From: Natrinema hispanicum
Lineage (GTDB): Archaea > Halobacteriota > Halobacteria > Halobacteriales > Natrialbaceae
Assembly: GCF_900111485.1 (NCBI RefSeq)
Contig: NZ_FOIC01000022.1
Coordinates: 1 to 41,363, forward strand
Length of the DNA stretch: 41,363 nucleotides
Reading direction: 5' to 3'
Of this stretch, positions 1 to 41,363 are shown piece by piece. Below the pieces are notes generated by a model. That model was not told the origin of the DNA. It did not search any database and saw nothing but the letters and a program-made list of their open reading frames with translations. The position numbers and the translations under genes are program-made. The first letter of the stretch is position 1. Each line of letters starts with the position of its first letter.

Positions 1-299
1 CCGAGGAATACGGCATCCTCATTGACCGCGTAGACGAGGAGAACACCTCGAAGACGTGTTCGTGTTGCGGGCGGATTCGGGATAGCAACCGCGTAGAGCG
101 TGGTCTGTATGTCTGTTCGTCGTGCGAAACGACGATGAACGCAGACGTGAACGGTGCGGTGAACATTCGGAGAAAGATAACTCAGAGTCCCCCGACCGGG
201 GATATGAGTAACGGCTGGTTGGCACAGCCCGGAGTCTTCCTGTTCGACCGTGAGAGCGGACGGTTCACACCGAGAGAACAGGGAGTCTGCAAACCCTAA
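1..299 (+). CDS. tnpB: TnpB RNA-guided endonuclease, C-terminal part (5' truncated by window edge)
   Basis: Only the last 98 residues are in the window, in the frame beginning at base 3 and ending with TAA at 297-299. The visible part holds the C-terminal zinc ribbon (CSCC, then CSSC about 16 residues later) and the last RuvC acidic motif (MNADVNGAVNI), with the Asp that completes the RuvC-like DED triad of TnpB/Cas12-type nucleases. TnpB cuts DNA under guidance of an RNA made from the element's right end. The N-terminal and main RuvC residues lie upstream, so whether this copy is active cannot be judged. The sequence is diverged from the two complete tnpB copies at 3864 and 39823, so it represents a separate insertion lineage. 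Confidence 0.85.
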   Translation, partial: EEYGILIDRVDEENTSKTCSCCGRIRDSNRVERGLYVCSSCETTMNADVNGAVNIRRKITQSPPTGDMSNGWLAQPGVFLFDRESGRFTPREQGVCKP

Positions 300-349
300 T
301 ATCCCAACGCTCGGGATTCCTCCGGGTTCAGCCGGAGGAGGATGTCAAC
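1..349 (+). mobile_element. Right-hand part of an IS1341-type (IS200/IS605 family) tnpB element
   Basis: The window opens inside the element. It contains the 3' end of tnpB followed by a right end with a hairpin (arms 318-325 and 332-339, loop GTTCAG). The element appears to end at GATGTCAA near 348, because the DUF234 reading frame resumes at about 347. In this family the right end also encodes the scaffold of the TnpB guide RNA, so the guide would be read from the DUF234 gene just beyond 349. The left end lies outside the window. Confidence 0.75.
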
Positions 350-730
350 GAACCAGAACTGCCTGATTTCGTCAGTCAAAAGTTCGAAACGCTTTGCCAG
401 AATGCACTCCCGAACCTGTATCCAGAGAAGTTGTTCCTCGACATCGGCCGCTGGTGGTACAAAGAACATGAAGTGGATGTTGTCGGGTTCACCACAGACG
501 GAACGATGGTTGTCGGTGAATGCAAGTTCACTAATTCGCCACTGGACTACAGTGCTCTGTCATCACTCGAAGATCACGCGTCGAAAATTCGCTGGACGCC
601 AGACTCCGGCGAAGTTGACACGGAATACGCGTTGTTCACACGAAGTGGCGCAACACAATCAATACATGAAGCCGTGTCCGAGCGTGACGATATCCAATTA
701 TTCAACTTAGATGATATTACTGGATCATAG
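347..730 (+). pseudogene. Archaeal DUF234-type ATPase, C-terminal fragment interrupted by a tnpB element
   Basis: From about 347 an open frame runs to TAG at 728-730 with no sensible start codon of its own; a TTG at 431 exists but lies inside conserved sequence. The product matches the C-terminal DUF234 domain of archaeal AAA ATPases: LPDFVSQKFETLCQ, then WWYKEHEVDVVG and VVGECKF. The Glu-Asp and Glu-x-Lys residues give the PD-(D/E)xK nuclease-like signature. The N-terminal P-loop ATPase half is missing and would lie beyond the left end of the element, outside the window. Insertion of the element at this point is inferred from the immediate resumption of frame after its right end. This family is common on archaeal mobile elements, and its function is not settled. 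Confidence 0.75.
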
Positions 731-755
731 TGAATGGAGTATTTGTTGTGAGTGA

Positions 756-884
756 AAGACCGTGAATTCCTCGGTCAAGCGCTCGTACGGCTCTGCCGTC
801 CGAGCGCGTGAATGGTACCGCGAGTTCCGTGAGATTGTCCTGATGTGTCTCGTCTATAACATCAACCAGTACGTAACCTGCTGA
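756..884 (+). pseudogene. Transposase C-terminal remnant (IS5-like DDE family)
   Basis: A 42-codon open stretch between an in-frame TGA (753-755) and TGA (882-884) reads AVRAREWYREFREIVL and then CLVYNIN. This resembles the C-terminal helix of haloarchaeal IS5-type DDE transposases, which end with a W-x-x-x-F-R-E-hydrophobic pattern and a Y-N-I motif. No start codon, catalytic triad or terminal inverted repeat is visible, so this is a short relic. The family call rests on recognition of the motif only. Confidence 0.5.
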
Positions 885-968
885 TTCCAACGCCGTATGG
901 CGATTCAATAGAGCCAATCGACCCCAATTCGGGAAATCCTGAAGAGGTGCTACCGCGAACGAACAGCC

Positions 969-1223
969 ATGGCCGACTACATCGTGGAACTCAAAGACTC
1001 GGTCTTTCGTGAGACACCACTCGCGGAGGCGAATTTCGATGAGGATTGTCGACTTGTGTTCGGCTCGAAAGCGGACGCAGAGAAGTGGGTGACTGAACAG
1101 AACCGAGAACACACGAGCAGGGGGCAACTCACGCTCCACACCGCCCATCCGGCCGACACGTCGGATGTCGACGCCTACGTCGTCTTCCAGCCGGTGAAAG
1201 GCGTCTGGGTTCCAGATTCGTAG
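969..1223 (+). CDS. Small acidic hypothetical protein
   Basis: An 84-residue protein starting MADYIVELKDSVFRE, not recognised as a named family. It is acidic (many Asp/Glu, few Lys), as expected for a cytoplasmic haloarchaeal protein, and has no signal peptide or membrane segment. The ATG follows the transposase relic, and the gene ends 65 bp before the SWIM protein gene on the same strand. It could be co-transcribed with that gene, but no shared promoter evidence is visible. The long opposite-strand frame across it lacks haloarchaeal protein character, which favours this strand. Confidence 0.6.
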   Translation: MADYIVELKDSVFRETPLAEANFDEDCRLVFGSKADAEKWVTEQNREHTSRGQLTLHTAHPADTSDVDAYVVFQPVKGVWVPDS

Positions 1224-1288
1224 GCACACGGCCCCCTGCCGTCCACTACAGTATTACTACGGACCCAGGCAATAGATACGTTACAAGG

Positions 1289-3106
1289 ATGGCGAGTTCC
1301 GACCCGACACTTACGGAGGCAGCAGTCCGAGATCTGGCACGCCCCCAGTCATACGACCGGGGGGAAAACTACTACGACGAGGGTGCCGTTGTCGAACTCG
1401 TCCGGCGCGGTGAGACGATCCGAGCGGCGGTTGAAGGCAGCCAGTACGAGCCCTACCAGGTGCGGATCGAGCTCGACGAAACCGGGGTCGTCGACACGGC
1501 GTGTTCCTGTCCATACGATCACGGTGGGATTTGCAAGCACCGTGTGGCCGTCCTCCTGACGTATGTCTGTGATCCCGACAGGATCGACGAGCGACCGCCA
1601 GTCTCCGAACTGGTCGCCGACGCGGATCCCGAGGATCTCCGTGACGTTCTTGTCGACCTCGTCGAGAGTTACTCGGAGTTGGCAGAGCAGGTTGAGTCCC
1701 GGCTCGAACCACTAGACGCAGGAGATGAGGGTGACGACGCTCGCGACCGCACGCCCGACATCAATCGGAAGTCGATCCGCCAGCAGGTGCAGTACATTCT
1801 CCGTCCCACCGAGGGACGTAGCGCCCACGCGTACGACCCGTATGAGGCGGTCGAAACTGACGTCGAGAAGTTGCGAAACCTGCTCGACCAGGCACGGACA
1901 GCCGTCGAGGCCGGCGACGGCGAGACGACACTGGATATCCTCGAACCGCTGGTCGACGAACTCATGGACGAGGAGTGGCTCGCTCTCTCGTACGACGATT
2001 CGCACGCGATCTTCGAGTTTTTCGACGAGGTCGACCGAGTGCTGGCCGAGGCATTGCTCACGGCCGACCTCTCGGAGGCCGAGCGTGCCGACTGGGAAGA
2101 GCGGCTCTGGGCGTGGGAACAGGAGATGGAAGGCTATACCCACCAGCCACCGTACAGCGTCGCCCTCGAAGCGGCACAGCGGGGCTGGGACTTCGAGCCG
2201 GTCCAGCGGGCGATGCAGGGCGACATCGGCTACGCGGACCTCTGGGAGGGCGATCCGCCGTGGTATGCCGAGGACTTCGTCAGGGCCCGCCTCAACGTCA
2301 TCGAACGCCAAGACCGCATCGATGAGTACCTGAACCTGGCGGAGGCTGCGGACCTGATCGACGACTACGGGACCATGCTCGTCGAGGAGGGACGGATTGA
2401 CGAGGCGATCGAGTACGGCCGACGCAATCTGTACTCCCCGGACGAGGCACTCACGCTGGCCAAGGCCCTTCGAGAACACGACCGGCCGGAGGCCGCCCTG
2501 AAGATTGCCCAGCACGGATTGACCCTCGACGACAGCAGCGAGCAAGCGGAGCTGGCCGAGTGGCTCCGCGACCGGGCCAGCAGCATGGGCGAATCCGAGA
2601 TTGCGCTGGAGGCAGCCATTGCTGCGTTCGACGCCTCGCCGACGCTTGCGGCCTATCAGGCTACAGAGGAACTCGCTGGCGAGGAGTGGCCAACCGTCCG
2701 CGAGGAGCTACTGGAATCGCTTGCAGACAAGGACACGAGACAGCGGACTGCGCGACGGCACGTCGAGATTTTTCTATACGCGGAGCGATACGACGAGGCC
2801 ATTGCCATCGCGGACCGCTTTTCGGATTACAAGGTCGTGGAACCGGTCGTCGAGGCCGTCTGGGAGGAGCACCCCCACTGGACGATCAACGCCTGCAAGG
2901 AGCAGGCCGAGCCTCTCATCGAGGAGGGACAGTCTCAGCAGTATCACCATGCGGTGGACTGGCTGGAGCACGCGGGAAAGGCAGCCCAGGCGTCGGGAAA
3001 CCTCGACGAGTGGCGTACCTACGTGGAGGACTTACGAGACGAGCACTATCAGAAGTACAAGTTGCGACCGATGCTGGTGGATCTGTTGGAGGAGTTCTCG
3101 TGTTGA
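1289..3106 (+). CDS. SWIM zinc-finger protein with a long helical-repeat (TPR-like) region
   Basis: 605 residues. The N-terminus has a SWIM zinc finger of pattern C-x-C-x7-C-x-H (Cys72, Cys74, Cys82, His84; CSCPYDHGGICKH). SWIM domains occur in proteins that bind DNA or other proteins. Residues from about 110 to the end are mostly amphipathic helices arranged as TPR-like repeats, for example around IDEAIEYGRRNLYSPDEALT and YDEAIAIADRF, suggesting a protein-interaction solenoid. The C-terminus (EDLRDEHYQKYKLRPMLVDL) resembles the separated C-terminal piece of the disrupted gene at 3788-6621, so the two genes are paralogs, with the second lacking the SWIM domain. The gene stands alone on the plus strand. 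Its partner is unknown, and the nearby zinc-finger, SprT-like and pRiA4b-like genes may be functionally linked (inference). Confidence 0.85.
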   Translation: MASSDPTLTEAAVRDLARPQSYDRGENYYDEGAVVELVRRGETIRAAVEGSQYEPYQVRIELDETGVVDTACSCPYDHGGICKHRVAVLLTYVCDPDRIDERPPVSELVADADPEDLRDVLVDLVESYSELAEQVESRLEPLDAGDEGDDARDRTPDINRKSIRQQVQYILRPTEGRSAHAYDPYEAVETDVEKLRNLLDQARTAVEAGDGETTLDILEPLVDELMDEEWLALSYDDSHAIFEFFDEVDRVLAEALLTADLSEAERADWEERLWAWEQEMEGYTHQPPYSVALEAAQRGWDFEPVQRAMQGDIGYADLWEGDPPWYAEDFVRARLNVIERQDRIDEYLNLAEAADLIDDYGTMLVEEGRIDEAIEYGRRNLYSPDEALTLAKALREHDRPEAALKIAQHGLTLDDSSEQAELAEWLRDRASSMGESEIALEAAIAAFDASPTLAAYQATEELAGEEWPTVREELLESLADKDTRQRTARRHVEIFLYAERYDEAIAIADRFSDYKVVEPVVEAVWEEHPHWTINACKEQAEPLIEEGQSQQYHHAVDWLEHAGKAAQASGNLDEWRTYVEDLRDEHYQKYKLRPMLVDLLEEFSC

Positions 3107-3283
3107 TCTGAAACAGGTGAAGCGTGGACAGAGATACCAGAGACCGCTCTCACCGCGCCGGACGGGCCTGACGTCAGTCTGTGCTGAAAGAGCAGATAGA
3201 GAGCGACGAGGCAGTCTCCTTTTGGCTCCCGGCTAGCACCTCGTGCGATAGCCTACTCTGTCTTCGTGGATAGATTTCAACCG

Positions 3284-3772
3284 ATGCAAACCGAGACGTG
3301 GATCGAGCGAACGATCATCGACCAACTCACCACCCACGACAGACGCTACAAACACGATTACGGTGGCGTCGAAAAAACGACCGATGACCTCGTCTCAGCC
3401 TGTGTGAAACTCGATCTCATCACGTCAGGGGACGAACCCGGACTTCCATCGATAGAGCAGTTTTTCACAGCGGACGCGGATCTCGAACCAGAGGTCGAGA
3501 CGACACTCGAATCACTCGAGGAACGGGGCCTGATTGAGCGTGTCGGGGAGCGCGAGCGGCTTGGCCCACCGCTCGAACCGGGTGACTACGAGACTACAGT
3601 TCTCTGGGAGCCGACAGTCGATGGACGGGCCGAAGCGACCGCAATTCGCGAGGCATACTCCACAAAGGTCGAAGCACTCGCGGAATCGCACGGCACAGAA
3701 TCAGACGAGTTCAAGGAACAAATCGTGACGCTCGCCAGAACGTACGGCATCCTCCCGAACTACTTCGGATGA
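3284..3772 (+). CDS. Hypothetical acidic protein, possible winged-helix fold
   Basis: 162 residues from the ATG at 3284 (MQTETWIERTIID); an in-frame GTG at 3266 would add six residues. No family was recognised. The middle segment, with ESLEERGLIERVGERERLG followed by short beta-like strands, resembles the recognition helix and wing of winged-helix proteins (for example LEERGLIERVG), but this is only a local pattern. The C-terminus is helical. It is 177 bp downstream of the SWIM gene and converges on the disrupted helical-repeat gene and its tnpB element. Confidence 0.6.
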   Translation: MQTETWIERTIIDQLTTHDRRYKHDYGGVEKTTDDLVSACVKLDLITSGDEPGLPSIEQFFTADADLEPEVETTLESLEERGLIERVGERERLGPPLEPGDYETTVLWEPTVDGRAEATAIREAYSTKVEALAESHGTESDEFKEQIVTLARTYGILPNYFG

Positions 3773-3787
3773 GATCCTGATCGAGGC

Positions 3788-3859
3788 TCAGATCCCGGCT
3801 TTCTCCAGTTCGTCGAGAAACGCCGGCCGATTCGAGTACTCGTCTCGCAGGAACGACAG
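3788..3859 (-). pseudogene. Detached 3' end of the helical-repeat gene, beyond the tnpB element
   Basis: Reading the minus strand beyond the element's right end (TTCAC), an open frame gives LSFLRDEYSNRPAFLDEL, then EKAGI and TGA at 3790-3788. This matches the position and style of the C-terminus of the SWIM paralog (EDLRDEHYQKYKLRPMLVDL). It supplies the tail missing from the gene broken at about 5272. The element therefore split one gene into a large 5' part and this short 3' part. Confidence 0.7.
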
Positions 3860-4010
3860 TGAACTACCCCGACCTACTCGCCGCCTTCGGCGGCTCCTTG
3901 AGGGCGGGGCTTCCCGTTTCAACGACACGACTTGCAGACACGGAAACCGAGTCCACAGCGGTCGCAGTCTCTGCAGGCGTAGATTCGGAGTGAACCACTC
4001 CTAGTGTGTT
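3859..4010 (-). ncRNA. Predicted omega RNA (reRNA) scaffold of the tnpB element
   Basis: In characterised IS200/IS605 elements the guide-RNA scaffold is the 3' part of tnpB plus the right end, with the guide starting immediately outside the element. Here the right-end hairpins at 3867-3909 would form the 3' scaffold. The guide would read from about 3858 downwards, that is, the start of the interrupted gene's tail. The 5' limit is a guess from family size, and no promoter is visible. Confidence 0.4.
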
Positions 4011-5162
4011 GAGACCACGCGACAGCACGTTCACCGACGCGTTCCAATCCCTGTCCAGCTCGAACCCGCACGCTGGACACGAATGCTCGCGTTTCCAGAT
4101 GGGCTTCCACGTCGAAACGCCGCACGAGGCGCACTCCTTGGTCGTCCCGCGCGGCTCGACTTCCTTGACGTGACAGCCGTTCTTCTCGCCGTGGTGTTTG
4201 AGGATGGTAATGAAGTCGCGCCACCCGACCTCGGCCTTGTTCCGTGCATTCTCCGGCGATTCGAGCATCTCCTTTACGGAGAGGTCTTCGACGAAGACGG
4301 CGTCGTACTCAGTGGTGTAGAAATGCGCGAGCTTGTGCTTGAAGTCTCGCTTCTTGTTTGACATCCGGGCGTGGACTTCCGCGACACGGCGGCGTTGCTT
4401 CTCCCAGTTGTGTGATTCGTACTCTTTTCGAGAGAGCGAGCGTTGCTCGCGTTCGAGCCGCTCGCGGTCAGCGGATAGGTCGAGCCGCTCGATCGAGCGC
4501 CCATCCGAATCGTGGATAAAGTTGAGCACACCGAGGTCAAGACCCACGGTGTCATCGGGATGGATGTCTTCGACGGCGGGTGTCTCGGGTGTATCAGTCT
4601 TGATGCAGAACGAGACGAACCACGCGCCGGTCGGCTCTTTCTTGAGAGTCACCTCTTTGATTTGCTCGTGGTCAGGGAGGTCTCGATGGAGGCGAATCGG
4701 AATTTCGCGAGTTTTGCCCTTAAGTTTCGTGAGGATGAGGAGTCCGCGTCCGTTCGGGCCACTCTTCTTGTCGAGTTCGAAGCCTGATTGGCGGTACGTG
4801 AAACTCCTGTACTCTCGGGGCTTTTTCCAGTTCAACGATCCTACGTTGTAGCCCTTGGCTTTGAGCTTCCCGAGGTTCTCGATGTTGTCTCGGATGCGCT
4901 CGACGGCCTTCTGCAGGACGGTGGAGTAGACCTGTTTCAGGTCTGGCCACCAGTCTTTCATCGTGGGTAGCGTGTCGCGGATGCTCCAGACGCGCTGGCG
5001 GAGCGTGCCCGCGTCGTTGGGAATTTTGTTGAACTCGCAGAGTGCGTGGTTGTAGGTTTGCCGCACGATGTTCCGGGTCCAGTCCATCGCTTCGCGTTGC
5101 TCGGTGGTTGGGAGCAATCGAAAGCGAGGGCTGTATATCATCCGATGTGTCTCTATGTACAA
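3864..5162 (-). CDS. tnpB: TnpB RNA-guided endonuclease (IS1341-type)
   Basis: 432 residues, full length for the family. The N-terminal OrfB HTH region begins YSPRFRLLPTTEQREAM. The RuvC-like active site is intact by inspection: Asp in VGLDLGVLNF, Glu in AVFVEDLSV, and Asp in ELDRDWNASVNV. The zinc ribbon has CASC and CPAC pairs. TnpB nicks or cuts DNA next to a short transposon-associated motif under guidance of an RNA from the element's right end. The C-terminal tail (SPALKEPPKAASRSG) is encoded by the hairpin end, showing the usual overlap of the gene with the guide-RNA scaffold. An internal ATG at 5141 (MIYSPRF) is an equally good start. No transposase gene is adjacent. Confidence 0.9.
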   Translation of the reverse strand: MYIETHRMIYSPRFRLLPTTEQREAMDWTRNIVRQTYNHALCEFNKIPNDAGTLRQRVWSIRDTLPTMKDWWPDLKQVYSTVLQKAVERIRDNIENLGKLKAKGYNVGSLNWKKPREYRSFTYRQSGFELDKKSGPNGRGLLILTKLKGKTREIPIRLHRDLPDHEQIKEVTLKKEPTGAWFVSFCIKTDTPETPAVEDIHPDDTVGLDLGVLNFIHDSDGRSIERLDLSADRERLEREQRSLSRKEYESHNWEKQRRRVAEVHARMSNKKRDFKHKLAHFYTTEYDAVFVEDLSVKEMLESPENARNKAEVGWRDFITILKHHGEKNGCHVKEVEPRGTTKECASCGVSTWKPIWKREHSCPACGFELDRDWNASVNVLSRGLNTLGVVHSESTPAETATAVDSVSVSASRVVETGSPALKEPPKAASRSG

Positions 5163-5271
5163 TAGATTCTACGGTAAAGATTCTGGTTGTCCCGTGTTTG
5201 AGACTCGTGCGGATGCCGTATCCCCGCCCTACTCGCTCTCTCCGATCGCTCCTTGAGGGCGGGGGCTTGGC

Positions 5272-6621
5272 ACCCTCACCGCCACCGCTAAATTTTCGAA
5301 CCGTCGGTCACGTCCCAGCGTCTGTATCGTCTGGAGGTGTTCGGCGATCTGTCTGTAATACTTGCGACGACTCGCGTCGGTAGCGGCCTTCTTGATTTCG
5401 CGACGATACGCATCGAAGTACGCGGCGGGATCGTGGGCTCCGAGTTGGTCGATGTAGGCTTCGAACAGATCGAGATCGTGGGCGTTCGTGACTGTCTCGA
5501 AGGCGTCTTCGATCCGATCCTCTCGCAGGTAGATTTCGATGATCGTGTCGGCGTCCCACTGACTATCCAGTCGGTTGACAATCGTGTCGACGACGTGCTC
5601 CCGCTCGTCGTCGGGCGTTGCTGCCTTCAGCCGCTCGAAGTACGGCCAGTCCGTCCGTTCGACGAACAGCCCAATTATCGTATCCCGAAAGGCGTCGGCG
5701 TCCGTCTCCTCGTACTGATCGACAAGGAACTCACAGAGCCCGACTGTATCTGACCCAGAGAATGCCACAGTCCCGTACTCCGCGACGGTAATAGCGGCCT
5801 CCCGTTCACCTTCCTCCACTAGGAGGCGAGCATATCGGAGACAGAGGTGTCGAGATGCAGGATAGTGTCGGTTGAGGATGCCTCCGAGTTCTGCCTGCTC
5901 GTCGATGCGGTCGAGCAGTTCCACGTAGCCGCGCAGCCAGGCGGTTTCGGTGAATTCGTCGAGTAACTCCTCTTCGCCGGCGTGGGTAGTGAGATCACCG
6001 CGTCGCCACGTATCCGCATCCTCGTCGCACTGGCTACCGTAGAGTCGATCGGAATCGAGCTGTTCGTCGAGTCGATCCCGCAACAGGGACTGCCAGTAGC
6101 GATAGTCGTCCTCGGTCGTACACAACTCCCAGAGCGCCTCTCTGAAGTGCTGGGGGGAATCCTCCCTCCTCGTGTTCGTTGAGCCACTGGTCGAAACAGT
6201 ATTCGATGTACTCGCGTTTCTCCTCGTGCGGGAGGTTCGCCTCACGGATAGTGGTTGCGTAGTTCTCGATGGCGTCCTGAAAGGTTTCGTCGTGTTCGAA
6301 GCCACCCCGATGAGGATCGAACTCGTGGAGGTGATCGCGCCTCGCCTCGAACATCGCACGATAGATGGTCGCAGCGTCGCGGTATCGCCTCTTCTCGATA
6401 TACGACTCTGCCCGGTCTTCGTACGTGGTGAAGTTTGGTGCAGACTGGTACCCGTATTTGGATTCGATTTCGTCTCGTAGTTCGTAGACATCGAGATCCG
6501 ACGTGTCCAGAAAGGAATGAAACCGCCGTTCGAGGCCCGGGTCGGCTGCCAATTCCCGGGCGAGAAACGTTCGGAGTACCTCCGGCGGCGTCTCTTCGAG
6601 TTTCTTCTCGATGTCGCTCAT
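5272..6621 (-). pseudogene. Helical-repeat (TPR-like) protein, frameshifted and cut by a tnpB element
   Basis: The gene starts at 6621 (MSDIEKKLEETPPEVLRTFL), its ATGA overlapping the stop of the upstream zinc-finger gene. The first frame is good to about residue 155 (QWLNEHEE). The sensible continuation (DSPQHFREALWELCTTEDDY) is in another frame, so there is a frameshift near 6155-6175 in a run of G and C (GGGAGGATTCCCCCC). The second frame runs to NLAVAVRV near 5272 and then enters the element's left end. The missing tail is at 3788-3859. The product is a helical-repeat paralog of the C-terminal part of the SWIM protein at 1289 but lacks the SWIM finger. The frameshift could be a sequencing error; the insertion is structural. 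Loss of function is likely. Confidence 0.8.
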
Positions 6622-7607
6622 ATCTCCATGTCGCTGAACGCCCAGTCTTCGCCCAGTCGCCGGTGGAAACCCTCGGTTTCGATCGTCTCTCGCAGCCGCG
6701 ACCGAACTGCCTCGTCGAATTCGAACCGGTAGTCCAGTTCCTCGCGAAGATCCCAGTACCGGGGAATTTTCGGCGTTGAATCGTGATCGACCGTTGCCAG
6801 AATCGACGCCAGTAGGTATCGGTCTTCGTAATCGATTTGCTCGTCAGCGAGCAACGCGTCGAGCAGGTCGGCCGCGGCGTGCTGGTCGGCGTAGAACGTA
6901 TGTGGGAGCACGCCCCGCACCCAGAACAGTTCTTCGGTGACGACCTCTTGGACGTGGTCTGCAACCGAGTACTCGGGATGGCCGATCCCCCAGCCGTAGG
7001 TGAGTGATTCCTCCCCGCTGACGTCTCCCATCGACTCCCAGAACGACCCGAGATACACCAACGCTTCGACGGGGATTGCCGCAACGCCATCGTTCAGTCG
7101 CGTCCTGATGACGTGGCGTCCGACCACGTTCTCGATGAACGGGCTCACGAGGGGCTCCTCGGCTGTATTCTCGCGCGAATAGGCATCGATTACCTCTATG
7201 AGAAAGTCCCAACCCTCGCGCGTGGCGATTTCGTCGAGAGCCGCTGCGGCCGGCTCGTAAAACGCCCAGAGGATCCCGCGATACGTGTCGTAGTCTTCTC
7301 TGTCGTGGTACTCCCGGAGCTCTCGCTCGTACCGGCCGATCAACCTGAATGCAGCGTCGACGTCTCCCTGGGCAGCCTCCTCGAGCGTGGTTTTCAGCCC
7401 GTCGCTCGCGGCTTCAAGCCCCCGCTTCTTGCGCTCCGAACTCCGTTGCTGCATGTTGGCGCCGAGTGCGTCCGAAATCGAATCGAGGAACGCGTCGAAC
7501 GACGACAGCGGGTCCTCGCTTTCTGGCTCATCCGTCGGACAGTCGTGCAGACGAAGGCGGCTTAACGTGTTGAACGTCTCGCCGCAGTCGGGGCATTCGT
7601 GTGGCAT
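6618..7607 (-). CDS. Paralog B: zinc-finger protein of an unrecognised haloarchaeal family
   Basis: 329 residues. An N-terminal finger (CPDCGETFNTLSRLRLHDC) has Cys5, Cys8, His21 and Cys23. After an acidic linker comes a helical body with the signature RHVIRTRLNDG, then VEALVYLG, then YGWGIGHPEYSV and, near the end, PRYWDLREELDYRFEFD. The same blocks recur in the proteins at 8672-9511 and 10595-11641, defining a local three-member family. The catalytic function is unknown, and no P-loop or protease motif is seen. The gene sits between the SprT-like gene (87 bp upstream) and the broken helical-repeat gene, to which it is translationally coupled by ATGA. This suggests one operon. Confidence 0.8.
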   Translation of the reverse strand: MPHECPDCGETFNTLSRLRLHDCPTDEPESEDPLSSFDAFLDSISDALGANMQQRSSERKKRGLEAASDGLKTTLEEAAQGDVDAAFRLIGRYERELREYHDREDYDTYRGILWAFYEPAAAALDEIATREGWDFLIEVIDAYSRENTAEEPLVSPFIENVVGRHVIRTRLNDGVAAIPVEALVYLGSFWESMGDVSGEESLTYGWGIGHPEYSVADHVQEVVTEELFWVRGVLPHTFYADQHAAADLLDALLADEQIDYEDRYLLASILATVDHDSTPKIPRYWDLREELDYRFEFDEAVRSRLRETIETEGFHRRLGEDWAFSDMEI

Positions 7608-7694
7608 CGTTCGTGTTCGTCTGGATATGCGAGGAGGAGACGTATCTGTGTTCGGGGATCTCCTCCTACGGAATCCGAAAGCGTGGCGATACGG

Positions 7695-8675
7695 TCACTC
7701 CAGGTAGTTCGTTCCCGGATCGATGGTTTCGGGTCGCTCATCCGCGAGATAGGCGACCGTTCGCGCGCCACACTCCTCACACCGGTAGCGTTCGGGCTGT
7801 CGGGTCTGTTCGGTGTGTTGTCCGTATCCCGTGCTGAAACAGCCGTTGGGACAGGCGTGGACGATGCGCGGTACCTGCCAGGGGACGCTCCCGACGTGAC
7901 ACCGCCCAGGTTCGAGCTCGGTCGGACTGTCGTCGATGCCGCAACTGAGGAGTGTCGTGTCACACTCCGGACAGGCGTACAGCCAGGGATTTTTGATCCG
8001 CTTGGTACGCCGCTGGTAAGGCCAGGCCGTACAGCCGTTCGGACAGGCCAGCAGATAGCGGGCAGTGCTTCTGGCGTCGTCTGGCTCATCCTGGTCCTCG
8101 GGTGTCCGCCACGGAATGCTATCGACGTAACAGGTCCCCGGGTCGGGATCGGCCGGCCGCTCGCCGACATCGTAGCTGATCGGGCGCGTCCCACACTCGT
8201 CACAGGTGTACTGCCAGGGCTGTTTGATCCGCTTGGAGCGCTGGACGTATCCGCGCTCGAAACATCCTCTTGGGCACGCGAGCACGTACTCCGCGTCGAC
8301 GGTATTGTCTCCCTCGTAGCGGGCGACCGGATCCGCGCCTGCCCGGCGTGCTGCGGTCTTCCACGCGTCGCCGTGGGGCTGGGCGTCTGGACCGACCGTC
8401 TCAAGCACATACGCGTGTGCGACCTCGTGACGGACGGTATCGCGCCACCGGTCGTCGCGGCCATCCTCGAACAGCCGGCGGGCGATCCGGATCTCGTATT
8501 CGACTGTGGCCTCGGCGTCGCGGTCAGCAGCGGAGAGCCGACGGTACTCGCCAAGCTTGCGGCGAAAGGAATCAGTGACGTCGACTCGAACCGCGGCGGG
8601 ATCCAGCGTGTCGAACCCCGCCCGATCGATCGTGGTCTCGATTTCCTCATGAACGTGCGTTTCGTATTCCGTCAT
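7695..8675 (-). CDS. SprT-like zinc metalloprotease with three tandem zinc-ribbon units
   Basis: 326 residues. The N-terminal third carries the SprT-like active site HEVAHAYVLE (H-E-x-x-H) followed by HGDAWKTAARRAGADP, the usual third-ligand region of SprT/Spartan-type proteases that act on DNA-bound proteins. The remainder consists of three repeats of about 60 residues, each with a C-x3-C pair (CPRGC, CPNGC, CPNGC), a basic stretch such as RSKRIKQPW or RRTKRIKNPW, and a C-x2-C pair (CDEC, CPEC, CEEC). Each repeat ends with D-P-G or E-P-G plus C or N. Three ribbons in tandem is unusual for this family, which usually has one. The start overlaps the stop of the upstream paralog (ATGA, 8672-8675). 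A role in clearing DNA-protein complexes is inferred only. Confidence 0.85.
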   Translation of the reverse strand: MTEYETHVHEEIETTIDRAGFDTLDPAAVRVDVTDSFRRKLGEYRRLSAADRDAEATVEYEIRIARRLFEDGRDDRWRDTVRHEVAHAYVLETVGPDAQPHGDAWKTAARRAGADPVARYEGDNTVDAEYVLACPRGCFERGYVQRSKRIKQPWQYTCDECGTRPISYDVGERPADPDPGTCYVDSIPWRTPEDQDEPDDARSTARYLLACPNGCTAWPYQRRTKRIKNPWLYACPECDTTLLSCGIDDSPTELEPGRCHVGSVPWQVPRIVHACPNGCFSTGYGQHTEQTRQPERYRCEECGARTVAYLADERPETIDPGTNYLE

Positions 8676-9511
8676 GTGTCGTTCCCAGGGCCGTATTCGT
8701 CTGCAGCGCGTTCCAGATTGAACCGGTAGGAGTCATCGAAGTGTCGGAGACGGCCAGGGTTGATCGACGAGCCAATGACGGCGAGCAGTCGCTCGTGTAG
8801 GCCGTCGGATATCTCCACCTGGTAGTCGAGTTCGGTGTCTGGCTCCCAGTACTGTGGAAAGTCCGGGAAGTCCTGTTCGAACGGCGCGTGCAGACAGCCA
8901 ACGAACACGAGATCCTCAACGACATCCGGCGATTCGAGAAGCTGTTCGAGAAGATCGATTCCGGCCTCGGGTTCGGCGAACGTGGCGTGTGTGAGTATTC
9001 CCATCGCCCACGAGTCGTCGCCGCTCTCAGCACGTTCGAGGGCCCGATCGAGGACGGCGACCTTCGGGTGACCGACTGCCCAGCCGAACGCGGCGGTCGA
9101 TTCCCAGGCCCACTCGCTGTCGTCCTTGACCGTCACATCGGCGAGGTACTCGAGTGCCCAGGTCGGAATGGTGTCGATGCCCTCGCGGATTCGCGTCCGG
9201 ATCACACAGCGGGCGACGACGTTGGCGAGTATCGACGAACAGTGATGATCGCCGACTCCGGGCGGGTATGCATCGACACACTCCTCGAGAAACGTCCAGT
9301 CGATCCCGTCAGCGGTCGCGGCGGTATCGAAGAGATCGATTACGCCTTCAAGATACTGGTCCCTGATCTCCTGCAACCGACTCCAGCCACCGCGATCGAG
9401 TGCAGTCTGTATCGACTGGTTCCAGGCGGCAAGCAGGCTGTAGACGTCACTCTGTTTGCCGGGCGTCGCGTACTCGAGTGCGCTCGTCAGCGGATCGATG
9501 TCGCGTGGCAT
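8672..9511 (-). CDS. Paralog A: member of the same unrecognised family, without a zinc finger
   Basis: 279 residues, aligning by eye with the C-terminal bodies of the proteins at 6618 and 10595. Shared blocks are ILANVVARCVIRTRIREGID with TWALEYLAD, FGWAVGHPKVAV, THATFAEPEAGIDLLEQLL and PQYWEPDTELDYQVEI. It lacks the N-terminal CCHC finger and instead begins MPRDIDPLTSALEYATPGKQ. It is cytoplasmic and acidic, with no membrane segments. It lies 3 bp downstream of the pRiA4b-like gene and overlaps the SprT-like gene by 4 bp, so all three are almost surely co-transcribed. Function is unknown. Confidence 0.8.
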   Translation of the reverse strand: MPRDIDPLTSALEYATPGKQSDVYSLLAAWNQSIQTALDRGGWSRLQEIRDQYLEGVIDLFDTAATADGIDWTFLEECVDAYPPGVGDHHCSSILANVVARCVIRTRIREGIDTIPTWALEYLADVTVKDDSEWAWESTAAFGWAVGHPKVAVLDRALERAESGDDSWAMGILTHATFAEPEAGIDLLEQLLESPDVVEDLVFVGCLHAPFEQDFPDFPQYWEPDTELDYQVEISDGLHERLLAVIGSSINPGRLRHFDDSYRFNLERAADEYGPGNDT

Positions 9512-9514
9512 AGC

Positions 9515-10075
9515 TTACTGTTCGTCCAAATCGGGGTACTGTGGCGGTGCTGCGCCCTGTTCGTCGACAACAACCGGATCATCCTCCAGCGATCCCTCCT
9601 GCGTGTCCTGGAGTTCGATGTAGTGTTCCCAGTTGTCGCCCATATCGAACGTGTAGGAGAGCGCGCCCAGCGTGTCCGGATCGAGTTCGTCGATCGTTGT
9701 CTCCGCGGCGTTGCCCTCTGGCGGCGGATTCGACTGGAGGTCGCGAAACCGCTCTTTGGCCGCTTCGGTGGCGTCGTCGGGTACAGCCCGCTCGAGAAAC
9801 CGGTCGATCTCATCGTCATCCATCGGTTGCCAGCTCTCACCCCCACTGTACAACTGTGGATGGACGTAGCTCCGAGTGGCGATCCCGTGTTCATCACGTG
9901 TGAGAAACTCGTAGGCGTGGCTATCGTAGCGGTCGAACGCGTCGAAAATGGCCTCGTGAAGATCCGCCAGGGTGCTGGACCCGCCAATCTCGATCTCGCG
10001 GTAGACTTCGGTCTCGGGCTCAAACTCCAGTGGTGGGTTCGGCAACAGCAGGACTCTGAACCTGTAGATTGTCAT
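9515..10075 (-). CDS. Plasmid pRiA4b ORF-3-like protein
   Basis: 186 residues from the ATG at 10075 (MTIYRFRVLLL), which matches the usual beginning of the family; a longer frame to 10144 adds a stretch without family likeness. Typical features are the early beta strand, the TLADLHEAIFDAFDRYDSHAYEF block and the DMGDNWEHYIEL block near the C-terminus. The family is widespread on plasmids and mobile elements and in some SWIM or SEC-C fusions, and its biochemical role is not established. The gene is first in the leftward operon with paralog A, the SprT-like protease, paralog B and the helical-repeat gene. The upstream AT-rich stretch near 10176-10187 could hold the promoter. Confidence 0.8.
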   Translation of the reverse strand: MTIYRFRVLLLPNPPLEFEPETEVYREIEIGGSSTLADLHEAIFDAFDRYDSHAYEFLTRDEHGIATRSYVHPQLYSGGESWQPMDDDEIDRFLERAVPDDATEAAKERFRDLQSNPPPEGNAAETTIDELDPDTLGALSYTFDMGDNWEHYIELQDTQEGSLEDDPVVVDEQGAAPPQYPDLDEQ

Positions 10076-10285
10076 ACGTCCCCTTTGTGCTCCCTCATGT
10101 AGGAACTTACTCATCTGGTCTCCGAACCGCATCTCGATCTTCACTGTCGAGATACATGAGTACCGAACACGTCCAATTTAATTACGCTGGTGAACACCCC
10201 CACAGCATGACTGATGGTCTAGAACACAGGCGAGCGATAGCCAGCAAACCCAAGTACGGCGTCGACCGTAGACGATTGTAGTTGC

Positions 10286-10588
10286 ATGCGCCTGACGTTC
10301 GATGATGGAACACCGCTACTCGAGGATGCCCCCGACAGTGTTCCCTACGCCGAGTGGGATGACCGCGTCGACGAGTATCGATCGCAGGCCTATCGCTATC
10401 ACGACCTCCGTCAGTGGGCGACTCCCTCCAGTCGCGACCAGCAGACTCTCGCACAGGCGACGATGGCTGGTGACTCCGTCGAAGACGATGCCAGAGCCTA
10501 CAGCGACCTTGCTCTCTCACCTGCCGTCGCGATCGAACCTCGAGCGAATCACTACCAGGAAAATCTTACTTCCCAGGTTGACGTATAA
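10286..10588 (+). pseudogene. Truncated N-terminal piece of a superfamily 2 (XPB/Rad25-like) helicase
   Basis: A 100-residue frame (MRLTFDDGTPLLEDAPDSV) resembles the N-terminal damage-recognition-type domain of haloarchaeal Rad25/XPB-like helicases: a beta-rich start, then YAEWDDRVDEYRSQAYRYHD and a SPAVAIEPR stretch. In the full proteins this is followed by a YQ-containing Q-motif-like segment and the Walker A motif. Here the reading ends 11 codons later (NHYQENLTSQVDV) with no helicase motifs, so about three quarters of the gene is absent. It may be a relic or a small stand-alone domain. The family call is from memory of the motif order and is moderate. It ends 6 bp before paralog C. Confidence 0.5.
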
Positions 10589-10594
10589 CCGTCA

Positions 10595-11641
10595 ATGAGC
10601 TACGAGTGTGACCACTGTGGTGCGTCGTTCGAGACTCTCTCGCGTTTCAGGCTTCATGAGTGCTCGCCCGAACCCGCCGACGATACACCAGTTGACTCAT
10701 CGTCACCAGCTGACTCGGCTCCTGATTCAGTGGCTGTCGAGACCGAATATCCAGCACTCGTGGGTGACCTCCCGGACATCATCGAGGAAGCCAAAGAAGG
10801 CGACCTGTCGGCCCTCTATCGCGCAATCGCGGAGTACGAGACGGCACTGACGAAAACATCGATACAGACTGAATCACGGTCTGACGATGCTCATCACGAC
10901 ATATTGTTTGCATACTACGAGCCACTTGCCGAGGGGCTGGATACGGCAGCGCAAGCGAACGGCTGGGACGTGCTCGTTGAGTTCGTAGACGCGTATAACC
11001 CGCGAGAACAAGACAGGCTTCCTGAGGTTGCACACGTGATTGCGAACGCAGTGGGGCGCTCTCTCGTCCGGACCCGCCTCTCCGAGGGACTCGATTCGGT
11101 CCCGGCGGAGGCACTCGCGTACCTGGGTGAGATTCCTGAGTACGTGGACGAATTTGCGGTAGCGTTCGAAGAATCGTACACCTACGGGTGGGGGATCGGT
11201 CATCCTGCCCATTCAGTGGGTGACCAGTTACGCGCACTGGCCGACACAGAGCACAAGTGGACGAGTATCACGCTCAAAACGGCGTTCTATGCTGACCAGC
11301 ACACGGCAATTGATGTTTTCGAAGAATTGGTGACGTCCGAGACTCTTACCGGAACCATCGAACGAATGACGTTTGAGGTTGGTGCAGCACGGTACTACTT
11401 CGGAGCGGTTGCAGACCTAGAGCGGGACTTCCTGAACCCCCATGTTCCGATGTACTGGGAGTGGGAAGAGGAGATCGACTACACATTCACGTTGGATCCG
11501 GACGTGAAACAACGGATTCGCCAGCTTGCTCATGAGACAGGGGTCACCGAGGATCTTCCGGCAGATTGGACGCTCCCGGACCTCGATCCAAGTCCGTTCT
11601 CGGAGTTTGAAGAAGAGCTGTTCGCAGACGAAGAACGGTAA
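10595..11641 (+). CDS. Paralog C: zinc-finger protein of the local family
   Basis: 348 residues, start MSYECDHCGASFETLSRFRL with Cys5, Cys8, His21 and Cys23, nearly superposable on the finger of the protein at 6618. The body repeats the family blocks: NAVGRSLVRTRLSEGLDSVP, AEALAYLGEIPEY, YGWGIGHPAHSVGDQL, FYADQHTAIDVFEEL and PMYWEWEEEIDYTFTLD. It is on the opposite strand to the other two paralogs and downstream of the helicase fragment (6 bp). The C-terminus is highly acidic. The two fingered copies are closer to each other than to the fingerless one. Function is unknown; a DNA- or RNA-contacting adaptor is possible but not shown. Confidence 0.8.
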   Translation: MSYECDHCGASFETLSRFRLHECSPEPADDTPVDSSSPADSAPDSVAVETEYPALVGDLPDIIEEAKEGDLSALYRAIAEYETALTKTSIQTESRSDDAHHDILFAYYEPLAEGLDTAAQANGWDVLVEFVDAYNPREQDRLPEVAHVIANAVGRSLVRTRLSEGLDSVPAEALAYLGEIPEYVDEFAVAFEESYTYGWGIGHPAHSVGDQLRALADTEHKWTSITLKTAFYADQHTAIDVFEELVTSETLTGTIERMTFEVGAARYYFGAVADLERDFLNPHVPMYWEWEEEIDYTFTLDPDVKQRIRQLAHETGVTEDLPADWTLPDLDPSPFSEFEEELFADEER

Positions 11642-11654
11642 CCGTCACAGCGGA

Positions 11655-12119
11655 TCACTCCTCATCCACCGATAGTTCCTCCAGAGCCTCGTCCATTACA
11701 TTATGCAGGTCGTCTGTTTCTAGGTAAGTGTACTCGACGTACCTCCAGATGAACTCGGCAATGTCTTTGAGTTCGGGATTCCTGCTCTGTTCGAGTCCGA
11801 TCTTCACCTCTTTAGAGTCCGCTTCGTATACGGTGGCCGCCGACTCGAGGACGAGTTCATCCTCGTTATCGACCACAACGAGAATTTGTTCCCACTGATT
11901 GTCCGTCGGATTCCATCCCAGACAGTGGTGGGTATCATCGAAGACGAGATCAAAGTGGGTGACACTGGATGAGGTGGTGTCGATAACGAGTGGCGCTGCG
12001 ACCTCGGCTGCATCTGATCCACTGAGTGCGTCAATTTGGGACATACTGAGACCCCCGGCAGGCAGCGATTCCACTGTCGCAATTGAGTTCTTGTAGTTCG
12101 AATCGGATGATTCAGTCAT
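11655..12119 (-). CDS. Hypothetical acidic protein next to a tnpB-derived element
   Basis: 154 residues from the ATG at 12119 (MTESSDSNYKNSIATVESL). An upstream extension to 12263 is only read-through of the adjacent mobile-element end. No family was recognised. The N-terminal region (LSMSQIDALSGSDAAEVAAP) is followed by beta-rich segments (HFDLVFDDTHHCLGW, QILVVVDNEDELVLESAATV) and a helical acidic C-terminus. It has no membrane segments and converges on paralog C with a 13-bp gap. The adjacent element lies 40 bp upstream of its start and may have replaced its natural promoter. Confidence 0.65.
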   Translation of the reverse strand: MTESSDSNYKNSIATVESLPAGGLSMSQIDALSGSDAAEVAAPLVIDTTSSSVTHFDLVFDDTHHCLGWNPTDNQWEQILVVVDNEDELVLESAATVYEADSKEVKIGLEQSRNPELKDIAEFIWRYVEYTYLETDDLHNVMDEALEELSVDEE

Positions 12120-12160
12120 CGCCGTGGTATCCCGTATACACGATTGGGACGGGAACGAAA

Positions 12161-12498
12161 TTGTGACCTCCTCCTCGCCGTAAACGGCGAGGCTTCCCAC
12201 GAGTCGAGGCCCGTTGCGTTGGGAACTTACGTTTGCACACCGACGGGGTGCTGGCGGGGCCACGCCGCCGTTACTCCTATCCGGCAGTGGGGGTCAAGGT
12301 TCTGCCCTGCTGACTCGGAGTTATCTGGCTTGTTTTGCGTCGGTCAGCACCCAATACGGCTTCAGAATACGTAAATCCACCGTGCGGCGATCACGCCCGT
12401 CGTGAACGACGGGATTCTCTCGCCTCAAGAAGATAGCCGTACTCTACAGGCTGAGTAGGGCGAGTGCCTCGGGGCTTATCCCCGAGGTACTTCACTCA
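12161..12498 (-). mobile_element. Non-autonomous element with tnpB-type ends (PATE/MITE-like)
   Basis: A segment of about 340 bp without a credible gene carries hairpins at both ends: arms 12173-12180/12185-12192 (CCTCGCCG/CGGCGAGG, loop TAAA) at the right end and 12467-12474/12480-12487 (CCTCGGGG/CCCCGAGG, loop CTTAT) at the left end. An internal palindrome with 8-bp arms and a 2-nt spacer lies at 12396-12413. The left end matches two solo repeats elsewhere in the window. The minus-strand right end, with hairpin then GAGGAGGTCAC, resembles the right end at 1-349 in design. It is interpreted as a tnpB element that lost its gene, like the palindrome-associated elements described in haloarchaea. 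Confidence 0.6.
12443..12487 (-). repeat. 45-bp hairpin repeat, copy 1 (left end of tnpB-type element)
   Basis: On the minus strand it reads CCTCGGGG, spacer, CCCCGAGG, then GCACTCGCC and finally CCTGTAGA. The copies at 27232-27275 and 33599-33643 have the same order and nearly the same length. This copy is at the end of the non-autonomous element; the other two appear to be solo. Confidence 0.65.
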
Positions 12499-12743
12499 AC
12501 CGCTACAACGTGCTCCTCGAGGTCACGTGTCCGGTAGGTAACTGGCCCACCGGGATACTCCTCGCACACAGTTGTATCGTTCCTTCGAGATGGCTGAGTT
12601 CGACGCGGGACCGTGAGTGCTGCGAACGTGTCGACGATGAGTCCACAGCCGTCGCAGGCGTGGTGGTCAAGCCCGTTGGGATTCGGGCACGGCTGGATGG
12701 CACAGTCGACACAGGTCGGGTGGGTGACTCGGTTGTCCTGTTT
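12492..12743 (-). CDS. Small zinc-ribbon protein, start unclear (possibly 5' damaged)
   Basis: An open frame of 83 codons between TAG (12746-12744) and TGA (12494-12492) encodes four zinc-binding-type cysteines in HPTCVDCAIQPCPN and HACDGCGLIVDTF, then CEEYPGGPVTYRTRDLEE. The Cys pairs and the sensible composition argue for a real product, unlike the overlapping frames. No ATG, GTG or TTG lies before the first Cys pair, so the N-terminus is lost or the gene is frameshifted. Its stop abuts the end of the non-autonomous element, and it lies just downstream of the broken MazF-like gene. Family unknown. Confidence 0.4.
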   Translation of the reverse strand, partial: KQDNRVTHPTCVDCAIQPCPNPNGLDHHACDGCGLIVDTFAALTVPRRTQPSRRNDTTVCEEYPGGPVTYRTRDLEEHVVAVE

Positions 12744-12818
12744 CTACGCATTCGTGTTATCGGCACTGACATCGCACTTCGATCACCCGGTGTCATCGTT
12801 GACGACAGCACGGTTCGC

Positions 12819-13160
12819 TCAGAAGGAAATGTAGCTGATTAACTGTGTGGCCACATCCTCGGTGCGTTCGTCGACGAGAGAGGGCATGTGGAATTCCACC
12901 TCTGACGCACTGTTGAGAGTCGCGAGCTACCACGGAAGGACGCGACTTCGTTCCCCGAGTGGCTCGCCTTCGTAGTCGTTGTCGCGGAGCGTGAGCGATT
13001 CTTCGTGGTAAGCCTTCGTGGAGATTAGGACGGTGATCAGCTGTATGCCGTGGTTCGGGAACCGAGGTGTTCCCAGAACGAGCATCGGACGACCTTTGTC
13101 CGAGAGTAGATCAGTCCCCCAGATAATGTCGCTGCGTTCCAGTTCCTCGAACGCGGTCAC
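12819..13160 (-). pseudogene. MazF/PemK-like toxin gene with an in-frame TAG
   Basis: The frame starts at 13160 (MTAFEELERSDIIWGTDLL) and has the MazF/PemK-like beta strands, with RPMLVLGTPRFPNHG and ITVLISTKAYHEESL. It reaches VLPW and then TAG at 12929-12927. Translation past this stop in the same frame continues plausibly for 35 codons (LATLNSASEVEFHMPSLVDE, ending in a helix) to TGA at 12821-12819, as expected for the C-terminal part of this family. The gene is therefore full length apart from one nonsense codon. MazF-like toxins are ribosome-independent endoribonucleases. The start overlaps the partner gene's stop by ATGA. The 77-residue truncated form might be inactive. Confidence 0.65.
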
Positions 13161-13516
13161 CGCACTTCCTCCATCTCGTCAGTTTTCAACTCCTCGAAAT
13201 GCTCCTCACCGTACTGCTCGTCTGCAGTCTGGTGGTGCTGGTGAAGCCGGTAGGCGGCTTGAAGCCGGTCCTTGTTGTCTGTAATCGCCCAGTACGGGCG
13301 CTTGTGTCGCACAAGACCTCGTTCCTTCAGTCGCGAGAGGATCGCACTAACGGCGTCCGTATCCAGTTCGAGTTGGTCAGCAATCGTCGCCGCCTTCCAC
13401 GCCCGGTCGTCGTTCTCGTCGAGGAACAGCACGATCCGCTCGGTGTCGTTTCGTTCCTCGAATTCGTCGTCGTCGGCGTTCTCGAACTCGTCGATATCGA
13501 TGGTGCCGCTCGACAT
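13157..13516 (-). CDS. Winged-helix antitoxin-like protein paired with the MazF-like toxin
   Basis: 119 residues starting MSSGTIDIDEFENADDDEF. A very acidic N-terminus is followed by a compact winged helix (AATIADQLELDTDAVSAILS, then RLKERGLVRHKRPYWAI) and a C-terminal helix rich in His, Gln and Glu. The arrangement, with this gene first and its TGA overlapping the ATG of a MazF-like gene, is that of a type II toxin-antitoxin operon whose first protein represses the operon and neutralises the toxin. Those roles are inferred from family and layout. The antitoxin is intact while the toxin carries a stop. Confidence 0.7.
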   Translation of the reverse strand: MSSGTIDIDEFENADDDEFEERNDTERIVLFLDENDDRAWKAATIADQLELDTDAVSAILSRLKERGLVRHKRPYWAITDNKDRLQAAYRLHQHHQTADEQYGEEHFEELKTDEMEEVR

Positions 13517-13820
13517 AAATTACTGTTGGTACCATGGGCCGATAGCTGTTTGGGTGTTTGTTACAGGAAGAGTACACTCTCGTCCGAAGGCCGGTTTGAC
13601 TCTAGCAGTCACTCTGTCGGCGTCGTAATTCTCGGCAAACGGGTGGAGTTCTCGAGTGGGCTGCGGCGGCCACTTCCAAGTACAACGTCGAGCAACTATA
13701 CCGGAGACGATAGTTGTCCGTGGATTCCATCGAACGTCTCCTGTCTGCCACTCACAGCCGTTGGTCCCAAGTCGGTTCCTTACCGATACGTTCAAAAGAG
13801 AGATGATGGAACACTAACCA
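13517..13820. other. Intergenic region, no gene identified
   Basis: 304 bp between the antitoxin start and a small plus-strand gene. It probably holds the toxin-antitoxin promoter on its left side and the promoter of the plus-strand gene on its right. An open minus-strand frame exists but has no haloarchaeal protein character. No repeat or hairpin of note was found. Confidence 0.5.
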
Positions 13821-14033
13821 GTGGCCAATATCGAACTCGACCTCGATGATGATGTGATTCTGGTTGAGGACCATGACCAGCAACAGCAGCTCCTAGCCAC
13901 AAAGAGCGGCAATACATGGCGTGTACTCGAGGGACCGATCAACAAATCGAACCAACTTGCGAATCGCACAACTGTGAATACACCCACACAGGCCCTCGTC
14001 GAAACGTTGCGGTGGCTTGCCGAAGACGAATGA
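13821..14033 (+). CDS. Small acidic hypothetical protein
   Basis: 70 residues from a GTG at 13821 (read MANIELDLDDDVILVEDHDQ). It is acidic and Gln-rich near the N-terminus, with a beta-like middle (LLATKSGNTWRVLEG) and a final helix (ALVETLRWLAEDE). No family was recognised and no membrane or metal-binding motif is seen. The composition is plausible for haloarchaea. It has no ATG, and no close neighbour on the same strand supports it, so it could also be a remnant. Confidence 0.4.
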   Translation: MANIELDLDDDVILVEDHDQQQQLLATKSGNTWRVLEGPINKSNQLANRTTVNTPTQALVETLRWLAEDE

Positions 14034-14171
14034 AAGGAGTTCTGTCCAAATACCCGTCCAAGTGAAGAAAATCCAGCGATAAATGGTGTCCTCCGGCAAA
14101 TCAACTATCGTGAACCAAGCTTCTTCGAATATACGGCGGCTAGTGCATATTCTTTGGCCCATGCGCGACCT

Positions 14172-14262
14172 CTCACTCGAGGTTTGTGTGTACTCTCGAG
14201 TTGGACCGAACGAGGGCAGACGTGACGATACACGACTTGCTGTCCGTTCGCTCGGCTCTGCG
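14172..14262 (-). pseudogene. Decayed copy of the small zinc-ribbon gene at 17382
   Basis: The DNA here closely matches 17399-17470, including an identical core AGACGTGACGATACACGACT plus flanking bases and a shared translation ANGQQVVYRHVCP. The second Cys pair is destroyed (CPRSVQLE instead of CPSCGSTR), and no first Cys pair or start is retained. It is therefore a fragmentary duplicate of the 3' half of the zinc-ribbon gene. Confidence 0.7.
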
Positions 14263-14391
14263 ACCGTATCGTGCATCTCGATTGGCTAGCGAGCAAGTGT
14301 TCGGGCGACCGCCGCTCCACATCGCACACTGGCACGGTGTCACACAGAAGTCTGACTGACATTTTTACACGACAGTGTGATCACGGTTGCT

Positions 14392-14784
14392 ATGGCGACG
14401 TCAGACTCAGCACCTCCCCGAACGGAAACTGGCCCACGGTCTGTCAGCGAGGCTCTCCGATCGACACGACCCGCAACGACCGTGGTTCGCCTCGTTGTGT
14501 ACCTGAAACGATGGCCGGCGTATCTGCTGGCTGTGTGCTGGCCAGGTACTGGCCACCTCTACCGGCGCCAGTGGGCGCGCGGCTGCAGTTGGGCAGCGCT
14601 GTACGGAACCGCGCTCTTGTTTCTCAGTTCCGGTACAATCCTCGCCGCGGGTTCGGTCACTGAACCACTCCTTGTCACTGCACTCCGCTTCGAGACGGTC
14701 GCCTTCGTCGATGTGGCCATGCCGCTCACCGTGCTCGTCTGCAGCGTGCTTGACCTCTTCACGCGTGACATGCTCGACAATTGA
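14392..14784 (+). CDS. Small multi-pass membrane protein
   Basis: 130 residues from the ATG at 14392 (MATSDSAPPRTETGPRS); a frame upstream from an earlier codon is possible but less natural. After a disordered N-terminus come a hydrophobic segment around VVYLKRWPAYLLAVCWPGTG, a basic loop with GHLYRRQWARG, a second segment (WAALYGTALLFLSSGTIL) and a third (FVDVAMPLTVLVCSVLDLF). The PGxGHLYxRQWxRG motif is common in small archaeal membrane proteins of unknown function. It probably resides in the cytoplasmic membrane. The nearest gene, another membrane protein, follows on the same strand after about 235 bp. Confidence 0.65.
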   Translation: MATSDSAPPRTETGPRSVSEALRSTRPATTVVRLVVYLKRWPAYLLAVCWPGTGHLYRRQWARGCSWAALYGTALLFLSSGTILAAGSVTEPLLVTALRFETVAFVDVAMPLTVLVCSVLDLFTRDMLDN

Positions 14785-15019
14785 GCTAGCGAGCACCAGG
14801 TGCGTTCGCTAGAGGTGGGTCTCTCGAGCGGTCTTCGTCGGTCACTCCCGAATACGGCTTCGAGAACCTCCATCAGTGACGATAGCTGCCTACAGACTAC
14901 CTCAAATATCGCTCTCGAGACCACCCATCTTCACTCAAAGAGACAGTTACAGGCCTCCTACTGAAGCCAATGACCGTCGAACCAGGTCATTCGACCGGCC
15001 ACATGACCGGCACAAACCG

Positions 15020-15454
15020 ATGGCACCTGCAATCGCTCACTTCCTCGTCGGCGCATCGCTCCTGTTGTTGCTCATAATACCGATCGCGCTTCGATACCGA
15101 CTGGCGCCGTGGGTACCGCTGTGGCTCGTCGCACTCGGTGGCCTCTGGGGCCTGGGACCCGATATCCATCACATCGCACCCGTCTACGAACTCAAGTTGC
15201 GCGCATTCCACGACTCGCCCTGGGTTGATCTCTTTGCATTCCACTATACGCTTGATCGGCCAGTTGTCCGCGCACAGTATCTCTCGAGCGTCTTCGGATC
15301 GATCCTGGGCTTTCTTGGTGCCGTTACGACATTTATGATAGCCACAGTGCTGCGTACCCGGACCAACCTTACTGATACAGCCTCTCCACACCTCGTCGCG
15401 CTGAGCGAGGCACTGCTTCTCCTCTTGTTGTTTGTCGCTGCTACGAGCAGTTGA
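15020..15454 (+). CDS. Four-helix membrane protein, hypothetical
   Basis: 144 residues from the ATG at 15020 (MAPAIAHFLVGASLLLLLII). The frame is open further upstream to 14876, but that part is hydrophilic and does not look like a membrane protein leader. Four hydrophobic stretches are visible, near residues 5-22, 30-45, 85-108 and 124-141. The loop PDIHHIAPVYELKLRAFHD carries several His and Asp residues, as in metal-dependent membrane hydrolase-like families, but no family can be assigned. The last 26 codons are duplicated at 15869-15954 with the reading frame preserved, evidence that a homologous gene once lay downstream. Confidence 0.65.
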   Translation: MAPAIAHFLVGASLLLLLIIPIALRYRLAPWVPLWLVALGGLWGLGPDIHHIAPVYELKLRAFHDSPWVDLFAFHYTLDRPVVRAQYLSSVFGSILGFLGAVTTFMIATVLRTRTNLTDTASPHLVALSEALLLLLLFVAATSS

Positions 15455-15535
15455 TGTGGCTTGAGGGTGCTAAAGAATCCTTCTTGAGGTGTTGGTCACA
15501 CACGTTTAGAGTGAATTAGCCGGTAAGTAGATCTG
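15371..15535 (+). repeat. Imperfect direct repeat, left copy
   Basis: About 160 bp covering the 3' end of the membrane gene and its downstream sequence. It is repeated at 15869-16025 with roughly three quarters identity by eye. Shared words include TTGTTGTTTGTCGCTGCTAC, GAGGGTGC and AAAGAAT. Together the copies bracket the HalOD1 gene. Confidence 0.7.
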
Positions 15536-15536
15536 C

Positions 15537-15758
15537 TCATTCCTCAATAGTCACTTTCCCGTTTTCAATAATTATCTTGTACCCAATATATTCAAATTGG
15601 ATTCTACACGTCGTACTAAGAGCGTCAAGTGCATCAGGATCGACACTATGATAAAGTGGCGGCAGGTCAAGTTTATTACAGTCTTCTTTTTTAGAAACTT
15701 TCTGGAGAATTTTAGATGGTATTGTATACTCTTGCCATTCAGCGGTAGTGTCTTCCAT
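15537..15758 (-). CDS. Stand-alone HalOD1 output-domain protein
   Basis: 73 residues (MEDTTAEWQEYTIPSKILQK), the size of a single HalOD1 domain. The hallmark LPPLYHSVDPDALDAL is at residues 32-47, followed by beta strands FEYIGYKIIIENGKVTIEE. In haloarchaea HalOD1 is usually the output domain of receiver proteins or exists alone, and it is thought to take part in signal output or regulation. It is clearly AT-richer than the flanking genes, with Lys and Ile codons ending in A or T, which suggests acquisition from a lower-GC source. It lies between two direct repeats of about 160 bp and is oriented against the membrane gene. Confidence 0.75.
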   Translation of the reverse strand: MEDTTAEWQEYTIPSKILQKVSKKEDCNKLDLPPLYHSVDPDALDALSTTCRIQFEYIGYKIIIENGKVTIEE

Positions 15759-15868
15759 GTGATACCGTCATTTGAAGAGGAAATAAAAGTGTGCAGGCGT
15801 TTCATAAACTGCAATAAGAACTTCTTTCGTAAAGGAATGTAATTCCTAATGTCATATCGCCTCTTGCC

Positions 15869-16025
15869 AATACAGCCGCACCACATCTCGTCGCACTGGG
15901 CGTGGTGCTGCTTCTGATCTTGTTGTTTGTCGCTGCTACCAGTTGCTGATTCGGCTCGAGGGTGCCAAAGAATTCTTCCCGCGGCTATTGGTTACACACA
16001 TTTGCGGTGAACTGACCAGCAAATA
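15869..16025 (+). repeat. Imperfect direct repeat, right copy
   Basis: It matches 15371-15535. Read in the corresponding frame it gives NTAAPHLVALGVVLLLILLF then VAATSC and a stop, parallel to the end of the membrane protein (DTASPHLVALSEALLLLLLF then VAATSS). Differences are mostly conservative, so this copy once belonged to a functional homologous gene. Confidence 0.7.
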
Positions 16026-16186
16026 TATATGAAACTAAACACCAGAAATTATAGCAAATATCAATTGTATTCGCCGAGATATTCGAACTATCCGGACAAA
16101 ATACAATATCTGTCCATTTATATCCAGGAGAATAGTTCTACTTTTCAGTCTTAAGACATGGGTTTTGGAGTGATGAAATGTACGCA

Positions 16187-16205
16187 CCCATTTCTAAGAA
16201 ATGGG
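16187..16205. promoter_or_regulatory. Perfect 19-bp palindrome, candidate operator
   Basis: CCCATTTCT-A-AGAAATGGG, nine-base arms around a single central base, 39 bp upstream of the start of the gene at 16244. The position fits a repressor site for that gene. No second copy was noticed in the window. Confidence 0.5.
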
Positions 16206-16243
16206 CCGATACATTTTTGTGAAATGGAGATAGACATCTTGGT

Positions 16244-16960
16244 GTGTCTCAGAGCGAATCCGATACAAAAGAGATTGCAGGAATGATTCGGAATCACATT
16301 GAAGAGAAAGGCCTCTTTCGGATTAACCGAGGTAACGACAGGGGTGTTAATGTTGAGCTTATGACGGAGGTGTGGATGACTGAGAATCTCATCTCGATAG
16401 GAAGTTGGGGAATTCCGATTGGAGAATTACTGAATAGCGATCAACTAGAAGGCCCTATTACGCCCGACAAAGTCGATAAAGACGTTCGCGATCCATCTCG
16501 TGGTGGATCACGACTCAACTTCCGGAGCGACTCCATTCGAACTGTCTTAGAAAATAATTATAAAAAATGGAATAAGAATCGAGGCGAGGACAAGAATCCA
16601 ACTCAACAGGCGGGGTTTGCTGCCGGAAGCCTCAACCGCTTCTTCAATAAATTGACCGACGGAACTCCGTTCTTAGGGAATTTGGGGAATGGAATGGCCT
16701 TTGGCCGGGTTGTCGGTGAGTACCCGGAGTATCAACCTAATGGTTCAACGGTGTCATTCCGGGGCGAGGATGTCAGTGACGATCATCTATTCGTTCGTGA
16801 AGTAGAATGGGCTCGTAACGAATACGGGGATGTCATTCAGATCCCCTACGGTCAACTTCCGAATAAGCTAGGTCCCGTTCCTCAGACGGTCACTGAAGTT
16901 AGCGATGTCACTGGACTCTATGAACAGGCGAATGTGATTGAATTTCTATCAAGTTATTAA
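16244..16960 (+). CDS. Hypothetical protein with a possible EVE/PUA-like modified-base reader domain
   Basis: 238 residues from a GTG at 16244 (read MSQSESDTKEIAGMIRNHIE). The N-terminal half is not recognised. The C-terminal half has GMAFGRVVGEYPEY, then DDHLFVREVEWARNE, IPYGQL and LGPVPQTVTEV. This order (G-x-V-x-G-x-Y, H-x-x-R-x-V-x-W, then L-P-x-x-L and T-V) is the layout of EVE/PUA-like domains in restriction and McrB-type proteins that recognise modified bases. The assignment is by motif order only. The gene is AT-richer than its neighbours and is preceded by the 19-bp palindrome, which suggests recent acquisition and its own regulation. It converges with the gene at 16967 (6-bp gap). 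Confidence 0.55.
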   Translation: MSQSESDTKEIAGMIRNHIEEKGLFRINRGNDRGVNVELMTEVWMTENLISIGSWGIPIGELLNSDQLEGPITPDKVDKDVRDPSRGGSRLNFRSDSIRTVLENNYKKWNKNRGEDKNPTQQAGFAAGSLNRFFNKLTDGTPFLGNLGNGMAFGRVVGEYPEYQPNGSTVSFRGEDVSDDHLFVREVEWARNEYGDVIQIPYGQLPNKLGPVPQTVTEVSDVTGLYEQANVIEFLSSY

Positions 16961-16966
16961 CGGTCG

Positions 16967-17245
16967 CTACTCGTTTCGGAGCGAAGCAGCGATAGATTTG
17001 AGCTCGTCCTTCCGGAAGGCAGTCCCTGCCTTGTCTGGGTCATCGTCGTCTATCTCGCCGATTTTCCAGAGAATCCCCGCCCGCATCTGGGACTTGGGAG
17101 GAAGACGGTTCGTGTCAATCTCGTAGTCCACGGCGTTACAGATTGCAGCGAGAGCCTCTTTGGTGAAGGCAGTAGATTCCTGCCGTTCGTATCGATCCAC
17201 GGCCAACCGGATCTCGTTCCGAAGTTCGTCAACAGTTCGTGACAC
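16967..17245 (-). CDS. Small hypothetical protein
   Basis: 92 residues from the GTG at 17245 (read MSRTVDELRNEIRLAVDRYE); the frame is open to 17290 with a less natural leader. It is mostly helical with a charged C-terminus. Visible blocks are FTKEALAAICNAVDYEIDTN, LPPKSQMRAGILWKIGEID and KAGTAFRKDELKSIAASL. The composition is like other small haloarchaeal proteins, with a hint of SAP- or Rho-N-like helical repeats (A-I-C-x-x-V followed by a K-R-A block), but no family is assigned. It is convergent with the EVE-like gene. Confidence 0.6.
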   Translation of the reverse strand: MSRTVDELRNEIRLAVDRYERQESTAFTKEALAAICNAVDYEIDTNRLPPKSQMRAGILWKIGEIDDDDPDKAGTAFRKDELKSIAASLRNE

Positions 17246-17381
17246 AGTGACAACGAAGAGAGGGCCCGTCCTGTATATTTCGCCACACATCCAACTCCTT
17301 GGTACCTAGCCCGGTTAAAATACCACTCGAGAAGCAACACCGTCTGGGTTCGTATTCTTCACCTCCAGGTGCGAGCCACCC

Positions 17382-17564
17382 TCACTTGAGATTGAACGTG
17401 TGCTCTCGAGTCGAACCACAACTGGGACAGACGTGACGATACACGACTTGCTGGCCGTTCGTTCGGCTCTCCCAGTTGCCCTCCTCGTCCACATATCCAC
17501 AGTCGGGACACTTCTTATCCGTAGTTTCGTACCGTCGTCGAACACGCTCGAGTACTGTTGTCAT
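17382..17564 (-). CDS. Small zinc-ribbon protein
   Basis: 60 residues from the ATG at 17564 (MTTVLERVRRRYETTDKKCP). Two Cys pairs, CPDCGYVDEEG and CPSCGSTREH, with a linker holding WESRTNGQQVVYRHV make a single zinc ribbon like the many tiny haloarchaeal zinc-finger proteins. It is last in the leftward conjugation-type gene run, 63 bp after the primase gene. A decayed copy of its 3' half lies at 14172-14262. The target (DNA, RNA or protein) is unknown. Confidence 0.75.
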   Translation of the reverse strand: MTTVLERVRRRYETTDKKCPDCGYVDEEGNWESRTNGQQVVYRHVCPSCGSTREHTFNLK

Positions 17565-17627
17565 ATGGCACACTACGGCACCTACAAACAAAAAACGAAT
17601 TGGTCACTTTGACTTCAGATTCTTCTG

Positions 17628-18764
17628 CTATCGCCCGAGAATTCCTCGTAACTGCCGAACGAGAGACTTCGACTGCATCTCTCTCGAGGATTCAGACTCC
17701 TCTTCTCGAGCCGCAGATCTTCCCTCGTATGTCTCGAGTCGCCGCTCAAGCCGTTCGATCCGCGCAGTCTTCGCCTCCACTTCTCTCTCGAGAGACGTCG
17801 TCTGCTTTCGAAGCAGGGAGACCCTCTCTTTGAGGTACACATGCTCGCGATCTCGCGAAGATCCCACTTCCTGAGTCTCTACCCCACTCTCCGAGGGCTC
17901 GTAGAACTCAGAGGTGTGTGCAATTGCTCGAGCAATGGTCTTCTCACCATACGTCGAACCATCGGCATAGTGTTCCTCTCCCCACTTCGGACGGTCCAGT
18001 TTCGATCGCCGAAACAATCGGTCCATCTGTCCGGCATGGGCACCAGTCCAGAACGCAAGCAAACAACACAGCGCCATATCGGCCTCTGACTGACTCGTAT
18101 ACCCGACAGTCGACCCGTTCCAGAGGCGTTCAAACTTCTCGCCATTCGCCGCATTTCGAGCCTTCTCGAGTAACTCGTCGTCAGAGAGACGAGCTTTCGA
18201 CCCAGACGCCTCACGAACATCGTCATCACCCTTCCCAACATACTCTAAATGAACCCCCTCGAGTTCGCGTTGCCGAGATTCGATTTGCGTTGGCGTCCCC
18301 GAGACGTGCTTGCCAGTGACGGTGAAGTACCGGGCGTGGTCGTACATCTCGATGTGGCCACGTCGATTGCGACCTTCAGGAAGTTCACCACGTATCAAGA
18401 CGTGATAGCCAGTCCCCGATGGCGAGACTTCCGTATACGAATCCAGCCGACTAACGATTGTCTTCGCTTGCTCAGTTGGTTTCCCAGTATCCGGGTCGCG
18501 ACAGTCGTCCAGATCAATCCCAACGAATGGATCTGACTTCGTGAACACGAACCCAAGCCCATCGACCGCAGTGGAGCCCGATTCCATGCACTCGAGAGCA
18601 GTCTCGAGATCACACCACGTCCCTTCGTCCGTCGTCGATGCAAACCCTGCCGTCTGCGGATCAACCGGAATCTTCGTCTTCTCGCCGTTGCGCTCTGCTC
18701 GCTTCCAGCAGATCCACTGGTCTCGAGTACACAGCGCCTCCGGGAGAGTCATTCTATCACCCAT
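17628..18764 (-). CDS. NrS-1-polymerase-like primase (archaeo-eukaryotic primase type)
   Basis: 378 residues, start at 18764 (MGDRMTLPEAL); an internal ATG at 18752 is an alternative. The primase-polymerase core is visible: the D-x-D motif in VGIDLDDCRDPDTG (Asp84, Asp86), the S-G-x-G-x-H type motif in SPSGTGYHVLIRG (near 114-121), and EMYDHARYFTVTGKH near 139-153. A helical-bundle domain like that of NrS-1 polymerase follows (SEADMALCCLLAFWTG, then MDRLFRRSKL). The C-terminus is a coiled coil (LEREVEAKTARIERLERRLE). Unlike NrS-1 polymerase there is no SF3 helicase domain. It probably primes second-strand synthesis of transferred or replicating element DNA (inference). It begins 5 bp after virB4. 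Confidence 0.75.
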   Translation of the reverse strand: MGDRMTLPEALCTRDQWICWKRAERNGEKTKIPVDPQTAGFASTTDEGTWCDLETALECMESGSTAVDGLGFVFTKSDPFVGIDLDDCRDPDTGKPTEQAKTIVSRLDSYTEVSPSGTGYHVLIRGELPEGRNRRGHIEMYDHARYFTVTGKHVSGTPTQIESRQRELEGVHLEYVGKGDDDVREASGSKARLSDDELLEKARNAANGEKFERLWNGSTVGYTSQSEADMALCCLLAFWTGAHAGQMDRLFRRSKLDRPKWGEEHYADGSTYGEKTIARAIAHTSEFYEPSESGVETQEVGSSRDREHVYLKERVSLLRKQTTSLEREVEAKTARIERLERRLETYEGRSAAREEESESSREMQSKSLVRQLRGILGR

Positions 18765-18769
18765 ATCTC

Positions 18770-20878
18770 TTAATCCGAAAGCCCCAGCGAACTCTGACCA
18801 CCACTCATCATACGATCAGAAACACCACCAGACTGACCCGGCAACTCCGATCGAGACTGCTCCTTCGGATCGAAATCGATCACGGCCGTCTCGTCGTCCA
18901 TCGCCCGGACTTCGATCCCGCGCCATTCACCGTCGACACCGACAAGCGCCTCAGAATACCCCGTCCGATCGTTCCCCGGAACAGCCTCTTGGACGAAACG
19001 CATCTGTGCCGAATTGAGTCCGAACTCGTTGGCCCATTCACGATCCATCCCGTCGAGATGGTGGAACTGCTTGATCGCACATTGGTCGATGATCGCCTCC
19101 GACTCTGGATGCTGGAAAAACTCATCAACAGTCTGTGTGACAAGCCGAATCGAGAGGTTGTGATGGCGATGATGCCGGAAGACGATCTCGAGGTACTCGA
19201 GACTTGCTGCATCCTGCATGATATACCGCGCTTCGTCGATGACGAAGACGACCTCCTTGTCCGTCTCCTTCGCACGCTCGTAGACCAGCGATATCAACAA
19301 CTGCATGATCAAGCTTGTACTCCCACCGAGACTCCCTTCCTGCTGGGCGAGATCCAGATAGATCACCTTCTCGTCGCGGATATCAAACGCCGTCTCACGC
19401 CCCAGATTCTCGTAGCGACCACCCACGGAAAACGGACGCAACTGATCAATGAGCCACGTCGCATCCTCTCGAATCTTCGTCGTCTCTTCGTCCGTCCGGA
19501 CAACGTACTCCGTGGGCGTCTCAACCATCTTCTCGAGGATGTCGAGTACGTCCCGCATCGTCGGACTCTCGTTGTGATGAGTCGCGATATCGTCGGTGAT
19601 TCCGTTCCTCGCATACGCCTTCTCGATCGCCGTCTCCAGCGTAGTCCGTCGATCCCCGAGTGAAATCCCACGGGTCGCAAAGTAGTTCGACAAGAAGCTC
19701 ATCACGCTATCGAGCTTCTCCCGATACGGACTCGCATCCTCGCCCATCGCCTGCTGGACACGTTCGGGTGTAGGCTTGATCTCGAGGGGATTCAATCCCA
19801 TATCACCGCCAATCGTGATTCGCTCGCCACCGACTGCCTCAGCGACACCAGCCCAGTTGTTCAATGGCTCGAGGATGATCCCAATACGATCCTCGCTCTG
19901 CTCGATCGACCGAACGAAATTCTGCTTCGAGCCGAACGATTTACCAGAGCCAGGATCGCCGATCGTGAACATCGCATAGCCGTTCTCTCGAGCAAAGGGA
20001 TCGATCACGACCGGACTCTGATTCTTCCAGTGAGCGCCAAACTCGACACCGCCGTCCTCGAGAATCGTCGCGTTGTGCGGCGACGCAAGCAACGCACCGA
20101 TCGCACCACCTAACGCCGTCGCCTCTCGACCAAACGAATTCGGTCCCACTGGTGCCGCAGCCTGAATTGCCAGATCCTGCTTACAGATCGCTGTTTTCGG
20201 CGAGAGACCCGCTGGCTGTTCACGAAGCCGACTACGGATCGTCCGAACGTCCTCACGCAACTCATCACGGGAATCCGCACGGACCGTGATGAACATCCCC
20301 TGATCGAAGACCCGACTTCCGTTCTCGACGCTTTTGTAGGTTGAAAGCGCTTCGTTCGCACGTTCTTGCAGATAGCTCCCTCGAACGGTTCGCTCGAGGT
20401 CTGCATCAGCCTGGAGGTCGTCGGCAACACGCTGGAGTTCGTCTCGAGCCTGCTGCTGACTCTTCGGTGTGATGTGCACCGTCAGATCGAACTCGATATC
20501 CGTGAGCTCGAAGAGTTCTGTCAGATAGCCGTCTTTCGGATAGTCAGGATAATCAGCAATGTAGAGCGTCGATGTCCAGTGATCGCCAACACGGGCAGTC
20601 CGTGTATCCCACTCGATCGCCGCTGGTGCGATGACGTGCTGGTGATGCTCAGATAGATCGTCGAGGATCTCTCCTTCACCAATACCGTCGTCCACAGTTG
20701 TCTCCTCGAGGAGATCAGCTAACTCGATCTCCTCAACCTCCTCCGCTCGCCAGTAGTCCCACGCAATCTTCACGAGAAGCGTAAGCAGCGCCGTCACCCC
20801 AACAGAGAGAGCAAGCCCTGCTCGAGTCCCCATCTCAGGAAGCAAACCCTGTATCTGTCCCACGACCAACTCAATCAC
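18770..20878 (-). CDS. VirB4-family conjugation ATPase
   Basis: 702 residues from the GTG at 20878, which overlaps the upstream stop as GTGA; a longer frame to 21019 is out of character. An N-terminal hydrophobic helix (LALSVGVTALLTLLVKIAW) anchors it. The P-loop GDPGSGKS is near residues 307-314 and Walker B VVFVIDEARYIM near 543-554. Later motifs include LVTQTVDEFF and the conserved C-terminal QCAIKQFHHLDGMDREW region typical of VirB4/TraC. The protein is expected to power pilus or channel assembly for a type IV secretion system. The gene order with VirB3-, VirB6- and VirB2-like neighbours supports this. It is GC-rich with extreme CTCGAG frequency. Confidence 0.85.
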   Translation of the reverse strand: MIELVVGQIQGLLPEMGTRAGLALSVGVTALLTLLVKIAWDYWRAEEVEEIELADLLEETTVDDGIGEGEILDDLSEHHQHVIAPAAIEWDTRTARVGDHWTSTLYIADYPDYPKDGYLTELFELTDIEFDLTVHITPKSQQQARDELQRVADDLQADADLERTVRGSYLQERANEALSTYKSVENGSRVFDQGMFITVRADSRDELREDVRTIRSRLREQPAGLSPKTAICKQDLAIQAAAPVGPNSFGREATALGGAIGALLASPHNATILEDGGVEFGAHWKNQSPVVIDPFARENGYAMFTIGDPGSGKSFGSKQNFVRSIEQSEDRIGIILEPLNNWAGVAEAVGGERITIGGDMGLNPLEIKPTPERVQQAMGEDASPYREKLDSVMSFLSNYFATRGISLGDRRTTLETAIEKAYARNGITDDIATHHNESPTMRDVLDILEKMVETPTEYVVRTDEETTKIREDATWLIDQLRPFSVGGRYENLGRETAFDIRDEKVIYLDLAQQEGSLGGSTSLIMQLLISLVYERAKETDKEVVFVIDEARYIMQDAASLEYLEIVFRHHRHHNLSIRLVTQTVDEFFQHPESEAIIDQCAIKQFHHLDGMDREWANEFGLNSAQMRFVQEAVPGNDRTGYSEALVGVDGEWRGIEVRAMDDETAVIDFDPKEQSRSELPGQSGGVSDRMMSGGQSSLGLSD

Positions 20879-21966
20879 TGGTCGGCCCTCCGTTGATGAT
20901 CGACCGCTGGATGATCGCGAATCGCATCCGCGCCATCGTCGTACTCGTGTTCTTCTCCGTTCCAGAAGTCCATCGAGAGAACGAACAACTCGACCGTCGT
21001 GAGCCGATGAGCAGACCACCCGGACACCTTCTGGATAAACTCCGTCTGGAGGCTATGACATCGATTTTCAAGCTTCTCGAACATAGCCGCTCGAATCTCT
21101 GCGTCGGTCATATCATTGCGACGAGTCACGAACGGGTTGAACAGAAACCCGATCACCGGAAACGAGGTGAGTTTCTCTGCAGGAGAACGCTCGTCCTGAT
21201 AACGGTCGTAGACCTCGAACGGGTCAACTTCGACACCGATGAAATATCGGATCTGCTGGGCACCCTCGAGATCCCGAGGCCGTTGCTCGCGATACTCCTC
21301 GAGTAACCCTCGAAAAATCGGGTTCTCCTCAACATCACTATCAGAGAGCCGCCCATCGATTCGCTCGATCAGTCTCTCCACTGGGAACGAACGAGTCGTC
21401 GCGTGGAACTTGAGTCTAAAGTCAAGCTCCTTATTCGCGAACTCCTCGCCGAGTTGCTGGACCTGTGCCCAATCACCGGACATCGCGAAGTCCATGTTCC
21501 CGGGGTCGATCTCGAGATACGCTTCCATCGCTCCATCCGAACGCTCGATCGCACCGGTTCCGGGCCATGCACGCCTGATGTTCGTGAGATCCTGCGTTCG
21601 CTCATCCGGTTTGAACGGCGTGTAACTTACGAGCCCACCATCAGTACCCGACTCACCAGACTCGACTGCACTGTACGTGAATCGAGGCCGTTTGCAGTAG
21701 TAGCGATAGACATCTCCCAACCACGTCGATGCGGGAAGATGATTCGGCGATGCATAGACGACTGCACCACCTGCTACAATCCCCAGGAGCACGAACGGCA
21801 AGATCGCCCCCTCGAGCCCAATTAACCCGCCAACGAGAAGCCCCGCAATCGGGAAGCCAAGGAGAACGTAGACATCCCCCTCCTCGATATTCAGAATCGG
21901 GATTCGACTTTCTTCGCCCAGTTCGTCCATGATTCGCCGGCCAGCCGCACCGCTTTCTTGTGTCAC
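20875..21966 (-). CDS. VirB3/PrgI-like and VirB4 N-domain-like conjugation protein
   Basis: 363 residues from a GTG at 21966 overlapping the upstream stop. Two adjacent membrane helices near residues 31-70 (VYVLLGFPIAGLLVGGLIGL and then LPFVLLGIVAGGAVVYA) resemble PrgI/VirB3 proteins. The rest (RTQDLTNIRRAWPGTGAIER, YLEIDPGNMDFAMSGDWAQV, FPVIGFLFNPFVTRRNDMTD) resembles the N-terminal domain that VirB4 proteins carry before their ATPase domain. Haloarchaeal systems thus appear to split this domain from the ATPase, which follows directly. It ends with GTGA overlap to virB4. Confidence 0.65.
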   Translation of the reverse strand: MTQESGAAGRRIMDELGEESRIPILNIEEGDVYVLLGFPIAGLLVGGLIGLEGAILPFVLLGIVAGGAVVYASPNHLPASTWLGDVYRYYCKRPRFTYSAVESGESGTDGGLVSYTPFKPDERTQDLTNIRRAWPGTGAIERSDGAMEAYLEIDPGNMDFAMSGDWAQVQQLGEEFANKELDFRLKFHATTRSFPVERLIERIDGRLSDSDVEENPIFRGLLEEYREQRPRDLEGAQQIRYFIGVEVDPFEVYDRYQDERSPAEKLTSFPVIGFLFNPFVTRRNDMTDAEIRAAMFEKLENRCHSLQTEFIQKVSGWSAHRLTTVELFVLSMDFWNGEEHEYDDGADAIRDHPAVDHQRRADQ

Positions 21967-23102
21967 TTGAAGTACCCCGGATCGTTCTCAGTGCGACGGT
22001 ACGCCGGGGTATCGTCCCAGCCATACGCGTCTCCCACGACGTTATCGTGAGCTGCTCGCTCCCCACTCTCACCGCTCGAATCTCCAGAGCCACCGCTTTG
22101 GCGCATCTTTGAGGCAGCAGAATAGCCAACAGCCGCCTTCGGGCCCCACATCGCAGTCGTCGTTGCAGCAGCGGGGCCAGCAATCACGCCAGCACCGACT
22201 ACTGCACCTGCAGTGACTCCTGCCTTTGTCGTTGCACCCACGATTTTCGTCGTCATCGGACTGGCGTACTTGAACAGCTTCCAGACGATAGCGATCGAGA
22301 GCAATGGCAGCGTGACTGCAATGAGGTAACTCAAAAACGCACTGTCTGGAATCAACGCCGACTCTGTCCCCTCACTGAAGAGCAATTCATAGCCTTTGAA
22401 CAGCAATGCCACTGGAATCGGCATGATCGCAAGCGGCACGAATTTCAAAGAGACCGTTCTCGCGATGTGCGAGACGACGGGAAGATTCCCGTAGGCCAAT
22501 GCAATCCCGATCGGCATCGCGTAGATCAAGATGTATAACAGAACCTCTCGAAGGAAGAATAGCGCCTGCAGGGTCCACATTGCAACTGCACCAACGCCCG
22601 TGAGAAAGAGCGCAAGGATCGGGTTTGAGATACTCAACGCGAGTAACCCCATCATCGCACTCGTCACAGTTGCAATATCCGGAATAAGCGCAATGGTGAA
22701 TCCGTCGACCAAATAGAGTGCCAAGACCGCGACCCAGTACCAGGTGACGATCAAAAACGCACCAGTCCACGCACTTCGCTTCGTCTTTCGTGTCTCGTAT
22801 GCACTGCCGATATTGAAAATCCGAATCGCATGCCGGCCCTGTACGCACATCACCAGCAATAACAGGGCAACGAGCATGATCTCGCCACTGACAAGGCTGC
22901 TGTAGATGCCATCCCAGGGAGTATTCGACGGCTGGCCGAACACGAACACACCGTCCGTTTCCGGTGTTGGTGTTCCAAACACCTGGGCAGTGATCGCAGC
23001 ATACCCATCCGCCAACCCCTCCTGGAACCATTCAATGAGCTTGTCGATTGCGTCTTCGAACCACTTGATCCCGACATCGGAGAGCGACCACGCTAACTGC
23101 AT
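21963..23102 (-). CDS. VirB6/TrbL-like multi-pass membrane protein
   Basis: 379 residues, start MQLAWSLSDVGIKWFEDAID. Hydrophobic segments occur at about 75-90, 110-130, 135-165, 170-190, 195-215 and 225-300, consistent with six or more membrane helices, followed by a Gly/Ala-rich region (TAGAVVGAGVIAGPAAATTT) and a hydrophilic tail (SGGSGDSSGESGERAA). This layout is that of VirB6/TrbL channel proteins in conjugation systems. The gene overlaps the small gene upstream by 10 bp and the next gene by GTGA, so it belongs to one operon. The match is by topology and context rather than by strong motifs. Confidence 0.65.
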   Translation of the reverse strand: MQLAWSLSDVGIKWFEDAIDKLIEWFQEGLADGYAAITAQVFGTPTPETDGVFVFGQPSNTPWDGIYSSLVSGEIMLVALLLLVMCVQGRHAIRIFNIGSAYETRKTKRSAWTGAFLIVTWYWVAVLALYLVDGFTIALIPDIATVTSAMMGLLALSISNPILALFLTGVGAVAMWTLQALFFLREVLLYILIYAMPIGIALAYGNLPVVSHIARTVSLKFVPLAIMPIPVALLFKGYELLFSEGTESALIPDSAFLSYLIAVTLPLLSIAIVWKLFKYASPMTTKIVGATTKAGVTAGAVVGAGVIAGPAAATTTAMWGPKAAVGYSAASKMRQSGGSGDSSGESGERAAHDNVVGDAYGWDDTPAYRRTENDPGYFK

Positions 23103-23317
23103 GCAACCCTCTCGAGTTCGATCACACAGCCAGCATCCTCGAGCTCGACCACGCCATCACCACTCTCGAACTCCACACTCGAGGCGGGTACAACACACTC
23201 GAATCTCCAAGCTCTCTCGAGAACTGTACAACTCCAAACCAACAATCCGGTAGCACCCCTCCATCGAAGTGTTCGAAGAACAATACCTCTCCACACCATT
23301 CCTACCTCATCAATCAT
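23093..23317 (-). CDS. Small coupled protein in the conjugation operon
   Basis: 74 residues (MIDEVGMVWRGIVLRTLRWR), start overlapping the previous stop as ATGA and end overlapping the next gene by 10 bp. This tight coupling argues for a real gene. It has a hydrophobic N-terminal helix with Arg/Trp (LLVWSCTVLERAWRF) and a beta-like acidic C-terminus (SVEFESGDGVVELEDAGCVI). No family was recognised. A small membrane-associated accessory of the secretion channel is possible. Codon bias and CTCGAG content resemble the neighbours. Confidence 0.5.
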   Translation of the reverse strand: MIDEVGMVWRGIVLRTLRWRGATGLLVWSCTVLERAWRFECVVPASSVEFESGDGVVELEDAGCVIELERVACS

Positions 23318-25014
23318 ATTTCATCTCTCATTTTCAAGAAGCTCCCAAGCCGCTTCGCCGCATACAGCGCAATCACGAACGGAATCGCATACCGAATCAC
23401 ATCCACCAAAAGCGTGAACCAGCCCGTCGGCGTCGCGAGCGGGTGCCATGTCTCAGTAGCAGTATCACCGAGATACGCCGGAGTGTGTGATCGCCACGAA
23501 CCCGGATGATACTCTGCAGTGTAGATTCCTGGCTGGGACACGGTGACTTCAACAATACCCTCAGAATTCGTCCGCAGGCGCTGATCACCGATCGTGATAT
23601 AGCCCTCACGAACATCGTGACCGATCAGCCAGAACCGTGGACCTTCGTACGGATTCTCGAGCACAATCGGCTCGCCAGTCTCTCCATCGCGAAGTTCGAT
23701 CCCCAGGGTCACCGCCGTCGCGTTTGAATCAATGATCTCGAGCGATAGCTCACTCTCGCGAATCTCTCGCTCTGCCCCACCGTCGGGCTCGATAAGCTCT
23801 GCAGAGACGCCTCGAACGATCCCATCAACAGCAACAGCATCTCGACTAACACCGTCGTGACGAAGCGCAAGCCCATATGATCGCGTATAGGGCGCAGAAA
23901 CCACGTCGACCTCGACGGTTTCATGAAGTGAGGGCTCCGGCGAGGAACTCTCTGTTCCCCACACCTCGAGGATTTCCGGCCCATCCCGGATCGGCTCTGC
24001 ACGCGGACCTAACTCGGATGGGTACGCATGGACGTACACCGGCATTGCATCGGAGCCAACGGTTTCCCTCCCCCCTCGAGTTGCATGCGTGAGTTCGTCC
24101 CAACCAGTCTCTCGAGCGGTGTAGTAACGCCACACCCCACGGACATTCGCCTCGCCATCTTCCGACAGGGTGTATCCATGCCACGGCTGAGCCTGATAGA
24201 TCGCAACGCCGCTGTCGCCGTTTGGATACGAGGCATAGTAGATCGATGCTCGAAGATCGTAGATCTCGACATCGAGTTCCTCCGAAACAGTCACCTGATC
24301 AGTAATCACTTCTGTCTCGTTTCCAACCTCTCGCTCGACTCGAGCATTGATGTCCGCCTCGAGCGTCAGCGTCGCCGACCCACCTCCATCAAACGCATAC
24401 TCGAAGACCGGTGTGTGCGTCCCACTCGTAGCGTCAACCAACTCCCCATCACGTAGCAGCCGGACGTCTTCGATCCCATGATTTCGAATCGATGAGTTCC
24501 CATCAAGCCGGATGCGATAATCGACGAACCCACGGAGTTCACCCTCCGGTGCGATGTAATGGATCGTCTCGTTCGCATCCAGATGCGTCCTCGTCGACGG
24601 ATGGATCGCAAACGTCGTCGCGTGTGCATCGGCGATCAGCACGGAATCCGTACGCGACGCATGCGTGGGATAGATCGAGGTCTCTGCATCGCCTCCCTCG
24701 AGTGATTCATAGTCGGCTGCTGTCCACCGCTCGGCCGTATCGGGAGGCGTTTTGAACGTGATATCGGTGCAATTACCGAGTTCTTCCATCCCGGTCCGCG
24801 TTTCGCCGTATTGCCGCTCGTACTCAACAGTGCTGATGCACTCATCTGGCGTGTTCGACCACAGCGTCGCCGTCTCGTTTTCGTCCAGCCCGTGTTCGTC
24901 GTCTCTCCCAAGAGAACCGCTGGCACTGCCGATCTCGGTTCCACCGAGAACAACAGCGATACCGACGGCTGTGAGTATGACCGCAACGCTGAGTTTTGAC
25001 CCCTCGAGTCGCAT
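23314..25014 (-). CDS. Large surface-exposed protein of the conjugation module
   Basis: 566 residues from the ATG at 25014 (MRLEGSKLSVAVILTAVGIA), which starts a signal peptide or anchor; the upstream frame to 25077 overlaps the previous gene and is unlikely. The body is beta-rich with repeated N-x-S/T sites and two cysteines (CIST, CTDI), ending in an Ig-like unit (LRTNSEGIVEVTVSQPGIYT). A C-terminal membrane helix (FTLLVDVIRYAIPFVIALYA) and a short basic tail (KRLGSFLKMRDEI) follow. It is probably exported with its domain outside, possibly an adhesin or mating-surface protein (inference). It lies between the pilin-like and VirB6-like genes. Confidence 0.7.
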   Translation of the reverse strand: MRLEGSKLSVAVILTAVGIAVVLGGTEIGSASGSLGRDDEHGLDENETATLWSNTPDECISTVEYERQYGETRTGMEELGNCTDITFKTPPDTAERWTAADYESLEGGDAETSIYPTHASRTDSVLIADAHATTFAIHPSTRTHLDANETIHYIAPEGELRGFVDYRIRLDGNSSIRNHGIEDVRLLRDGELVDATSGTHTPVFEYAFDGGGSATLTLEADINARVEREVGNETEVITDQVTVSEELDVEIYDLRASIYYASYPNGDSGVAIYQAQPWHGYTLSEDGEANVRGVWRYYTARETGWDELTHATRGGRETVGSDAMPVYVHAYPSELGPRAEPIRDGPEILEVWGTESSSPEPSLHETVEVDVVSAPYTRSYGLALRHDGVSRDAVAVDGIVRGVSAELIEPDGGAEREIRESELSLEIIDSNATAVTLGIELRDGETGEPIVLENPYEGPRFWLIGHDVREGYITIGDQRLRTNSEGIVEVTVSQPGIYTAEYHPGSWRSHTPAYLGDTATETWHPLATPTGWFTLLVDVIRYAIPFVIALYAAKRLGSFLKMRDEI

Positions 25015-25054
25015 TAGGGCCTCTGCCTCGAGTCGGACTGGATACCGATCGGCA

Positions 25055-25474
25055 TTACCACGGCACGAAATCCACACAGCCAGCTAACGGGAGCCCCATC
25101 GTCGAGCCAAAAACCGTAAACAGCGGCCCGAGGACCAACAGCATAACCGTCGACCGCAGTGCCGTTCGCTTGTGTGCTTTCAGGTCTTTCTTCTGCTCGA
25201 TGGTCGTCGTGAATACCTCAGCGAGCGAATCGGCTTGCCAGACGACAACCAAGCCCAGAAGGCCGATCGCGGTGGTGATCTGGAAGAACCCGGAGACCAT
25301 CTCGGGTAGTCCTTCGGCCTCACAGATGACACTCTCCTGTGCCAAAGCCGGCTCAACAGCAAGAACGGATAACAATACGAGTGATCCAAGGCCAGAGCGT
25401 GCTATTCGGCGTCGTACGTTCGAAGATTCGTCTGTCTCGAGTGTTCGGCTCAAAACTGGAGTTTTTATATTCAT
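25055..25474 (-). CDS. VirB2/TrbC-like pilin candidate
   Basis: 139 residues (MNIKTPVLSRTLETDESSNV). A hydrophobic signal-like segment ending ALAQES at about residue 46 is followed by two membrane helices (FFQITTAIGLLGLVVVWQA and ALRSTVMLLVLGPLFTVFGS) separated by a basic loop (EQKKDLKAHKRTALR). Signal peptide plus two helices is the plan of VirB2/TrbC pilins, and the place at the head of the operon fits. It is longer than usual for a VirB2 and has a C-terminal extension (LPLAGCVDFVPW). The assignment rests on topology and context. The gap to the next gene is 40 bp. Confidence 0.6.
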   Translation of the reverse strand: MNIKTPVLSRTLETDESSNVRRRIARSGLGSLVLLSVLAVEPALAQESVICEAEGLPEMVSGFFQITTAIGLLGLVVVWQADSLAEVFTTTIEQKKDLKAHKRTALRSTVMLLVLGPLFTVFGSTMGLPLAGCVDFVPW

Positions 25475-25710
25475 TTAGTGAATTTCAGACCTACTGAGAA
25501 ATCTCGTGAGAACCGACGGATTGGTTCAGAAATTTATTCATTAGATCGTCAAATTCACTCGCTGATGACTGAATATATATCTTGTGTATTATATTAGCTC
25601 GGAATTATAGTGCATGGATGAAGAACTGTTTTTGTATCGGCCATGAAAATATCCGTCAGAAATTGAGTATACTACGTTGTCATCGGTTATTAGCTGTAGG
25701 CCATTATCAG

Positions 25711-26043
25711 CGGGAACAGTTGACCCTCGCCATCCTCAACGGCCGGCTGCCGGTCTCGATGTCACTACCATCGCCGGCGACGCCACGCGACTTCCCATTC
25801 TGTCCGATACCCAAAACGTGGTAACCGCGCGCCGGGTGCTCCATGATCTGCCCGTCACAGACCAGCCGAAAGCGCTCGAGGAACTGCGCCGCATCTATGG
25901 CGCCCGACGGGACACACGGAGTCCTCGAGTTCCCACTGACGCCAGCAGATACTCCTCTTTCAGGCAGAGGATGAAAATGAGGCCGAGAAAATCGACCGTT
26001 CAGACTTGTCTTCGAGTTTTCAACGCCAGCGTTCACTCAATCT
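25711..26043 (+). pseudogene. SAM-dependent methyltransferase fragment with several frameshifts
   Basis: Pieces in three frames assemble into one methyltransferase: REQLTLAILNGR, then GLDVTTIAGDATRLPI (the motif after the SAM-binding Rossmann start), VVTARRVLHDLPVTDQPKAL and EELRRI. After a shift come PDGTHGVLEFPLTPADTPLS and then QAEDENEAEKIDRSDLSSSF. The N-terminal glycine-rich loop is missing. At least two frameshifts and the missing start make it non-functional. The end overlaps the stop of the DUF7509-like gene. The 25475-25710 stretch upstream is AT-rich and holds the putative operon promoter. Confidence 0.65.
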
Positions 26044-26657
26044 AAACATCTAAGATCACCACGGCGTTCGCGCTGCATGACACCACCTGCGAACCGTCGA
26101 AGTTTACTAACGAGTTCCCCTTCCGTTTCATACGTCTCGACCCGTAGATCCCATCGCACCTTGGACGATCGAATCATCGCACTTGTCACGTCATCTTCAT
26201 GGGCAAAGAGTAACCGATCACCGTGCGTTTCCGCGAGGCTCTCAAGAACGCTTCCAGCCTCTTCTCCAACGCCAAAATTGTGTCCAAGAAACGGAACCAC
26301 GAACGCGGTCGCGTTGCTGCATCTTGCGTACTCGATGCTTTGTGTCACTGCATCCACCTCATCAGTATCTACCTCCGCATCGAGAGCCAGAAATGCGTTC
26401 ACTCCTGGATCCGTCCGAAGCTCTCCTTGTATCCGCCGTAAGAGCGCTTGCGCCGCGTTGATATCGTCCTTGTGTCGAAAGAGTCGGCGTAACGGCCCGG
26501 GGAGGTCTTCGATATCGATCTTGCGGCGTTCTTCCTCACTGAGTACATAGTTGAGATTGAACGACTTGTACGGACCCATCAAATAAAAAAGAAAACGGTC
26601 GTATTTCACGCTCCCCAGCCGCTCAGCGATCAAATCACGTGTGATTTCAGTGGGCAT
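26037..26657 (-). CDS. DUF7509-like haloarchaeal protein (possible NDT/TIR-like fold)
   Basis: 206 residues (MPTEITRDLIAERLGSVKYD). It begins with a short strand and helix, then FLFYLMGPYKSFNLNYVL, and a second conserved region NATAFVVPFLGHNFGVGEEA. A nucleoside-deoxyribosyltransferase or TIR-like Rossmann fold has a similar plan, with M-G-P near the N-terminus and a G-x-x-x-E motif in the middle. This similarity is suggestive only. The DUF7509 name is recalled from haloarchaeal annotation. It is divergently paired with a wHTH regulator at 26756. A TATA box at 26680-26689 sits about 25 bp from its start codon, consistent with a leaderless mRNA. Confidence 0.65.
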   Translation of the reverse strand: MPTEITRDLIAERLGSVKYDRFLFYLMGPYKSFNLNYVLSEEERRKIDIEDLPGPLRRLFRHKDDINAAQALLRRIQGELRTDPGVNAFLALDAEVDTDEVDAVTQSIEYARCSNATAFVVPFLGHNFGVGEEAGSVLESLAETHGDRLLFAHEDDVTSAMIRSSKVRWDLRVETYETEGELVSKLRRFAGGVMQRERRGDLRCLD

Positions 26658-26679
26658 AAGGATTTCTGCTCACTCGGCC

Positions 26680-26689
26680 CTTATAAAAG
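26680..26689 (-). promoter_or_regulatory. TATA box for the DUF7509-like gene
   Basis: On the minus strand the sequence reads TCTTTTATAAG. Its centre is about 27 bp from the ATG at 26657, as expected for a leaderless haloarchaeal transcript. Confidence 0.6.
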
Positions 26690-26723
26690 AGGGCATTTTC
26701 AAGATATCTTGGCTTGACAAAGG

Positions 26724-26730
26724 CTAAAAG
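26724..26730 (+). promoter_or_regulatory. Possible TATA box for the wHTH gene
   Basis: CTAAAAG lies about 28 bp before the ATG at 26756. The divergent region between the two genes is only 98 bp, so both promoters and any operator share it. Confidence 0.4.
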
Positions 26731-26755
26731 TTTGCCGCCAGTACTCTAGACCAAG

Positions 26756-27169
26756 ATGGCGACAAATCAACCGAGTGCGATTGGTGGGAAAAATCCGGAA
26801 GATCCGGAAGACCTGCTACCAGAGGATAGTATTCTCAGTCTCGACGAATATCTCGAGATGCATGCTGCCGTCGGACACCGTACTCGATATGAAATCCTCT
26901 ATCGGCTTGTCCACAGTGGAGAGATGAGTCCGAAAGAGCTCGAGGAGGCGATTAACGTCGATGACAGTACACTTCACTATCACCTCAACAAGCTTGTCGA
27001 TGTCGGCCTCATTGAGAAGCGCCAGCGTACGGAACGAGGACAAGACGGATTATACACGTATTATCGGGCAACTGTGTTCGGAGAAGTCACACTCTCCGAA
27101 GGTGTCGACGAGCTGATCCGCGGCGAGCAGGAGTTCGAAGAAATGTATGACAGCACGGCGAACAGTTGA
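26756..27169 (+). CDS. ArsR-like winged-helix transcriptional regulator
   Basis: 137 residues (MATNQPSAIGGKNPEDPEDL). A disordered acidic leader precedes a typical winged helix: RYEILYRLVHSGEMSPKEL, then DDSTLHYHLNKLVDVGLIEK and the wing RQRTERGQDGLYTYYRATVF. The helix DDSTLHYHLNKL is the DNA-recognition helix of ArsR-type regulators. No Cys metal site is visible in the helix, so metal sensing is not indicated. It lies divergent to the DUF7509-like gene with a 98-bp shared promoter region, suggesting it controls that gene and itself. Confidence 0.8.
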   Translation: MATNQPSAIGGKNPEDPEDLLPEDSILSLDEYLEMHAAVGHRTRYEILYRLVHSGEMSPKELEEAINVDDSTLHYHLNKLVDVGLIEKRQRTERGQDGLYTYYRATVFGEVTLSEGVDELIRGEQEFEEMYDSTANS

Positions 27170-27231
27170 TGAGTGCTGTCAGAAAACCAGTTTTGATATG
27201 TAGAGGTCAATCTTCCCGCTCCTGTAAATCG

Positions 27232-27275
27232 CCTCGGGGTCAAGCCTCAAGGCACTCGCCTTGTTCATCTGTAGA
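27232..27275 (+). repeat. 45-bp-type hairpin repeat, solo copy 2
   Basis: CCTCGGGG-TCAAG-CCTCAAGG, then CACTCGCCTTG and finally CTGTAGA. It matches copies at 12443-12487 (minus) and 33599-33643. No tnpB gene or partner right end was found nearby. Confidence 0.6.
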
Positions 27276-27277
27276 AG

Positions 27278-27435
27278 AGTGAGAGGAGATTTCGTGTGCT
27301 TTCCCTCACGAGTATGGTTGGATAGGCGCGTTCAGAGAACCTCTATCGGCATGTCGTCATCACCAACCAGAGCAAACGAAACAGACGAAGCAAGGATTTA
27401 AGATCTCATGGAAGCACACGAAATATACTCTCACT
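27278..27435. repeat. 24-bp inverted repeat pair, candidate oriT or regulatory site
   Basis: The left arm 27278-27301 and right arm 27412-27435 are reverse complements with 22 of 24 matches (left arm AGTGAGAG GAG ATTTCGTG TGCTT). They enclose 110 bp, which itself has an inner inverted pair TGGTTGG (27314-27320) and CCAACCA (27363-27369). The arrangement lies just upstream of the TraG-like gene. No target duplications flank it, so a transposon is less likely, but this is not excluded. Confidence 0.6.
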
Positions 27436-27549
27436 GCAGCGTGCGAAACTACATTTAGTGACACTCTCTAGCATCTCGAACGGTAACCTGCTTCTTTCCC
27501 TCCTCCAGCCTATCGACTGAAAAGACAGTTCACTCACCCCTCACACGCG

Positions 27550-27557
27550 TTTATATA
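27550..27557 (+). promoter_or_regulatory. Possible TATA box for the TraG-like gene
   Basis: TTTATATA lies about 100 bp before the ATG at 27656, which would give a 5' leader of about 70 nt. No other good TATA-like sequence was seen in the region. Confidence 0.4.
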
Positions 27558-27655
27558 GATCGAAGCTATTCTCCGGGTATTGAGAGTCACAGTATCAGAA
27601 GCGTTCTCGAATACAATATCTGAGCGCTGGCTGCATCTAACTCTCTTTCTAACCA

Positions 27656-30600
27656 ATGGCGACAGAGAAAGACACCACGCCGACTACTGAAGAGACGACC
27701 ATACCATCTCAAAAATCGAATCTAACTCCTGATGGAGACGGCCCCATCAACTCGAGTAATCAACTACAAAATACCGCAATAGATCACACGACGGCCACAC
27801 CCACATCCCTCGAGTCACGAACGTATATCGAAATCCGGCCATCGACAAGGCCACTCAACCGTGAAGCTATCTCACAGGCAACGACGATTCTCTACGAGAG
27901 CCTCTACAACCTCTCAAACTCGAGCACTCGATCAGCCCTCCGAAAGAAAACCCAGCAACCGCTCATAGAGTGGCTGCTCGTTGCTGACGGCCAACCGGAT
28001 ACGAGCATTCGGTACCTCGTCGGAACGACATACGACGAATTCCTCGACGAACTCGAGGCGATCCTGCGAACAGCATTTCCAAACACATACGAACTGACAC
28101 AAGTCGACTGGCATCCACGACAACTCCAACCGTCTCGTACTCCCTCCTCAGACAACAACGGTTCAACACCAGCCACCGCTGACACCCCCAGTCAGCCATA
28201 CGCTGCTGGCATCGAGTATCGCGGCGCTGCAGAGACGCGCCAGGACTGGCAAACCTCGCTCGCGTCATTCGATGAACTCACCGATCGTTCTCGAAAGACA
28301 CAACCAGAGAAACAGAAATCGAACTCCCGTCGTATCCCACTGGCAACGCTCGTCGAGACGCTCTGTGATTCAGCAGTCCCCGTCGTGTATCAGGTGGTCT
28401 GCAGTCCGCTTGGTGATCAGCGGGCAGACGCAGAAGGATACCAATACGATCTCGAGCGCGCCCTCGTCACACCAGCTGATCGCATCCTCAATTTCGTCTT
28501 CCCTCGGTCGGAAGAGAAACTCGAACCAGAAAACCTTGCTCGTCCATATCGCAACCGTCTCACCGAACTCGAAACGCGTGACCTCCGACGGACGTTTTGT
28601 CTCTCGGCTCGAGCAGTGGCACTCACAGACAGCACGAACTCACAACAAGCCGAGACAGTCGCTCGAAGACTTACAAACGTGTTCGGCCATCTCAGTGGAT
28701 CCTTTCATTCGATTCACGGACACCTCAGCATGGATACCGACCGCGATACGCCTGCAAGCCAACTTTTCGAAGACATCTGTCAACGAGCCTGTTCCGAACC
28801 AACATACGAAACGCTCAAAAGCCATCTCCCATGGAAGTCACACGAGAGCGCTGGCATCGTCGTCGCACCGGACGAACTCCCAGGGTTCTGTCTGATTGAC
28901 GGCGTTGGCCTCACACCATCTGGTCAACGAGCACTTGGGGCTCGACAATCCGAGCGAACCGGCCTTTCTCTGCCATCACCGGATCACCTCGCACAGTACA
29001 CGGGAACTGGACAGGCGCTCTGCATGCCACTAACCGATGACCGCCAACCCTACCAAAACCCGTTCGTCCTTCCACCAACACTTCAGGATAGACATCTCTT
29101 CGTCATCGGCGATACAGGCTCCGGGAAATCCGTCCTCACGACTGGTGCAATGCTGTCGAACGTCGAGGCCACAGACGGCCCCGAGATCCTCTTCGATTAT
29201 AAGGGAGGGGGAACAGCCGAGGAGTACCTCCAAGCCCACTACACAGCACACGATGGCCTCGAGGACGTCAGCTACTTCGACCTCACTGAAATACTTCCCG
29301 CGCTATCGATTTTCGATATCAGGCCGCTACTCGCTGCTGGCCTCTCACGAGAAGAAGCACGCTCGAGAATCGCAGGCCATTACGAAGAGATCCTCGCGGG
29401 GCTGATGGGCGAAGAACAGTACTATGGAGCGACGGAATCGACGAAGGCGATTCGCAATCACCTTCGAGCGTTGTACGATCCGATTCACGGCACCGATGCC
29501 GTTTCACACAAAGATCTCTACCGGGCGCTCCAGCGTACACTGAGCGATCAAACACCGCCACCGACTTCGGATGAACGACTCACCGAGTATTTCGCTGGGT
29601 TGCTCGAGCGCGATCGAGACGTCTTCAACATGGTTCTCGGTGGTGCCGTGGCTCGAGTCGAGATAATCGCGACTGACGATCGACTTGCACCGCTGTTCGA
29701 TCACGTCCATCGTGCTCACACGGATGAAGACGACACTGAGAGTGACGAAACGGATCCCCACTTCGATTTCACAGACGTCATCGATGACGATACCGTGGTT
29801 ATCTTCGATTTCGGTGGGATGGAAGAGCGAATTAAACGCGCACTGACACTCGTCTTGCTCTCAAATCTGTGGATTGCACTGAAAGCACGTTCAGCAGCCC
29901 AGAAACAGCCATCCCGAGTCAATCTCTATCTCGAGGAAGCGAAAGACATCGCCGCGACGAAACTGGTCGATACCCTCCTCTCACAAGGGAGATCGTTTGG
30001 CCTCTCCCTCATGCTCGGCGTTCAATTCCCTGGGCAACTCGACTCTCCAGATCCGTCGAATCACACCTACGAAGAAGCGCTCAACGAGATCGGAACGTTC
30101 GTCGTTGGCAACGTCAGCATCGAAGATGACCTGGCGAAGGCGCTCGCGACCGACGACGTTCCACCAACAAAGGTTGCCAGGCGGCTTGCAGCGATTCGTC
30201 ATGGCGAGTGGCTCGTCCGCCCTGCAGCCACATTTGGCTCACCTGCCCCACGACCGTTTCTCGGACGATCACTACCCGCTCCCGATGGACACCCCGCAAG
30301 TGAGACTCCACTTGGCGACGAGCAGTATCAGGCCTTCAACACAGCATTCGAGCTCACCGCACTCGAGACGTGGAACGAAGCCGGACTCAAATATGAGAGC
30401 GATCACCCAGGCACTGAGAACGGGTCGGATGACGATGACACAACCGAAGAAGAGACACTCCGGGTTGACTCACTACTGCCACACACGAAGCGACTCCCCG
30501 AGTACGTGAGCTACGACGAATCGATACACGCCCTCTGTTGTGGATCCTGTGAGAACCGCTACGATCCGACCATCGAAGGGATGGAACGCTCGATTGAGTG

Positions 30601-31426
30601 CTGTCGTTCACTTACAGACGTCGAGTCTGACGATATCCCTGTCTGCGATATCAATCTCAAGCTCACAGCCGAAGAGCGAGACCTCTCTGACTGGAGTGAC
30701 CGACAACTGCTCTTCTTACAAACGGTGTACAACGCACAGCAACTTCGGTATGATCCGCTCGAGTACGATCTTCTCCACGACTCGATGATTAGACTGCAGG
30801 AGTACGTCGGGATCGAAACCGACGAAATCGCTCCACTGCTCGAGGCAGACCTCCTCAGACACGACACGGATCATCCACACCGTCTCTACACCGTCTCGTC
30901 GGAAGGCCGATCTACAATTGGTGAGAGCTATCGCAAAGGCGTCGATTACGGCCATGGGGTCGGTGATCTCGATGAATCCAGTGAACACGTCCTTGGAGTC
31001 GAAGTCACCCGGCAGCATCTCGAAGAAGCGTACGCCGAAGACCCCGAATCGGACGTCACCGATGTCGTACCGTATTACGAACTCGACGATCAACATCGAC
31101 TCGACCTTGCAGGCGTGGATGCTGATGGCGAGATCATCGTCACAGCCGAGGTTGAACGTATTAACCACGACATCCGACGTGCGGTACCCGCCGATTTCGA
31201 TAAGATGGCTGCTTGCGAACCCGAGGCTGCAATCTGGGTCGTCATGAAACAGGCCGATGGCCACAAAATACTCTCTGCACTCAACGACCCGCTCGAGGGG
31301 CCTCCTCGAGTCGAAAAAACGTATGCAAAGACCACGCCACCCCAACAATTCCGGATCAACACACCTGGCATGACGGCTGTCTATCCTGCAGAGTGGCTTC
31401 GGGATCGCTCGCCTGATCTCCCGTAG
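27656..31426 (+). CDS. VirD4/TraG/HerA-like conjugation ATPase, very large
   Basis: 1256 residues. The P-loop GDTGSGKSVLTTG is near residue 485, and Walker B is the LYLEEAKDIAATKLVDTLLS region near 757, followed by SQGRSFGLSLMLGVQFPGQL, an arrangement typical of TraG/HerA ATPases. The first 480 residues are unlike other known parts and probably form an adaptor domain. After the ATPase comes an acidic linker and a Cys-rich segment (CCGSCENRYDPTIEGMERS, then ECC). A final domain has LDLAGVDADGEIIVTAEVER with D-x-x-G and E-x-E, resembling PD-(D/E)xK nuclease-like folds. It could couple DNA to the VirB4-type channel and possibly cut or recognise it. No relaxase is fused. Confidence 0.75.
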   Translation: MATEKDTTPTTEETTIPSQKSNLTPDGDGPINSSNQLQNTAIDHTTATPTSLESRTYIEIRPSTRPLNREAISQATTILYESLYNLSNSSTRSALRKKTQQPLIEWLLVADGQPDTSIRYLVGTTYDEFLDELEAILRTAFPNTYELTQVDWHPRQLQPSRTPSSDNNGSTPATADTPSQPYAAGIEYRGAAETRQDWQTSLASFDELTDRSRKTQPEKQKSNSRRIPLATLVETLCDSAVPVVYQVVCSPLGDQRADAEGYQYDLERALVTPADRILNFVFPRSEEKLEPENLARPYRNRLTELETRDLRRTFCLSARAVALTDSTNSQQAETVARRLTNVFGHLSGSFHSIHGHLSMDTDRDTPASQLFEDICQRACSEPTYETLKSHLPWKSHESAGIVVAPDELPGFCLIDGVGLTPSGQRALGARQSERTGLSLPSPDHLAQYTGTGQALCMPLTDDRQPYQNPFVLPPTLQDRHLFVIGDTGSGKSVLTTGAMLSNVEATDGPEILFDYKGGGTAEEYLQAHYTAHDGLEDVSYFDLTEILPALSIFDIRPLLAAGLSREEARSRIAGHYEEILAGLMGEEQYYGATESTKAIRNHLRALYDPIHGTDAVSHKDLYRALQRTLSDQTPPPTSDERLTEYFAGLLERDRDVFNMVLGGAVARVEIIATDDRLAPLFDHVHRAHTDEDDTESDETDPHFDFTDVIDDDTVVIFDFGGMEERIKRALTLVLLSNLWIALKARSAAQKQPSRVNLYLEEAKDIAATKLVDTLLSQGRSFGLSLMLGVQFPGQLDSPDPSNHTYEEALNEIGTFVVGNVSIEDDLAKALATDDVPPTKVARRLAAIRHGEWLVRPAATFGSPAPRPFLGRSLPAPDGHPASETPLGDEQYQAFNTAFELTALETWNEAGLKYESDHPGTENGSDDDDTTEEETLRVDSLLPHTKRLPEYVSYDESIHALCCGSCENRYDPTIEGMERSIECCRSLTDVESDDIPVCDINLKLTAEERDLSDWSDRQLLFLQTVYNAQQLRYDPLEYDLLHDSMIRLQEYVGIETDEIAPLLEADLLRHDTDHPHRLYTVSSEGRSTIGESYRKGVDYGHGVGDLDESSEHVLGVEVTRQHLEEAYAEDPESDVTDVVPYYELDDQHRLDLAGVDADGEIIVTAEVERINHDIRRAVPADFDKMAACEPEAAIWVVMKQADGHKILSALNDPLEGPPRVEKTYAKTTPPQQFRINTPGMTAVYPAEWLRDRSPDLP

Positions 31427-31499
31427 CTTACTGGGCTGGGTAGTTCTCCTTCTGCGATGTCTTTTTATTCAGCTTCAAATATCTCATAATCGGCTCTAG

Positions 31500-31523
31500 C
31501 CCCCGCAAGTGTTGTTGTGGGGG
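31500..31523 (+). terminator. Stem-loop 73 bp after the TraG-like gene
   Basis: CCCCCGCAA and TTGTGGGGG pair over nine bases with one G-U, loop GTGTTG. It could act as a terminator or mRNA 3' end stabiliser, but there is no T-run, so this is only tentative. Confidence 0.35.
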
Positions 31524-31828
31524 TCTCTCGAGTGAGAACCTAGGACGGGGAATTGCTCGAGCAGTGGATGGCTGTTGAGATCGTAGCTCGCACAAATCGG
31601 ACTCTCGTACTCGAGTCAGGATTGGAATCGACCTGTCTATCAGACTCATACCCCCTCAGTCGACGGAAATCAGATGAAAGGGACATCCTCTTCTGAACTC
31701 CTGTTTGATGCTTCTCGAGACGCTGTCCGTATTGGGGACCGCAGTCACTCGATGAGTGAGGGCACTCCTGCTCACTGCTCGAGTGCGCGAGGGCTATCGA
31801 TTATTCAAAACCGATAGACGAGAGCCGG

Positions 31829-31969
31829 TTATGAGGCTTTAGCAACCCGTTTTCGATCGTGCTTGCTAGCGCGAATACGCTTCTGGTATGCCCGCTTTGC
31901 TTCACGACGCCAGTCTGAGGGTGTCTACTCGAGTTGGGAGATGATCTCGAGTCCTTTCTTCCCCTGTTC
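31829..31969 (-). pseudogene. Basic small-protein remnant with an in-frame stop
   Basis: The frame between the stops at 31972-31970 and 31831-31829 reads EQGKKGLEIISQLE, TAG (31927-31925), TPSDWRREAKRAYQKRIRAS and then KHDRKRVAKAS. The basic tail is out of keeping with random sequence, but there is no start codon and no known family. It is probably the decayed end of a small basic protein. Confidence 0.25.
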
Positions 31970-32152
31970 CTAGAATTACGCTCTATTGCCACGCAACGTC
32001 ATCTTGCGGGGGACAGAGATGATTATGACCGTTTGTGAGGGTGCTTCCCATTGCAATCGATCTTCATCGACCGTGCCGGTCTACAGGTGTCAGATGTTCC
32101 ACCAGATAGCTTTATCGAGCTATACGTTGGCAATTGACACGGGCGTCTACCC

Positions 32153-32764
32153 ATGACACAAGAATGGACGATCAAGGGAGACTACGTCGAAGCCTGCAAC
32201 TGTGACGTCGCATGCCAGTGCGTGTGGCTGGAATCGCCAGACGACGATGTGTGTAACGTCTCGCTGGCGTGGCATATTGAAGAGGGAAGCTATGGTGATG
32301 TCGACTTGAGCGGCTTGGATGTCAGCATGCTCATCTCGACTGAAGAGGGCGTCATGTTCGGTCCCGAGACGGAATGGGACGTTGTGCTACTCATCGACGA
32401 GACAGCCGACGACGATCAGCGCGAGGCCATCGAGGACATCTACTTCGGTCGCGCCGGCGGTATCTGGGCACCCGTCGCCGACACCCATGTCAAGTCTGCC
32501 GATGTCGCGACTGTCCCAATCAGTTTCTCTCGAGACGGGTCGGAGTTCTCCGTCGAGATTGGGGATGTTCTCGAAATGGACGCAGGCGGTGCGGTTGGGT
32601 TCAACGAGGAGGTCGGCACGATTTCGCCCCACCCGCTGACGGAGAGCCACGAGGTGCAAACTGGGAAATCGACGACAGCCACTGTCTCCTATGACGACCA
32701 GTTCACGTGGGACGTTTCGGGGAACAACGCCTACCTCGGCGACTTCGAACTGGCGAACTCCTGA
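32153..32764 (+). CDS. DUF1326 domain protein
   Basis: 203 residues (MTQEWTIKGDYVEACNCDVA). The family hallmark is the N-terminal ACNCDVACQCVW with four cysteines, then the central WAPVADTHVKSADVATVPIS region and a beta-rich C-terminus. DUF1326 proteins are soluble and probably bind a metal through the cysteines, but their reaction is unknown. They are commonly found next to DUF2182 membrane proteins, and here one follows after 32 bp on the same strand, so the two are likely co-transcribed. A TATA-like TTTATCG near 32110 lies about 40 bp before the ATG. Confidence 0.85.
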   Translation: MTQEWTIKGDYVEACNCDVACQCVWLESPDDDVCNVSLAWHIEEGSYGDVDLSGLDVSMLISTEEGVMFGPETEWDVVLLIDETADDDQREAIEDIYFGRAGGIWAPVADTHVKSADVATVPISFSRDGSEFSVEIGDVLEMDAGGAVGFNEEVGTISPHPLTESHEVQTGKSTTATVSYDDQFTWDVSGNNAYLGDFELANS

Positions 32765-32796
32765 CGGTGGTGGGACAGCGGTCCAGACGATCAATC

Positions 32797-33594
32797 ATGG
32801 GAACACAGGACTCGTTCCGGGACCGAATTACCCGCCGGCGCATTCCAATCGTCGCGCTCGTCACCTACACAATCGCATTGCTCGCGTGGGCGGCAGTCGT
32901 CGGTCGCTGGCTCCCGATGCCTGGTGGAGAGATGGCCATGCAGATGCAAATGTCCGATCCTGGAGTTCCAGAGGCGATGGCGCTCTCAAACGGGATCACA
33001 GGTATCGGTCTCTATCTGGTCATGTGGGGCGTGATGATGATCGCTATGATGTACCCGTCGTCAGTTCCTCTCTTCCGACTGTATTCCAAGACGCTCGAGG
33101 GAACGACAACTACTGGGAAAGCAGCACGAGTTGGTGCGTTTATCGGAACGTACGCGCTTGTCTGGACGCTAACCGGTGTCGTACCGCTCGTGGTCAATAC
33201 TTTAGTGCCAATTGCCAGCCTTGCGAACGCTCACGGTGGGCCCCTGATAGGTGGGACACTGCTACTCCTGTCGGGATATCAGCTCTCACCGTACAAATAC
33301 CGGTGTCTGCGGTATTGTCGGTCCCCGCTCGGTTTCCTGATGAGTCACCACCGACCGGGAGTTCGTGGTGCCGTACGGATGAGCTGGCAGTTCGCCGTTT
33401 TCTGTGTCGGGTGCTGTTGGGCTCTGTTCGCGTTTATAGTGATTGTAGGTTCGATGAACATCGTCTGGATGGCGCTCATCGCAGTGGTGCTCTCGCTCGA
33501 ACGGACAGTTGCGTGGGGTGAGCAGCTAGCACGTGCGGTCGGTGTCCTCGCTGGCATTACCGGGATTACCATCGTCGTGATCTCGATAGTGTGA
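32797..33594 (+). CDS. DUF2182 membrane protein
   Basis: 265 residues from the ATG at 32797 (MGTQDSFRDRITRRRIPIVA); a longer frame from 32707 would overlap the DUF1326 gene and is unlikely. Membrane segments are seen at about 19-38, 70-90, 115-140, 145-165, 205-230 and 240-262. The MGVMMIAMMYPSSVPLF-type run (here LVMWGVMMIAMMYPSSVPL), MQMQM before it and the HH in MSHHRPGVRGAVRMSW are family signatures and suggest metal binding. It is predicted to lie in the cytoplasmic membrane as a partner of the DUF1326 protein. The two may handle a metal, but the substrate is not known. Confidence 0.8.
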   Translation: MGTQDSFRDRITRRRIPIVALVTYTIALLAWAAVVGRWLPMPGGEMAMQMQMSDPGVPEAMALSNGITGIGLYLVMWGVMMIAMMYPSSVPLFRLYSKTLEGTTTTGKAARVGAFIGTYALVWTLTGVVPLVVNTLVPIASLANAHGGPLIGGTLLLLSGYQLSPYKYRCLRYCRSPLGFLMSHHRPGVRGAVRMSWQFAVFCVGCCWALFAFIVIVGSMNIVWMALIAVVLSLERTVAWGEQLARAVGVLAGITGITIVVISIV

Positions 33595-33598
33595 ACCG

Positions 33599-33643
33599 CC
33601 TCGGGGTCATGCCCTGAGGCACTCGGCTTGCTCCGCCTGTAGA
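33599..33643 (+). repeat. 45-bp-type hairpin repeat, solo copy 3
   Basis: CCTCGGGG-TCATG-CCCTGAGG, then CACTCGGCTTG and CCTGTAGA. It sits between the DUF2182 stop and the convergent uppP stop, where it could also serve as a bidirectional transcript end. It matches copies at 12443-12487 and 27232-27275. Confidence 0.6.
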
Positions 33644-33659
33644 CTGCAACGTCGCTTGC

Positions 33660-34487
33660 TCATACGACGACCGAAACAACTCCTCCGCCGACGATGGCGA
33701 ACCCACCGAGGCCGAAACAGACGACCCAGAACGGGATGCGATCGACGATCCGCATGAGGGCGTCGATGGTGAGATAGCCGACGAAGGAACTGACTCCAAG
33801 TGCCGCTAATGCAGGCACTGGCTCGATACCGGGAAGACCACCGGCACCCGTGATGGTGAGAGCAGCTGCACCGAGACTGGCAGGGATCGACAACAGAAAG
33901 GAGAGCCGGAACGCTGCCGGCGGATCGTAGCTCCGAAACAGCAGTGCGCTCGTCGTGATACCAGACCGTGAGATTCCTGGAAGGATTGCGATACCCTGAA
34001 CGGCACCGACTAGAACCGAGTCCGGCAGCGTCGGCGCGTCGCGGATCCCCATCGACACTGACTCTGAGGCGAGTTGAAGGATCCCCGTGAGTACTAGGAG
34101 AACGCCGATGGCCGCGATGAACACGCCGCCAGTGAGTTGGCCTGCAAGATCGACTGCATATACGTACAGCGGGATCCCCACAACTCCGGTCATCAGCGTG
34201 GCAACAACGACATACGACGCGATGGCGTTCTCACCGGCGTACGCGCTGTCGGGTCGCCAGCCGGGCACTGCCCGAATGGCTGTCGTAATATCGTCACGGT
34301 AGTAGACCGCCGCCGAGAGTGTCGTACCGACCTGCAAGAACAGCGCCAGTTGTACCGCAACCGCAGGGTCGGTTCCCGCGATCGTCAGGAACAGCGCAAG
34401 GTTGCCCTGACTCGAGACGGGCAACCACTCAACGACTCCCTGAACGATCCCGGCGAGGATTGCGACGACGAGGTCGATTCGGCTCAC
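33660..34487 (-). CDS. uppP: Undecaprenyl-diphosphatase family protein (UppP/BacA type)
   Basis: 275 residues from a GTG at 34487 (read VSRIDLVVAILAG). The longer TTG start at 34532 would lie upstream of a TATA-like ATTTAAGTG about 26 bp from the GTG, so the GTG fits a leaderless transcript. UppP motifs are clear: QGVVEWLPVSSQGN (catalytic Glu and the SSQG loop) and PGISRSGITTSALL (the conserved Arg-Ser). About eight membrane helices are predicted. In bacteria the enzyme dephosphorylates the C55 lipid carrier; archaea use dolichyl-type carriers, so here it probably recycles such a carrier for surface glycans or phospholipids. The adjacent glmU-like and glmS genes make amino-sugar precursors. 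Confidence 0.85.
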   Translation of the reverse strand: MSRIDLVVAILAGIVQGVVEWLPVSSQGNLALFLTIAGTDPAVAVQLALFLQVGTTLSAAVYYRDDITTAIRAVPGWRPDSAYAGENAIASYVVVATLMTGVVGIPLYVYAVDLAGQLTGGVFIAAIGVLLVLTGILQLASESVSMGIRDAPTLPDSVLVGAVQGIAILPGISRSGITTSALLFRSYDPPAAFRLSFLLSIPASLGAAALTITGAGGLPGIEPVPALAALGVSSFVGYLTIDALMRIVDRIPFWVVCFGLGGFAIVGGGVVSVVV

Positions 34488-34568
34488 TGGTGATGATGCG
34501 ATAGTGCGAGCACTTAAATGAAGCCGATTCAAGTCAGTGATCGATCGAGAAGGTGAAGCGCGTCTGAG

Positions 34569-36371
34569 TTACTCGACTGTCACGCTCTTGGCCAGATTAC
34601 GCGGTTTATCAATCGAACGTCCAAGTAGGTTCGCAACCCAGTAGGCAACCAACTGTAACTGGACGTTCGCGAGCACGGATCCACCGAGATCGCCGACGGC
34701 AGGAATCTCGAGGACGTGATCGGCATACCGTGTCACGTCGGACTCACCGTCAGTGATCGCCACAACGGGTGCATCGCGGGCTTCGACTTCTTTGACGTTC
34801 CCGATGGTCTTTCGGGCAGTCTCGCCGTCACCGGTGACGACCGCGAATACTGGCGTGTCTTCGGTCACGAGTGCGAGCGGACCGTGTTTCAATTCGCCAG
34901 CCGCGAACCCTTCCGCATGTCGGTAGGTAATCTCTTTCATCTTCAGTGCGCCCTCGAGCGCGACCGGATAGTGGTATCCACGGCCGATGAAGAAGTAGGC
35001 ATCAGCGTCGACGTACTCCTCAGCGACTGCTCGTGCGTCCGTCGTCTCGAGGACGGTCCTGACCTGGCCAGGAATATCCCGGAGTGCCTCGAGCTCTTCG
35101 CGAGTCGGCCCGTCGCCGAGTGTGAATGCCAAGAGGGCGAGTGCCAACTGCTGGCTTGCGAAGGTCTTCGTTGCGGCAACGCCGATCTCGGGACCAGCCC
35201 TGATATAGAGGGTGTGATCACACTCCCGTGCAGCCGAACTGGCGACCGTATTGGTCACTGCAAGCGTCGTTGCGCCGGCGCGGGCTGCCTCTCGAAGCGC
35301 GCGTAACGTATCAGCCGTTTCGCCGCTCTGGGTAACGCCGACGACCAGGGTCTCATCGTCGATGGGGACGCGATCGCTCGCGTACTCGCTGGCAAGAAAC
35401 GCCTGCGCCCGAACCCCTGCTTCCCGGAGTCGCTCAGCGCCGAACAGCGCCGCGTGATACGACGTCCCGCAGGCGACGAACTGTACCGGCCCCTCGTGGT
35501 CGAGGTCAGCAAGGTCTTCGAGATCGACCGCTCCATCGAGATCGTCGATTCGACCGCGAAGACACTGCCGCAGGGCTTTCGGCTGCTCGTGGATTTCTTT
35601 GAGCATGTAGTGGTCATAACCACTCTTTTCTGCGTCTTCGGGATCCCACGCAACCGTTTCTATCGGCCGGTCGACGGAGTTGCCCTCCGCATCGGTGACG
35701 ACAGCATCGTCGGCAGTCAGCCGAACGAAATCGCCATCCTCGAGATAACAGACGCGATCCGTGTGCTCAACGAACGCGGGGACGTCACTCGCGAGATACG
35801 TTCCGGTCTCGCCGAGGCCAACGACGAGCGGAGAGTCTTGTCGAGCCGCATACACAGTCTCCGATCCATCGAAGACGGCGGCAATCGCGTAACTACCCTC
35901 GAGTTGATCGATCGCCAGTCGGAACGCTTCCTCAGGAGCCGCGCCGCGGTCGAGATAGCGACCGATTAACTGCGGGACGACTTCGGTGTCGGTCTCACTC
36001 TGGAACGTGATTCCGGCATCGACGAGGTCATCGCGAAGTCGCTGGTAGTTCTCGATGATCCCATTGTGAACCACGGCAACGCGATCCGCTTCGTCGCGAT
36101 GAGGATGTGCGTTCACATCGGATGGGGGACCGTGCGTACTCCAGCGCGTATGGCCGATCCCAGTCAATGCACCCTCGAGTTCGTCTCTCGGAACCGTGTT
36201 CTCGAGTGCTGATAGCTCGCCCTCTGTCTTGTGAACCCTCACCGACGGTGTTGGCACAGCAAGGCCGGCAGAGTCATAGCCGCGATACTCGAGACTTGAC
36301 AGGCCATCGAGGACGACATCGACGGCGTCGACACCGTTGGACGTCCCAACATACCCGACGATACCACACAT
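34569..36371 (-). CDS. glmS: Glutamine--fructose-6-phosphate aminotransferase (isomerizing)
   Basis: 600 residues from the ATG at 36371 (MCGIVGYVG), where Cys2 becomes the N-terminal nucleophile after Met removal; a GTG two codons earlier would block this. The N-terminal glutaminase domain has GHTRWSTHGPP and VVHNGIIENY. Two SIS sugar-isomerase domains follow, with SGYDHYMLKEIHEQ, CGTSYHAALFGAERL, VTQSGETADTLRALRE and FFIGRGYHYPVALEGALKMK, and the C-terminus is PRNLAKSVTVE. GlmS makes glucosamine-6-phosphate for UDP-GlcNAc and surface glycans. It lies 2 bp after the stop of the GlmU-like gene, so the two form an operon. Length and motifs are normal. Confidence 0.95.
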   Translation of the reverse strand: MCGIVGYVGTSNGVDAVDVVLDGLSSLEYRGYDSAGLAVPTPSVRVHKTEGELSALENTVPRDELEGALTGIGHTRWSTHGPPSDVNAHPHRDEADRVAVVHNGIIENYQRLRDDLVDAGITFQSETDTEVVPQLIGRYLDRGAAPEEAFRLAIDQLEGSYAIAAVFDGSETVYAARQDSPLVVGLGETGTYLASDVPAFVEHTDRVCYLEDGDFVRLTADDAVVTDAEGNSVDRPIETVAWDPEDAEKSGYDHYMLKEIHEQPKALRQCLRGRIDDLDGAVDLEDLADLDHEGPVQFVACGTSYHAALFGAERLREAGVRAQAFLASEYASDRVPIDDETLVVGVTQSGETADTLRALREAARAGATTLAVTNTVASSAARECDHTLYIRAGPEIGVAATKTFASQQLALALLAFTLGDGPTREELEALRDIPGQVRTVLETTDARAVAEEYVDADAYFFIGRGYHYPVALEGALKMKEITYRHAEGFAAGELKHGPLALVTEDTPVFAVVTGDGETARKTIGNVKEVEARDAPVVAITDGESDVTRYADHVLEIPAVGDLGGSVLANVQLQLVAYWVANLLGRSIDKPRNLAKSVTVE

Positions 36372-36373
36372 CG

Positions 36374-37549
36374 TCACTGCACCTCCGTTTCATCGTCGAC
36401 CGTCCCGCTGACGGCTGTGCCGGCGGTAATAACAGCATCGGAGCCAACGACCGTTCCCGGCGCGTAGGTCACACCGCCCCCATCACGAACACGATCCGCG
36501 AGCACAGCACCCAGCCGCTCGTTCTCGTGGATTCGATCGCCAACGCGGACATCGCCGGGACCACCGACCATGGTCGAGCCAGCGCCGATCTGAACGCCAT
36601 GGCCGGTCACGCCATCGATGAGCGTCGCGTTTGCCCCGATGCGGGTGTCTGCATCGACGACACTGTTTTCGACGACTGCGTTCGCTCCCACCGTCACGTT
36701 CTCGCCGAGTGCGACATTCGGGCCGACGACGCTCCCTGGGCCGATGACGCAGTCCGTCGAAATCACGACCGGTTCGACGATCGTCGCGGACTCATGGATC
36801 TGTGCATCGGTTGAGACCGTACTTTCGACGCCGTCTGTATTCCCAAGAAGTGTCTCCGTCACTTCGAGTAAGTCCCACGGATACGTCGCGTCGTACCAGA
36901 ACCCGTCAGATGTGACACCGCGGACGGTTTCGTCTGCGGCGATCGCGTTCGCAATACCGTCGACGAGCGAGTATTCGTTGAACTGTGGCTCCGGACCACG
37001 GAGATAGTCGAAAATCTCGGATTCAAACGCATAGACGCCCGCGTTGAGATGGTAACTTCGGTCGTCATGGGGCCGTTCGACGATCTCCGAGATGTTCTCG
37101 TCATCCTCGAAGATCACGCCGCCGTAGTTGGCGATGTCCCCGTCTCGAACGAGTCCGAGCGTTGCGATGGAATCGCTGTCGTGGGCCTCGTGGACATCCT
37201 CGATGAGCCTCTGTTCAACGAGCTGATCGCCGTTGAGTACGAGCTGTGGACCTGAAACCTCGGGTTCGGCTTCCAGAAGCGCGTGACCACTGCCGAGTTG
37301 CTTGTCTTGGACGACGTAGTCGATCGACGCACCACGGTACGTCGATCCGAAATGCGACTGCACGTGCGTGCGACCGTAGCCGACAACGACCGTGATCTCC
37401 GTGATATCGGCGTCGACAAGCGCATCGAAGACATGCTCGAGTATAGGCTTGGTCGCTGCGGGAAGCATCGGCTTCGGCCGATGTTTGGTCAACGGCCGAA
37501 GTCTGGCCCCTTCCCCCGCTGCAAGGACCACCGCAGAACTGATTGGCAT
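36374..37549 (-). CDS. Bifunctional sugar-1-phosphate nucleotidylyltransferase/acetyltransferase (GlmU-like)
   Basis: 391 residues. The N-terminal nucleotidyltransferase has LAAGEGARLRPLTKHRPKPM, which binds the nucleotide, and LNGDQLVEQ. The C-terminal third is a left-handed beta-helix of hexapeptide repeats (VIGPGSVVGPNVALGENVTV, then VGANAVVENSVVD and IGANATLIDGV), typical of acetyltransferases. Archaeal proteins of this design (such as the Sulfolobus ST0452 type) make UDP-GlcNAc from glucosamine-1-phosphate. It is followed by glmS, which supplies the earlier amino-sugar step, so the operon can deliver UDP-GlcNAc. The specific sugar is an inference. The promoter is expected in 37550-37719. 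Confidence 0.85.
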   Translation of the reverse strand: MPISSAVVLAAGEGARLRPLTKHRPKPMLPAATKPILEHVFDALVDADITEITVVVGYGRTHVQSHFGSTYRGASIDYVVQDKQLGSGHALLEAEPEVSGPQLVLNGDQLVEQRLIEDVHEAHDSDSIATLGLVRDGDIANYGGVIFEDDENISEIVERPHDDRSYHLNAGVYAFESEIFDYLRGPEPQFNEYSLVDGIANAIAADETVRGVTSDGFWYDATYPWDLLEVTETLLGNTDGVESTVSTDAQIHESATIVEPVVISTDCVIGPGSVVGPNVALGENVTVGANAVVENSVVDADTRIGANATLIDGVTGHGVQIGAGSTMVGGPGDVRVGDRIHENERLGAVLADRVRDGGGVTYAPGTVVGSDAVITAGTAVSGTVDDETEVQ

Positions 37550-37719
37550 GTCAAGAATGACAGTAATGAACGACTATTGTTCTTGTGGATCGGATTTTCA
37601 CTCAGCACTAGCATTCGAGTTCGGTTTAGTGGTCCGTGACAGGGGTTACGGCTCGAGAACTCCAATGGTGACCGCTCAGTCGTCTCGGCCTGGATACTCA
37701 AACGCGTCACGCGTCCTGG

Positions 37720-38241
37720 TTACGTCCGCTGTTTTTCCTTTGTGAGCACGCGCACGTTCTCGGTCCTGGTGTCGGGATACTGACCTGCATCGTCTTTTTC
37801 GACGGCTTTGACCATGTCCCAGACGACATTGAGGCCGGTCGTAACGCCCTCGAGGGCCTCCATCTCACAACCCGTCTTGCCGGTGGTCTCGACAGCGACC
37901 CGAAGCTCTATTCGGTCCTCGGCAAGTGAGAAGTCGGTGTCGACGTTCGTGATCGGGATCTGGTGGCACATCGGGATCGTTTCCCACGTGTGTTTGACGG
38001 CCTGAATCGCACCGACACGGGCGGTCGCGAGCACGTCACCCTTGCCTACTTGATCCGCACGGATGGCCTCGATCGTCGACGGCTGGAGACGGATCTCGCC
38101 AGCCGCGACGGCGCGACGCTCACTATCGGGTTTGTCGCCGACGTCGACCATCTGGACGTCACCTTCATCGGTAGTGTGAGTGAGGTCGTCAGCTGCGTGG
38201 TCGTCTCCGCTCGAGTCGGCTACGTCGTCGTTCTCACTCAT
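37720..38241 (-). CDS. moaC: Cyclic pyranopterin monophosphate synthase MoaC
   Basis: 173 residues from the ATG at 38241 (MSENDDVADSSGDDHAADDL), overlapping the nnrDE stop. An acidic N-terminal extension, normal for haloarchaea, precedes MoaC motifs: VQMVDVGDKPDSERRAVAAG, KGDVLATARVGAIQAVKHTW, PMCHQIPITNVD and CEMEALEGVTTGLNVVWDMV. MoaC, with MoaA, converts GTP into cyclic pyranopterin monophosphate, the first step of molybdenum cofactor synthesis. It is translationally coupled to nnrDE, and neither gene shows damage. Confidence 0.95.
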   Translation of the reverse strand: MSENDDVADSSGDDHAADDLTHTTDEGDVQMVDVGDKPDSERRAVAAGEIRLQPSTIEAIRADQVGKGDVLATARVGAIQAVKHTWETIPMCHQIPITNVDTDFSLAEDRIELRVAVETTGKTGCEMEALEGVTTGLNVVWDMVKAVEKDDAGQYPDTRTENVRVLTKEKQRT

Positions 38242-39682
38242 CTGCCTCACCCCACAGCGCCGCGGGAATCTCGTCGAGCATCTCGGAGGCGAGTACGCCG
38301 AGTGCATCGGTGTCGGCCAGACGCTCGCCTGCAACGCCGTTGACGTACGCACCGGCTGTCGCGGCCTCGAGCGGGTCGGCATCCTCAAGCAGTGCCGCAA
38401 CGATACCGGCCAGCAAGTCGCCAGTGCCGCCGACTTTCATCCCGGGCGTCCCCGATCGGCAGATCCGGGTGCGCTCGCCGTCGGTTATCACGTCGTCGAC
38501 TCCTTTTGCGAGGACGACGTGGCCCAGGTCGGCCGCGAAGGCCTCGATTTCGTCGGCCGCATCACGAAGTGAGTCGGTGTCCGGCCCGCCCATCCGGGCG
38601 AGTTCCCGTCTATTGGGCGTACAGACGAGCGTCGCCTCGGTGTCGATCTCGGGGACGACCGATAACGCGTCGGCGTCGACGACCGCTGCCCCCGTGTAGG
38701 ACGCGAGGAACTGGCGCGTCGCCTCGAGCGTCTCGTCTGCGGTGCCGAGGCCGGGACCGAGGACGACGATATCATCGTGGCGTTCGGCCGTTTCGGCGAG
38801 GTCGTCGGCTTGGTCGGGTGAGAGGCGATCACTTCCGTAGGGCTGGACGATGAGGTCCTCGGCGTAGCTCTGGATCTCACCGGCGACGGACTCCGGCGCG
38901 GCGACGAACGAGAGTTCGACCCCGGCCCGGAGCGCCGCCTGTGCTGCGAGGGCCGGCGCCCCGGTGTAGGGGCCGCCACCGATAACGAAAACCCGGCCGT
39001 CGCGACTGTGTGGTCGAGCGAGGTCGACGTCACCGGGACCGGCGAACCGTTCAGCAGCAGCCGGAATCCCGATACCTGCGACGGTGATGTCGGCATCGAG
39101 GTCATCGAGCCCTGGTTTCGTATCGTGGAAGGTGACGACGTGGTCGGCTTCAACGCCGTTAGCCGCGTGGTCTCCCCCATCGGCGTCGAAGCCGGATGGG
39201 ACATCGACTGCGAGGACGGTCGTGTTGGCGTCGTTGATCGCCGCCGCCGCGGTCGCTGCTGGCTCCCGAAGGTCGCCGCTGATCCCTGTGCCGAGCATCG
39301 CGTCGACGATCACGTCTGCTTCACCGAGATCGAACACGCTCGAGTCAGGTGTGAGAGCGGTCGAGTCGGTCACTTCGCGGGTGTCGTACTCTGCCTGCTG
39401 GAGTGCGTCCCAGTTCTCGCGGGCGATGTCCGTGCCGATCAGCTCGGCGCGGCCGAGCAGTAGCGTCGTGACGTCGTACTCATCGAGAAATCGGGCGGCG
39501 ACGAACGCATCACCGCCGTTGTTTCCCCGGCCGGCGACGATGACGACTCGAGCGCCAGGGTCGGCAATCTCGCGGATCGCTCGAGCGACCGCGTGTCCGC
39601 TCGATTCCATCAACTGCTTTTGTGACACGCCCAGCGCCGCGGCGTTCGCGTCGACAGCGGCCATTCGCTCGCCTGTAATCAT
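38234..39682 (-). CDS. nnr: Bifunctional NAD(P)H-hydrate epimerase / ADP-dependent dehydratase
   Basis: 482 residues from the ATG at 39682 (MITGERMAAVDANAAALGVS). The N-terminal epimerase domain has VVIVAGRGNNGGDAFVAARF and DVIVDAMLGTGISGDL. The C-terminal kinase-like dehydratase domain has RVFVIGGGPYTGAPALAAQA, IVVLGPGLGTADETLEATRQ and the catalytic GTPGMKVGGTGDLLAGIVAA. The enzyme repairs hydrated NADH and NADPH. Further upstream reading of the frame enters the tnpB element, so the annotated start is safe. The element's right end is about 125 bp upstream and probably replaced or displaced the original promoter. moaC follows with an 8-bp overlap. Confidence 0.95.
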   Translation of the reverse strand: MITGERMAAVDANAAALGVSQKQLMESSGHAVARAIREIADPGARVVIVAGRGNNGGDAFVAARFLDEYDVTTLLLGRAELIGTDIARENWDALQQAEYDTREVTDSTALTPDSSVFDLGEADVIVDAMLGTGISGDLREPAATAAAAINDANTTVLAVDVPSGFDADGGDHAANGVEADHVVTFHDTKPGLDDLDADITVAGIGIPAAAERFAGPGDVDLARPHSRDGRVFVIGGGPYTGAPALAAQAALRAGVELSFVAAPESVAGEIQSYAEDLIVQPYGSDRLSPDQADDLAETAERHDDIVVLGPGLGTADETLEATRQFLASYTGAAVVDADALSVVPEIDTEATLVCTPNRRELARMGGPDTDSLRDAADEIEAFAADLGHVVLAKGVDDVITDGERTRICRSGTPGMKVGGTGDLLAGIVAALLEDADPLEAATAGAYVNGVAGERLADTDALGVLASEMLDEIPAALWGEADE

Positions 39683-39808
39683 ACGCGAGGGTTCGGCCGG
39701 CCGACCGTTGAAGATTGCGGACGGTACAGTCCATTCGACGGCTGGCACCCCATCGTCGGTCGAGCATCGCGTGACTCGAGGGCGTGCTGGTTCCGCGACC
39801 AGCACCGG

Positions 39809-39960
39809 TGAACTACCCCACCCTACTCGCTCACGGCTAACGCCGTTCGCTCGTTGAGGGTGGGGCTTCCTGTGTCAACGACGGCACTTGCAGGAACCAC
39901 GTCTCGTTGACGTGACCCCGCAGCGGTTCCAGTCTCAGCAGGCGTTGATTCGGCCAGTTC
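39809..39960 (-). ncRNA. Predicted omega RNA (reRNA) scaffold of the second complete element
   Basis: By analogy with the family, the 3' end of tnpB and the right-end hairpin (39816-39865) form the scaffold and the guide reads from about 39808 downwards. The upstream limit is a guess, and expression is not supported by a visible promoter. Confidence 0.35.
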
Positions 39961-41127
39961 CTGACCTAATCCCGATTCATCCTCAACCACTCCCAGTTCG
40001 AGCAATCCAAGACGCTGTACCTCAAGAGCAGCGTTCTGGTCACGGTCAGTCTCGAACCCACACGACGGACACGAGTGTTCTCTCACCCACAACGGCTTAT
40101 CAGACTCGACACCACACTTCACACACCGCTTCGTTGTCCCATCAGGTGGAACGAGGACAACGTGGCATCCGTTCTTCTCGCCAAAGCGTTGGAACGTTTG
40201 CAGCGTCTCATACCACGACATCGACGCGATATTCCGACTGTTCCCGTTCTGTTTCATCATACTACCGACGTTCAAATCTTCAAGGAACACGGCATCGTAT
40301 TGCTTTGTATACGCGTTGGCGAGAGCTTCTCGATACGCTTTGCGCTTGTTCGACAACCGCTTGTACGCTCTCGCCAACTGTTGGCGTGCCTTGTTCCAGT
40401 TGTTCGACTCGTGTTCCTTGCGAGAAACGGATTGGTGGCGTTTGTCGATGCGTTCGCGGTCTTCCTCTTCGTCTAACGGTCGGAACGCTCGCCCGTCGGA
40501 ATCATGAATAAACTTCGTGATGCCGAGGTCGATGCCAACGGTATCCTCAACGTCGATGTCTGCGACAGCAGGTTTCTCGGGATAGTCAGCATCGTATTCA
40601 ACCATTATGCTGACAGTCCAGTCACCCGTTTTCTGCTTTTTCAGAATGACTTCCTTGATGTCTGAGCCGTCTGGGAGTGGTCGGTGAAAGTTCAGGTGGA
40701 ACGTGCCTATCTTGGAGAATTCGACCGTCGCGTGGTCAGTCCGACCCGTGTTACTATCCACGTCAAAGCCAGACTGGTTGTACGTGATGCTACGGTACTC
40801 TCGCGGGCTTTTCCACTTGAGTTTACCTACGTCGAATCCACGTTCTTCGAGTGAGTCGAGGACACTTTCACTGTTCTTGATACGGCGCACTGCCATTTGC
40901 AGGCATTTCGAGTACACGCTGCCCCATTCAGGCCACTCACGCTTCCACTCGGGAAGCTTGTTCTGCATCGTCGTGTACGATGGCTTGTCGTAATCAGGAG
41001 CGGGTTTGTACTCTTGGGTGAGTGCGTGGTTGTGTACTTGTCGGCAGGTTTGAATCGCTTTCCACGCACTCTTGGCAGTCGAAGTGTCCTCGGGTTTGGC
41101 AGCGTATTTGAACGCTTCTTCGACCAC
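39823..41127 (-). CDS. tnpB: TnpB RNA-guided endonuclease (IS1341-type)
   Basis: 434 residues from a GTG at 41127 (read MVEEAFKYAAK). The frame stays open for at least 15 more codons (SSKRSSLDTTNQQT) with no ATG, GTG or TTG; an ATC stands where an ATG might have been (near 41167), so the true start may be lost. The RuvC-like residues are present: Asp in VGIDLGITKF, Glu in AVFLEDLNVGS and Asp in TDRDQNAALE. The zinc ribbon has CVKC and CPSC. The protein is moderately related to the copy at 3864. The C-terminal tail (SPTLNERTALAVSE) comes from the right-end hairpin. Confidence 0.85.
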   Translation of the reverse strand: MVEEAFKYAAKPEDTSTAKSAWKAIQTCRQVHNHALTQEYKPAPDYDKPSYTTMQNKLPEWKREWPEWGSVYSKCLQMAVRRIKNSESVLDSLEERGFDVGKLKWKSPREYRSITYNQSGFDVDSNTGRTDHATVEFSKIGTFHLNFHRPLPDGSDIKEVILKKQKTGDWTVSIMVEYDADYPEKPAVADIDVEDTVGIDLGITKFIHDSDGRAFRPLDEEEDRERIDKRHQSVSRKEHESNNWNKARQQLARAYKRLSNKRKAYREALANAYTKQYDAVFLEDLNVGSMMKQNGNSRNIASMSWYETLQTFQRFGEKNGCHVVLVPPDGTTKRCVKCGVESDKPLWVREHSCPSCGFETDRDQNAALEVQRLGLLELGVVEDESGLGQELAESTPAETGTAAGSRQRDVVPASAVVDTGSPTLNERTALAVSE

Positions 41128-41329
41128 TGTTTGCTGGTTAGTCGTGTCTAGACTTGAGCGTTTTGATGAGATTGGGTGACGGCTGTATCCCCGCCCTACT
41201 GCGCTACTCGTTCACTACCGTTCACTGCGTTGCTCCTTGAGGACAGGGACTTAGCCTGTTAGAAGTTACGCTCTTCCGTAGGAGATTGTTGATACTACTG
41301 AGCGGTCGCTGGAGAGTCGAAGAGGACAA

Positions 41330-41351
41330 GGGCACCGCGTCAGCGGTGCCC
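41330..41351 (+). repeat. Perfect hairpin near the window end
   Basis: GGGCACCGC and GCGGTGCCC are 9-base perfect arms around GTCA. It lies about 70 bp outside the tnpB element. It could be a transcript end for a gene outside the window, but nothing in the window links to it. Confidence 0.4.
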
Positions 41352-41363
41352 GACACGGATGAT

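Follow-up and report, generated by a model that had tools for sequence, protein, structure and literature searches.

In a 41,363-nucleotide stretch of haloarchaeal DNA (the window), three proteins with a shared set of sequence blocks lie among genes for a SprT-like metalloprotease, a pRiA4b ORF-3-like protein and proteins of the SWIM/helical-repeat kind, and the locus raises the question of whether these genes belong together and, if so, what they would do. The cluster is undescribed and carried on mobile DNA, and the three proteins belong to an uncatalogued, haloarchaeal family, whose subfamilies each stand in their own conserved arrangement with enzymes of DNA-acting protein families; these arrangements hint at a transferable toolkit that would free DNA of proteins or lesions.

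A haloarchaeal family in three subfamilies

The proteins A (6618-7607, minus strand, 329 aa), B (8672-9511, minus strand, 279 aa) and C (10595-11641, plus strand, 348 aa; approximately 100% identical to its counterpart in locus L036) are each encoded by an open reading frame at these positions. The sequence-only reading of this DNA had placed them in one family, and rightly so: the blocks it named are kept across all three, pairwise BLAST gives 37% identity between A and C (E 1e-67), 31% between A and B (E 2e-30) and 31% between B and C (E 2e-29), and the core R-T-R, GW...GH and W positions are retained in an alignment of 23 family members. It had likewise seen a finger at the start of two of the proteins; A and C carry one, with the pattern C-x2-C-x12-H-x4-C, and B has none. 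The ligands of this finger are C2HC, and its matches to the C2H2 profile PF00096 (17.7 bits in A, 13.6 bits in C) stay below the cut-off of 25.2. For the solenoid domain, searches of Pfam, NCBIfam, PADLOC and PHROGs give nothing above cut-off; beyond the sub-threshold finger, A, B and C resemble no family catalogued there.

The fold of the family is predicted to be a HEAT/ARM-like helical solenoid. The AF2 models are confident and all helical, with a pLDDT of 78.4 and a pTM of 0.76 for A, and 86.3 and 0.87 for B; the best structure matches are HEAT/ARM-like for both (A: Z 9.8, 179 aligned, rmsd 5.2; B: Z 10.4, 211 aligned, rmsd 5.2). The family resembles HEAT/ARM alpha-solenoid adaptors in its all-helical, repeat-like predicted fold, but it has no sequence relationship to them, and the strength of the matches lies inside the helical-repeat background, which reaches about 13-14 for helical models. 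No specific structural homolog is prominent in the structure search, where scores do not exceed this background; an adaptor function is therefore suggested by the type of fold only.

The three proteins had been regarded as a local paralog family. By the family tree they are three old, deep subfamilies, and a local tandem expansion is therefore rejected. Clade B (9 sequences, support 100/100) is the dedicated partner of SprT and pRiA4b, one or both of which accompany 8 of its 9 members, the ninth lying on a 9.7-kb contig; the 8 sequences of clade A adjoin SprT, pRiA4b or a SWIM/helical-repeat gene. When the tree is compared with the neighbourhoods, subfamilies and gene contexts correspond. Most members carry the zinc finger; clade B and part of the clade associated with the helicase XPB do without it and keep their arrangement. 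The family travels on plasmids and integrated elements. At E <= 1e-20 it is found, patchily, in 46 of 391 haloarchaeal genomes (about 12%), and when 295 genomes of the phylum were searched for occurrence outside haloarchaea, matches were confined to the same order. Cargo of viral origin was considered and dropped: the family has no relatives in IMG/VR or among INPHARED phages, and no PHROG.

An operon with a three-ribbon SprT

SprT and pRiA4b are operonic with B, followed by A and then by the SWIM-type helical-repeat protein. The first gene encodes the pRiA4b ORF-3-like protein (9515-10069, minus strand; 184 aa from the likely ATG, extensible to a GTG at 10144), which matches PF07929 (E 2.5e-18, 66.8 bits against a cut-off of 26.6) and, weakly, PDB 2i1s. 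After B comes the predicted SprT-like zinc metalloprotease (7695-8675, minus strand, 326 aa), which matches PF10263 (E 2.5e-11, 43.8 bits against a cut-off of 25.6) and has the 12 cysteines of three zinc ribbons; both assignments agree with what had been read from the letters. Across 7 copies that are 59-90% identical, its HEVAH and HGxxW motifs and all 12 ribbon cysteines never change. It shares with SprT/SPRTN (Spartan) the HExxH zinc protease domain, the third ligand in HGxxW and the SprT-type zinc ribbon, but differs in having three tandem ribbons where those have one or two, in being accessory and plasmid-borne, and in its fixed association with a new family of adaptors and with a pRiA4b-like protein; one-ribbon and two-ribbon SprTs are also present elsewhere in the same genome, separate from it. 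SPRTN is described in PMC5127644 as a DNA-dependent protease that acts on DNA-protein crosslinks.

The last gene, for a SWIM/TPR-related helical-repeat protein without the SWIM finger (5229-6621, minus strand; SWIMa profile), is frameshifted in this assembly by one extra base, relative to Haloterrigena H1, in a G6 run at 6152-6157, and frame 1 stops after codon 195; the gene is whole in L033, where it encodes 480 aa, and in L113, where it encodes 467 aa. A TnpB gene of the IS200/IS605 type (3864-5162, minus strand; OrfB_IS605 E 2.6e-19, Cas12f1-like_TNB E 1.8e-19) is inserted after it. On the far side of TnpB lie two recurrent neighbours of the family, a conserved gene of cluster c24 (3284-3772, plus strand, 162 aa; 5 loci) and a SWIM zinc-finger and helical-repeat protein (1289-3106, plus strand, 605 aa; PF04434 E 8e-8; 7 loci). 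The latter had been called a paralog of the helical-repeat protein; direct BLAST gives no ground for this (E 0.013), and it is profiles alone that show the paralogy, with the two SWIM profiles aligning at 99.9% probability and the helical-repeat gene matching SWIM profiles at E 9e-102 and 1.9e-6.

Coupling by ATGA overlaps, which had been claimed for most of these genes, holds for two of the four junctions (B/SprT and A/helical repeat), whereas pRiA4b and B are separated by 3 bp, and SprT and A by 87 bp. The order pRiA4b-B-SprT with junctions of 3 bp and -4 bp recurs in L033 and L113; L114 has the same order with a second junction of -1, and the order also stands on a Halovenus plasmid that carries an integrase. 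This order is found in four haloarchaeal families, with pRiA4b placed 3 bp upstream of B in four loci, and dN/dS values of 0.14-0.36 against L113, L114, L104 and L101 indicate purifying selection. The three-ribbon SprT occurs in 6 of the 391 genomes (7 loci), and the family, in one case as a decayed copy, is its neighbour every time. Six of the loci are intact and have a family member next to SprT, and the seventh is split, as is the copy on a Halalkaliarchaeum plasmid, which retains a remnant of B. The gene set, with B tied to SprT and pRiA4b, is thus not peculiar to this genome, and the suspicion of an undescribed accessory combination of an adaptor family with a protease is upheld; no published description of it was found in the literature searched.

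XPB-Bax1 as the second partner

Upstream of C, a 100-aa open reading frame (10286-10588, plus strand) encodes the damage-recognition domain and the start of helicase domain 1 of an XPB helicase (PF18458 XPB_DRD, E 1.3e-12, 47.8 bits against a cut-off of 26). Accessory XPB of haloarchaea matches it with 58% identity over residues 1-94, and approximately these residues are what remains, complete helicase domains 1 and 2 being absent from this frame; at the equivalent position in Haloterrigena H1, the remnant extends over residues 1-196. Neither this remnant nor the helical-repeat frameshift had been remarked on in the sequence-only reading; because of the two, the local copy of the operon may be partly decayed. 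In Natrinema hispanicum, gene C is in frame with the remnant (451 aa). This fusion is seen only there, and a stop is present in the window; an XPB-family fusion protein was therefore dropped as an account of C, and the remnant is treated as its neighbour.

XPB remnants adjoin the SprT operon in the window and in L033, and in L118 and L099 intact XPB-Bax1 lies beside pRiA4b and a family member. In seven loci another subfamily is divergent from a small gene (c9) followed by XPB and Bax1, with a spacing of 56-61 bp. Archaeal XPB-Bax1 (PF16203/PF18458 and PF05626), a helicase-nuclease (PMC7293015), is thus the partner of a sister subfamily, with XPB (damage-recognition and helicase domains) beside Bax1/DUF790. 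The copies concerned are accessory short-Bax1 forms (about 450 aa) that supplement the near-universal copy on the chromosome. They follow c9, and the solenoid adaptor gene runs divergently from them; the window has the XPB remnant only. Across 65 loci of 50 family-bearing genomes, 14 instances of Bax1 lie within 6 kb of the family against 0.40 expected, 10 of pRiA4b against 0.17, and 8 of SprT against 0.15 (Poisson P 2e-17 to 7e-12, in tests that take related genomes as independent). The operon as first delimited was too narrow a frame: XPB-Bax1 is the family's other main partner, and the network is wider. None of 32 SprT genes has an intact Bax1 within 12 kb, so that a single machine containing both finds no support.

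What the arrangements may serve

The reading we tentatively favour, at somewhat less than an even chance, is a mobile adaptor module that would steer alternative DNA-acting enzymes, the SprT protease or XPB-Bax1, to protein-blocked or damaged DNA. Solenoid and fingers would attach to DNA, or to a substrate bound to it, and serve as a dock for the enzyme: B would position SprT, whose ribbons would grip DNA while it cuts proteins blocking or crosslinked to it, and the adaptor of the XPB clade would recruit or regulate XPB-Bax1, by which DNA would be unwound and nicked; the mobile element would thereby carry a portable kit for such DNA. It counts against this reading that a conserved partner is missing for many members, among them the majority of a 21-sequence clade.

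A somewhat unlikely alternative is a defence module, in which the adaptors would recognise incoming phage or plasmid DNA, or proteins bound to it, and SprT or XPB-Bax1 would destroy the target. Helicase and nuclease are a common pairing in defence, the distribution is patchy and mobile, and two genes match PADLOC candidates, an ATPase neighbour PDC-S27 and the SWIM protein PDC-S62 (E 1.2e-21). The last match has its best stretch in residues 7-134, at the SWIM end, and reaches no further than about position 130 of the 566 in the profile; such PDCs are putative candidates named by guilt-by-embedding (PMC12988326). Enrichment in defence islands, to which the sequence-only reading had looked, is not seen either: strong PADLOC hits occur in about 9 of 143 neighbour proteins and in about 10 of 129 chromosomal proteins drawn at random. 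The operon likewise shows no toxin or abortive domain.

The accessory, mobile character foreseen for the locus is evident from plasmids, conjugation genes and TnpB insertions. An improbable reading is that the operon would look after the DNA of the element itself, protecting or processing it, for instance through the removal of adducts that relaxase or replication proteins leave when the element is transferred or copied. The window holds TrbL/VirB6-, TraG- and coupling-protein-like genes, the Halovenus operon sits on its integrase-bearing plasmid, and Cdc6/Orc1 is the most frequent kind of neighbour (6 of 143 neighbour proteins); against this, long contigs of megabase size hold many of the family loci, and conjugation genes are absent among recurrent neighbours. 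That unrelated accessory genes merely collect in shared insertion hot spots, as the mosaic gene content around the family and the frequent TnpB and other transposase genes might suggest, is quite improbable, since the genes keep their order, their strand and the distances between them (3 bp, -4 bp and about 61 bp) while the proteins diverge to 60-70% identity, the linkage of the three-ribbon SprT is exclusive, and partners are subfamily-specific. Least credible is a role as transcription regulators, in which members would contact DNA with the C2HC finger and govern the expression of the enzymes next to them. The divergent genes, whose starts lie about 61 bp apart, and the prevalence of the finger would fit, but fingerless members keep the arrangement, the solenoid is large and has no HTH, and B is co-directional inside the operon.

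A broader form of the adaptor reading, which we hold to be rather unlikely, is a haloarchaeal mobile modular system, in which one solenoid adaptor family would serve interchangeable effectors (Spartan-type protease or XPB-Bax1) at protein-blocked DNA, and which would also explain the extra haloarchaeal XPB-Bax1 copies; it would resemble eukaryotic crosslink and excision repair in its logic, and differ in being carried as cargo.

What XPB does in haloarchaea has long been asked: Halobacterium relies wholly on UvrABC for the dark repair of UV photoproducts, and the XPB and XPD homologs were suggested by the same authors to serve another role (PMC1590041). The present work adds an uncatalogued protein family, which about 12% of the haloarchaeal genomes sampled possess, with a clear operon for testing; as a conserved partner common to accessory XPB-Bax1 and a Spartan-type protease, it offers a concrete, testable handle on the haloarchaeal XPB question.

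A new protein family and its subfamilies

The proteins encoded at 6618-7607 (A), 8672-9511 (B) and 10595-11641 (C) form one family, as the sequence-only reading had held (its ORF coordinates were all correct on re-check), with mutual alignments at E 1e-67 to 2e-29; A and C begin with a finger, C-x2-C-x12-H-x4-C, and B is without it. Searches of Pfam, NCBIfam, PADLOC and PHROG with the family gave no match except sub-threshold fingers, and the phage and IMG/VR collections yielded no relatives. With a profile built from 23 members and a cut-off of E <= 1e-20, the family is present in 46 of the 391 haloarchaeal genomes sampled; at 1e-5 the number rises to 53, the extra seven being weak or finger-only. 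Among 295 genomes of the phylum, none outside the haloarchaeal order has it; several large haloarchaeal plasmids carry members. The AlphaFold models of A (pLDDT 78.4, pTM 0.76) and B (pLDDT 86.3, pTM 0.87) are all helical, with HEAT/ARM proteins as the top structural matches (Z 9.8 and 10.4, respectively). Because these values fall within the helical-repeat background, a HEAT/ARM-type helical repeat is the likely predicted fold class and the structure search singles out no specific relative. One Halococcus genome encodes a highly divergent member (L101:10949-12280) with an additional, uncharacterized domain of ~150 residues fused to its N-terminus.

A tree of 75 members places A, B and C in separate clades, and the clades match the genes found beside them; the three are thus old subfamilies brought together rather than a recent expansion. 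The B clade (nine sequences, support 100/100) has SprT and/or pRiA4b beside 8/9; the A clade comprises eight sequences from the same module as B; the C clade mostly adjoins c5, an uncharacterized 330-aa protein; and a separate 13-member clade holds mostly members with XPB, Bax1 or the protein c9 alongside. The window is one complete contig of its genome. At this locus it is related to Haloterrigena sp. H1, which is closest to the A/B/SprT block, and to Natrinema hispanicum, whose copy of C is almost identical; the window locus is therefore a mosaic.

The pRiA4b–B–SprT operon

Both the pRiA4b ORF-3-like (9515-10069, reverse strand) and SprT-like (7695-8675, reverse) assignments lie above Pfam cut-offs. 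The ATGA overlaps proposed to couple most of these genes occur at B/SprT and A/helical-repeat; pRiA4b–B has a gap of 3 bp and SprT–A one of 87 bp. pRiA4b–B–SprT is co-directional with junctions of 3 bp and -4 bp in the window, Haloterrigena H1 and locus L113, and of 3 and -1 in L114; the B–SprT junction is -4 in L104, and in L101 the two genes are 55 bp apart. A Halovenus salina plasmid with an integrase has the order pRiA4b-like, B, SprT, SWIM, its first gene being annotated hypothetical and assigned by position and size only. Proteins of the window are 60-87% identical to those of L113, L114, L104 and L101, with dN/dS of 0.14-0.36. The hosts belong to Natrialbaceae, Haloferacaceae, Halococcaceae and Haloarculaceae, and recurrence in these four families supports the suspicion that this undescribed accessory combination is a real set.

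In a profile search, the three-ribbon SprT occurs in 6/391 haloarchaeal genomes at seven loci, six of them intact and all six with an adjacent family member. At the seventh (G361) the gene is split into two pieces; in a Halalkaliarchaeum plasmid a transposase interrupts SprT, with a remnant of B directly upstream, and the coordinates of the two suggest a single record. Seven copies with 59-90% identity show no variation in HEVAH, in HGxxW or in any of the twelve ribbon cysteines. Elsewhere in the window's genome are other SprTs, with one or two ribbons each. A second accessory type, with two ribbons and HELVH (L133:7587-8438 and L164:3723-4487), lies near a SWIM protein in the window's genome and near a family member in Halococcus dombrowskii.

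In this assembly the helical-repeat gene (5229-6621, reverse) is disrupted: the frame from 6621 ends after 195 codons, and the G6 run at 6152-6157 has one extra base relative to Haloterrigena H1, whose gene is continuous (480 aa). Its proposed paralogy with the SWIM protein (1289-3106, forward) is invisible to BLAST but clear by profile, and elsewhere its relatives do have the SWIM finger. A fragment at 506-730, upstream of the SWIM gene, matches an archaeal protein of the ATPase_2/DUF234 type (PDC-S27 relatives) at its C-terminal end.

Further along, 17628-31426 is a conjugation-like cluster of a haloarchaeal element, encoding a protein with an NrS-1-type primase-polymerase-associated domain (17628-18764), a TraG-like ATPase (18770-21019), a TrbL/VirB6-like protein (21963-23102; TrbL_3, PF19590, E 1e-206) and a 1256-aa coupling-protein/HerA-like protein (27656-31426). 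Near C in Natrinema hispanicum (L036) is a 1260-aa ORF of similar size, likened by length and place only.

XPB–Bax1, c9 and c5

Just before C, an ORF overlooked in the sequence-only reading (10286-10588, forward) codes for the N-terminal part of an XPB helicase (XPB_DRD, E 1.3e-12), of which residues 1-94 are kept at this place in the window and 1-196 in Haloterrigena H1, both remnants being divergent from the pRiA4b–B–SprT operon. In the 13-member clade the family member is divergent from c9–XPB–Bax1, 56-61 bp start to start at seven loci; c9, an uncharacterized 119-aa protein lying between the divergent member and XPB–Bax1 (L079, L084, L089, L093-L095, L097, L120, L137), has no match in Pfam. 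Nor does c5 (for example L095:5019-6011) match a Pfam family; with 16 loci it is the family's most frequent neighbor. It often follows a member at a distance of 47-53 bp, and a CcbP-type calcium-binding protein is sometimes next. None of 32 SprT genes has an intact Bax1 within 12 kb, yet at L118 and L099 an intact XPB–Bax1 pair has both pRiA4b and a family member nearby.

Genes were called and clustered at 72 loci for the neighborhood survey. Among 65 family loci in 50 family-bearing genomes, Bax1 (PF05626) lies within 6 kb at 14 (0.40 expected), pRiA4b at 10 (0.17) and SprT at 8 (0.15); the tests take genomes as independent, so their P values are overstated, and the fixed gene geometry stands apart from them. 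Accessory XPB–Bax1 pairs without the family are found at L142, L144, L152 and L157 beside CcbP, c5, pRiA4b or SWIM proteins; since they keep these neighbors, the accessory network reaches past the family.

Possible roles of the set

What the analysis shows for the set is its genes and their conserved order, selection on the proteins, a protease and zinc sites with intact residues, and a predicted helical fold; its function is inferred. The simplest reading is that of interchangeable enzyme modules around one common adaptor family. Housekeeping of mobile elements is a rival, kept plausible by the window's conjugation-like genes (TrbL_3, TraG-like, coupling-protein-like); others are that unrelated genes hitch-hike together, or that family members act as regulators. 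A defense role, a further rival, becomes less likely, since the suggested defense-island enrichment was not found around the family when random chromosomal proteins were scanned in parallel for comparison.

As background to the adaptor reading, SPRTN proteases cleave DNA-crosslinked proteins in a DNA-dependent manner (PMC5127644), and the XPB–Bax1 pair both unwinds DNA and nicks it (PMC7293015). The family is new and the enzyme classes beside it are already known; its solenoid and fingers may place the SprT and XPB–Bax1 enzymes on blocked or damaged DNA.
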